From Siphonodentalium dalli (lineage: Eukaryota; Mollusca; Scaphopoda; Gadilida; Siphonodentaliidae), in contig CP136064.1 of assembly GCA_032622095.1 (NCBI GenBank), positions 192,541,948-192,605,947 of the forward strand: a DNA stretch of 64,000 bases. Reading direction: 5' to 3'. The translations under genes and the position numbers were made by a program. Below, piece after piece: positions 1 to 64,000 of this stretch; the first letter of the stretch is position 1, and the number at the start of each line of letters is the position of its first letter. Below the pieces are notes generated by a model. That model worked only from the letters and a program-made list of their open reading frames with translations. It searched no databases and was not told the DNA's origin.

Positions 1-1412
1 AAATCAAATTGATTTAGTTCCTGAAGTGAACAACTGATCAGATCTAGATAGGCAATATTTTTAAAATTATTAAATGTTTAATTTCGCAAAAACACTCAAC
101 TCATCTTTTGTTTATAAAATCAAATAGTTCTTTAAGGATGACAATAAAATATCTTTAACCCTTTAACCAATGCACATAACTAACGTCATTCACCACAATA
201 AATACAACATCCCCAAATTTTCTTGTAGCGTATCCAATGAATCAAACGTGTATACAATGTGATGTAAATTGGGCTACAGCAGACAAGATATGTTGATAAT
301 GGCTATGCTCAATAAATTATTTACATTCTTTCATGTGATGATCTCTTGAATGTTTTACATATACTAGTAAGTGTGGCCCATTACTTCTAGTATATTGGCA
401 TGTGAATGCTTTATAAACCAGACCAAAATAAATGTGTCCTGTTTATACTTCTCTCACTGGCAACCTTCACCTGGTTACGAATCGGTAATAGCAAAATTTT
501 GTCAGTTTAGTGACAAACTTTATCCATTGAATACACTCTTAGAAATTAATTAATTACATCATTGTTCATTATATGTCTAACTTGATATAAGGACATTCCT
601 GACTGCAAAGTTGGGCGAATAAAAATGGTGCCCGGCTTATGATGACCGTGTTTAGAAATTGCTATAATGCACTGTTTTCAGGCAGTTTGTTCCTAATTTC
701 TCTTCATTGCCGTTCAATAAATTTAAAATGATATTTAATAAATATGTGATATAATTAATATTATTGAATTTTATGTTGCAATAAATGGGAACTCGACAGG
801 GAAAATATCCCAGTTGTCCATACGCTATGTTCAGATTCCACTTATTTGTGACAATATTAGGAATACTGCACTTTTTGTAAAGAGCAAATAACTTTTTTGG
901 AAATAGCACATTTTCAAATATCAATACCAATTTCAAGTTGTCCGATGCAATAATATAGTTTGCTATCACAACATTGTAGAACGCAGTAAATAAAAAAGCG
1001 TCTCTGACAACAGCCGACAAACACAAAGGCGGATTTGGCAATAGTTTTATTGTTTGAAATAAATGCCATGCTGAAGGGTTTACAAGGTGAAAATCATCAT
1101 AAAATCAATGAAAACTTGAAAGATGGCTATATTATAAGATACCAAAATTGTTGATTAGTGATCTGTTAAAAATGCTCAAATGCGGTGCCAAACAAGATAG
1201 TAACTATTTATCTTTTTACGGCTGTAAAAAGTCATTGTGTTGGTTATGCAGCCAGCCGTAAATAGTCATTTTATTGGGATTAACCAAACATGATCAATTT
1301 GTTGGCCAGTTTGTCAGGGGAAAACATTTTCAAAACAGACTTAATTGCACTAAAAAATTTAAGTTTAATATATCTTACAGTAAATATAAAGATAATATTT
1401 GGCTTAGCTCAC
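1..1412. other. Intron sequence, nothing recognised
   Basis: AT-rich sequence after the e17 donor. I see no exon-like coiled coil on the minus strand. About 370-560 weakly resembles 24480-24650 (shared 'ATTACTT..AGTATATT' and 'AACCTTCAC'-like words), suggesting two old copies of an interspersed repeat. A small inverted pair of TTTACGGCTG / CAGCCGTAAA surrounds 1217-1262. Confidence 0.5.
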
Positions 1413-1553
1413 CATGTTGTTGAACGTCTCTTTAAAGAGGTTTTCATATTTAAGTTTCCAGGTTTCCATTTCCTTGGTAATATTCTCTAGTTCAGTTTGC
1501 AATGTCTTATTGGTTTCCAGTAGTTTATCCTTCATTGCCTTGTATTTAGCAAT
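1413..1553 (-). CDS. NUMA1: Exon e17: last visible coiled-coil exon
   Basis: The exon has 141 nt (47 codons, phase 0 at both ends), acceptor gttttcag and donor gtgagc. It reads IAKYKAMKDKLLETNKTLQT and ends METWKLKYENLFKETFNNM. The TWKLKYENLF stretch is a third version of the Trp motif that closes e10 and e15. The protein must continue in exons left of base 1. Confidence 0.82.
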
Positions 1554-4500
1554 CTGAAAACGATAGTTTAAGAAAGAACGACAGTTTAGGAAAGGTGTAA
1601 GAAAGAGCATAAAAATTAAATGTGTTTCAAGAATTTTTTTAAGATTTTTATTTAAAGATAGTGTAACTCTTTTGGGCCACAATTTCAACAACATAATTTT
1701 TATAATACCTGATTTCAAGGATACAAAAAGTGTTTTTTAGGTAAATTAAAATACAGAAAAAACTGAAGATTTGGTATATAATTTGCCTGTAAAGTGGTTT
1801 ATTTCTGATACAGCCGAGCAAATGAAATTCACTGTGAAATCTCTTAGCCTCAGGTGCCTAATAATCGTGATGGCCTATTAATTATGATGGGTGGGGATTT
1901 AGGCTTAAATTTAATAATAATGATGTAAATTTCACTCAATGCTAAATAATAGTGATTGTTAGAAATTTTCTCCATAATTAATAATCATGCTGACACTATT
2001 ATTAGTAGTACCTGACAGTAGTTGAAATTAATTTTGCCTAGCTTAAGGTTGCTAGCAAGATAGAGTTCTTCCTCTCGGTATTAACATTAACTTTTTCCTG
2101 TCCTGCCAGAAGGTAGTTTTATATGAAACAGGTGTCCTCAATTCATATCTATAATATCATTTTTTATACCCTGGAATCTATATAAAACTTGCTGGGGAGA
2201 TATAACTTTCAACTTGAATAAACAGACCAGTGAGCCTGATTGGCTATAATACCATTGTAACATATTTGGTTGCAATTGCTATTAGTTTTGGCAGAAGCCA
2301 TTCATGAGTTAAATCTGCAATAGAGGAATATTGTTCAGCAAATAAATGCTAAATTTTAAGCAACATCCAGTTCACATCATATTGTCTAATATAACCCTTT
2401 CACGGTGGGAGCTGCGCTGGTACAGCATTAAAGATCCTGTGGCAGTGCATTCTCTTATATATGCGAGTCTCCCATGGGAGCTTTGCAAATATATGAAAAT
2501 GCACTGGCTTTCCAAGGCCATGGTAAATATTTTTAGGCCAATGCAGTTTATATTTATGCAATTCTATATATATATATATGCGAGGCTCCTTATTTAAGAC
2601 TCGCATATAAGAGAATACATTGGCACAGGATATTCGAAAAATTTCAGGAAGCTCCAGTCACGGAAGGGTTAACTGTGTGAAGCTAATTTTATTCTAAAAT
2701 CACTGGAAAAATTGACAACGAATAATAAAAATATGACTATTTAATTTTCAAAAAATAGATAAGCGCATTCAATTATTGGCAATTAGAGTGGAGAAGCTAT
2801 CACTGCAATTAATATCAATAAACATTTCAGGACTGGTAAATTAAAACCTACCTCTTGGAGAACTTTTTCTTTGTCAGCCTTATTCTTCAAAAGCCCTGCA
2901 GTTTCATTCTGGTAAAAAAAATTGAAGTTTTTACATCATATCTGGTATTTAAATTACGTGTACCACACAGATTATCACTAGCAAAAGTGTTTTTTTCGCT
3001 TTATTCATTTTCTAAGTTGGCTTGACTTGAAAGATGTCTTAATGTAGTCAGCGATGACAGGACAAAAACCTTTCATCCCAGTGTGGTTCATGAGCATACA
3101 AAAGATCAGTCAAAACCGTCTTATAATGAATGACTGCGATAGAGAGCTCCACAGTTGTTATGGACAGACAGGATGCATTTTTATATCACCCACCAATTTT
3201 TTTTTGCGGTTCTGCGACAATATAACTTATGACTAAAAGCTATCTGCCAATAAATATCTATTGTTATACTTATTTAAAGTGATGTGAAACACTCTGGCAG
3301 GGTGAGCAAATAGAAAAATAGAAATGGAGAATAATCTTACCAATGTAGTTATTTTTACGAATATTAATTGATATTGACAACACACACCATCATTCTTATA
3401 TATTAATTAAATGCAATGACGCTAGATGGCGAAATCGTTTGCGTTAGTTTATCGCCGATTGTTGCGTCAAAATTGAGATGTAAATATTTACAATTGAGCG
3501 TAGTTCAGACGATGTTTTCTATGGAGTGGCATGACCGATTTCTTTGAAATTTTTGGTGATGTTAGTAGAATGCTACATTCACCAGGATGACGTGGAGCCT
3601 GAGAACTAACTTATAAGTTTACTGTCTTCTGATTACGGACAATGTTAATGATCATTTACTTCTAGCTGATATTCTATTCAGTCCAATTTATACTATGACA
3701 GAAGAATCAAATTCAGTAAATTTCATATGGATGTGAATTCGTGGTTCAGACATCATATTTATCCACATCAACAGGTCCTACAATAACAGGCTTATGACAA
3801 CTTTGAGAAATCGGACCCCCCAGGTATCCTGGTGCTGAGAGGGCATCACATAATCAGTGTACTAATAGCTACCGGCTTCATTTCACATGCTGTCGATGTA
3901 GTCATTTATTTTTTATGTAACCTACGCCTGCTGAAACAATTAACCTTTATTAAGAGACAAAATCATTGAACATTGTTTAGGCCAAAAAAAAAAACGTCTC
4001 TGTTTCCGGTACCCGGCCTGGCTGAGATTTTCTTGCCGGCCTCAATTTTTTTTTTAATTTTCACGAAGTCCAAAGTAACCTTTCTGTCTGAGTTAATGGC
4101 TATGGTTTTCCCAATACCAACAGCAGAACTAACCACCAATCGCATACACACCTGACGCATGTGTTACGATGTGTAGGCCATGTGCGCGATCGCGCTTTCT
4201 TGATATAAATAAGACAACTATAGGTCGGCCATGCTACGCAGTGAATACCGTGGCTTAAATCAAACTCAACCCTGACGAGTCACTACGGAAATCCCCCCGT
4301 CTTTTGTGGGCTGTGTACACTGCTGTGTATTTTAAAAAGTACAATGTATTAATTATACCGGTAGCTCCCTTAACTTCCTCGCCTAATTGGGGCAAAACTT
4401 TCCTGAAAGACCATCTGTTCGCGACAAAACAGTGAAAAGCATGTGCGTTTTTGGCGGGAAAATGACAGTCCGTATTACGTAATCAGTCCTGGAAATTAGC

Positions 4501-7500
4501 GTCGTCAAAAGCCGAAATCACCATCAACATTGACATGACGAAATTGTCATCAAAGATTAAAATGCATTGGCATCCTTGAATATTCACATAAACCCGATTT
4601 TAACCCACTTTAAATAAACAACTGTCTGTTATGAATGACACAACAACTGGGTCACCAACCAAACGCATCAGTGGGTCCTGTGAATAAACTCTGTGTAACT
4701 ATTTACGACAGACTCTCTTTGATGTTTTCCGACCAAGTAGCAGATACAATGTACCACCGATAGAAACAACTCGCACTGTATGCAAGTATTAAACACACAT
4801 TTCTGATCATCTGATGTGCATACATGTACTGCATGTAAGGATTATTTGATAACTTGCTGTTAATTACACTGAAAGTTGGCAGGTAATCAATTCTGCTATT
4901 TAAAACTTTCCGGGATTGAAACAAAATAAGTCGGAAATAGGTGACTTGAAACCACAATACAAGTTATTGATTTTGGTAATATGGACAAGTTGTCACTGAT
5001 AAATAATGATCATCTATGAAGAGAAATAAGAGGGGATGAAAATACAATAGGTTTTATTGAAATGGCAAGTATTTATTCCATAAAACGATCTCTGTCAACA
5101 CCAACACCTGGAAAATTTCGTCGGCAGTGATGAATAGAATGGCATGATAAAATGTGTAACCTCAGGCCCAATCTACACCAGAGATATTCAGGGGAAGATT
5201 GGAACAAAACATGTTTATTCCTGCATATCCAAGAACAGTCAGTAACATTGTTCTGGTCACATGTAATTTGTAAATAGGTATCAGATGCTACTGTTGCATT
5301 GTGGGCTGGTATCTGCATGGACTACATGTATGTAAGAGGAATAACTCTAAACCCATGGCCATAGTCTAATACATTGAATTTTCACACTGGAGCACATACT
5401 AGAGCTAGAAAATATCTTTAACACCTAATACATGACATAATAGTCCAGCAAGCTGCATAATATATTACCAGTTAGCATGTATAAAAGCACGCCAATTTTA
5501 TAATACATGTTAAAAGGGTGTACTACACTATTTTATCACTTTCAAATGGCCGGTTAAAAAAAAAAAAAAAAATGTAAAAAAAAAAAAACCCTGCCTGCCT
5601 ACCTGGAAAATTTTCCCTATGTTATCGGAAACAGACATGTTTTTTTTTTTGGCCTTACACAAACTATTATCAGACAATGTTGTACATAAACAATTATGAA
5701 TAGGCCAGCACTGAAAAATTAAATTAATAATGTTTCATCTCGTCTTCCATGTTTTGTCAACCCATTTTACGATATGCCGAAAACAGACTTAATGCCAACT
5801 CAAAGTAAATTATTTCGTTGGATGTTGATTTAATGGTTGGGTCAAACCATAAAATCAACAATTCTAATGCACTTTGGCCAATATACCACCGGAAACACCA
5901 CATATTTGCGGGGGGTTATTCATTCAATAACCGGTCGCAATGTATAGTCCGGTTCATCGCTTCAATGTTAGATATTCCTACGCGCCAATATTGCCGTTAG
6001 CTGAATTCCTAATATCGGCCATGCCAAATCCAGCCCCGCTCACTGTTCCGTTTCACTCCATGACGTCACCCTTACGCAGTACATGCCGGCGACGTTACGG
6101 AGTAGATTATAGAGTTGGCGCCCTTGCTACTGACTTCCGTTACTAGCTCGTTGCTATATAAACAAACCAGCGATGTCGTTTTTGTCGAAAATTGAGTCAG
6201 TAGATTCAGTACGGTACATTCGCCCTGTATATATGTACCTTCATAAAATACAAAACACCACACCGTTATATCCCACAAATGTCAGTGTCTCGATAACATT
6301 TGACCAAATTTCTTGACATGAAACCGCGAGACACGGCGTGAAATACATCGAATCTCCCATTCGGGCCATTGTTTCAATTCAATTTCAACTTCAAGTTTGC
6401 GGTAAAATCAAAACCGCAATTTGTAAGTGGTAACCATCTGAAAAAGACATCAGGTACATGCAGAAACTAATTGTTGTGCATATTTATTTCTATTTGAGGT
6501 GGCAATTTTTCATGTTTATCAGCATTTTTAACAATAAGAGCAATGTTAATTGAGGGACTATATTTTATCTAGCGCATTAAATTTAAAATAAAAAGTCGTG
6601 AATTGGCTGAGTGTTTTCTATGGCCGCACATTTCGTTGATAATTACGAGGCATTTGTTTGTCTAAATAACGTTTTTAAGTTCGAAGAGCATTAGAATGGG
6701 GATAACAGTGTGGTGTTTTGTGATTTCGGAAAGGTACATGGCGAATATACTGTGGCAAATACCCGTTAATGGGCGACGGCGGAGCCGGAGCCCATTAACT
6801 AAATTTGCCACAGTATATTCGCCATGTACCTTTCCGAAATCACAAAACACCACACTGTTATCCCCTAAATAATAGACCCTCACTAATTAAAAGAATTTTA
6901 AAGTAAGCACTTAACAGTAGCGGGACAACAAAATGCAAAGAAATACTAACCGTTTGGAATTCATTGGCCTTTTCTTTCCAGTATTTCTCAGTGCTTAATG
7001 CCTTTTCCGATTCACTTTTAATAATGTCTCTCATTCTTTCTAGTTCCTCTTCAAGATGTCGATTGTCAGCTAACAATCCACTTAGTTTAGATTTGTGTTC
7101 TGTTAGAGATTTTGTCATCTCTTCATTCTTATGTTGAACATGCTCTAATAGAAAGAAAACAAAACAAACCTGAATACCTAGTCAATTGAAATGTGATGTA
7201 AACTAGAGGTGGGACTAAAGATATCTCCCCCACCCGCAATAACATATTTGTTTGTTTTTTTTAAATTATGCATGTTGTGAAAGATTCTATGTAAAAAATA
7301 GGGATAACTCCACTATCGGATCAAGATCATAATTGCAAGTGTGCAGGTTAATAAGGCGGTAATATCTGTGACAAATTTTAAACAAATTTACCAGAAAATA
7401 TAGGAATACAACCTTGAACAAAATTATGCATGTTGCGGAAAAAATCGAAGTCGAATAAGGGGGATAACTACACTAAAACAAAGTTGGACGGACCTCATAA

Positions 7501-10500
7501 TTGCAAGTGCACAGGATTGCCTGCTACTAAATATCTCTGCCAAGTTTAAAAAAATATTGACTGAAACATGTAGGAACACAAGCTCGGACAATGATGCATC
7601 CAGTCAGATAGACAAGCTGATTCCTATATACCCCCCCCCCCCCCAATAGTAAACTTCGTTATGGGGAGGGGGTATAAAAAGAAAGTATTAATTAGCTGAA
7701 ACTGGTTCAAGAGACTGGACCACCTATATACATCGTAAGTTGGTTATAAAAGGTAAAATTAAGAGTTGTGAATGTCACGTAATTTGACTACAATGGGTAG
7801 CTTTTATCACCCTGGTTACGTGGTCCTGATAGTCTGCTGTGATGCTGGTGGATCCTGCTCAATTGCTATGATGCTCGCAGGGGAAAAATAATATTGTTGA
7901 GAAAATGAGTTTCTCTAAAGTTGTCATTTTCCCAGTGTTTGGCTAATCCGATAGATTTGAGAAAAGCCTTAGCTAGAAACAATAGAAAAAGATTTTTATT
8001 CTGCTTAAATGAAGTGTCACATTTATATTCTATGTATGAAGAATACATGTTTCTTCTGTGCTAATTCCGTGTACAATTTTATCCTTTTAGCACATTCCTT
8101 TCCAGCTTGAATTTGAGGGAGTTTAAAGTGAAGATTCCCATGCTGTTTATAATATATCTCACAACTTTCAAAACAAGTGTATTGAATAAATAAAAATTTG
8201 GACAAAATAATGACACATGAGATTGTTCCAATGCATATTAAAACATTTTTTTTTATATGAAGCCATCTTTATAATTTTACCTTCAAACTGCCGGCACATC
8301 TGTTGTCGTTCCTCCTGAAGTTTCTGATGCATTTGGTCCCATTCTTTTTTCTGCACTTCCATTGTTTGCCTGTTTGCATCTAACACTTTAACATTGGAAG
8401 ACAAATTCACATTCACCTCCGTTAACTGAAAAACCTTTTCTTCAAGAGTCATTTTCTCTGAATGAAGCATATTAACTTGCCCACAAACAGTTTGATGTTC
8501 AACTTTCAGCTTTGAAAGACTTTCATTCAACAAGTTCACAGAACTTTCCTTCGACTTCACGTCTGCCTCAACTCTGCTCCTCAGATGATGTTCCTGACTG
8601 AGTTGAACCTCTGCTTCATTCAACTTTTGCATAGTCGATTGCTGAAGACTCTTTGATTCTATCAGTTTACTTTCAACTGTCCTTGACTGGTTCCTCAAAC
8701 TTTCCAGTTGATTGTCTTTTTCCTGAACACATCGATCACTCAATTGCTGCATCGCACGAAACTCAGACCATTGTCTTTCTTTCTCCTTCGAAATCTCCAC
8801 AACGATGTTTTCTTTTTGCTGAATTTTCTGTTTAAGTTCCAAACATTTCTGCTCATGAGATTGAGACAGGGAGGACAACTCACATTTGAATTTTTCAGCC
8901 TGCTGTTGACAACTCATCTTAGCTTCTTCCAAACTCTCTCCTAATGACCGGATTTTATTGTCTTTCTGCGCGGATATATTTTCAAGAGCGATTTGAGCTT
9001 TAATTTTTTCATCAAGGAAAGTTCTTTGAGACTCCATTGCTGATATTTGTCCCTCATAAGCTTCTTGTATTTGTTTCAGCTGATTTTCTAAATAACCTTT
9101 CTCAGCAGACAGCTCTTCAACCTGCAAAGAAAATTTAATATCAGTTAAAGGCCCACCAGATCACATTATAAATAACATATTCCATATTAATATATATACC
9201 ATTTGAAAGAGGAAGCTCCAAAACATTCTATTATCAATTCATCCGGAAAAATAAACTAGGAACATGTTTTTGTTGAGGTACCGAGGTGTGTTCTGTGCAT
9301 AATTTTGATCCGGACTGTACTGTAAAGTATATGATTCTCAATGGAAGGGGAATAACTCTATCTCTTAGTTTAAATTCTGATGCATTATGGGTTGACAACG
9401 GGGGAAGTTTTGGAATGAATCTGAAAATATCTATCACTTGGTGAACACTCCAATAGGCCACAGCTGTTCCATTTTCTTATGGAATATATATATTTTTTGT
9501 TCCTCTTCCAAATGGTATATAATATGGAATATGTTGTGTGTAATGTTATCGGGACATTCAAAAAATAAGTTGGCCTTTAAAGGTACTCAATCTGATCAGA
9601 CGCTCCTAAATGACTATTTCTTTGGCTTCGGGGGTAAAAAATATTTTATTCAAGTTGAGGAACCCACCCATCAAAGCTCAAGAGTGATTAGATATCGATG
9701 TTTGAAGTTTCAATTGTTTGTGGACCAGAAGTACGTGGTCAAATGGACGAAGGTACGAATGAAGATGGATAACTCTAAAATCAAGTTGTTATTATTACCA
9801 CTTGATTTTAGAGTTATCCATCTTCATCTTCATAAAAAAAACTTTTATTTGAGGACATTTATTAGGGCTGAATCATAACCGGCTAACCATTTGAATTAAC
9901 CGAGGTTAACCATGGTCATGCAGGCCTATATTGACATATCATGACGTCTACATGGAGTCTATTATACACAACAAACGATTCAACTTAAGTTAAACAAAGG
10001 CCAACATGCTCAGTTATAAATGGAAATCGAATGCCAAAATTATCGCTAACTTGTGAAGGTTCGCGCAACATCAGGGAAAACAGCAAACCTTGGCAATTTC
10101 CGTATTGCAAATGCACAAATCTCCATGCATATAAGGGGACATAGGTAGGTAGTACTGCGATTGTGCAGACAGTAAGACTAAATATTAAAATAACATAAAG
10201 ATGATAAATATAACAAGTTTGAACAAGTACCATTAACAACATATTAGTAATTCAGAGTCAAGGGATTATATTATATTATTGTCAGATTTATCTGAGTGAT
10301 AAACGAAGTAGCTGCCGTATGTAGGCATACTACATGTAGCCACATTATAGAAATAGCCTGTAGGTCGAATACATACTATTGGAGCATGTGTAGACTAACA
10401 TTTCAAATGAGCCAAAATGTGGTCAGACTAGAAAAATATCAATATCTGTCCCTCTTATTTAATAGTTTGGCAGCACATGGTGCTCAATCAGCCTATTTCA

Positions 10501-13500
10501 CGTGTTTTCCAGTTTGCAGAGACACCAAAATTGACACCAACACTCACTGGCAAACGTTGTGATGTCAGTTATACTGTCAGGTGTATGTCGCTAAGATCAC
10601 AGACCCTGCTGTGAGCGTTGATGTAACACCAATGCCGACTTGATACACCATGTTATCATAATTAGATGCCTATAGATGTCCGTTTATTAAACTTATTATC
10701 TGAACAGTTCTTGAGGGAGCCATGTGTCAATGAATAATAGTAAAGAAAGGATTATAGAATCAGTTTGGGTGAGAAGATTTGAAGTTTCATTTCAAGTTTC
10801 TAAGTCCCGACTGATATTTTCTCAAAAAGCCTGCAAATATGCAATAATTTAACCACTCTAGCTATTAAAATATCACAGGAATTCCTATGCTAAATCATCA
10901 ACAAAAAAAACAGTAGGTATCAAACTGAAGCATGAAAAGTTTTCTCAAAGTCATTATTTTGTACTAAACCCTTTCATGATGGGAGAAGAGAATGCACTGG
11001 TTTACAAGGTCAAGGTAAATATTGTATGGCCAATGTATTCTCTTACATATATGCAAGGATCCCTATGGGAGACTTGCATATATAAGAGAATGCATTGGCA
11101 AGGGTTTTCGCAAAATTTCAAGAAGCTCCAGATATGGAAGGGTTAATTTGTATAAGCATGAATTCATATTTTCAGCAGTGATGTTATTTGAACATGAAAT
11201 TATATCCAAATTGCACATTATATACAGATGTGACAATGTAAATGTATGCTAAAGCATTTTAGAGAAAAGGTCTATTCACCTCAACACATTTATTGGCAAT
11301 GTATTTTTTCATATTGGTTTCTTTCTGAGCAATATCTTGCTGCAGACAGTCTTTTTCATTCACAACATCATCCAGAGCATTCTGAACCTGGAAAAATTTA
11401 AACAATTCTATAGTACCTGTAAACGTGGATATAGTGTGTCTGACATTTGCAGAATGAGGGACCGAGAGGATGAATTTAGTGGTGCAATCCAGCACAGCAG
11501 GCTAGCATCACCAATTTCACATTTTGTGGACCTCATTCTGCTTAGATCCCAATTGTTATGGGAAGCTATTGAAGTTCCCCAGTTGAAGTTGGTGATGTTC
11601 ACCCATTAGTAACCTCAATTATGTATTTTAATTTCTGCAAATTAGGAGATATAGAAACTGAACATAAGGGAACAAGAGCATCGCTAGGGCATGGCAAAAT
11701 GGTAATTTCAACAATGGGCCATAACTATAACTATAACTCAGGTGAAAATTGGTGGGCGGAACCCAAATTTGAACTCAACCTGTATTTTGGGCTAGAAAAT
11801 CACATACCAAATTTCATTCCATTCAATTCATATTTTCATAACAATTTTATAATTTCACCCATACAGAGCCCCAGCAAAACATGAGCAGACGACACTCTTC
11901 TATATGCTTCTATATATGTGCGGGGCTCCCTGCAGGGTAATGGATGTTTTTTATTTTATGTCCTAAATATTTTAAGAAACATTTAATTTTAAAAAAATGA
12001 TAAAAAATTGTTAGGCCAATGCATTCTCTTATATATGCGAGGCGACCTATGGTCGACTCACATATATATATATAAGAGAATGCATTGGCACAGGGTAAAA
12101 AAAATCCCGACTTACGACTGGATTTGATATGGCGGGTCATATATGTTATCTAAATGACCATATTGTGAACAGAATGACACATTGAGATGTCGCAACTCAG
12201 ATCAAGCTTGATAATCGGACCTCCATAAACTTACCTGTGTTTACAATTACACATGTAATTATAATGATAATTTATACGATATATATATGCTCTACTCATA
12301 TTCTAAAGAATGAAACAAGAATATGCTGCACAATGCTCTTTCACACACATTACAGATATGTACACACTACACACCTACACATTCTTGCCAACAGTGTATA
12401 CTGGTTCTGTACACATGTGCTTAGATCCCAATTGTTATGGGAAGCTATTGAAGTTCCCCAGTTGAAGTTGGTGATGTTCACCCATTAGTAACCTCAATTA
12501 TGTATTTTAATTTCTGCAAATTAGGAGATACAGAAACTGAACATAAGGGAACAAGAGCATCGCTAGGGCATGGCAAAATGGTAATTTCAACAATGGGCCA
12601 TAACTATAACTATAACTCAGGTGAAAATTGGTGGGCGGAACCCAAATTTGAACTCAACCTGTATTTTGGGCTAGAAAATCACATACCGAATTTCATTCCA
12701 TTCAATTCATATTTACTAAAGTAAAAAGTTTTCATCCGAAAACCAAAATAAGGTGGAAATTTCAACAAAAAGAACAGTAACTCTGGTGAAATTTGGCGGG
12801 CAGAACCTGAATTAAAACTACACCTCAGACTGCATTTTGTACAGCTCATGCTGGCTTCATTAATACATGTACAGTGGGGCCATGGTTGAATAAAAGGTCG
12901 CTGACACAAATGTCTCCCAACAAAGATGGCAGGTTGAAGATTTATGGATTTCAGATCCCTATAAGTACTACAAACTATAGGAGGAATTTATTACGCCAAT
13001 ATGATATTCACTAATTATGTTGCATATCTTCAATGTATTTAGAGAAAGGGTCAATAACTCTAAAATAAAAAACAAAACATTTCTGTATCGAAAAATGGTA
13101 ATAACTCCACCATAATGACTCCGACTGAACTCAAAATCACAGGTGTGCAGGTTCCCATGCTGGTTGATATATGTGCCAAGTTAAAAAAAAATACAGACTC
13201 GGACAAAGTTCTGGGTGGACGGACGGACAAGGGTCATTACAATTGTCCTCCAACGGAATGTCGGGGACAATAATAGATATATTACAAGAGCACGCCGTTG
13301 GGGCGTGGCATAATACACCCGTTTCTGGAGTAGAGTGGGGCATGTAGACAGAACCCATATTTGAACTTGATCTGTATACCAAATTTGGTTCAGTTTACTC
13401 AATTCAATCTAAAGTTATCATCTGGAAACCGCACATCAGGTAAAATCAAAGTCGAAAAAGGGACATAACTCAGTCAAAATCATGCGGACGAAACCCATAT

Positions 13501-16500
13501 TCGAACTTGATCTGTATTTTGGGGTGGTAAACTAATATACCAAATTTGGTTCAGTTCACTTGATTCAATCTAAAGTTATCATCCAGAAACTGCAAATTTA
13601 TCATGTAAAATCTAAGTCGAAAATGGGGCATAACTCAGTCAAAATCATGCAGACGAAACCCATTTTCGAACTTGATCTGTTTTTGGTGTGGTAAACTAAA
13701 TTACCAAATTTGGTTCAGTTCACTCTATTCAATCTAAAGTTATCATCCGGAAACCAAAAGCGGACGGATGACTGACGAACGGATGATGGACAGACAACCA
13801 ATTTACATAATACGACCGTTTTTTCAAAAGGGCGTATAAAAATGTATGTATGAGGTACTAAGTCAGTTTGAGGTGTTCCATTGCTTTGTAATAAATAAAT
13901 TATCATATGTTATCTAAATGACCATATATGACCCTCCATATAAAATCCAGTCGTAAATCGGGATTTTTTTTACCCTGTGCCAATGCATTCTCTTATATAT
14001 GCGAGTCGACCATAGCTCGCCTCGCATATATAAGAGAATGCATTGGCCTAACAATTTTAATAATTTTTTCTTGTATTCTTTAACAATTTTATAATTTCAC
14101 CCATACAGAGCCCCAGCCAAACATGAGCAGACGACACTCTTCTATATGCTTCTATATATGTGCGGGGCTCCCTGCAGGGTAATGGATGTTTTTTATTTTA
14201 TGTCCTAAATATTTTAAGATACATTTAATTTTAAAAAAATGATAAAAAATTGTTAGGCCAATGCATTCTCTTATATATGCGAGGCGACCTATGGTCGACT
14301 CACATATATAAGAGAATGCATTGGCACAGGGTAAAAAAAATCCCGACTTACGACTGGATTTGATATGGCGGGTCACATATTGTGAACAGAATGACACATT
14401 GAGATGTCGCAACTCAGATCAAGCTTGATAATCGGACCTCCATAAAGTTACCTGTGTTTACATTTACACATGTAATTATAATGATAATTTATACGATATA
14501 TATATGCTCTACTCATATTCTAAAGAATGAGACAAGAATATGCTGCGCAATGCTCTTTCACACACATTACAGATATGTACACACTACACACCTACACATT
14601 CTTGCCAACAGTGTATACTGGTTCTGTACACATGTGCTTATAAATATGGATCCATATAATCGTCCGAAATTAGATAAAATGGTTCAAAAATTAGTGTATA
14701 GTTTTAGCTAATAAACAGTCATCCCCAGTTGATTTTAATTTCTAGTTGGAAAATCACAAACGATGAGCAAATTGTCATGAGAATGATTCTGGGCAAAAAT
14801 TTGCTTGGGAAAAGGGGACCTAAAAAGGGAGCCCCTGCCCTTATATAGCCAGCAGAAAGCCTGCTTTACAGGCATACTTACCTTCTTCAGAGCTTCATCT
14901 TTTTCTTGACTGGACTGCACTAACATGCTAAGTTGATCAGTAACACGCTCAGTATTAGCAACTTCCTCGTCTTTCAGCATTTGGACATTCGCCAGTTGAA
15001 ACTGCAATTCAGTCCGCTCAATCTCAAATTCGACCACCTGTTTTTTTATCACTCCTAAAGTTAGGTTTACATCATTAAGATTAGCCTCCATTTTTTCTGT
15101 CCTCTCAACAATGGCATTGAACTCTGTGTTCTCATGTCTGTAATTTTGCTTGTAAGACAGCATTTCTGTTTCTAACCTCTGAATTGTTTCACAGTTGGAT
15201 GAATTCTGCAATATAATAAATTTCACATAAGATCTGTTAAGATCTAAGGAAAGTTGTTGACATTGAATGCTCTAAACAAGACACTTGCCAAACAATTTGT
15301 TATTCCTATCCTTCTAAGTCGAAAAAGGGCCGTTACTCATGTAAAAATAATTGGATGGAACCCATATTCAAACCTGGACTGTATCTTTAGCTAGGAAATA
15401 CACATAGCAACTTTGGTTCAGATCAAATAATTCAAACAGGAGTTATCGGTCGGAAACCAAAAATGTTAACAGATGGTCAAATTCTAAGTAAAAAAAGGGC
15501 AATAACTCATGTCAAAATAATTGGACAGAACCCATATTTGAACTTGGCCTGTATCTTTAGCTGAGAAATACACATACCAACTTTGGTTCAGATAAAAAAT
15601 TCAAACTAGATTTATCGATCGGAAACCAAAAATGTTAATGGATGGATTGAAGGACGGCTAGACTGATTACATATAAATACAACCTTTTTTTCAATAGGGC
15701 GTATAAAAATAAAGTTATCAAGAATTAAAAGCGGTTTAAAACTTTCCTTACAGAAGTGAGACAGACACAACAATTTATCACCTATTATTCTAGATTTCAT
15801 GACTTGAATAAGTTTTCAAGGGTATATATCGGATTCATAAAAGCCTTTCACATTTCGGTTTAATTAGTTGATATTATTAGGAAATGTTCCAGAGTGAAAC
15901 CACCTGGTATCAACTGGTATCAAAATATGGTGCCGAACATTTTCAGAATGAGGTCCCCAGAGGGTGAATTTAGTGAGTCTACCCTGCACAGCGGGCTAGC
16001 ATCACTCACTAAATTCACCCTCTGGGGAATCTTCTATGGGCAGCCATTCGGTCGGAAATTACATGAAATAAAAGTTAATGGTGGCTTGTAAAAACAATAG
16101 TCTCCATTTTTAAACCAATGGTCGTTCTTTGATTCTATAAGAGACAATTCCGTTTCAATAGATATAGATTCAAACCAAATAGTCTCCATTTTCAAACCAA
16201 TGGTCGTTCTTGGATTCTATAAGAGACAATTCCGTTTCAATAGATATAGATTCAAACCAAATAGTCTCCATTTTCAAACCAATGGTCGTTCTTGGATTCT
16301 ATAAGAGACAATTCCGTTTCAATAGATATAGATTCAAACCAAATAGTCTCTATTTTCAAACCAATAATCGTTCTTGGATTCAATAAGAGACAGTTCCGTT
16401 TTAATAGATAAAGATTCATAATCAATGTTGACCGATGCAAAATTAATGTTCTATTTTAATTTAATAGTGTTCACTGTTCAACTAATATCTAATAACACAC

Positions 16501-19500
16501 AATTAGTAAGATTCGCGCATATTCAATAAACGTACATTCCGTTTCAATGGCCATATTTTCTTAATCAATAAAGATATTTCAAACCAATATTCTCCATTTT
16601 CAAACTAATAGTCGTTCTTGGATTCAATAAGAGACAATTCCGTTTTAATAGATATATTTTCTTAATCAATAGAATCTATTTCAAAACCAATAGCTGTTCC
16701 TGGATTCAATAAGAGACAAATCTACTATTTCCGGTTAAACCAATGAATAATAATTGAAGATTATTAACATCTGTTTACAAACCAATGATCATTTCTCGAA
16801 TTAATAACTTCCGTTTACAACCAATGATCAATACTTAAACCAATGAACGCTAGGGTCGCCACCAATCTCAAATTAACGCTAGGAGCGCCACCAATCTTGT
16901 TGGAGTCACCAAACTGCAAATTCCGTGACTTCAACATGGGATACCCCCCTGCCAAAAATAAAAATGCATATTCTCGAACATTTTCGCGTCAGAAAGTGAC
17001 CCTGAACATGAAAACTGCGATGATATACGGACTGTGGACTATATCCTGTACCTGTAGCAGATACCGAAGATCCAATTGAGAGCTTGTTTTTAATATTGTC
17101 ATTATTATTGACCCAGAAGATCTGAATTAAGCAACCGAATTTGAGGACTGTATGATGTTGATCACTTGATGTATCACTGTCAGTATCTGTAATTAACTCA
17201 TTCACTGTCAGTATTACTGTGATTATCACTGTTCCCAACTGACCTACATGTACCAGCTCAGAAACCAGATCATACAAAGCGTCACTCAATCACCATATCT
17301 TGGAGTCATGCTCTCAAACGATATGAAATGGTTGCCACACATAGACAAGATCACGAAGAAGGCTAACAGCACGCTCGGATTCATCAGAAGAAACCTTAGG
17401 AAGGCACCATTCAAGAGTAAATGCGTAGCGTATGAGACACTCGTAAGATCGTCGCTGGAATACGCAGCCGTCATGTGGGATCCTCACCAGCAGCAGAACA
17501 TCGACGCCCTGGAGAGAATACAGAGAGGAGCTGTATGGCTCATGACCGGCAATTACCAATCGAAGGACATGGCCAAACTGATGAATGACTGCGAGATAAG
17601 ACCACTCGAAGAAAGAAGGAAAAGACCAGAGGCTGGAGCTCTTTCACAAGATGGATAAGGGGCAGGTGTCGGCTGTAAACACTCAGTGCTTTTTATTAAA
17701 CCAAAAAAGGTGGGCAGAAAAATCCGAGCCAAGAAATTTGCAGATTTCAGTGCCACAAATATAGTCTCAAAACAGGAATGTAATAATTCACTGTCCTACC
17801 GGTAAGAGCCACTGGTGACAAACTCTGCTGAATACTCAAATTCATTCTTCCCACGGACAATTGTTCAGTGGAACACTCTAAACGAGATGGACGCATGCGA
17901 AATTCAAAATGAACAGCAGCAGACAACTCAACAGTCCCGCAAAGAACATAATTCTCTCTCTCCCGGCGTTCTACACATCCGCGAGGATCATACGCCGTAC
18001 ACCATCCAGATCCAGATGCAGGGGTTGTCTGTCAAAATCCGGTGGAGAACTTAGGATGTGTTCGACAAGTACTAACAACAGCAGTATGAATATGATTATG
18101 TCAACAATAACAACAACAACATCTCTAACACCGTAAGATAATCGTTCGATCTACTGTGTAGTGCGTACTAGCACTGTACATTGCGACGACTTCTTCTGAA
18201 AACAACCATTGAGTGGAACCGCTTCAAACAGTCAGATGTTGATTCAGGCGATCGGTAATATTGAATGTCTGAAGGATTTATTAAATATGGATTCTATTTT
18301 CTAGACGTTTCATACGAGCGTCGTGGAATAGGATTCTGAACATTGCTGGAGTATTGATCAAGTAAACCTGACAGTGTGAAGAGCACTTCAGAACTCAATC
18401 ATAAGCCAACTAGAACAGAGGTCATGTCAACTTACAGGTTGCATTATACATGCATATATTGTGACCACATAAATGATATATACAACTGCAGTGACTTCTT
18501 CATTATTTCAGTATTTGATACCATAACCATGGTCGTTCCATAGTAATCCATACCATAATTTTTGGTTTTACATACCGGTAGGGTACCGGATTGTTTGGTT
18601 ACTTTTTTTTATTTCGTACTTTGTAGAAAATCATTTATTTGTTTCCATATGGTGTGACATACATGTAGTAACATGGTACGAAATGACCAATTGATTTCCT
18701 ACATGGTACGAAACGACCAAACAATAAGGTATGAAACTACCAAAAATATGGTACGAAACTACCAAAAATATGGTACGAAATGACTTAAGATGATACAAAA
18801 CGTCCTGTACCCATTTATATCTCCTCGGCAAGGGGAACAACCAGACAGTGACCCTGTAGACTAGCAGCGCCAACATCGTTGGTTTGATATTAGGCCCTAT
18901 ATCACCCTGAGGTAACCTCATATCACAATCAGCCTGACGACGAAGGCTGATATGAGGCTACTGTCTATAATATCAAACCAACCAAGTAATACCCTACATG
19001 TATCTATTAATTACGGTAGTTCGCCTCTTAGTAACAGTGTAATATTGACAACTTTTTCTAATGAGTGACATCACAAAAAATTGATATCTATGCCTATTCT
19101 AATAGTGAAATACAAATGGAGTTTGATAACAAGCCATATCGTGCAAAAATGTCATATCTAATTAATAATTTTCGAACAAATTTTGGACCGATATACATTT
19201 ACCCTGTAGCCATCTGTAGGAAACTTCCTTCCAAGGGGGTGTTGTCGGAACATACATGTATCAAGGTGGACCCCCTCCCCAATGGGAGACTCGTATCCAT
19301 GCCCATTGGAAATAAATGATAATGTGCAATGGATGAATAGGTTGCTGGCATTTCATACCATGGAAGTTTGACATGGAGATGTTTCGCACCAGGGTTCTGG
19401 ACATTTCATACCAGTTCCTGTATCATTTCGACAATTCGTACCTTTGAGTATACCGGTATTATTTTTTTTTTAAATGACATTAAAGGTACTCAATCCGATT

Positions 19501-22500
19501 CGATGGTTCCCATATCATCATATTTCAACAACAACAACAACAACACCATTTTTTGAAATGCCACTTCGTTTACCAGAATCGATTAATGCCCCAAAAATAA
19601 TGCTAACCAGTCAAATATAGTATACAATTGCCCAAAACCTGTTATTTATCAATATTTTGTTCAATGAAATTTTGCGGGTTTGTCAAATATCTGACATAAC
19701 AAAAGCCACTTTCTTTTTGAGTTATCCATCTTCATCCGTCCTCTTTCGACTTTTTATTGGGCCACTTAAAATTATCTCAGCTTTGATGGGTGGGTTCCTC
19801 AACTCAAATCACATATGTTTTACCCCGAAGCCAAGGAAATAGTAATATTTAAGCGTTAATTCGGATTATGCATCTTTAAATTTGTCGCGACAATTTCAAT
19901 TGGTTCATTTTGATTCGAAAAAAAAAAGAAGAAATATGTTAACATGTAAATGTCGGGTTGTCATCATCACGAACGTTAAATCATGATCATGTTCACTCTC
20001 ATTAAGTTAACACGATTAATATAATTTTTCACATGTACGAATGACCATTCATCTTTTTTGGGAATCAATGAAACATACCAATATATGGTGTGAAATGACC
20101 AAAAACATGGTACGAAACAATTAAATGTGTCATTCAAATCAAGGGTACAAACTGGCCATAGTAGGAAAAGTCGTTTGAGCCATCCAACAGACCTGGGTGA
20201 ATCGCTTGGGCGATCGGTTTTCCACTGTAAGGATGCATCTTGGAAGAGGGGAGTCAATCTAATTAACTGTTATCTATAACCAATACTTAAAAACAATAAC
20301 AATTTATTCTGATTTCTTTTGAAACACACAGAATAATTATTTACTGAGAATATTCAATATAAACATGTATAATTCTCAAACAAAGGGAATTTCAATGTTC
20401 AAGAAATTTAGAGTCCCCTCTTACTATGGGAGGCCCTTTTCACATTTATTATTTATTTGCGCTCAAGCACAAATATTAAGCTTAAACATAAATCATTTGG
20501 GCTTAAGCGAATGTCATTTGCGCTTAAGCACAAATATGTGTCTATCAATTTGTTTGCGCTTAAGTGAAAATCAGTTGCGCATAAGTGTAAATGCTTTGCG
20601 CTTTAGCGCAAATACCTAACACTCCTTTACTTCCCTCTGATTGTGAATGATGGAGTCCATCTCATAGTATATTATTATGGGCCCATAGTAGTAGCCCATA
20701 CAGATTCGAAAGTTGAAAAGTCAAAAGCATCTCTGTCTCTGGTGTCCCAAAAATTGGTGCCTCATTCCCAAAGCTCTAGTATATTTTATTAAAGGGACAT
20801 CTCCTGCACAAATATATACCATTTCCATGGTCATAGAAGGGGAATTAGGGGTTACTGGTGGCTTGCTTCCCTCGTGGTGCACATGTACTTATTGAATAGA
20901 AATAGGGGAAAAGCATATTTTCATATTATCAGCATCCCTGTCCCTAAGAATTTGTGCCTCCATCCCAGAGATCTATTACATTTTATAAAAGAGACATATC
21001 CTGTACAGATATATAGCATTTCCATGGTCATAAAAGGTATTGGTATCTAGGGATCACCGGGGATTGCTTCCCTTGTATGATGGGCCTACAGGTATATAGA
21101 CTTGAGTGCAAGCCTGCAAATAGCGTGTCAGTCATTTGTAGAATGAGGTCCACAGAGGATGAATTTAGTGACAGTACACCACATAGTGGGCTAGCATCAC
21201 TAAATTTACCCTCTGGGGGCCTCATTCTGCTTAGGGCCCTCAACTGCTATGGCAGTCCTAGGATAAGATTGAAGTTCCCCAGTTGAAGTTGGTGATGTTC
21301 ACCCATTTGGAGCCTCGATTATGGATTTTATCTTCTGCAAATTAGGGGATATAGAAACTTCCCAGATGGGAAAACGTAACTATAAACAATGTTAATTTGA
21401 TACCATAGTTACTTCCCAGAAAATGAGGCCTAAGCAGAATGAGGTCCCCAGAGGGTGAATTTAGTTATGCTAGCCCGCTATGCAGGGAAGCATCACTAAA
21501 TTCACCCTCTGTGGACCTCATTCTGCAAATGACAGACATGCTATTTGCAGGCTTAAGCGCAAATGATTTGTGATTAAACATAAAATATTTGCACTTAAGC
21601 GCAAAAATTCATAAGTAATTGTATGTCATAATTTGCAAAGTTCTGTCCAATTCTTGTTAAAATATGACTAGATTCATAACGGTGATATTTGGTTAAATTT
21701 CATACCGAGTTATGTATAATCGAATTATTGAGGGATCGCGGGAGGGACTTGGATCATACGAATGACATATATTCATTGCTCCAATTATCTCTTAACATGA
21801 GCAATACAAAATGAAGTCACATTTCCGAACCAGTTCCATACAGCAGAACCTGATCTAGAAGATATTAGCGAAAAAACGTCAAATTCCCTCTTTCAGCTGT
21901 CATTTTGACGACCATCTTGGGCGGGGAGTTCCAATTTTACCCTTAAAATGTGGCATTATATCTCTCAGTCATACGAACTGAATATGCCTAATTTAAATCG
22001 TATATTTCATGGTGAGATTAATTGCAACATTTATTAAATAATATAATAACGAAACGCTCTATAAATTTGGAAAACCCCTTAAAAAGAGGGGTTAAAGTGA
22101 AATTTCAGCGTGGCTCCATATCTAATATAAAAGAAGATGTACATATGTGCAAAGTTTCATATATATATTATATCATATATATTATATATTATATATAGTG
22201 TCCTATATATTATAGTGAATATTTATCGTCGTTTGATTTGCACCGAGTGAACTCATATTCCAAATCGTCACATCGACATGACATTGGGAACTCCCATGTT
22301 TATTTCTATATTTCTGACGTCACGGATTTTGCGAACAAAATTGGTGGCCCGCGCCCCTAGCGTTAATTTACGAATTGCTTATAGGTTTGTGTTTTAATCA
22401 TTAATTTCAAATGAGCTCATTGGTTTGACCTGAAATAGTTGATTCCGCTATTAGATATTAGTTTGATAACGATAATTATTGATCGTGGGAAATAGTATAT

Positions 22501-25500
22501 TGGTTTAAAATATGTCTATTGATTATTAGTTTTACAATAAGGTCTATTAATTTTACAGTAAGTTATTAGTTTTACAATAAGTTAATGACGGTTTTAGATA
22601 TAGGTTTTACAATAAGTTATTAGTTTTACAATAAGGTCTATTAATTTTACAATAGGTTATTAGTTTTACAATAAGTTAATTACGGTTTTATTTATTAGTT
22701 TTACAATGAGTTATTAGTTTTACAATAAGGTCTATTAGTTTGATAACGATAATCACTGATCGTGAGAAATCGTCTATTGGTTTGAAATATGGCTATTGAA
22801 ACGGAATGTACGTTTACTGAATATGAGCAAAGCTGTATTAATTGTTTGTTATTAGATATTAGTTGAACAATGAATACTATTAAATTAAAATAGAACATTA
22901 ATTTTGCATCGGTCAACGTTGATTGTGAATCTATATCTGTTAACACGTAATTATCTCTTATTGAATCAAAGAACGACCATTGGTTTGAAAATGGAGACTA
23001 TTGTTTTGAAATAGATTGTAGTTGTTTTCACAAACCACCATTAACTTTTATTTCATGTAATTTCCGAACGAATGGCTGCCCATAATCTTCTGCTTAGGCC
23101 TCATCTTTTCTGGAATGTATCTTTATTATAATTTTTTTTAGTTTCTTTAGCAACTGCTTTAGATTCTTTTTCCTTTTTACTTTAGTTTCACTATATCCCC
23201 AAATTGGCAGATGACACAATGCATAATCAAGGTGCCCTTGGAATGTGTGTACGTCACCATCTCCACAACCTGGGAACTTATTATAAATATGAGTCTAGAT
23301 CCCAAATAGCAAATTAGGCCATGCAGAATGAGGTCGCCAGATGGTGAATTTAGTGATGCAGCTGATGTTAGCCTGCTGTGCGGGTCAGCGTCACTAAATT
23401 AACCCTCTGGGGACTCATTCTGCAAACGTCAGGCACCATATTTTGAGGCCTGGCTTCTGCAAATGGGAACTTTACTGAAACGAAGACAAGTTAACTACCT
23501 GTTGAACGGTGTCGTAGTGAGAAGATTGTAGTTGCCCCAGTTCTGATGAAAGATCTGAAATCTTGTTGTAGTTTTTATCATTTTGTTCATCGAACTCATT
23601 CTTTGAAGATGCCAGTTGTGCTTCGAGTTTCTGCCTGCAGTGTTCATACTCTGATCTATCTTTCTCATTTCTCTCCTTCCTATGAGCTAACTCCTGTTGT
23701 AAATGCTCCATCTCTGTTCTCTTTTCATCCAGTCCCTAAATTAAGAACATTTTACTGATGCTGACTGATGGTTACGGTGAGTAACATATATTACTCTGTT
23801 GAATATGATCCATCCAATTTGACGCTATAAAATTAATTCATTTGCCAAAAATAGTAGATCAAACAGGAACCCATTCATGGGAAGTTTACAATGGTTACAA
23901 AAACATGAAAAGAATAGAACAAATTTGTTCTTATTTTCATTGTCAATAATCCTCCAGTGACGAGATACCACATCTTTAGGGCCCTGTGAAGCTTCGAAGA
24001 TTTGATTCAGTGTCAACATCGACAATCAGATTCGATCTAATAAAAAAATTGGCTCTCTGATTCGTATATTTTTTTAATTGGACCATTCTTTCCGTTGTAT
24101 GGGGACAGACAACTAAAATTTTAATTATGGAGCTCAATTGACATGGCAATTGTCGCATTGTGCTGTGTTTTCCCACCTGGATGTCTCGTCGCCTTGTGCA
24201 TGCTGTAATTTAGAATTTACACTATAATTAAGTGATTACACCCATCGCAGTCAGTCACCCTTTCGCAGTCAGTCACCCTTTCGCAGATGTCAGTACATTT
24301 ATTTCATTTCAGTTTTGACAAACTATTACGACGGAAGTGAGTTTGCTTGACGTGAAAGTTATCTCACTTGACCGTTGACCTGAAAATGTCTGCACATTCA
24401 TAACCGGTTCGTACAAAGAGATTTCAATTGATAACGGAAAAAATTATATACCTTGTTTTATGTCAAATGTTCTTGATTATTATACATAGATGTATGGCCA
24501 ATTACTTATAGTATATTAGCCAGTGAATGCACAAAAACAATTGTGCTTTAAAAACCCAACAGTATAATTATCAATTGCTTTATCGATAAAACCACGTGCC
24601 TCTTGTTTCTATTCTCATAGGAAGCCTTCACGTTGGTAATAAACATTCTGATTCATTGTAGAAGGGAGCTATTTATCTCGCGATATTACGTGTTTTGTTT
24701 ACATATTGGAGTGAACAGAAACAGGGTTTTTTTTTTACAGTACAGTTTCGACTGATATTTCTTATTATAAAGCGTTTAATGGCGAAGTTATGAAATAATT
24801 AATCGCACAGCATAAAATGGTCGTGCACATAGAACTCTCAGGAAACAAAAAAAAAATATCCGAAATTCACCTGGAAATGCATTAAATTAATATTGAAGAC
24901 TCCGTAAAAACAAATTGAAAAATCGCATATTCCTGATGGCAAAAGCCCATGTGCAGTTGACTTTGTTAAATTGAGCTAAAAACATGTCTGTACCACAACA
25001 AAAACATGTTCAGTTTATTACAACGGATAAGTTGATAATACAAAGTTTTGCAGCTTCCTCTTTCAAATGGTATATAATATGGCATATATTTTATATAATG
25101 TGATCTGGGAGTTCGAAAATTAAGTGGGCCTTTAATCATGCGTCTTCCAGTCTGATCAAGCTCAAAAAGATCCCTATGAAGACGACTATACTGAATGTTG
25201 AGTTTCACGAGTTATAATGTGTATTGTTTCATCAGTAGCTTGAATGTGTATTTCGTCAAAATATTATATCTAAGCGATCAAAGTCACTACTTTCAAAGAA
25301 GGAGGTTGGTCAGCAAGCTGAAAGGGACCCTACATACAAACTACTCTCCTAATGAGGGGGTGTTAACATCTTTACAGTAATGTCACAGATGTGATTCTAG
25401 CAGAACATTGCTTTTCATATGATCACATTCATGTGTCAGAAATATTCAGACATAAAATAGCACCGCAAAGATAAACAAAGATATTCGATAGATATTCCCT

Positions 25501-28500
25501 ACTGATTGTCGAATTGAATAGCAATCAAATACTCAAGTCGAATCAAATATCATTTCAAATACCAAATATAAGCCAGACCTTACTTTTGCATAAATTTTCT
25601 GGCAATACATCAATGAGTAAATTTGACACCTTGTGATATAAATGTTTTTAGTTGATATGCGCTAATACGATGGCTTTCAGACAAGTTGATATATATTATT
25701 TGATCAGCGGAATTCAATAAATTCTATTCACCTAGAAGTGCCTTGAGTGCCATTAAAGAGCCTACTTCTTATTTAGTGGAATCAAAATTGAAAATACAAA
25801 TTCCAATGGAAATCCACCAAAACTTTGCCCAGCTGCTTGTCCATCAATTCTAATTATCACCAAGTTCAAACTCTCTCTATTAATTCAATGCATAGGTTGA
25901 TTACTTTCTGTAACCCCCTAAAATACATGAGACATCAATATTTTTTATTAAAAATTGCACATGAGGATCAGGATAAACTTGTATTAATGAAGCATGGGTG
26001 ATTCCATATTACTAGTAATGGAATTTAAAGGACAACTTTGTTTTAAATCCAAGTGAATGATTAAATGCAAAAATTCAGCAGTGTTAATATAATTTTAAGA
26101 AAACTACATGAATTTGTCATATTATATGTAGGCAATCTGAGAAATTATAACTTTACTGATAATATTGTGCAATACAAAGTATTTAAATGAAATCTCACTT
26201 GAAACTTCTCTTTTAAAGGTAATACTGGATCAATGAATTTCAACTTCACATTTTTACACTCATATTTTAACTGAATATGTACATCAATGAAATGTATTGA
26301 ATTGCAAATTCACCTTGTTTCTTTACAAATGGAGCCAACAATTTTACTACTGGGGAAAATAAAAAGACTCACCATTCTGAACTCATTGGCCTCGTTTCTC
26401 CAGTAGCTTTCAACTTCTAAAACTCTCTTATTGAACAGCTCTTCTTTCCTTGCCATACTCTCCTTTAGTTCACATCCCTCACTGTCCCTTTCTTTCACAA
26501 TATTTTCCAACTGAAGTAACTTTTGTTTTGTAACATTGAAATCAGCTGTTAGCACTTCTTTTTCACTAATATATTTTTCGACTGAAGAGTTAGCATTCTG
26601 AAAACTTTCACTCACTTCTTGGATAGTTTTCTCCGATACCGATAAATCATGCTGCAAACAGTGAACCTGTTGAACCTTAGACTCGAATACAACATTCAAC
26701 GATGCACAATCATTGTCCAGCTTCTCACATTTTTCCGTCAATGTTCTGATTTCACTGCTTCCATTATTAACCTGAAGCCTGAGATCATCGATTACCTGTT
26801 CAAGTTGATTCACTTGTGTAACACTTTCATCACGACTGGTACACAGTTCATCAACCTTGACGACAAGACAATTCTTTTCATCACAAAGAGAATCCATCTG
26901 ACTATTAGCAAGAGATAAGTTGTTCCTAAGGGAAGAAATCTCTTCATCTTTCGAGTTGATATCAGACAGCAGGGAGGATTGTAACACAGTCGTTCTATCA
27001 CAAGCTTCTGCATTTGACTTCACCAAGTCACTGATCTCTTCTCTCAGTTTGCTCATAGTTAGCTGATGTTCTTGAGTTTCCTCCTTCAATGAAACAACAT
27101 TCTGTCCCAGTTCCGCTGCAGTTGTCATTTTCATTTGAACAGAATTTTCAAGTTCACCAATTCTCACTGAAAGATGCTGATTTTCCCCGTGAACAGACTC
27201 CAATTCAACATTAGTAGCAGACAAGTCCGTTTTAAGAGCAGAAATCTCCTCATTTTTAGAACTAATTTCTGTCTGCAGTGTCAAGTGAACAGTGTTAACT
27301 TTATAAGTATCCTCAGAATGTGACTTAACCAAGTCAGCCATCTGACTTTTGCATTTATTTATTTCACAGTTCTGATTAAGAATTTGTTGTTCCAGTTGAG
27401 TAATACCAGAAACTTTTTGTTGTAGAGAATTATTCAGCTCTTCAATATTGCCCAACAGCACCTTTTTGTCATTTTCCAAAGACTGCAAGTCCAAGCTTGT
27501 TGTAGATAGATTATCATTCAAAGATGAAATCAGCTGATCTTTGGAATTTATATCTGATTCAAATGAAGATTGTGCAGCAATAGCTTTAACAGAAACCTCT
27601 TTGTTTAACTGAGTTAAATCTGTAATTTCCTCTTCCTTCCTACACAAGTGACCTTTATATCCATCAGTCTCTTTCATCAGTTGTTTAATTTGTGAATCCT
27701 GTTGGCATGCTTGTTCCACATATTCTTTCCTTGTGATATCAAGTTCTTCAACTGCTTTCATTAAACTTTCTCTTTCAGTCCGCAGTGAATTCACATTATC
27801 TTTAACCTCAGATAACTGATTGTTCAGAGTCGTAATAATTCCGTCTTTGGAGGCTATTTCGCTCCGTAATGACAAATGCAAAACACTGGCCTCATCTGCA
27901 CCCTCTTCGCGTAATTTGGTTAGTTCAGTAATGTCATTTTCTCTTTTGTTTAAATGAGATTGAAGGTCCTGCAATTCTTTTCTCAGTTGCTCGCGTTGCA
28001 GTTCAATTTGCGATATATGCATCAAATTCTCATTCCTAATGTTGTCAAGTTCTTTAACATTGGAGAATAATCCTTCCTTTTCGTCACTCAGTGAATCTAT
28101 GTTAACATTAGATTCAGATAGCTGGTTGTTAAGGCAAGCTATAACTCCATCTTTAGAGGTGATTTCCATTTGAAGAGAAGACTGTAGAGCAGAAGCATCA
28201 TCCACAGCCTCCTTATGCAAGTTAGCAAGATCAACAATTTTATTCTCTTTCTGGCACAAGTGAATATTTTGGTCCTCATTATTTTTTTTGAATTCTCCTA
28301 TTTGAAGCTCCAGTTGTGAGATATGTGTATGATTTTCATTTATGGAGTAATCCAGTTCTCCAACTTTCCTCAGAAGACTTTCCTTGTCACTGCTGAGGTT
28401 ATCTATATTAACATTAGCCTCAGATAACTGGTTGTTGAGTGAAGATATAATATCAACCTTCAAATTAATTTCTGATGTCAGAGACAACTTCAAATTAGCA

Positions 28501-31500
28501 GCTTCATCACACGTTTCTTTGTGTTGTTTGGTTAAGTCAGCGATAACATTCTCTTTCTCACTATAACAAATTTGGTGATTCTCGATATCTTTTTTCAATT
28601 CCCCTATTTGCAGCTCCAGTTCTGATATATGTGACAAGTTTTCATTCCTTGTATTGTCAAGTTCTCCAACTTTCTTCAGCAGCTCTTCCTTTTCATTGCT
28701 CAATGATTCTACCAAAACATTGGTTTCAGATAACTGTTTGTTGAGAGATGAGATTATCTCACCATTGGAACTAATTTCTGACTTCAGAGATGAATGCAAA
28801 GTGGAAGCTTCATCCGACATCTCTTTGTGTAGCTTGGTAAACTCAGAAAAGTCGTTCTCTTTCTTGAATAATTGATGTTGAAGGTCGTCAATCTCTTTTT
28901 TCAACTCTGCATTCTGAAGTTCTATTTGTGAGATGTGATTCAAATTCATACTCCTGGTGTTATCAAGTTCTCCAACATTCGTAAGTAAGCTTTCCTTTTC
29001 ACTGCTGAGTGAATTCACAGTAACATTAACTTCTGACAGCTGGTTGTTAAGAGAAGAGATCTTGTCATCCTTGAAACTGATTTCTGACTTCAAAGTCGTC
29101 TGGAAAGCTGTGGCTTCATCCGACATCTCTTTGTGTTGTTCAGTTAAATCAGAAAAGTTGTTCTCTTTCTTGACTAATTGAAGTTGAAGGTCGTCAATCT
29201 CTTTTTTCAACTCTGCATTCTGAAGTTCTATTTGTGAAATGTGATTGAAATTCATAATCCTGGTGTTATCAAGTTCTCCAACATTCGTAAGTAAGCTTTC
29301 CTTATCACTGCTGAGTGAATTCACAGTAACATTAACTTCTGACAGCTGGTTGTTAAGAGAAGAGATATTATCATCCTTGGAACTGATTTCGGACTTCAAA
29401 GTCGTCTGGATAGATGTGGCTTCATCCGACATATCTTTGTGTAGTTTAGTTAAATCAGACAAGTCGTTCTCTTTCTTGAATAATTGATGTTGAAGGTTGT
29501 CAATCTCATTTTTCAACTCTGCATTCTGAAGTTCTATTTGTGAGATGTGATTCAAATTCATAATCCTGGTGTTATCAAGTTCTCCAACATTCATAAGTAA
29601 GCTTTCCTTTTCACTGCTGAGTGAATTCACAGTGACATTAGTTTCTGATAGCTGGTTGTTAAGAGAAGAGATCATGTCATCCTTGGAACCGATTTCTGAC
29701 TTCAAAGACATCTGGAAAGCTACGGCTTCATCGGACATCTCTTTGTGTTGTTTAGTTAAATCAGAAAAGTTGTTCTCTTTCTTGACTAATTGAAGTTGAA
29801 GGTCGTCAATCTCTTTTTTCAACTGTGCATTCTGGAGTTCTAGTTGCGAGATGTGATTCAAATTCATACTCCTGGTGTTATCAAGTTCTCTAATATTCGT
29901 AAGTAAGCTTTCCTTTTCACTGCTGAGTGAATTCACAGTGACATTAGTTTCTGATAGCTGGTTGTTAAGAGAAGCGATCATGTCATTCTTGGAACTGATC
30001 TCGGACTTCAAAGTTATCTGGAAAGCTGTGGCTTCATCAAGTTCATGAGACATATCTTTGTGTAGTTTTGTTAACTCAGTATCTTTCTTGCTCATATGAG
30101 TTTCATAGTCCTCAACTTCTTTCTTCAATGAGTCAATCTGCTTCTCTAGTTGAGAGATATGTGTGAAGTTTTCATTCTTCAAATTATCGAGCTCTCCAAC
30201 TTTGATCAACAAGTCTTTCTTCTCACTTGTCATAGTATTCATATTAATATTCACTGTAGTTAGGTCGTTCCTGAGAGCGAGTATGAGGTCATCCTTCACA
30301 CCAATTTCATTCTGCATGGATGATTGCATAGATGCGGTTCTATCTGACGTCTCTACATGTGATGATTTCAGCTCAACGATGTTACCCTTGTAAGATTCCA
30401 CTTCTTTTTGATAATCCGAAATTTGAGTTTTCAGATTATCAATACAATCATCTCTGCCAGCCAACATCTGAAACAGATATAAGAATCAATATTAAAATTT
30501 ATATCTATTAGAAAATATAAACTGGAATTGAACTTTGAACATATATGAACATATGAAGGACTGGAGTGGGAACTCACAGGCTAGGGTTTTGAATACTGAT
30601 TTGGGCAATACAATTCAGAAATCAATTTATTGTGTCCCAATATGGTGTAATTCAGAACATATATCATAAAATCTAATTCATTTCATGAATGGGTCATTTA
30701 TACTTTTACACCTTGTTGTTAACATTATCATATTATAATAAATGTAAAGTGTAAAAAAAACAGTGACTCACTCACACTTCGATTCACTTGATACAATTTA
30801 TACACCATAGTCCAGGGAAATTTCCAGGGCTGTTACAGGTATGGGCGCCCAAACTGAGAAGCCCAAATGACCCCAACTTCCTAGAGGACAGTATTGAGTC
30901 AACCTGAATTTTCAAGGCAATTCAACAATATGCGATGTAAATAAAAAATATGCAGTTGCAATACAGCCTTCATTTGCATGTTAAATTTTTAAATCAGAAA
31001 TATTATGTCATATTTATAATATATGCGTCTGTATCTGTGTTGGTTATGTGGAGAAGCCATATTTTAAAGTTATATTGGGATACCGGTACATATCCTCTGC
31101 TGGAAACAGGTGTCCCCAAATTATCTCTGGATTCTTCCCTGCCATAGTCTATTGCTCATCTGGAGGGGTTTTCAGGAAATATAAGCAGACGACATATCAT
31201 AACAAATCAGAAGGCATCCAATTTATTGGGGGAAATGTTCAGAAAATAAGTTCAAGAAATTGCCTAGAGATGATCGTTTGTTGAACTTATTATCTAAACA
31301 TTTCCTATTTAGTAGAAAAACGGTTATTCACTTCTTTAAAAAGACATCAGACTGACATTGTTCAAACCACTGTGTTAACCTAACTTTAACATATATGTTA
31401 TGACTCACCTGTACATGTTCTTGCAGGAAAGATTTGAGATGTTGTTTCTCGGTCTGTAGTTCAGAGTACTGTTGATTGCAGACAGACACTACACACGTGG

Positions 31501-34500
31501 ATTTATCGAGGTCCCCACTCAAAGAACTGACCTTATTATTAAGGTCAGTAATATAAGCATCTCTCTCGGACAGAACCTAAAACATAAATGAGAATTGTTA
31601 AAGACATATAATGGACTTGTTCGGGTTCGAGAAACTGATAAGTTAGTACTCAGGAGCTATGCCAACTGTGGGAATGTAGCATTCTACTAGCAACACCGAA
31701 AATCTCAAAGAAATCGACCATACCACTCCAAAGATATCCTCATCTTAACTATGTTTAATTGTAAGTGTTTACATATTGATTCGGGACGCGACAATCGACG
31801 ATAAACTAACGCAAAATGTTTCACCAACGAGAGTCATTGCATTTAATTATAATATAAGAATGACAGTGTGTGTATTGTAACTTTGTAGCAAACATAACTA
31901 TCTTGAAAAGAATATTCTCCATTTCTATTTGATCACCCAACCAGAGTGTTTCACATCACTTTAAATACTTTTAATACTCTCAAATGTTAAATGTCCAACA
32001 AGATTTTAGTCCAAATATTTGTTTTGTTTCACGGGCAATTTTTTTCCAAATCAGTGTGAGGGTCGGGTTTTATTTTTATTTTTTATCCCCCCATTACCCC
32101 CCTCCCTTTTAATAAATACTAGAGCTTCACGATATTGACTCAATTTATACAGACTATGGTATTGAAAATTTTATCGCGATATGACTAAATACAGTGGCTA
32201 ATTTTATTTGTCAAAATCTTCTGAATTATTTCACATAAATTTATGACCAACTCATTAGCATTCAGGACAAAAATTGACAATACACTGGCTCGATGAAGCT
32301 ACGTCACTTAACTATGCGCAGTCAAGTCGACAAACAAGGCAGAGCGTCATAGACCCAGTATCTTACTAGCTGAATATCCCTCTAATCAATGGGATCAAGT
32401 TATCAAAGGGGTTTAATTTTTTGCTTCACCTGTATGTGTCTTTCTAGGGATGATTTAAGCTGCTGTTCCTCAGCTTGTAATTCTGAGTACTGCTGCCTGC
32501 ATACAGCGACTTCAGAAACTGATACTTCTAGGTCCCCGGTCAGTGATCGGATCTTATTCCCAAGCTTCTCAATCTCATCATCATATATTCGTTTCCGCTC
32601 GTCCATCTTCTCTCTCAAAGCTGATAGCTGTTGTTCTTTGTCCTTCAATGGGAAAAACAAAATCATTTAAATTCATAAGCCAGAATATTGGCTATGCCAA
32701 ATTCTGATTGATTCCAACGTGTCAATTTGTGGTAAGATAAATCATGAAACCTGGTCACAAATCATAGTCCCTGACCTTTTCAACAAGGAATATGGATGTT
32801 AGGCAAATTATATCTTGTTATCTCAATGCAGGGTTTCCGCCAGGCCGGCTGCGGGTCCGTCCCACGGACCCATTCCCCTCACAGTCGATCTGTTTGATTC
32901 ATACACGTACCAAAAGTCAGTAGCAATATGTCGTAAAAAAAATCCGGGTGCAACGGGAGTTAAACAGAATACTGGTGAAAAACCGGGTCAAATAGCGACA
33001 TTAGATACAGCGTAATACATGTCGCGGTAACTTCAAAGAATGCCGGACTGTTGAGTGCGGATATTTTTGTGCACGGGATTCCATGCATGAAACTACTCAG
33101 ACTCGAAAACCCCGTGCTATCGTACGATTACATAATTGGATCAAAGAACACCCAATTGCTGAGTCGGGACATTTTTATGCACGTGATTTTCGTGGATGAA
33201 ACTACTCAATGTTGATCATTTATCTTATTGCTGTATTATCATTTGTTTTGAGTTCGATGTAAGTGAAGTTCCTGAAAAATACATGTGATTCTCTACGTGT
33301 GTTGATTATTATGCGTATATTGCCATGCATACTCAACAAAATCCCAAAGTGATTTATTTCACAATAATATGGAACCTGTCACAAATCAGTCTTTATAGCG
33401 GGAATTCATAGTGACAACACCATTCATTTGAGCCGTATTACATGCATGGAGGATAAACACGAACACATACCCCCCTCCAATATGGAGATAAAGTCAAAGT
33501 ACGGTCAATAATAGTTTCGTTGTCCCGCCTGGGTCCCCAAGCACAATCAACGACGCACATGTTCACATTTCCCGCCAAAACTCAATTATATTTTATAACA
33601 CGTTCGCTAAAACTCTGTTCTATAGCTGCGGTCGTCAACTGTTGGACTAATACAGACTATTGAACAAGCTACGCGTTCCGAATGAAAGATTTCGCTACCA
33701 TTCGTATTTCGCCGCTATAAATATCTCCTGCAGACAAACCCTGCAGTATGACGTCACAGGGCACAAATAGTTTTACGATTGACAGAATATATAATCCTGT
33801 CAGTTTCATTTACGCTGACGCTACTAGAAATTCTAACAAACACTTTATTCAATTCTCCTTGCTAGGTATTATTGTTCAATGCGTAGATGCTTTTCAGTGT
33901 TTAGATTCATTATACCTGTTGGAATCTTAGTGTAAGATATAAATTTGTAAACACTGTAACTCGTAGCTCGTTCATTTATATAGTCTTCAATCAGACGGCA
34001 GTCTTACGTACGTAATTACATGACTAATTATTTGGATACCATCAACAGAATTAATGCACCCACGGAAATGATCGACTTGCATAATATACGTAGCTTTGGA
34101 TTGCTTTGTGGGACACTCAGGTGCAAGAAAATGGCTACTTTTCAGTGTCAAATATTTTTTTTTTTGCCCAACAGGACGAACCATGGTCGTCCTGTCGCGT
34201 TAGGTGTTTCCCCAATACGGACTCATTAATATCCCCCTGGCGGAAACCCTGCAATGTTCTCGAGGTAAGCCAACGCATGATAATCTATATGGGTAATGGC
34301 AAACCTACATGTCAACATTTAATATCCACCATATAGGCTGGAATCCTTCAATATTGTTGCAGACCATATCGATATGGAAAATTAATTTTTCTCCATAAAT
34401 TTCAAAATAAGCCCTGCGACTGCAGTAGGCCTCGAGTGCTACAATGAATGTCTCTTTTGGACTTGGTGTAATAAGAATGGTATAGCAACATGTAAGCATA

Positions 34501-37500
34501 CCAACCAATGCAATTTGGTCTTCAAGTATACATATATAATAATGTTCAAATAAAATCACCACAATTCTAACAAGTTTTTATATATCTTCTGTAAATATAT
34601 GCCAACAGTCCTATTCATTTAGTATATTTGACCCATATGACGACGGACTTCAACAAATACAGCTATGCTCTAATTAATGGACCCCTATCATGTAGGGGTG
34701 CCACGATTAATCATATAATCGATAAACCGTTGATAAAGCCGATAATCGATTACCATTTCCATAGTCGATTAATCTGCGTTATTTATTTCAGACGTCGGAA
34801 AATGCTGGGTAATATTGAATACCGTGTTTGTTTTATACAGTTTAATCTACAACCGAAGGGTTAACAACCTTTGGTCGGGTATCAAAGAGATTCCGATAAC
34901 CTGAGTACTACTAACTTATGTTGCAAACAGTCGGCAGTTCATTTGATGCGACATGGTTACCCTTTGGGTCGTTGTATATTCTACAAATTGGTGGCACTGC
35001 AGCTTTGAAATCATGTCAACATCATTGTATATTTATACTTGACAGGTGGCACTATGTCTTTGAAATGTGCTTACTGTCACCGTGTTCAATGAAATGAATG
35101 CAATTGCCCTTGATTCTGATTGGACCAATGGGGAGTTGATTGACATTCTCTGCAATCCAGGGAACATTTTAATCAGTATATTTAGATGTTACAGTACAGG
35201 TTATCGTGTATCATGCGGTGAATGCTGACTGAAACTGGATATTATCAAATACTTAACTTGTTCTAAGTCCTGTAATTTGCGGGTGGGGGCACACGTTTGT
35301 GATTGTTATTCACGCTCTGGATTGATGAAACTTATAGTTCCCTTTTTTTAGGAACTGCCGGCCATCCGTCGTGCATTCCTACTTTTATATTGTTTGTATG
35401 TTTGGCTATTCGTAACACTGAAAGTAATCGCTACGTTTGTTCAAATGAACATACAAATATTATAACCATAACATCGCCGAGAACTGTGCTGATATTGAAT
35501 ATGTTGTGTTCATTGGTCATTAACAGTGGTTTATGATGCACTTTATTAACGTAAAAATTACATCAGCCGATGCCTCAAACAACCAGTGACAGTGCAGTTA
35601 ACCAGCACCCAGCCAATAGGCAATATTACAGAATACTTCCACTGAAGTTATTACGTACGTTTAATCGATTATAGTTGATTATTGACGACTGATTATCGAT
35701 TATCAAAATCAATAATCGTGGCACCTCTACTATCATGTGTTGCAGGCCGGTAATGATCGCCAGTCAACCGCGGCCAAGTGGTATCACTGCGAATACTATG
35801 ATGCACTTTATTAACGTAAAAATTACATCAGCCGATGCCTCAACCAGTGACAGTGCAGTTAACCAGCACCCAGCCAATAGGCAATATTACGGAATACTTC
35901 CACTGAAGTTATTAGGTACGATTAATCGATTACAGTTGATTATTGAAGACCGATTATCGATTATCAAAATCAATAATCGTGGCACCTCTACTATCATGTG
36001 GTTGCAGGCCGGTAAAGATCGCCAGTCAACCGCGGCCAAGTGGTATCACTGCGAAAACTAATGATTGACATGCTGTATCTGCTGGTAATCTTCCTGCGGT
36101 AAAGTAAAGTAAATTACTGGCACGTTAATTTTTTTTCCGACTGCTGTACACCACATTAATTTTATCATAACCGTGAACTTAATCTTTATTTTCAAGTTAA
36201 CTATACACAAAACAATATTTCAATTAGGCCAAATAAAAAAATATGTTCGGTTCTCAGTGACCGCCGCGTCCCAAAAATATGTGCGCATTGAAGCTTTTTA
36301 TTGTCATTCCAAAATAAATATATATAAACATGTATCCCGCATTCGAAATGACATATATTGAAAATATTGTGAAATGCGCAACAGTCTTGTTGAAGTTGTT
36401 GTAAGAAAACGTCAATCGAACGTTGTACTCTGCTAATTGTATGGTATGGTATGAGTAAATTCCGTCGTTGACTTGTCGGCGCACCCCCATCAGATGGGGT
36501 AGAATCCTACAATGTACTATATTATACAAACACAAATCTAATGTTTGCGGAATGTAATGTCCGGCTTCCATTTCCGCAAACGCCGGAAATTCTATTCCAT
36601 TTACCCGCAAAAACTACCAATAGAGTACACCCTACTCCGAATTGCAAATAGAGTGCTGTGATTTCTCATCTATATTTTTAGAACAATAAAAATGGCGACG
36701 TTGGTAAACGCGTGTGTTCTAACGATTGCCGAAAATAAAACACTGTTTACACGTGTACCATGGACGATCATGTCGGTTGGGCAAACTGCAACAGTTGGTG
36801 ACATGTGTTGCCAACTCATTGATACCCTCGATATACCAATGGAATCGACAGAAAGAAATGTAGCCATAACAATGAATATTGGGAAATCTAAAACAGCTGA
36901 CTTTGATAATATTTCACGTGAACTGAACGTTCAAACCTTTGCCGAACTGTTTGGTCACTTTTTTAGGTTCGAATTTCATTCAAAGTCAAGTGATCCACGT
37001 GCATGTTCCTCCAGTACTAATGACAGTGCCTCCAACACTAAGAATGCATTTTCTGTGTTGATGAATACACAAAAACTTGTCCTCCGCCCAACTTTTGAGA
37101 AGAAGAAAAACAAACGCAACGAACTCTGAGTATGTTTTGTTGAATGGTTGGATGAAGAAGGATGCGGTTTAATATGTATGTGTTATTATTTTTATTTTTA
37201 AGTATTGAACAGGGGATGTTCAGTACATGTTTTCTGATGACAGATGTTCTATAATAAAACATGTATTAAATAATAATTTGTCTTGTTCTATCCTTCACAT
37301 CCCTGCCACAGAGATGTATAAAACTGTTAAATACCATGCCCTTCCTGTATTTTAACAAACATTTTTAGGAAATAATTTAAACAAAAAAAACCTGCCTCCC
37401 GCATGGTTAAAATGTATAATAAAAAAATAAATATAAAAACCTGCCTCCCTCATGGCTTAAAGTTGTTATAAATACTAAAAATAAATACCGCCCTCCCTCA

Positions 37501-40500
37501 TCACTTTGAAAAAAAATGTGCTTGAGAACCAAACATATTTTTTTATTTGGCCTTAATAAATTGTTTACGGTTATTCAACATACGAAGTTGGTCACTGACT
37601 GATAATCGCGATTGCATCATCAATGCAGCATCACGCCACACTAGAAATAAACAAACTCGCTGGTGTGGTTATAATGCCAAGTTAAAAAAAAAAAAATTCA
37701 AATAAACATCACATGAAGAATGAGGTCTATTAAACCGCGAACGCGAGGTGGTACCACAGTAGTTTGCAGTATAATTGACTGGTTGATCGCATGAATGTGG
37801 TCGAACCATGGTAATTACCAGTGGTCAACCCCATTAAGAAGGGTTGATTAATAAGAGCATTGCTGCATCTCTGATGATCTAAACCAGTTTCACACAGGGA
37901 ACATCTGACTATCAAGCAAATCAGCTGACTCAAGTTAGAAGTTAGCCATTTTGCAATATAAACCTCTCTAAAATCTATGAATATATTTTATCGATCCTCG
38001 GATAAACAGAGGGCTGAGGCCAATATGAAAATGTAAACTATTCAATAAGGTATGTCCTGTACCTCTAATGCTTTCATCAGATCAGATTTCTGTTCAGATG
38101 CTTCAGAGAGCTGCCTTTTAAGATCAGAAACGTCTTTCTCAAGTATGCAGCCCATATTCTCTCCAATTGGAAGAGATTCATCTGAAAGGTAATTATTTTT
38201 ATTAGAAATTACTCAGCTGCTATATATGTAGGTAGACTTTTCCACAGAAGTATTCAAAATTGAAGTTTTAATGATACTGAGAATTTTTAATGTTTTGAAA
38301 TTCGAATACATCATAATTATAAGTCTTATCGACAATATCAGATATTTGAATGTAATTTTCTTTCACATATATAAATCTTGCAAAATGCAGGCTTTTTAGG
38401 TTTGGAAAATAATAAGAATCACTTCATGTTGCTCCGAGACTTAGAAGCCCATATTATCTATGGTAAGAATACATTCCTTCTACCCACCTCCAATTGTTAA
38501 ATTTTTAATGATGAGTAACCGTAAGTCAAATCTTTATGCTATTCTATCAGTCTCACATTCCCACCCACTGGGCAGAAATACTGCTGATACAAGAAAGGCA
38601 AAGGCTTGTCCTGCCGAAAAAGTCTCTCCAACCAACATCATAATACAATTTAGGTACAGTCAAGCATTGATTGAACTATTTAATGAATTAAGTTAATTAA
38701 CTGTGTAAATCATGACATCACACATCCAAAAACGGACATTTCATCGCAAAATAATGGACTACCTCGAAAATAGGGAACATGAAACAAGAATAAAACGATG
38801 TCTTTCAGGCTTATTGTTCATGATTGAGCCTATATACGTTTATTAACTCGATTTGATGTGAAGGGGTATTGGTTAATAGAAATTAAATGAGTTTGGACAT
38901 AGACTTTCTCAACTTTATTTAGCTAAATTAGTGATAGGTATGCATTAAAAGGTGTGACCCTAGTATGGATGCAAACATTGAGCATTTGTGGGAGGGTGGT
39001 GATTTTTTTAAAGCAGGTTGAATATTGTTCACATACAGGGAACTCATGCTTTCACACAGCATGCTATTATGGGATAGCCACTAAAATGGTGAGAACTCTA
39101 AATACTCACTTATATCAAGATCACACATATATTTAGGACTATTAATTTGAATATAATAGTTTTAACTACTAGCTACATGACATAACAGCCTTCCTGGCTA
39201 TTAATATTTAACACAATTGTTTTTAAACAGACATGGCTCATTCAAGCTTCCAAATTTTGTATATGTAATTTTGGAAGGAAGTATAAGATAGATTGATACA
39301 TAAACAAAATACATGTATCAACATACTATTAACGGTTACATCTGCTATAGTATTTTTAATGGCTACATGAAAATACTGTCCATGGCCCTAGTCATTTTCC
39401 AGCTGATTAAATTTTTTCCCACACAAGTGAAACAACACTCATTATTTCTACTATATCAGGAATAGACTAACACGGAATGCTCTATTCTGTTCAATGTCTA
39501 GCACATGGCTGTGTGTTTGGGACCCAAACACCGTGTTTAAAGTTGTATTTGTTATGACCTCAATACGTCTTTCTGGGACATATAATGTCTGTAGAAATGT
39601 AGTTCAAGTATTTATCAACCTATTTCGATACAGGGAAAAATTCAAAAGCATATATTATTAAGTGTATTTTGGAGCTCAAACTGCCATGTACATAGATGTA
39701 TGTGAAGTTCTTTCCTTGCACATTCTAAAGGAACGGTTATTCATGGCAAATATCGATCTCTATTGTAAACATCATGTTTTTCCATGTTTTATTAATAAGA
39801 CAATAAATTACGCTATATTCTAACAGAATCTACTTAGTTTTATTATTTTATAGTCAATTACAAACAAGGAGAAGTAGGCTTGGGATCGCATTCATATTTA
39901 TTTAGAGCTAAGTTGAAAATAAAATGAAAAAGTAAAATAAAATGAAAAGCCACCCCCCCCGCCCCTATTTTTTTCTTGCATGTCACCAGAAACACAGGTA
40001 TATATTTTTTTGGCCATATCAAAACATTTTTTAAAGACATATTATGTACTTGTTCGGGGACGCGAAACTGATAAGTTAGTATTCAGGCGCTATGACGACT
40101 GGAGGAATGTAACATTCTACTAACATCGCCGAAATTTTGAAGCAAATAGACCGTACCACTCCATAGAAAACATCTTCAGAACTATGCTCAATTGTAAATA
40201 TTTACATGTCGATTCGGGACGCATCTATCGGCGATAAACTTAAAGAAAACGATTTCGCCATCGAGAGCCACAGCATTTAATTCATATATAAGAATGACGG
40301 TGTGTGTTGTCAATTTGGATATACTATTTGTAAAAATTACTACTTTGAACAAGATTATTCTCCACTTATATTTGATCACCATACTGGAGTGTTTCACATC
40401 ACTTTAAGAAATAAAAGAACAAGAGCACCATCATGGTGGCATAATATGTCCATTGGCTGTTTTAGTGATGGGCGGTTTTGAAATTTTGACTCGGTTACGG

Positions 40501-43500
40501 TTTCGGTTTGGACCAAAAGAGTTGACTCTCGGTTTTCTTTTCGGTTTTTTAAGTAGATTGCGTAGCGGTATATGTGTTGAGAAGAGAGCTCAATTGCCAA
40601 GATTCGGTAGGTATTAATCAAGTATGAACACAATTGTGCCGAGATCAAGGGGATCGTGCGATGTTGCAGCTAATTTGAGGCTAATTCCCAATTTCCCCAC
40701 ACACGTCTGACATCGCATCTGAATCAGTAATTCGATATATTAAGTTATTAACGAAATACTACGTATTGTAACTGTTGTTATTTATCTTTAAGTATTGTGT
40801 GCATTTTGAACTTCTTAATCAGTGGAGAGCTATGCATTTGTACAGAAATACCCACAGTGCAGTAATTTCACAGTAAACGGGAATATGTTAGAGATTTGGG
40901 AAGCATAAAACACACTTCATTATTAATATTCTGTGTCATAATTAGGTCAGCGAGGCACCTTCACATTGGGTCCTCGGCAGCACCTGCCCTGGGTCTCTCC
41001 ATTCAGTCCCTATCAATACTCTCTTAGTAATAATATATTCAGTTAATTGCAGAGAACCACTGCAGATGGGAATTAAGAAAATAAAACACTTAAAACACAG
41101 AGCGATTACTGTTTACATTTAAATAAATCCCACCGTGCACCCCCATCACCATCGCGACGTAATTTTGGTACCATGTGTTGCGTTCTAAAAATAGGTCGCT
41201 TACAGTGGATTCGTAGAGATGACGAAATATGAGTGCGACAGAGAAGATTGTTTGATCGAAAGCATTTGAATTACGTACGTCACAAAATATTTGTCCCCTG
41301 AATGGAATAAAATTTAAACATAAGTTCAAATTAAACAGTCACGCATACTGGTCGCATAGATGGGTTCATGTTTGCTATGTGTCTTACACTGTTAATCGGG
41401 TGTCGCTCGGCATGTTCGAAGCACATAAAATAGCACAAACAGGGCCTTTTTTATCCGAGTGTTCACTCAACTGTTGAAAAAGAACAAAAAAGGTCGCTTA
41501 CGATAATGATAATAACACGGTGGCCGAGTCAAAATTGACACATTCCGACACATTATTGAGCATGGAGACCGATAATTTGACAACAGTATCAACTATCAAG
41601 TCGATTCAATTGAAAAAATAAATATACAAAAAAAAAACGTAACGTCTGTTGGGGCAGAATCACGTCGGTCGGTATTGTTTTAAACCAAAACCGAGTTGTT
41701 TTCTCTGTTAACCGCCCATCACTAGGCTGTTTCAAATTTCATTTGAGAAAGATTCCATAGCTGACATTCAGTTAACATTAAGTCATTAACTGAAGTTATC
41801 ATCCAGAAACAATAATACCCAAATTTCAAAGTAAAAAAAGATCCGTAACTCTGGTAAAAAGGGTCAGACAGAACATCAGAACATAGCAAACCGGCATACC
41901 ACATTTCATTCCATTCAGTTAACATTATCTAAACTTATCATTTGGAAACAAAGATTAAGCCAAAATTTCAACAAAGGGCCGTAACTGTGGTAATGAAAGT
42001 GTCAATGACACTTTAGCTCAACTTGGGAAGGAGTTATTTTTTTGCTGAGCAATAAATAGAATGAGAAAGAAGAAGGAAAGTAACTAGAGATGGGCCTGTC
42101 CCAAATGGAACTAAGGTTCCCATGGTACTAAATATCTGACAGTGCTAAGTTTAAAAACAAATTGACCACAAAATGTAGGAATAAAAGCTCGGACAAAGGT
42201 ATTCCCCTGAATTGAACATTTTCTGAGTCGAAAAAGGGTGATAACTCCACAAAAAAATGATGGGACAGACCTCATAATCGCAGGAACACAGGTTCCCTCA
42301 GTATTAAATTTCTGTTCCAAGTTTAAAAAAATTTACCAAAAAAATGTAGGAATAAAAGCTCAGACCCTGTATTGAAAAGTTTCTAAGTCGAAAAAGGGGG
42401 ATAACTCCACAAAAAAAATTCAAACAGACGTAATAATCGCAGGTGCACAGGTTCCCATGGTACTAAATATCTGTGCAAATGGGGAGAAGGGGTATACAAT
42501 AGTTACCTTGGGATCAAGTATTGTGTAGATGAAATTATTTTTATTTCAAACATTTCACCAATAAACGTGGGTTGCAGGGTGTGCCGATGAATTCAAATTT
42601 GAAATCCAAACCCAAATTTAGGAATTTGACCAGATCATGAATTGAACATCTGTCTACATGAAGATTGTTAGCCTAATTTTCTCAAGACGATCAGAAATTC
42701 AAAAAGGTGTTCAAACATTGAGTGAAGTTAAAGTTATACCCTCGATATCCTTGGCATCATTGAGCTCTTGCTTCAGCCGAGATACAGTTGTTTCGAGATG
42801 CTCCACCTTCCTCTGAAGTTCTTCCTTTTCAGTGATAATTGCAGCACATTTTAACTCCATGCAAAGGTACTGTTCCTCCTGCTCTTTAATCTGAGCCACA
42901 AGATGTTTATTCCGTGCTAGGTAGTCAGCACATGTCTTTTCAAATGAGGCCCGTTTGTCCAACTGAAAGTGAAAAATAAACTCTTATCACATAAGCAATG
43001 AGCATTTCTGACAGATATATGGGCCATTCCATTCAGGTACTAGTATGATTATTATGCAATTCATTAATCGATCACCAATTTCATTCTTGTGGTCAGACCT
43101 AAAAAATAGCATTATTGGAAAGTATGAAACAATATGTATACGAATATTAAAACCCTGAGCCATATGAAATGGAATTAGTTAAAAACACATGGATGTGGAT
43201 ATTAAAACATAAAGAAGCAAAACTTACTACCACTAGTCAAATGAACCATATGGCGATGGAGAAAATAACATCATACGGCAAAATCTGTATGACCAACCAA
43301 ACTTTCTCCAATACTGGCAATAGTCAAGGATGGCAGTCAAGGAGATGGATGGGCTTTTAAAAATGACAAGAAACTCTTGTTTTTGAATCATTCATTTTGA
43401 GAGCGAAGCTTCTCATCAAGTTCCTAACTGCAAAGACACATGTGTTCATCTAAGTCCATATGAAATATTTGGAAAAGCAACCAGGTGAGCTATATTGTCC

Positions 43501-46500
43501 TATTCTAAAAGGAACATAACAAGATATCAACTTCACAACAAACATTATAGCAGTTTAATGAGGATTGCACAAAATTTTCAACAAGAGCATCGCTAGGGCG
43601 TGGCAATATATTCAAGTGGTAATTCAAACAAAGTGCCATAATTCTGGTGAAAATAGGCGTGCGGAACCCGCATTCGAACTTGACCTTTATTTTGAGCTAC
43701 ATACCAATTTTCATTCCATTCAGTTGAGACTTTCTAAAGTTATTATCCAGAAATATAAAGCAAACGGATGGACGGCGAACAGAATAACATAATTTATGTG
43801 CCGTTTTTTTTAAACGGGAATATAAAAACTATGTTCCTGATTTCCCTATTCACAGTTCAATTTTCCAGTATTGATTTGAAACTGAAACTGACACATTTTA
43901 CCACCCGTCTCTATTTTAACACTTTCTTTACTAAATACTCATTGACGAGTAGTTCCCTCAGGAACTGTTCAGATAATAAGTTCAATAAAACAACCATATT
44001 ATCCCATCAAAGAATATGTATCCTTCTGCATTTGTATTAGCTTTTCAATTGTCTGTCATCTGCTTTTATTACCTGAGCACCCCTCCAAATGAATAATAGA
44101 CCATTCCAATGTATACTTTTATAACCGATGGTAGAATCCATTTAGTAAATGAAAGTGTCAACGACACTGTAGCTCAACTTGGAAAGGGAATAATTTAATA
44201 TATTACAGTCAATGGAGCGATTAGGAATGTGGAAAGTTGAATGTCTAATACTCGTTTATAGACATGAAGAGAAAAGTAAAATCCAAGTTGGCTGCTGGCG
44301 GCCATGTTTTCGGCCGAATGACCCCAAAATGAGTCGTTCCCATCTACATGTCATCGTTAACATCAATGACAAATTTTATGACGATCAGACTCAAGGTACG
44401 ACCTGTGGCCCGTGCTAATGGATTAAATTTTGAAATCCAAGATGGCCACTGGCGGCCATGTTTTTTGTCCGAATGACCCCAAAATTACTTGTTCCCATTT
44501 ACATTCCAATTTCAACAGCCATGAAAATTTTTATGATGATCAGACTAAAGGTACGACCTGTAGACAGTGCTAAAGGATTTAGTCATACAAAGAGTAAAAT
44601 CCAAGTTGGCTGCTGGCGGCCATGTTTTTTGGCCAAATGACCCAAAATGACTCGTTCCCATCTACATGTCATTATTAACATTCATGAAAATTTTTATGAT
44701 GATCCGACTAAAGGTACGACCTGTAGCCCGTGCTAAAGAATTTAGTCATACAAAGAGTAAAATCCAAGACGGTGCTGGCGGCCATGTTTTTTGGCCGAAT
44801 GACCCCAAAATGACTCGTTCCCATCTACATGTCAATATTAACATCCATGACAAATTTCATGTAGATCAGACAAACAGTACGACCTGTGGCCCGTGCTAAT
44901 GGATTAAATTTTGAAATCCAAGATGGCCGCTGGTGGCCATGTTTTTTGTCCGAATGACCCCAAAATGACTCGTTCCCATCTACATTACAATTTCAACAGC
45001 CATGACAAATTTTATGATGATCAGACTAAATGTACGACCTGTAGCCCGTGCTAAAGGATTTAGTCATACAAAGAGTAAAATCCAAGATGGCTGCTGGCGG
45101 CCATGTTTTTTGGCCGAATGACCCAAAATGACTCGTTCCCATCTACATGTGATGTTTTCTTGACAAATTTTATGATGATCAGACTAAAAGTAGGACATGT
45201 AGCCCGTGCTAAAGGATTTAGTCATGCAAAGAGTAAAATCCAAGACGGCTGCTGGCGGCCATGTTTTTTGGCCGAATGACCCCAAAATGACTCGTTCCCA
45301 TCTACATGTCATTGTTAACATCCATGACAAATTTTATGATGATCAGACAAAAGGTACGACCTGTAGCCCGTGCTAAAGGATTTAGTCATACAAAGAGTAA
45401 AATCCAAGATGGCTGCTGGTGGCCATGTTTTTGAGCCAAATGACCCCAAAATGACTCGTTACCATCTACATGTCAATATTAACATCCATGACAAATTTCA
45501 TGATGATCAGACAAACAGTACGACCTGTGGCCCGTGCTAATGGATTCAATTTTGAAATCCAAGATGGCCGCTGGCGGCCATGTTTTTTGTCCGAATGACC
45601 CCAAAATGACTCGTTCCCATCTACATTCCAATATCAACAGCCATGACAAATTTTATGATGATCAGACTAAAGGTACGACCTGTAGCCCGTGCTAAAGGAT
45701 TTAGTCATACAAAGAGTAAAATCCAAGATGGCAGCTGGCGGCCATGTTTTTTGGCCAAATGACCCCAAAATGACTCGTTCCCATCTACATGTGATTATTA
45801 ACATTCTTGACAAATTTTATGATGATCAGACTAAAAGTAGGACCTGTAGCCCGTGCTAAAGGATTTAGTCATGCAAAGATTAAAATCCAAGACGGCTGCT
45901 GGCGGCCATGTTTTTTGGCCGAATGACCCCAAAATGACTCGTTCCAATCTACATGTCATTGTTAACATCTATGACAAATTTTATGATGATCAGATTAAAG
46001 GTACGACCTGTAGCCCGTGCTAAAGGATTTAGTCATACAAAGAGTAAAATCCAAGATGGCTGCTGGCGGCCATGTTTTTCGGCCGAATGACCCCAAAATT
46101 AATCGTTCCCATCTACATGTCAATATTAACATCCATGACAAATTTCATGATGATCAGATGAACAGTGCGACCTGTGGCCCGTGCTAATGGATTGAATTTT
46201 GAAAACAAAGATGGCCACTGGCGGCCATGTTTTTTGTCCCAATGACCCCAAAATGACTCGTTCCCATCTACATTCCAATTTCAACAGCCATGACAAATTT
46301 TATGATGATCTGACTAAAGGTACGACCTGTAGCCCGTGCTAAAGGATTTAGTAATGCAAAGAGTAAAATCGAAGATGGCTGCTGGCGGCCATGTTTTTTT
46401 GCCGAATGACCCCAAAATTACTCGTTCCCATCTACATGTCAATATTAACATCCATGACAAATGTCATGACGATCAGACGAACAGTACGGCCTGTAGTCCG

Positions 46501-49500
46501 TGCTAATGGATTGAATTTTTAAATCTAAGATGGCCGCTGGCGGCCATGTTTTTTTTCCGAATGACCCAGCTGAATGACCCCAAAATGAATCATTCCGGTA
46601 CAAATGTTGATGTCAACAGCTATGACAAGTTTCATAATGATCCGATCAAAGGTCCGACCTGTAGCCTCTATTGTTGACGCCTTACGCACACACGGACGAC
46701 GGACGACAAAGCCATGGCAATGGCTCAAACTTTACAAAGTTGAGCTAAAAATGACTCGTTCCCATCTACATGTCATTGTTAACATCCATGACTAATTTTA
46801 TGATGATCGGACTAAAGGTATGACCTGTAGCCCGTGCTAAAGGATTTAGTCATACAAAGAGTAAATTCAAAGATGCCTGCTGGCAGCCATGTTTTTTGGC
46901 CGAATGACCCCAAAATGACTCGTTCCCATCTACATGTCATTATTAACATTCTTGCAGGCCTGGAAATCTCAAGGCGGGCTGCCCGCCTACAGCCCGCCTA
47001 GAATTTTCCAAGGCGGGCTTTTTATAGCCCGCCTCATCTACGATAGGACATTTATTATTTAGTTATTTTATTGTGTTTAATGAGTAAAATACTGCATCAA
47101 AATCGTAATTATATTGTACAGTGTGGGGATTGTGCGCATGCGTGACTTGACGGTAATGTCAAATGGGAATTATAGCGGAATCAGTAAATTCCAGAACGAA
47201 CTGTTTCGTAAATCTGATCTTTTGATCGATTCTCACACATTTTATGACCAAAATAAATAATTTCTCTTCATAAGATTGAGCTTACAATATATTTCACTGG
47301 ATAAAATGACACATGTTTGTGGATAGTGAGAACCAAATGTCACTGTCCCAATTAAGTTCAACCTTTCGTTCCGTTTCCGGTTCCTATCAGTGAAAATTGT
47401 ATTTAGCTTGCAACCGTCTTTTATCGCTTCGATTGACAATATTTTAATATAATTAGCTAAATGTATCCACGTATTCTAGTTTACACTGTTATTCAATTAT
47501 TAAAGTTCAGAAACTATTTTCTATGTCCCCAATTGCAAACACCCAGTAAATCTATAGATAGCGACTTGACCGCTGCAAGCAGCAGTCTGCGATCGACAAT
47601 GGAATATGGATTACTTTGAGAGAAAAAGCAGTCAATATTCAAGTGCAAATATACTGGATTTAATATTGTTCTTGATTGTGTATTTTACGTAAAATTACAC
47701 TTTCATGGAGAATGCTTTTAATGTGGACAAACTCACCCAATTCCGTTGCATGGGTTGGACACCGACTGACAAATTGTTGAGTACAAATACTCTTACATTT
47801 TGTTTCTTGTACATATAGATTATCACAACATATAAAACCATTTTATTACCATAATTACTGTGGGGGATTTTGACATTCACAACTCTGTGGACACTTTGTT
47901 TCCACATGAAGAAAATTAATTTAAATGGAGTTATACAACATCAAAAATAGACAAACTAACGGCAGTAGTAACTCAGATAAAATAAATCATAACTTTAAAA
48001 GTTGAGGAGGGCTATAGCCCTCCTAGGCATATCTAAGAGGGCTATTAATAGCCCTCCTGGATTTTTTAGATCGCCAGCCCTGTTCTTGACAAATTTTATG
48101 ATGATCAGACTAAAAGTACGACCTGTAGCCCGTGCTAAAGAATTTAGTCATACAAAGAGTAAAATCCAAGATGGCTGCTGGCGGCCATGTTTTTGGGCCA
48201 AATGAGCCCAAAATGACTCGTTCCCATCTACATGTCAATATTAACATCCATGACAAATTTCATGACGATCAGACAAACAGTACGACCTGTAGCCCGTGCT
48301 AATGGACTGAATTTTTAAATGCAAGATGGCCACTGGCGGCCATGTTTTTTGTCCGAATGACCCCAAAATGACTCGTTCCCATCTGCATTCCAATTTCAAC
48401 AGCCAGTCCTTCGATTTTGAGGTGCGCAATTGCGCTTGCGCGCCTTGGCGCGCGCGGATCTAAAAACCAGCGAGTTATTAAATGCGCATGCCAAAAATTT
48501 CAAATGCGCGCCTCAGAATTTGCAACCAGTGAACGAGATTTTAACAAACAACACACCAATGGTTAAACGCCGACAAGACTATTCACCATGTATCTTTCTC
48601 AGCAGTGATGATGTTGATTACGAACCTGGTAACAAAGATCAAAGCGGCGTCTTTCACACTCAATGATTGGTGTGACACCTCGTCACAACTGCTGCATGTG
48701 CGAGTTCCCGCAAAAAGCGTGTCAATTCTTTGGCGGCCTCGTTTGATGTTTCGACATGCGGGATTCACCGATTCATTTGAATACTAGATTAGGGTTTAAC
48801 TGTATCATCATTCATGTTGGATAGTGACTCATCAAGATCTCATGACATACTAACCCCAGCTCCTGCCTTCGGCAATCGGCGATGACCGTATCGATATTAG
48901 GCCCATAAAAATAGCTATTCAATTCGGAATGGATGCTATTCAATTACAATAATTGACTAGCTATATACTAATCAAAATTTTGAAAGTATAATTTGCTCCC
49001 TGGCAATCTGATTCCGGTGAATCTGATTGCGGTAACAAATCGGATTCCACTTCCGAGTTTGAAGCTTTAATCGAGTGTGATGAGCATGCGCTCTCAGACG
49101 CGGAAGTCGACTAATTACAATGATCAGATTCACCGCGATTGCCGGATTGTTGATGTTATTATCATGTGGACTATATATTGTACAATATAAACATATGTTT
49201 TTATTTCTGTTTCTGTTGCCACACTTGGAATTAAATGTGTGTATCATTATACTTGTGTTTGTCTTTATTCAGTAATCATTTCATCGATGTTAATTTGAAT
49301 TGTGCTCCCTCATAAAAGGCGCGCGCAAATCCCAAAAGCTCCGAGCGATATATCGCGCACCTACGTTTTCCAAATTCGAAGGACTGAACAGCCATGACAA
49401 ATTTTATGATGATCGGACCAAAGGTACGACCTGTAGCCCGTGCTAAAGGATTTAGTCATGCAAAGAGTAAAATCCAAGACGGCTGCTGGCGGCCATGTTT

Positions 49501-52500
49501 TTGGGCCGAATGACCCCAAAATGACTCGTTCCCATCTACTTGTCAATATTAACATCCATGTCAAATTTCATGATGATCAGAAGAACAATGCGACCTGTGG
49601 CCCGTGCTAATGGATTGAATTTTGAAAACAAAGATGGCCACTGGCGACCATGTTTTTTGTCCGAATGACCCCAAAATGACTCGTTCCCATCTACATTCCA
49701 ATTTGAACAGCCATGACAAATTTCATGATTATCAGACTAAAGGTACGACCTGTAGCCCGTGCTAAAGGATTTAGTCATACAAAGAGTAAAATCCAAGATG
49801 GCTGCTGGCGGCCATGTTTTTTGCCCGAATAACCCAAAAATGACTCGTTCCCATCTACATGTCATTGTTAACATCCATAATTAATTTTATGATGATCTGA
49901 CCAAAGGTACGACCTGTAGCTCGTGCTAAAGGATTTAGTCATGCAAAGAGTAAAATCGAAGATGGCTGCTGGCGGCCATGTTTTTTGGCCGAATGACCCC
50001 AAAATTACTCGTTCCCATCAACATGTCAATATTAACATCCATGACAAATTTCATGACGATCAGACGAACAGTACGGCCTGTAGCCCGTGCTAATGGATTG
50101 AATTTTGAAATCTAAGATGGCCACTGGCGGCCATGTTTTTTTTCCGAATGACCCCAAAATGAATAATTCCGGTACAAATGTTGATGTCAACAGCTATGAC
50201 AAATTTCATAATGATCCGATCAAAGGTACGACCTGTAGCCTGTATTGTTGACGCCTTACGCACACACACACGCACACACGGACGACGGACGACAAAGCCA
50301 TGGCAATAGCTCAAACTTTACAAAGTAAAGTTGAGCTAACTAGTTTATAGACATGAAGAGAAAAGTAAAATCCAAGATGGCTGCTGACGGCCATGTCTTC
50401 GGCCGAATGACCCCAAAATGATTATATCCCATCCACATGTCATCGTTAACATCCATGACGATTTATGCTAATGGATTGAATTTAGTCATACAAAGAGTAA
50501 AATCCAAGATGGCTGCTGGCGGCCATGTTTTTTGGACAAATGACCCCAAAATGACTCGTTCCCATCTCCATGTCATTGTTAACATCCAGGACAAATTTTA
50601 TGATGATCCGACTAAAAGTACGACCTGTAGCCCAAGCTAAATGATTTAGTCATACAAAGAGTAAAATCCAAGATGGCTTCTGGCACCATGTTTTTTGGCC
50701 GAATGACCTCAAAATGACTCGTCATTGTTAACATCCATGACAAATTTCATGATGATCAGACTAAAGGTACGACCTGTAGCCTGTGCTAATGGATTGAATT
50801 TTGAAATCAAAAATGGCCACTGGCGGCCATGTTTTTCATCCGAATGACCCCAAAATGACTCGTTCCATCTACATTACAATTTCAACAGCCATAAAAAATT
50901 TCATGATGATCAGACTCAAGGTACAACCTGTAGTCCGTGCTAAAGGATTTAGTCATACAAAGAGTAAAATCCAAGATGGCTGCTGGCGGCCATGTTTTTT
51001 GGCCGAATGACCCCAAAATTAATCGTTCCCATCTACATGTCAATATTAACATCCATGACAAATTTCATGATGATCAGACGAACAGTACGACCTGTAACCC
51101 GTGCTAATGGATTGAATTTTGAAATCAAAGATGGCCACTGGCGGCCATGTTTTTCATCCGAATGACCCCAAAATGACTCGTTCCCATCTACATTACAATT
51201 TCAACAGCCATAAAAAATTTATGATGATCAGACTAAAAGTACGACCTGTAGCCCGTGCTAAATGATTTAGTCATACAAAGAGTAAAATCCAAGATGGCTT
51301 CTGGTGGCCATGTTTTTTGACCGAATGACCCCAAAATGACTCGTTCCCATCTACATGTCATTTATATTAACATTCATGTCAAATTTTATGATGATCAGAC
51401 TAAAAGTACGACCTGTAGCCCGTGCTAAATGATTTAGTCATACAAAGAGTAAAATCCAAGATGGCTGCTGGCGGCCATGTTTTTCGGCCGAATGACCCCA
51501 AAATGACTCGTTCCATCTACATGTCATTGTTAACATCCATGACAAATTTTATGATGATCAGACTAAAGGTACGACCTGTAGCCCGTGCTAAAGGATTTAG
51601 TCATGCAAAGAGTAAAATCTAAGATGGCTGCTGGCAGCCATGTTTTTTGGCCAAATGACCCCAAAATTACTCGTTCCCATCTACATGTCAATATTAACAT
51701 CCATGACAAATTTCATGACAATAGGACAAACGGTACGGCCTGTAGCCCGTGCTAATGGATTGAATTTTGAAATCCAAGATGGCCACTGGCGGCCATGTTT
51801 TTTTTCCGAATGACGCCAAAATGACTCGTTCCCATCTACATGTCAATGTCAACATCCATGACAAATTTCATAATAATCAGACCAAAGGTACGAACTGTAG
51901 CCCGTGCTAAAGGAAATTGTTGACGCATCACGCACACACACACGCACACACAGACGACGGATACCAAGCCATGGCAATAGCTCAAACTTTGTAAAGTTGA
52001 GCTAATAAAGGGATAATGGATTATATGCCTGATAAATGAGTAACAGTGATAAGTAGGGAAATTAATAACACATACTTCATTTTCAGACGAGCTGAATCTC
52101 TTTTCCACACTAAAAAGCTCTTTCTGGATTATTTCTTTTTCATCAGAAATTCTAAACATATTCTGTTTCATCCTGTAAAAGAAGGATAGAGAAACAAATA
52201 AGAGTTTATTTATACATGTGTTGTAAAATATAGAGATCCAGGGGGCTGGGAACACTGTAGAATACAGGGGTAAACCTGTCTTTGGTAACATGGACAAAGG
52301 TGCGTAATAACCCTAGGTACACATTCCGAAGCGACACACGAACGAATTTGAATGTCAACATAAATATAGAATTAGTATAGAACGGCAGCGTACCAGTCAA
52401 ACCATTCAGCAAGTTTAAATCATAGAAATATAAATACCACGAGGGCCACATACCAAGCAATACACAACGAAATGATACTATACACAAATTATTCTAAAAA

Positions 52501-55500
52501 CATATACATAGACTTTCCTGATTGTACTATCTGGAAAATTTCTTTTTTGTAAATAAAAGTGTATGCTTATGCATTGGCTGTACTGCCAGTCTGCCAGATG
52601 ATAAATTGTGCGGTGTTATACTCATCGTACATACTTGCACGAATTGTAATGTACTTACCATTAATAAGGGATAAAAAAAATTATGTTTGATTGTCAGCAT
52701 AGCTTGATAACATTAGGAAGCGTAAATTATATAATTTGGAAAATGTTTAAGTACTAAGACCAAGCTGAAAATAGGTATTTAAAATGTTGGGAATCAGAAA
52801 ATAATAACTAGCTAGTGGAGTCATCAGGAGAACATACTCTGGCATATAAACGAACTTCACATACAGAACGTTTCTTTTAGGTTTCGCTTCATAATGTTAT
52901 CAAGCTATGCTGACAATCAAAATTTTTTTTTTTTTATTATATTGTATACTGTACTGTAGCAGTATGTTTGCAAACTATGCTAAAAACCCACTTATAAAGA
53001 ACGTTCCATTTGCATATACATTTTATATACACTTATCTCTATGCAATTTATGTTATATTGGGGTCATTTTCCCATTTTAATCCCTTCATACAATGATAAT
53101 GAAATTCGGGGCCCAGTCCCATATATGTAACAGTCCTATCTTAATTCTAAATTTTTTTATCCCTTAGGCCACGGTTTTTTTTATTTTGTGGTTTACGGAT
53201 TTTTTCTGCCATAATCAACTTGGGTAGGAGGAAAAAAAATAAAAAATAAAAAACTGAAAAATGTGTTTTTATTTTATTTTTTTTGGGTTTGTAAACTCAA
53301 TTTTAGCTCGCCTTTTTAAAGACGAAGATTCAAGTGTGTTATACCCATCACTTTTAGGTATCCTTAGAAAAGGTGACCGCTCAATAGTCCCTTAACTATC
53401 TTATTTCAGATACACTGAGAGTAATATATGCAGGACTGATGTGACAATGGGGCTTTCTTATTAAATAGATTGCCACACCCCATATTGTATATATCGGTAT
53501 AAACCAAAGTTTGGCCTCACTTTCTCATGCTATTTTGACTAGGTGATACCCTGTCATGGGAGTGGCTAAAATAACTCATTCCCATTTACGTGTCAATGTA
53601 CACAGCAAATTTCAAACAGATTGGATGAAAATGTGGGCTGTGGTCCGTGCTAAAGGATTTAAGTGCAAAATCCTAGATGGCCACTGGTGGCTATGTTTTT
53701 AAAAAAATCACTCGTTCCCATCTACGTGTCAATGTTCATAGCAAATGTCATGAATATTGGATGACAAGTGTGGGCTGTAGCCCGTGCTAAAGGATTTAAG
53801 TGAAAAGTCCAAGATGGCCACCAGCGGCCATGTTTTAAAAGGGTGTGGCCAAAATCATTCGTTCCTACCTACATGTCAATGAAAATGTGCTTGACCATAA
53901 TGACTATTTCCCATCTACATTTCAATGTACACATTCGTCAAGTTAGGCTAATATTAACTTGATGAGAATGCATGTTCTAAAGAATGATATGCTAAACCCA
54001 AGATGGCGAAAGCCATGTTTTTCCATGGAAATGTCCACAAGTACTCTTTCAGATCTACATATTTTAAATGTATTAATGGTATACAACAATTTTCACGATG
54101 AATGGATAAATGCCTCCTAGTTGGTGGACCCAACTAATCAAACAGAGCTAGACGCTCTCGCTCTGATAATAAAAGTCAGGTTTACGGACTAAATGTCTCC
54201 CAGACTGTTTTTAAACTGCATATTCCAGGATGGCCACCGGTGGCCATGTTTGTTGCAATGTGTGGCAAAAACCACTCTTTCCCATCTAATGTCAATGCCA
54301 CAGGGGCTTGTTCTTTAATTTCTCCCCACCATGAAAACACATCCACTGAAAAAAGTGTGAAAAATAATTGGCTATTTTGGGGACAAAAGTCACAAAACAC
54401 ATGTCACAAATTCGTTTTAATACAATGAAGGGATACATACACGTTTGTATGTCGGGTTTATCAATGGGACATTTAATTTCTACCCTTGATTTCTTTTACA
54501 AACAAGCTGCCGCTTGTATAAATGTCAACGACGAACGATTTTGGATTTACAGAAATACTTCCGGGTTTGGAAGGGAGGTAACTCACTATTAAATAAACGG
54601 GTATATAAAAACACGCACCGGAACATTTCCGCGGATTGTTTTCATTCGACAATTGGAAAGGATGGGAGGCTGTCACCGGGGAAGGGGTTGTACAAATATA
54701 ATTTTGACAATCAATAAGCGATTTATTCATTCAATATTCGAGCCACTTTTTGGCGTTCCTATCGTCAATCTTTCAATAAAAATATGTACGTTTGGACCCA
54801 AATATGTGGGTCGGCGGAAAATATAAAATAATTTTTTTTTTTACAATTTTTTTTTTAGGTCGGGGGGTTTTCCACTCGGTCGGCGGATCCGTAAACCACA
54901 AAATCAAAAAACCGTGGCCTTATTAATGGTAAATACATTACAATTCATGCAAGTATGTACGATGAGTATAACACCGCTCAATTTATCATCTGGCAGTACA
55001 GCCAATGCATAAGCATACACTTTTATTTACAAAAAAGAAATTTTCCAGATAGTACAATCAGGAAAATCTATGTATACGTTTTTATAATAATTTGTGTATT
55101 GTATCATTTCATTGTGAATTACTTGGTATGTGGCCCTCGTGGTATTTATATTTCTATGATTTAAACTTGCTGAACGGTTTGACTGGTACGCTGCCGTTCT
55201 ATACTTATTCTATATTTATGTCGACATTCAAAATTGTCCGTGTGGCGCTTCGGAATGTGTACCTAGGGTTATTACGCGCCTTTGTCCATGTTACCGAAGA
55301 CAGGTTTACCCCTGTATTCTACGGTTTTCCCAGCCCCCCTGGATCTCTATATTTTACAACAAATAAGAGTTTATTTATACATGGGACAAATATGGTTAAC
55401 AAGCAGGCCTCAAACCATGGTACTGGATATTTGCACAATGAGGTCCTCAGAGGATGAATTAAGCACAGTGTCAGTGGGTCACAATCACTAAATTCATAAT

Positions 55501-58500
55501 CTGGGGACCTCATTCTGCATGGCCTCATCTTCCCTGGAATGTATCTTTTTTTTTATCAAATGAACAAGTTTTTTTTTACTCTTCAGAAATTTCTTTAGAA
55601 AAAACATTTTCTTTTTCAGTTTAGTTTCTCTGTATCCCCAAATTGGCAGACGACACAATAATTGAAATGCAATGGGCGCACATCACCAACTTCACCATCT
55701 GAGATCTTAAATCTGTGTCTAGGTCTCCCATAGCAGATGAGGCCACGCAGAATGAGGTCCCCAGATTATGAATTTAGTGATGCTAGCCCACTGATGCTGT
55801 GTGGGGTAGCATCATTAAATTCACCCTCTGAGGACCTCATTCTGCAAATGTTCAGCACCATAATTTGAGGCCTGCTAAAAGTGATGAAAATCCCAAAAAA
55901 AAAACATTTTACTCCTGCAGTCACATGCCTTGGTCCTAAATTAGGCCAAAACAAAAACACCTTTGTTTCTGCTAATGGGCTGAACAAAATTAGGGTCAGT
56001 AGGCATGCAAAACTTTTTTTCACTATAATATATATATATATATTTTTTTTTTTAACAATACAGTCCCCTCAGTGCTAACCCTCCAAATATCAAGACACTA
56101 ACCTCAGGCAAGTCGTCTTAGATTATAATATTCTATATTAATTTCCATTTAAGGCCTTTTTAGTTATTCTTACAGTTGTAATGAGGTAAGTCACTTAGCA
56201 TGGCTGAAGAGTAATTATTCTGAGATAGGAACATAGGTATGTGAAGCTGGTACTGGAGGTAAGCGCTATATAAGCACCATTATTAAGTACATGGGGAGAT
56301 ATTTACAACACACACTAAATTTTTTTTTTATATCATAAACAGGAACATCTAACATGAAGATCCCAAAAGTGGTGATTGCTAGTGAGACTATTTTATAATA
56401 CTTTAGATAAAGTACACTGCTCAGTGCTGGTCTTAATAAAGTACACTGCTCAGTGCTGGTCTTAATAAAGTACACTGCTCAGTGCTGGTCTTAATAAAGT
56501 ACACTGCTCAGTGCTGGTCTTAATAAAGTACACTGCTCAGTGCTGGTCTTAATAAAGTACACTGCTCAGTGCTGGTCTTAATAAAGTACACTGCTCAGTG
56601 CTGGTCTTAATAAAGTACACTGCTCAGTGCTGGTCTTAATAAAGTACACTGCTCAGTGCTGGTCTTAATAAAGTACACTGCTCAGTGCTGGTCTTAATAA
56701 AGTACACTGCTCAGTGCTGGTCTTAATAAAGTACACTGCTCAGTGCTGGTCTTAATAAAGTACACTGCTCAGTGCTGGTCTTAATTGGCAAATGACCCAT
56801 TTTTTTTTTAAATGGCAGTTTTGTTTTAAGTGTACATAAAAAAAAAGAATATGGGGTTTGAAATAGGGTCAGTCGGGTTTAGCGAAAACAATGACCTTTT
56901 GTTTAGGTCTGTCATATAATGTGTTCCAAATAAGAAAATCGACCCTTTGTCGGGTTTAGCGAAAACAATTACTTTTTGTTTAGGTCTGTCATATAATGTT
57001 CCAAATAAGAAAATCGACCCTCTGTGTAAGATGAAGACAAATTAAGTTACCCTTCAATGTGCTGATTTAGGTGATCAATTTCATTCCGTAGCTCGCATAA
57101 TTGTTCTTCTGTATTCTCTTTCTGTTTTGTGACCTTATTTTGAAGGTCAACTATAAGGCTCTCTGCAAAGATGAAAAATTTGTAATGAAATACTTAAATG
57201 TACATAGCTGTATTATTCACACACATCCCGTGCTTAACCCTTTCATGATGGGAGCTGCGGTGGTGCAGAATTAAAGATACTCTCATATATAAGAGAATGT
57301 ACTGGCTTACAAGGTCAAGGTAAATATTGTTAGGCCAATGTATTCTCTTATATATGCGAGGCACCCTATGGGAGATTCGCATATAAAAGAGAATGCATTG
57401 ACAGAGGGTTTTTGCTAAATTTCAGTAAGCTCCAGTCATGTAAGGGTTAATTGTACATAGCTTTATCTAATCACACACATCCCATGCTTAAACTACACCA
57501 GTGGGTTATGTTATGTTATCACGTTCTATTGAGGACTCTACTAGTATTCAATTTGACCAGATTATTACTGGCCACTTCCAGTTTGGAGTTGATTGTAGAT
57601 CCATGTGTGTTTTGGTTCCTTAATAATCATTAATCAGTCGTCATCCTAAGTTGATCATAACCTTGTCCCTGCTTGGCAAATGGCACAAATATAATCTGAC
57701 AGATATATAATTTTGTTCTGGCTTGAGTTTTTGAAATCAATGCTTTCTGATTTATTCTTATGTTTGTTTTGTTTGTTTTTTTGTTTTAAATAAACAAGTT
57801 TTGTGATTTCCATTTAGATATTATAAATTTCATTTTTGGTTGATGCAAAGACCTTCAATTTTAAACTAGGAAGGCATATAATTTATGATATGTGTGATTT
57901 CAAGTTCGTGTATGTGATCTGGATTTACATTTGGTCAATATAAATAAATTACTAGATTATCCAGGATTATCATCTAACTTTTTTGGAAAATTGGGACAGG
58001 AGGGCGAATTTGATTTTTTATATTTTATTCTTGCCAACATAAATGGTAAATTGAAGCAATATCATACCTTGGCTTATACAATACAAGTTGATTTAAATTA
58101 CCCAACTTGATCAAAGTAGACTGGTTAATGGGTCATTGCAATGAACTTTGAGGGTTAAGGCATGAGAAAAAAAAGTTTGCATCTAAATTATTGAAATAAA
58201 ATATTTTGATGATCAAAATAGGGTCAAAATGGGATAAGAATCTAGCAATATTTTTATATTGGCCTTAGTATTAAATTGATGAACAGATGGATTCCAAAGA
58301 ACTGTTCCAGAGTTCGATAATCTGGAACAAATAGCAGAGAATCCCATTACTTTCAAAACATTACATCAGTGTCAACCAACCGCATACTCCATGCAACTTT
58401 CCTGCTTATTTATTCAAAACTATCGATTGCGTGGCTCCATTTGCTGGATAGTGTCTGGGTTCACACAGAATATAGAACTGGCAGCATCACTTGCCTTTAT

Positions 58501-61500
58501 CTACAATCTCCTGTCTCTTCTCTTTTAGGTCCAGCTCAAGTTCATTTTGGTGATGACACTGGCTGGTAAGCTTCATCTTAATGTTCCTCAGTTCATCTTC
58601 CTTTTGACGGAGCATTGTCTGAGTCAAGAAAAGGAAATAAAATATCCAGATTCAATGTCATGCTACAATATGGACCAATTTCACTTGAGGGCAATTCCAC
58701 GCAAATTTAATCCTGATCAAAACCAGCTTTTATGGCATAAAATTAGTCAAAAAACGTGGTAATGGATTTCTTTCTCGGTATGATGATCCTCATGATTGAG
58801 AAATATTTAGCTTTGGAATGAAATCAGGATCAACAAGAAGCAAGTCTGAGAATATTTTTAAAGGTACTCAATCCGATTCGATGGTCACCATATAATTAGA
58901 TTCCAACAACAACAATTTTAGAAATCCCGCTTCAGTTATCAGAACCGATTAATTGGCCAAAAATAACCACCGTCAACTATTGCATAAAATTGCCCGAAAC
59001 ATGTTATTTATCATGTTGTTCGGATAAATTTGGCCTTATTACCAACAGAATGCCTCTTGATTTTAGAGTTATCCATCTTCATCCGCAATTTGGTCTGAGA
59101 TCGTTGGCTCGTTGACTGTTTAATGGGCCACTATTAATTCTCAATGGTAAAAAATAATAGATGTCAAAAATTGATATCTAATAACTGGCTTTGATAGGTG
59201 GGTTCCTCGACTCAAATCAAATATTATTTACCCCCGAATACAAATAAATAGTAATTGAGGGGCGCTTAATCGGATTGTGCATCATTGAACTAACATTGGC
59301 AGGCTTCTAAAATACCACAAACAAGGAGAATTTTATTTTACAGTATAGGCAGAAATACACAATTTGCATAAACTTTAGGCAACTGGGGAGGGATAGTGTA
59401 TTCAAATTTATGCTGAGCCATTATCCATCAAGCCCATGAATCATTTTTATTTTAGAGAGCAGTGATTTGCGTAAAGAAATATATGTACTTGACTTGTTCG
59501 TACAATTAATAACTTTTTGATTTGCACACACTTGTAAAACATTCAATTTAAAAAAATATTTGACAAAAATGTTCAACCCAAAAGCAGACCATGACAGCGA
59601 ATGCCATTTAAATAAGCTTTTTCTACCCGATAGAGCTATGATAGAACTGAGAAATATTTGAAAAAAGTTAACATAGCAATTCCAAAAATTGTTTGCAAGC
59701 GCAGCAGATGACAAAATTCGGGGAGAGAAATCAAGCTATTTTCTTATAACCAAACATACGGAGTGGGCTGGCACTAAATACGAAAATTGTGTTATGCATC
59801 CAAATTTCTTACTTTATTATGAACTTTCGCAGCTTTATAAAATAATTAAAACCATCAAACCAGATACCCCGTACTTGTTATTTTCCTATTTTCAGACCCC
59901 CAACAACCCTTCAAAATTGAGTACTGCTACTATAGTAGACACGTTAAAATTTCAAATTATATATAATGACAAGTGTAGGTTTTGATCTAACCGATAGTCA
60001 AAAAAAATTTCAAAGCAAGTATGTAGCCAAGGACAGGTGTAGGGTTTGATTCAACTGGATCGGCAATTTTTTTTTCGAAACAAGTATGTAGCCAGGGTTT
60101 CCGGTAGAGGGATAGTGGATCCCTCCCCCCCCCCCCCCCCCCCCCCCCCCAAGACCATATTTCCTCTCAGACATAATCTCTCCCCAATCCACAGAGTAAT
60201 GCCTACATCACCTGTGTATCTCCTAAATAAAACCAGCAGGGAATGATAAACAAAAATAATTTTACGCTGACCCCTAGTGAAAATTTTTCCAGAAAAATAA
60301 TTCTCTTCAGTTCATCACACATAGATAAATTATTGCCTTATTCTGAAAGATATCAAAGTGGACATCGATAAAAGCCACGCAGTTGATTCTGCCTGGTTAC
60401 ATGTTATATGTTGTAAAAGAACATACTATTCTGACTTGACTGATCTGATAATTAAGTAGATCAGATTCAGATGTTAGCTGCTGAAGGCTGATCAGGAATA
60501 TTTGTAGCATAAAATTGTTCTATCTCTAGGACATAGGATTCGGATATATCGGATATAGAAATAAATTATGAGCAGTTTCCTCTACCATTGTTGGGGGTCA
60601 GTACGAAAAAATTATCAGCAGACTTATTTTACCCGCGGATTTTTGTCGCAAAATTTGACGATACAGACAATATAAACATTTATATGCAGTGGCAAATGAC
60701 AACATCCTTACATTATTTAACCATTCAGTTCAGTTCAGTTAGTTAAAAAATAAAATGCAACTACAATTCCTTGACTTATTTTACCATAAACGTTTTGGGC
60801 TTAAATCATCAACTCATTTACTGATACTAGACCATATTCATAGTTGGGTGATGCGCTGAGATTTTCCGCTAGCAGCTCTTGGGGTCCGATTCCCCCAATC
60901 CCCAGTGGAAACCCTGATGTAGCTAACCCATTTCCAATGACATTATGCTTATTTTGTAGGAAATGTAACATCTATACAGAACACAAAATGAACAATTTGT
61001 TGACAAATTAATTACAATGAAATCGACCCCCGAATCTAATTAGGGTCAAATCAAGAATAATATATTATTCTTCCATAATGAGCAAAAATATTAACTTTAT
61101 TGTATTATAACATTATATTATATTGTATATATGGGAGAATGCAGGAATCAAATATTTTATGTCCTACCTTTTGAATAAATTGAGGTGAATCTATTAGTTC
61201 ACCGATCGGAGTCTTCGGTGTGCCCCCAAGACTCAACATCCTAAAAGGTGATGATACAGTCTCTGGTGTGCTAAACACGTCAAATCTAGTAGATCGTCGA
61301 CCTTGGAAATAGAAAATAGAAGCATCCAAATTTGTGAAAAGTTTAGCTCCAGATGAAATGATTGATTGCCTTTTATAATATGATTATTGCAAGAAAACAG
61401 TACTGCAGTAAAACCTGTCTTGAGAAGCCACCCATTTTTTCGGAAAAAAATGGTCTTTCAATACAGGTGGTCTTCCAATAGAGTGGTATACCAAAAAAGT

Positions 61501-63823
61501 TAAATTATGTACCATTATAAGATTGTTGATTAGAACATGGATCAGCTATTCAAAAAGCACAAAGATATAATCTCATTTTAAACAATTGTGTCCATTCTCC
61601 CACTCTTTTCGGATGGAATCTTTATTCTGAATAATTTTTTGAATTTGCGTCTTGCCAACAGATAGTTCAAACGATATTTTTTGTGCACTTAGACCTTTTT
61701 CAGACTTGTCGATCACGTTGATTCTTTCCTCAGGAGTGAGAATTTACGTTTTTTTCTGTGGCGTTGCATATTTAGAAAACGATCCATGATTGAAATTTAA
61801 GAACTTACAAACTGCCAGCCATAAACTATCAAATTCTTTTATACGACAACACGAGTATATTTACATTAAGAAAGCCGCGGGACACACATCCACTAATACC
61901 ATTTTTCACAGTTTGGGCATCCCTCATAATCCCTCATTATATTAATTAATTGTTCTCCAACGAGCTGATTGAATCATTTGTCAAAACAAATATGCAAACA
62001 TGTCTACTTTAACAAAGGACCAATTTGTTAATGGCCTCCAGTCTGAAGCCAATTAAATATCAGATAATACCACGCATACATTGAATAACATTGAGTCGCA
62101 CTGCACGCCCACAGAACGTGTCCATTTATGTCTGAGGTTAACGTGAAGACGAGTCCATTTGTCATATCAGAAATTCCGTATTTTTTACTTTCGGTTTCGC
62201 TTACTAATATTATGTGACACGGGCTTGTTCAATCTTCAAACTCTTAACGACTTTCATATTTTTATATTTGTGGATGCGACATTTGGGTCCATCAGAGAGG
62301 ATTTTGTGTCTATTTAGCATTTAATGTTTAACTGTATACACACATTTGTATAGTGTGGTTGCTCTACCAGAGCGGTTAGATAAATTGATGAAGAAGATCA
62401 CTCATATCCGGTTGTATCAAGTGTCTTTTCACGTGCAATACTGCATAGTTTAACCGACGTTTCTGTTTCTTTCTTCGTTAATAAATTGGGGTGGTCTCTC
62501 AATGCAGGTGAAATTTGTGTTTTGAACCAAATATTAGGTGGTCGCGGTCGCGTTTGACAGGTGGTCGCACATTGAAGGTGATATATAGAATAAACCAGTC
62601 GGTGAACAGGAATTGAAGTCGGAAATAGCAGGTGGTCGCCGTTGACGGTGGTATCTCAAGACAGGTTTTACTGTAGTATAAGGCTATTAATATGAAACTA
62701 AAAAAATTAAAATAAGGCCTTTCAAAGCTTCACATATCTTTAGACAATATATTTTAATACATTTAAACATTTGTTAACTAAATGGATTCCCCCATTCAAT
62801 TTTAAAAGTGTACAATAGAACGATCAATTAATTATTCATATGGAGGGATGTGCAAGAAATATAACCAAACCAGGCGACAGTCAGGCGAAGACATAATACA
62901 AGAGTGGAACAGTTCTTATTAATTGGTGGGAAATGTTCAGATAATTAATTCAACAAATGGCCTACAGTTTGTTGAACATAATAATCTGAACATTTCCTAA
63001 GGAACTACTCATCACAGAGTATTCAGTAAGGACAAGTTGGTGAGGGTTTCAAGCACCAACATGTGCAAAAATCAGGACGGACTTTTCAAGCTTGATCTGA
63101 GTTGAGGGACATCTCAATGATTGTTACATGGCCATTTCGATAAGAAATGAGAATTTGTTCACTGAAGCAATGAACACTCACTCATACTGAGTCCATGCCT
63201 CCATCAATCTGATAAATATACATGTACCTAATGTGCTACAATGCGGGTCAAATAATTCTGACATTGTCAAATGTTCTTTAACTGGAGATGATGTTGCACA
63301 ATCAGTCCTCAAAATTTACCACAGCAACAAGCAATGCTGGAGAAAATGACGTGGCAACATGTGGAATCTAATATGCCACATCATTAAATTTGCTGTGGGA
63401 TGTTTTTGTTAATTTCCAGGATAGGACAGTGAACTGGGCAATTAATTGTAAAAGAATTGTTTTGAAGTGAATCCTCCTTGGAAATTTCATGCCAAATATC
63501 TTTACGATCCCTGCAGAGTTTATTAAGGTAACCACTCATCAGACAGCTTTCAGTTATCAAAGAGTAAAGCTTGGCCTGTTATCTCAAAGAGGAAAAAAAC
63601 AAATCTTCTATTAAGTCGGGATCTAATAATTCAAAGGTTACATCTGGTAAATACCTGTTTCTTTCATTAATAACTGTCTCAGGTCTGTGATTTCATTGCA
63701 CACAATTGGATTCAGAACACTGAATACAACTTGTTGATCTTCCTCTTCAAGTGACTGTGCCGCTTGAATGAAAGTCGCTCTATGTGCCCCTTGTGATCCA
63801 GCAGCCAGTATTGCCAGTAAAAC
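1413..63823 (-). CDS. NUMA1: NuMA-like coiled-coil protein gene, whole visible span (17 exons, both ends missing)
   Basis: The coding sequence is the join, on the minus strand, of 63655-63823, 61168-61301, 58495-58618, 57051-57162, 52076-52172, 42740-42962, 38063-38181, 32430-32642, 31409-31576, 26373-30467, 23499-23735, 14882-15205, 11280-11387, 8281-9121, 6951-7144, 2852-2908 and 1413-1553. This totals 7,356 nt, or 2,452 codons, with no stop and consistent phase at all 16 junctions. Residues 1-45 resemble the last helices of a HOOK domain. Residues 57-101 carry the TP/SP-rich linker with GTPKTPIGELIDSPQF. From about residue 102 onward it is heptad coiled coil. NuMA/Mud proteins link dynein and LGN/Pins at spindle poles and the cell cortex to orient mitosis. 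That role is family knowledge, not seen here. The C-terminal LGN- and tubulin-binding region would lie left of base 1413. Other long coiled-coil proteins remain possible, but the linker match favours NuMA. Confidence 0.75.
2395..2668. mobile_element. TTAA-type MITE with internal hairpins, copy 1
   Basis: It begins CCCTTTCACGGTGGGAGCT and ends with the near inverse AGCTCCAGTCACGGAAGGG. It is flanked by ATAA on the left and TTAA on the right. It has internal half-palindromes around TTCTCTTATATATGCGAG. Relatives lie at 10969-11142, 57238-57446 and 63942 onward. TTAA targets with CCC termini are typical of piggyBac-like elements, so a piggyBac-related MITE is the best guess. Confidence 0.7.
2852..2908 (-). 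CDS. NUMA1: Exon e16: 19-codon coiled-coil exon
   Basis: This is a very short exon of 57 nt, phase 0 at both ends. The acceptor is a long T tract with accag, and the donor is gtaggt. It reads NETAGLLKNKADKEKVLQE. It is too short to be convincing alone. Good splice sites, matching phase, coiled-coil composition and position between e15 and e17 support it together. Confidence 0.7.
3273..3640 (-). repeat. About 370-bp interspersed repeat, copy A
   Basis: This copy runs opposite to those at about 31598-31965 and 40031-40407. All share TTAAAG-like ends, 'GTGTTTCACATCACTTTAA', a block around 'CGGCGATAAACT' and 'CATTCTACTA'. No coding frame is visible. The right edge here is approximate. Confidence 0.7.
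3980..5654. mobile_element. GGCC-terminated element with TTA target duplication, member 1
   Basis: TTA at 977-979 of the 3-kb block (3977-3979) precedes GGCCAAAAAAAA, and the right end is the inverse followed by TTA at 5655-5657. The TIRs also share TCTGTTTCCG. The length is 1,675 bp. A 3-bp TTA duplication suits the PIF/Harbinger superfamily (TTA/TAA targets). No transposase was recognised. A minus-strand frame at 3963-4160 (GIGKTIAINSDRK) overlaps the left end and is of unknown meaning. Confidence 0.72.
5655..6697. other. Intron sequence with a diverged relative of the 6.7-kb hairpin
   Basis: No exon seen. About 6207-6275 (TACATTCGCC... ACAAAACACCACACCGTTAT) is a diverged single-arm relative of the perfect hairpin at 6698-6865. 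The rest is AT-rich and unrecognised. Confidence 0.5.
6698..6865. repeat. Perfect 63-bp inverted repeat (hairpin)
   Basis: The left arm 6698-6760 and right arm 6803-6865 are exact reverse complements over 63 bp, beginning GGGGATAACAGTGTGGTG. The 42-nt loop is GC-rich and holds a second short inverted pair (GTTAATGGGC / GCCCATTAAC). The perfect match implies a recent origin or a repair event that keeps the arms identical. Confidence 0.93.
6951..7144 (-). CDS. NUMA1: Exon e15: coiled coil with YW-NEF end motif
   Basis: The exon has 194 nt, acceptor tctattag and donor gttagt. The G left by e14 plus AG gives Glu, then HVQHKNEEMTKSLTEHKSKL follows. It ends STEKYWKEKANEFQT in phase 0. The terminal motif nearly repeats the end of e10 (ESYWRNEANEFRM), again immediately before a phase-0 donor. 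This points to a shared ancestral exon end. Confidence 0.86.
7199..7680. repeat. Diverged periodic repeat (about 140 bp), ends in GGTATAAAAA
   Basis: Recurring words are GGGATAACTCCACTA, CATAATTGCAAGTG and TAGGAA(T/C)ACA, spaced about 130-150 bp. It has a 15-nt C run near 7630 and ends with GGGGGTATAAAAA. The same style recurs at about 13003-13270 and 42061-42500. It is non-coding. Confidence 0.65.
8281..9121 (-). CDS. NUMA1: Exon e14: long coiled-coil exon
   Basis: This 841-nt exon follows tttgcag and stops at GAA G/gtaaaa, in phase 1. It has 280 codons from VEELSAEKGYLENQLKQI to LQEERQQMCRQFE, with uninterrupted heptads rich in Gln, Glu and Lys and no helix-breaking prolines. It is not visibly built from the 102-residue unit of e10. 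The reading frame continues past the donor into sequence with no coiled-coil character. Confidence 0.9.
9147..9580. mobile_element. TTAA-flanked TIR element, 434 bp
   Basis: The ends TTAAAGGCC and GGCCTTTAA open inverted arms of about 75 bp that meet around ACCATTTGAAAGAGGAAGC on the left and CCTCTTCCAAATGGT on the right. The centre is unrelated. A partial relative lies at about 25045-25135. TTAA ends suggest a piggyBac- or Kolobok-like MITE. Confidence 0.65.
9577..9860. repeat. AGGTACTCAATC interspersed repeat, rearranged copy with 27-bp palindrome
   Basis: It starts AAAGGTACTCAATCTGAT and includes TTTACCCCCGAA-like and 'GGTGGGTTCCTC'-like words in inverse order. Fuller copies are at about 19486-19880 and 58859-59290. 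It contains the perfect inverted pair 9759-9785 / 9801-9827. Confidence 0.65.
9860..10968. other. Intron sequence, only a repeat fragment recognised
   Basis: No coding exon found. About 10672-10735 matches part of a repeat (TTATCTGAACA(G/T)TTC) also present at about 31150-31325, 43930-44100 and 62845-63020. The rest is unrecognised. Confidence 0.5.
10969..11142. mobile_element. TTAA-type MITE with internal hairpin, copy 2
   Basis: It starts CCCTTTCATGATGGGAG and ends GCTCCAGATATGGAAGGG followed by TTAA. Internal arms CCAATGTATTCTCTTA and TAAGAGAATGCATTGG form a hairpin. Confidence 0.7.
11280..11387 (-). CDS. NUMA1: Exon e13: short coiled-coil exon
   Basis: The exon has 108 nt (36 codons, phase 0 at both ends), acceptor tttttccag and donor gtgaat. 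It reads VQNALDDVVNEKDCLQQDIA and ends IANKCVE. It is short, but the strong pyrimidine tract and matching phase support it. It lies directly beside one of the ~100-bp foldback repeats. Confidence 0.82.
11438..11542. repeat. About 100-bp foldback palindrome (GAATGAGGTCC family), copy
   Basis: Left arm GCAGAATGAGG...GAATTTAGTG and right arm ...GGACCTCATTCTGC. The family is also at about 15938-16030, 21131-21235, 21429-21527, 23323-23425, 55434-55519 and 55747-55850. This copy is diverged in the right arm. Confidence 0.75.
13003..13850. repeat. Periodic 'GTCGAAAAAGGG / CATAACTC' repeat
   Basis: Several diverged units with GTCGAAAA.GGG, CATAACTCAGTCAAAATCAT, GAACTTGATCTGT and TCTAAAGTTATCATC, spaced about 130 bp. 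It closes with a CGGACGGATGACTGACG-type stretch and GGGCGTATAAAAA. It is non-coding and most resembles a degenerate tandem SINE-like repeat. Similar blocks lie at about 15313-15715 (170-bp period), 41730-42520 and 43576-43826. Confidence 0.7.
13979..14047. repeat. Perfect 27-bp hairpin
   Basis: The arms 13979-14005 (GCCAATGCATTCTC...) and 14021-14047 (...GAGAATGCATTGGC) are exact reverse complements around a 15-nt loop. The flanking sequence is the reverse complement of that around 12015-12165, so it is an inverted copy of part of block R2. Confidence 0.92.
14882..15205 (-). CDS. NUMA1: Exon e12: coiled coil
   Basis: This 324-nt exon (108 codons, phase 0) follows attgcag and ends before a perfect gtaagt donor. 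It reads NSSNCETIQRLETEMLSYKQ through LNDVNLTLGVIKKQVVEFEI to QEKDEALKK. The pattern is continuous heptads. The downstream reading frame MPVKQAF is intron sequence. Confidence 0.88.
15313..15715. repeat. Two-unit 170-bp repeat of the GGGCGTATAAAAAT family
   Basis: TCTAAGT at 15313 and 15483 start two similar units, each with ACTCATGT(A/C)AAAATAATTGG and ATCG(G/A)TCGGAAACC. The second ends in a T run and GGGCGTATAAAAAT. Confidence 0.75.
16096..16423. repeat. 82-bp tandem repeat in the left arm
   Basis: AATAGTCTCCATTTT starts units at 16096, 16178, 16260 and 16342, an exact 82-bp period, each with CCAATGGTCGTTCTT and GAGACAATTCCGTTT. Diverged units continue to about 16800. They lie just inside the terminus, where transposase-binding repeats are expected (inference). 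Confidence 0.92.
17248..17910 (+). pseudogene. LINE reverse-transcriptase C-terminal remnant (CR1/L2-like)
   Basis: The frame from 17284 reads SPYLGVMLSNDMKW, then KKANSTLGFIRRNL, VRSSLEYAAVMWDP and LERIQRGAVWLM. These are the conserved blocks after the catalytic part of CR1/L2-type non-LTR reverse transcriptases. A shift near 17635 moves the match to RLELFHKMDKG in another frame, ending at a stop near 17763. A further block (YSNSFFPRTIVQWNTL) lies at 17833-17880. It is broken by frameshifts and has no upstream RT core, so it is a dead 5'-truncated copy inside the 7-kb element. Confidence 0.88.
18655..18800. repeat. About 22-bp tandem repeat, TGGTACGAAAC-ACCAAAAATA
   Basis: Five to six imperfect units of ATGGTACGAAA(C/T)(G/T)ACC in a row, with two related units near 20085-20115. 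They are non-coding and lie inside the 7-kb element. Confidence 0.75.
19486..19880. repeat. AGGTACTCAATC interspersed repeat, copy inside the 7-kb element
   Basis: It starts AAAGGTACTCAATCCGATTC, has a CAACAA run, GAGTTATCCATCTTCATCCG and GGTGGGTTCCTC, and ends near GGATTATGCATC. A parallel copy is at about 58859-59290. Confidence 0.78.
20455..20620. repeat. Short palindromic repeat cluster, GCGCTTAAGC
   Basis: About eight imperfect copies of TTTGCGCTTAAGCGCAAA halves in 165 bp, with more at about 21550-21612. The two clusters flank the foldback repeats at 21131-21527. Confidence 0.75.
21131..21527. repeat. Two ~100-bp foldback palindromes (GAATGAGGTCC family)
   Basis: Copies at about 21131-21235 and 21429-21527. 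Each reads AGAATGAGGTCC..AGAG...GAATTTAGT on the left and ACTAAATT.ACCCTCTG...CCTCATTCTGC on the right. The sequence between them includes the 'GAAGTTCCCCAGTTGAAGTT' word also found at about 11570 and 12450. Confidence 0.8.
22520..22740. repeat. Short repeats TTAGTTTTACAATAAG in the right arm
   Basis: At least eight copies of TTA(G/A)TTTTACAATA(A/G)G with variable spacers of TTA or GTCTA. The opposite arm has no equivalent and carries the 82-bp series instead. The arms have therefore diverged by different local amplifications. Confidence 0.8.
23499..23735 (-). CDS. NUMA1: Exon e11: coiled coil
   Basis: The exon has 237 nt (79 codons, phase 0 at both ends), acceptor aatttag and donor gtagtt. 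It starts GLDEKRTEMEHLQQELAHRK and ends LQSSHYDTVQQ. It is rich in Glu, Lys and Gln with Leu/Ile at a/d spacing. The intron that follows in the transcript holds the 7-kb long-TIR element. Confidence 0.86.
23736..26372. other. Intron 10, mostly unrecognised
   Basis: I see no exon. Minor items are an 18-bp direct duplication (GCAGTCAGTCACCCTTTC) at about 24247-24284, a weak relative of 370-560 at about 24480, and a partial relative of the 9147-9580 element at about 25045-25135. Confidence 0.5.
26373..30467 (-). CDS. NUMA1: Exon e10: giant 4,095-bp exon of 102-residue coiled-coil repeats
   Basis: This single exon has 1,365 codons in phase 0, after tttcag and before gtgagt. Residues 1-1207 divide into 12 units beginning LDNTR-like and ending KVGE or NVGE-like. 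Unit lengths are 92, nine of 102, then 95 and 102. Units 3-6 (28662-29885) are nearly identical and share SSLNNQLSE. The remaining 158 residues are ordinary coiled coil ending ESYWRNEANEFRM. The reading frame continues 20 codons past the donor, but that tail does not look like coiled coil and is intronic. The antisense frames on the plus strand at 306-bp spacing are shadows of these repeats. It would form a very long rod. Confidence 0.95.
26847..30467 (-). repeat. Intra-exonic tandem repeat, about 306-bp unit, 12 units
   Basis: Unit boundaries, from the 5' side, are 30467-30192, 30191-29886, 29885-29580, 29579-29274, 29273-28968, 28967-28662, 28661-28356, 28355-28050, 28049-27744, 27743-27438, then a 95-residue unit and a final 102-residue unit ending at 26847. 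The four central units are the most alike and the outer ones are more diverged. That is the pattern left by recent unequal exchange in the middle of an old array. The 95-residue unit is exactly one heptad shorter than 102. Confidence 0.92.
30468..31408. other. Intron 9 with one interspersed repeat fragment
   Basis: About 31150-31325 shares GGAAATGTTCAGA.AATAAGTTC with 62845-63020 and, in part, with 10672 and 43930. Nothing else was recognised. Confidence 0.5.
31409..31576 (-). CDS. NUMA1: Exon e9: coiled coil, duplicate of e8
   Basis: The exon has 168 nt (56 codons), with acceptor gttttag, donor gtgagt and phase 0 at both ends. It starts VLSERDAYITDLNNKV and ends FLQEHVQ. Its start resembles the start of e10 (MLAGRDDCIDNLKTQ) and its end resembles e8. 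The three adjacent exons therefore look like products of repeated exon-level duplication. Confidence 0.87.
31598..31965 (+). repeat. About 370-bp interspersed repeat, copy B
   Basis: It starts TTAAAGACATATAATGGACT and ends GTGTTTCACATCACTTTAA. It is parallel to the copy at 40031-40407, and the copy at 3273-3640 is reversed. The inverted TTAAAG / CTTTAA ends hint at a MITE. Confidence 0.8.
32430..32642 (-). CDS. NUMA1: Exon e8: coiled coil, duplicate of e9
   Basis: This 213-nt exon (71 codons, phase 0 at both ends) follows cattgaag and stops at gtgaag. It runs from DKEQQLSALREKMDERKR to LKSSLERHIQ. Its last 43 residues match the last 43 of e9 at 26 positions, including CxQQYSELQ. A symmetric phase-0 exon can be duplicated without breaking frame, which fits a local exon duplication. 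Confidence 0.86.
32829..34251. mobile_element. TIR element CAGGGTTTCCGCCAGG with 5-bp target duplication
   Basis: CAATG at 32824-32828 is repeated at 34252-34256. The left end CAGGGTTTCCGCCAGG is the exact inverse of the right end. The length is 1,423 bp and no transposase frame was recognised. CAGGG termini with a short TSD suggest a non-autonomous hAT relative, though 5 bp is shorter than the usual 8. Confidence 0.85.
34693..35729. mobile_element. hAT-like TIR element with 8-bp target duplication
   Basis: CTATCATG at 34685-34692 is repeated at 35730-35737. The termini TAGGGGTGCCACGATTA and TAGAGGTGCCACGATTA are inverted, followed by ATCGAT/ATCGATTATC-rich subterminal sequence on both sides. 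The length is 1,037 bp with no transposase, so it is a non-autonomous hAT. Confidence 0.9.
35533..36060. repeat. 267-bp tandem duplication across the hAT right end
   Basis: The segment from ATGATGCACTTTATTAACG at 35533 recurs at about 35800, through the element end, the CTATCATG target copy and the flank CCGCGGCCAAGTGGTATC. The duplication therefore happened after insertion. Confidence 0.9.
36692..37129 (+). CDS. Unknown 145-residue protein inside a TTA/GGCC element
   Basis: This is an uninterrupted frame from ATGGCG to TGA, starting MATLVNACVLTIAENKTLF and ending FEKKKNKRNEL. A possible acceptor (ATATTTTTAG) lies a few bases upstream and AATAAA lies at 37253-37258, so it could be a single coding exon with its own end signal. 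It has a mixed alpha/beta-like N-terminal half, a Ser/Asn-rich linker (about residues 100-115), the word NAFSVLM, and a basic tail suggestive of nucleic-acid binding or nuclear import (inference). I do not recognise the family. It sits wholly between the TIRs at 36227 and 37552, so it is likely transposon-encoded or captured. It is on the strand opposite the host gene. Confidence 0.6.
   Translation: MATLVNACVLTIAENKTLFTRVPWTIMSVGQTATVGDMCCQLIDTLDIPMESTERNVAITMNIGKSKTADFDNISRELNVQTFAELFGHFFRFEFHSKSSDPRACSSSTNDSASNTKNAFSVLMNTQKLVLRPTFEKKKNKRNEL
37253..37258 (+). promoter_or_regulatory. Candidate polyadenylation signal AATAAA
   Basis: AATAAA stands about 125 bp after the stop of the 145-residue frame, on the same strand. 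This hexamer is common by chance in AT-rich DNA. Confidence 0.35.
38063..38181 (-). CDS. NUMA1: Exon e7: coiled coil
   Basis: The exon has 119 nt, with acceptor ctttcag and donor gtacag. With the base left from e6 it begins DESLPIGENMGCILEKDVSD and ends KSDLMKALE in phase 0. The opening PIG stretch would break the helix briefly before LKRQLSEASEQKSDLMK resumes coiled-coil spacing. Confidence 0.82.
38182..40030. other. Intron 6, unrecognised part
   Basis: AT-rich DNA without exon-like coiled coil or clear repeats. Frames on either strand are short and lack codon structure. Confidence 0.5.
40031..40407 (+). repeat. About 370-bp interspersed repeat, copy C
   Basis: It starts TTAAAGACATATTATGTACT and ends GTGTTTCACATCACTTTAA. 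It retains CGGCGATAAACT and the ACATTCTACTAAC word of the family. Confidence 0.82.
40463..41724. mobile_element. hAT-like TIR element, 1,262 bp, 8-bp target duplication
   Basis: GGCTGTTT at 40455-40462 recurs at 41725-41732. Both ends read TAGTGATGGGCGGTT going inward (15 bp exact), followed by a second inverted block ACTCGGTT. The interrupted host is the SINE-like repeat GAGCACCATCATGGTGGC, which resumes after the second target copy. No transposase frame remains, so it is non-autonomous. Confidence 0.92.
41730..42520. repeat. Periodic SINE-like repeat block
   Basis: It continues the repeat started at about 40411. Words such as GTTATCATCCAGAAAC, GTCGAAAAAGGG, GATAACTCCAC and CACAGGTTCCC recur at 130-150-bp spacing. 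GTGTCAATGACACTTTAGCTCAACTT at about 42000 matches the start of the 44-kb array. Confidence 0.65.
42740..42962 (-). CDS. NUMA1: Exon e6: coiled coil
   Basis: This 223-nt exon follows ttcag and reads LDKRASFEKTCADYLARNKH, continuing through EKEELQRKVEHLETTVSRLK to DAKDIE. The donor is gtataa, in phase 1. The heptads are clear in the second half. The preceding intron is 9.1 kb long and mostly tandem array. Confidence 0.87.
42963..44150. other. Intron 5, left part: repeat fragments only
   Basis: About 43576-43826 is a copy of the GAGCATCGCTAGGGCGTGG repeat ending in GGGAATATAAAAA. About 43930-44100 matches the TTCAGATAATAAGTTC repeat. No exons seen. Confidence 0.6.
46955..48082. mobile_element. 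TIR element CAGG(C/G)CTGG, 1,128 bp, 6-bp target duplication
   Basis: TTCTTG at 46949-46954 is repeated at 48083-48088. The uninterrupted array word CATTCTTGACAAATTT (45799 region) is the empty site. The termini CAGGCCTGGAAATCT and CAGGGCTGGCGATCT are inverted. Both subterminal zones hold hairpins of GGCGGGCT/AGCCCGCC (left) or GGAGGGCT/AGCCCTCC (right). No transposase was recognised. Confidence 0.85.
48404..49386. mobile_element. TIR element CAGTCCTTCGA, 983 bp, 6-bp target duplication
   Basis: AACAGC at 48398-48403 recurs at 49387-49392. The array word TTTCAACAGCCATGACAAA elsewhere shows the empty site. CAGTCCTTCGA is exactly inverted at the right end. A GCGC-rich subterminal zone is present on both sides. 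A broken frame near 48515-48660 (SSDDVDYEPGNKDQSGVF) could be a transposase remnant but is unidentified. Confidence 0.87.
52076..52172 (-). CDS. NUMA1: Exon e5: coiled coil
   Basis: The exon has 97 nt, with acceptor ttttacag and a consensus donor gtatgt. It reads (G)MKQNMFRISDEKEIIQKEL and ends FSVEKRFSSSENE in phase 0. It sits at the very edge of the ~160-bp tandem array, whose last unit ends about 70 bp downstream in the transcript. The other flank carries the 24-bp direct repeat of an inserted element. Confidence 0.8.
52195..52218. repeat. 24-bp direct repeat, left copy
   Basis: CAAATAAGAG...TATACATG is repeated exactly at 55360-55383, on either side of the inverted-arm element 52221-55359. 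It looks like an unusually long target duplication. Confidence 0.8.
52685..52925. mobile_element. Short hairpin MITE inside the central spacer
   Basis: TTGATTGTCAGCATAGCTTG at about 52687 is inverted at about 52898-52922 (AAGCTATGCTGACAATCAA), with the match continuing into ATAACATTA. The element is about 240 bp. It could also be the original centre of the larger element. Confidence 0.6.
53167..54919. mobile_element. GGCC-terminated element with TTA target duplication, member 3
   Basis: TTA at 53164-53166 and 54920-54922 flank GGCCACGGTTTTTT and its inverse, and TTTTGTGGTTTACGGAT continues the TIR. The opposite arm of the outer element (about 52664-52683, reversed) is the intact empty site ATCCCTTATTAATGG. 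The interior about 53575-54350 holds diverged units of the 44-52 kb array (CCGTGCTAAAGGATTTAAG, GGCCATGTTTT). The length is 1,753 bp. Confidence 0.88.
55434..55850. repeat. Two ~100-bp foldback palindromes (GAATGAGGTCC family)
   Basis: Copies at about 55434-55519 and 55747-55850, separated by GCCTCATCTTCCCTGGAATG sequence. The same spacer follows the target copy at 23092, so it identifies the host repeat of the 7-kb element. Confidence 0.8.
56408..56785. repeat. 29-bp minisatellite, 13 copies
   Basis: The unit AATAAAGTAC-ACTGCTCAGT-GCTGGTCTT repeats every 29 bp from AGTACACTG at 56411 to 56759 with no visible changes. CACTG/CAGTG inside each unit is a short inverted pair. The units are contiguous without spacers. 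Confidence 0.95.
56872..57022. repeat. 77-bp tandem duplication
   Basis: GTCGGGTTTAGCGAAAACAA starts at 56872 and 56949. Both copies end in AAATAAGAAAATCGACCCT, and the second lacks two bases in the TGT(GT)TCC stretch. Confidence 0.9.
57051..57162 (-). CDS. NUMA1: Exon e4: coiled coil
   Basis: This 112-nt exon follows a tttgcag acceptor and stops before gtaact. Joined to the leftover G it reads ESLIVDLQNKVTKQKENTEE and then QLCELRNEIDHLNQHIEG, with leucines and isoleucines at heptad a/d spacing. It ends in phase 2, and the next exon supplies the third base of the Gly codon. Confidence 0.83.
57238..57446. mobile_element. TTAA-type MITE with internal hairpins, copy 3
   Basis: TTAA at 57234-57237 and 57447-57450 flank CCCTTTCATGATGGGAGCT and ...GCTCCAGTCATGTAAGGG. 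It has internal hairpin arms CCAATGTATTCTCTTATAT and its inverse. Outside it, about 42 bp (TACATAGCT..ACACACATCCC.TGCTTAA) are duplicated on both sides (57199-57237 and 57452-57490). Confidence 0.85.
57500..58494. other. Intron 3, unrecognised
   Basis: AT-rich intron following the GC donor at 58494-58493. No repeat family or exon identified. Confidence 0.5.
58495..58618 (-). CDS. NUMA1: Exon e3: start of the coiled coil, GC donor
   Basis: The exon has 124 nt and opens after ctcag with TMLRQKEDELRNIKMK. It then gives NELELDLKEKRQEIVDK, matching the NuMA helix remembered as DELELELAENRKLLTEK that directly follows the linker. The only consistent 3' boundary is AAAG/GCAAGT, a GC donor. No GT nearby restores the phase-1 join that e4 needs. 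Confidence 0.82.
58859..59290. repeat. AGGTACTCAATC interspersed repeat, fullest copy
   Basis: It starts AAAGGTACTCAATCCGATTC. It includes GAGTTATCCATCTTCATCCG, GGTGGGTTCCTCGACTC and ends near CGGATTGTGCATC. It is parallel to 19486-19880 and partly shared with 9577-9860. Confidence 0.8.
59291..60092. other. Intron 2 segment with a short direct duplication
   Basis: About 59972-60016 and 60036-60092 are similar (GTGTAGG.TTTGAT.., CAAGTATGTAGCCA). This is the target site and flank of the 60093 element. Otherwise unrecognised. Confidence 0.55.
60093..60916. mobile_element. TIR element CAGGGTTTCC, 824 bp, 7-bp target duplication
   Basis: ATGTAGC at 60086-60092 is repeated at 60917-60923. CAGGGTTTCC is inverted as GGAAACCCTG at the right end. 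It contains a 26-C run at 60125-60150. The terminal ten bases equal those of the 32829-34251 element, but the next bases and the target length differ. Confidence 0.75.
60125..60150. repeat. Poly-C tract, 26 nt
   Basis: An uninterrupted C run just inside the left end of the 60093-60916 element. It is length-unstable by nature, so the assembled length may be wrong. Confidence 0.9.
61168..61301 (-). CDS. NUMA1: Exon e2: NuMA-type SP/TP linker
   Basis: This 134-nt exon has an acceptor ccaag and donor gtagga. The leftover G of e1 plus the first GT makes a Gly codon, and the frame then runs RRSTRFDVFSTPETVSSPF and GTPKTPIGELIDSPQFIQK. The piece around GTPKTPIGELIDSPQF lines up with the NuMA segment I remember as GSPASPMGDILQTPQF, which sits just before the coiled coil. 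It has several TP and SP sites that could be mitotic kinase targets (inference). It ends in phase 0. Confidence 0.88.
61403..62676 (-). mobile_element. Degraded pogo-type (Tc1/mariner superfamily) transposon
   Basis: TA at 61401-61402 and 62677-62678 flank CTGCAGTAAAACCTGTC and its inverse CTGTAG/..., exact over CAGTAAAACCTGTCTTGAGA. TA targets and CAG-type ends fit pogo/Tigger. A transposase N-terminal remnant lies inside on the minus strand. The 1,274-bp length means the catalytic DDE part has been lost. Confidence 0.87.
61573..61787 (-). pseudogene. pogo/CENP-B-type transposase HTH remnant, frameshifted
   Basis: ATG at 61787 starts MDRFLNMQRHRKKRK. After a one- or two-base slip near 61740 the frame reads LTPEERINVIDKSEKGLSAQ, then ELSVGKTQIQKIIQNKDSIR and a stop at 61573. 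The spacing '(L)xxEExxxVIDxxEKGxSxxxIxxxxxVGKTQI' is the helix-turn-helix of pogo/CENP-B DNA-binding domains. No DDE catalytic region follows. Confidence 0.8.
62677..63654. other. Intron 1 segment with one repeat copy
   Basis: About 62845-63020 belongs to the TTCAGATAAT.A(A/G)TTCAAC repeat, with an internal inverted pair (GGAAATGTTCAGAT / ATCTGAACATTTCC). The rest is unrecognised. Confidence 0.6.
63655..63823 (-). CDS. NUMA1: Exon e1: end of HOOK-like N-terminal domain
   Basis: The exon has 169 nt, starts after a cag acceptor and stops before a gtattt donor. It reads from VLLAILAAGSQGAHRATFIQ to DLRQLLMKET and leaves one base over (phase 1). The pattern 'LLxxILxAGxQGxxRxxFIxxxQxLxxxxQxxV' is the helix seen near the end of HOOK/NuMA N-terminal domains, where the fold binds dynein light intermediate chain. 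The start codon and the earlier part of the domain must lie beyond 64000. Confidence 0.85.
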
Positions 63824-63941
63824 CTGTAAAATTTGTGTTTAAATATAATAAATAAAATAATTATACAGTAGTAAGTAGTTTAAACAATTTTGACAGATAT
63901 TGTGGCTCCAGCTTTTGGAGATGTCTGCAGTGTTACTTTAA

Positions 63942-64000
63942 CCCTTCCATGACTGGGGCTTCCTGAAATTTTGCGTTAACCGTGTGCCAATGCATTCTCT
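63942..64000. mobile_element. TTAA-type MITE, copy 4, cut by the window edge
   Basis: TTAA at 63938-63941 precedes CCCTTCCATGACTGGGGCTT, matching the inverse of the right ends of copies 1 and 3. The window stops in the hairpin arm GCCAATGCATTCTCT. Confidence 0.75.

Follow-up and report, generated by a model that had tools for sequence, protein, structure and literature searches.

A 7,050-bp transposable element of the scaphopod Siphonodentalium dalli, lying at positions 16035–23084 (no strand assigned) of the 64,000-nucleotide stretch of DNA analyzed here (the window), is likely to be a non-autonomous, recently amplified cut-and-paste transposon that is moved in trans by a transposase of the IS3EU/GingerRoot type. 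IS3EU seems to be a little-studied transposon class, for which the long, repeat-filled, mirror-image arms of this element seem an unusual match. The initial annotation had suggested either an undescribed foldback family or a large non-autonomous partner of an unknown transposase. The element is indeed foldback-like, large and apparently non-autonomous, while the “unknown” enzyme gives way to one that is probably of the IS3EU/GingerRoot type, as judged from a 6-bp target-site duplication and TATGG..CCATA termini.

The boundaries were set by 17 other copies from the same genome, in all of which a T precedes ATGGG and an A follows CCCAT; because these two bases are present in every one of the 17, they are the element’s own. 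The element runs from TATGGGCAGCC to GGCTGCCCATA and is real as first annotated, but that description (16036–23083, 7,048 bp) left each end one base short. With the larger limits, the duplication is therefore the 6-bp ATCTTC, found at 16029–16034 on the left and at 23085–23090 on the right (both on the forward strand). In the window copy AATCTTCT stands at 16028–16035 and again at 23084–23091, the order being AATCTTCT then ATGGGCAGCC at the left end and GGCTGCCCAT then AATCTTCT at the right, which had been read as a perfect 8-bp target duplication. Such an 8-bp match occurs at the flanks of only 3 of 18 copies, namely L029, L037 and the window copy, in which the first base beyond the duplication is by chance an A on the left side and a T on the right. 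The presence of 8-bp flanks in other copies had been proposed as the test of that claim, and 15 of the 17 lack them. The 6-bp direct repeats outside the ends vary in sequence from copy to copy; they are exact in 15 of the 17 other copies and carry one mismatch in the remaining two (L032 and L038). The inverted termini ATGGGCAGCC are present as originally described.

Duplication length and termini both point to IS3EU. According to a study of IS481EU, which places GingerRoot in the same lineage, TA..TA termini are found in all complete IS3EU families and 6-bp duplications in most (PMC10045372), and PMC12730594 gives the termini of fungal IS3EU families as TAYGG..CCRTA. The ends of the element fit the general TA..TA rule as well as this longer fungal signature, and its duplications, ATCTTC in the window included, have the length usual for IS3EU. 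Drawn entirely from termini and duplication length, membership in IS3EU is probable.

The element belongs to an abundant family, and the other genomic copies that the initial annotation had predicted do exist. The first 201 bp of the element were used as a query against the window’s own genome (2.23 Gb, 9 contigs); 40 of 1,047 candidates were scored, and all 40, the window copy included, match the full 201 bp at approximately 100% identity. From the other 39, 20 were retrieved as stretches of 10 kb each, which contain both ends in 17 cases; these 20 are best matches to one arm rather than a random sample. A 31-bp end pattern allowing up to two mismatches occurs 375 times in forward and 383 times in reverse orientation, 758 ends genome-wide, against 0 and 0 for a reversed-pattern control. 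This number is far beyond chance and corresponds to roughly 380 copies at two ends per copy, provided that solo ends are few, so that the family probably comprises several hundred copies. The same ends, as a 25-base pattern, have no match in viral contigs.

Most of the retrieved copies are built alike. The window copy and 17 of the 20 share a core at 95.7–97.1% identity; L022 and L023 have a different core, and L033 is represented by its left end only. Copies with both ends in hand span 3.6–9.8 kb, the longer ones containing extra inserted DNA, several pieces of which are flanked by duplications of their own. When 20 further ends were sampled 900–2100 bp inside, 17 matched the window element there wholly or partly, the match in one (L058) extending over only about 270 bp. 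The inside sequence of the other three (L045, L050 and L062) has no match to any copy compared; L045 may be a solo end, since the sequence adjoining it looks, on inspection by eye, like the beginning of a Rab-like host gene. All 17 core-sharing copies carry at least 101 unaligned bp at element position ~3077 (exactly 139 bp in 9 of them), and because this extra stretch is universal among them a small deletion at that point of the window copy is probable. Over an 850-bp stretch of the core, 15 copies differ by a mean of 1.7% in pairwise comparison (0.6–2.7%); the variants comprise 93 singletons and 7 that are shared. Judged from this star-like pattern, there is a recent burst from one source among the 15 copies compared.

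The inverted arms occupy 16035–16954 on the left (forward strand) and 22279–23084 on the right (reverse strand). They extend over about the 0.8–0.9 kb initially ascribed to them, but the match is patchy rather than continuous: a gapped local alignment covers 652 columns at 82.5% identity over 919 and 805 bp, the outer 54 bp are 96% identical, and a block of 283 columns is 86% identical. Both arms are rich in tandem repeats, as had been noticed from the start. The left arm holds an 82-bp array (16096–16418, forward strand) of 3.9 copies in the window element and of 3–10 regularly spaced units in other copies, the spacing being irregular in L025, L030 and L035. In the 7-kb type, the right arm has one unit related to the 82-bp unit and a separate array of 19/40/94-bp units (22523–22741 in the window, reverse strand). 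In L022 (3.56 kb) and L023 (3.66 kb), an arm of the left type is found at either end. The two share 98.6% identity over 3.5 kb, and L022 is palindromic over nearly its whole length (1.3 kb at 96.6%).

A short motif, A[AC]C[CT]AAT, recurs along the arms in one direction. It points inward 12 times and outward never in the first 860 bp of the left arm, and inward 13 times and outward never in the outer 720 bp of the right arm, against inward expectations of 0.54 and 0.75 from 300 first-order Markov simulations; the motif was picked after inspection of the arms, and these counts are descriptive rather than a test. The 5.5-kb core has one occurrence each way. All 21 left arms and all 18 right arms examined carry the motif in the inward direction only. 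These motifs are perhaps transposase-binding sites.

The core itself would be passenger DNA, made up of a reverse transcriptase fragment and a nested foldback repeat. The first, at 17197–17658 (forward strand), is open for 153 aa in the window and for 191–208 aa in 12 other copies. Its frame gave nothing above cut-off against Pfam, but 49 homologues are 36–57% identical to it (the one with the best E-value at 48%), and 13 of the 49 carry the reverse transcriptase domain PF00078. It is taken, from these similarities, as the captured C-terminal fragment of a LINE reverse transcriptase, presumably of the non-LTR type. The second is a repeat of about 450 bp at 21109–21554 (no strand assigned), of the same family as the repeat at the insertion site. 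That host repeat is interrupted by the element, its left part lying at 15923–16028 and its right part at 23091–23446 (both forward strand). When the flanks are joined with one duplication dropped (15801–16034 and 23091–23520), they align through the junction with the core foldback repeat, with two single-base gaps inside the duplication; the two repeats are diverged relatives and not identical. On this alignment the insertion site was itself a repeat, of a family that is also represented in the element’s core, and therefore the halves of the foldback resume outside the element, just as the initial annotation had placed it.

No transposase of the element’s own was recognized in the copies read, whether by Pfam or by eye, in keeping with the first impression that none is visible. 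Pfam searches covered 18 frames, 13 from the window element (out of 44 that are 50 aa or longer) and 5 from other copies, and none of these 18 reached the curated cut-off; in other copies, frames of at least 110 aa were judged by eye and some of them scanned. The transposase-bearing copy that had been hoped for between such arms was not found among those read. Several candidates for an autonomous copy were set aside: L024 is interrupted by a nested insertion of 2.7 kb, which carries a FLYWCH domain and is flanked by a separate duplication of 8 bp; L028 and L033 have frames that look LINE-like by eye, and L033 is moreover a copy of the left flank of L032 with 902 bp of its left end; L030, L035 and L037 contain other nested insertions.

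Could the enzyme be encoded elsewhere in the genome? The domain rva_4 (PF24764), which we take to be a domain of integrase-like IS3EU transposases, has at least 126 profile matches in this genome among the best 150 of 241 candidates scored, and none in 14 control genomes. Among the matches listed, 18 have a frame of 294 residues, 17 without a stop in the match. If the domain link holds, integrase-like rva_4 proteins are numerous in this genome. The positions of these matches were compared with 100 of the 758 ends, all mismatch-free, ends with one or two mismatches being left out; the comparison took in 63 rva_4 places on contigs 1–4 and on contig 5 up to the last listed end, omitting adjacent matches of one place, contigs 6–9 and the rest of contig 5. 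None of the 63 lies within 10 kb of these listed exact ends, the nearest being 18.8 and 31.7 kb away. Because no rva_4 place was found near the listed exact ends, the partner enzyme may be elsewhere, have diverged ends, or be another protein.

This separation, together with the lack of a transposase-bearing copy among the copies and ends read, would also be expected if the element belonged to an undescribed transposase lineage that had come to 6-bp duplications and TA..TA ends by convergence with IS3EU. Such a convergence is unlikely, as both published IS3EU hallmarks fit, and so does the longer TAYGG..CCRTA signature of the fungal families. It is similarly improbable that the element is a non-autonomous derivative of a Polinton/Maverick, inserted by an integrase, with 6-bp duplications and long inverted repeats. 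Polintons end in AG..CT, as opposed to the TATGG..CCATA of the element; no Pfam match to Polinton genes appeared in the 18 element frames scanned, and copies with both ends measure 3.6–9.8 kb, extra inserted DNA being present in the longer of them. The long, repeat-rich inverted arms do speak for a Polinton origin, as does the duplication length, since 6 bp is also given for Polintons in PMC10045372. An origin among foldbacks of the Mutator (FB/Tetris-like), P (Galileo-like) or sea-urchin TU type is very unlikely, for although the long tandem-repeat arms and the foldback form are shared, the 6-bp duplication, exact in 15 of 17 copies, does not fit the 8–10 bp of Tetris and 7 bp of Galileo reported in their descriptions, nor the 8 bp of TU elements.

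An IS3EU/GingerRoot-type element would be mobilized as follows. A putative integrase-like DDE transposase of this type would act on it in trans, recognizing TATGGGCAGCC and making cuts in the target that are staggered by 6 bp. It would also bind, as putative sites, the A[AC]C[CT]AAT motifs that recur and face inward along the arms, and the length of the arms would change through gain or loss of tandem units. A broader model, which we put forward tentatively and with less confidence than the assignment itself, is that the family represents a foldback lineage within IS3EU/GingerRoot, the foldback form having arisen outside Mutator and P. The arms might then be directional arrays of about a dozen short putative binding sites for the integrase-like transposase and might expand or contract as tandem units are added or lost, with the nearly palindromic 3.6-kb form (L022 and L023) as an end point. 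Through its clear signature of 6-bp duplications and TA..TA ends, such a young and abundant family would connect foldback architecture with an integrase-like superfamily, and arms that are one-directional arrays of putative binding sites offer a testable rule. In the literature searched, no treatment of IS3EU together with foldback elements was found, the word “foldback” standing beside IS3EU in a single paper, and there only in a cited title.

How does the element compare with known foldback systems? The initial annotation had likened its arms to those of sea-urchin TU and Drosophila FB elements, a kinship that falls because the duplication is 6 bp and not 8. TU elements resemble the element in their varied middles and in their long inverted arms, which contain tandem repeats, but differ from it in an 8-bp duplication. 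PMC4079207 attributes most foldbacks to Mutator and describes Tetris as having duplications of 8–10 bp and a transposase partner that was not found. Tetris and FB, for which Mutator is suggested, share with the element long arms with tandem repeats and a variable middle, and Tetris likewise lacks a known partner, but their duplications differ from its 6 bp. Galileo of Drosophila, placed in the P superfamily with a P-type transposase and a 7-bp duplication in PMC3573991, which also mentions secondary transposase-binding sites in its arms, is similarly foldback-like with long, internally repetitive inverted arms and variable internal tandem repeats; its duplication length and enzyme set it apart. 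With foldbacks thus assigned mostly to Mutator, Galileo to P, and some, such as Tetris, left with no enzyme in hand, the importance of the present family would lie in its signature. IS3EU/GingerRoot elements share its 6-bp duplications and TA..TA termini; the differences are the element’s long foldback arms with tandem arrays, the arms of fungal families being described only as “TIRs longer than 30 bps”, and the lack of a recognized transposase in the copies read.

Copy L032 of the element and L033, a left end only, lie 15 kb apart in the genome; their left flanks are identical over the 12 bases seen, and the 902 bp of the element's left end match at 99.4%. The pair is a local duplication running through the end of the element. 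Among the exact element ends listed for the genome containing the window (G000), eight fall in one 220-kb stretch of contig C1 (C1:190132750-190352006). This cluster includes five forward ends at spacings of 10.5-14.4 kb, and the stretch is perhaps tandem-duplicated.

The cores of three other copies carry nested insertions. The one in L024 is 2.7 kb long, with one end GGGTCGGGGTCG and an 8-bp duplication, CAATGAAA, and holds a frame with a FLYWCH domain. L037 contains a 532-bp insertion with ends AGGGGGGGGGG and CCCCCCCCT and a 9-bp duplication, GGCTTAAGC, and the 5,252-bp insertion in L030, set between 6-bp repeats (TAACAA), is without TA termini. Among the matches scored for rva_4 (Pfam PF24764) in the genome, 18 have a 294-residue frame and near-identical scores (for example C8:58584278-58584802 and C3:78070981-78071505), a young-looking family of integrase-like genes.

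Within the window, a 29-bp unit is repeated in 13.1 copies with 100% matches (56407-56785), and a unit of about 164 bp with AAAATCCAAGATGGC forms arrays in adjacent blocks (44275-46949 and 49387-51914). Long minus-strand coiled-coil open frames flank the element on both sides, at 8168-9160, 14735-15271 and 26310-30485, the last encoding 1,391 aa and holding a 306-bp tandem repeat. In Pfam, ATG16 scored above the cut-off and other coiled-coil models under it. The element is perhaps inside an intron of a single gene.
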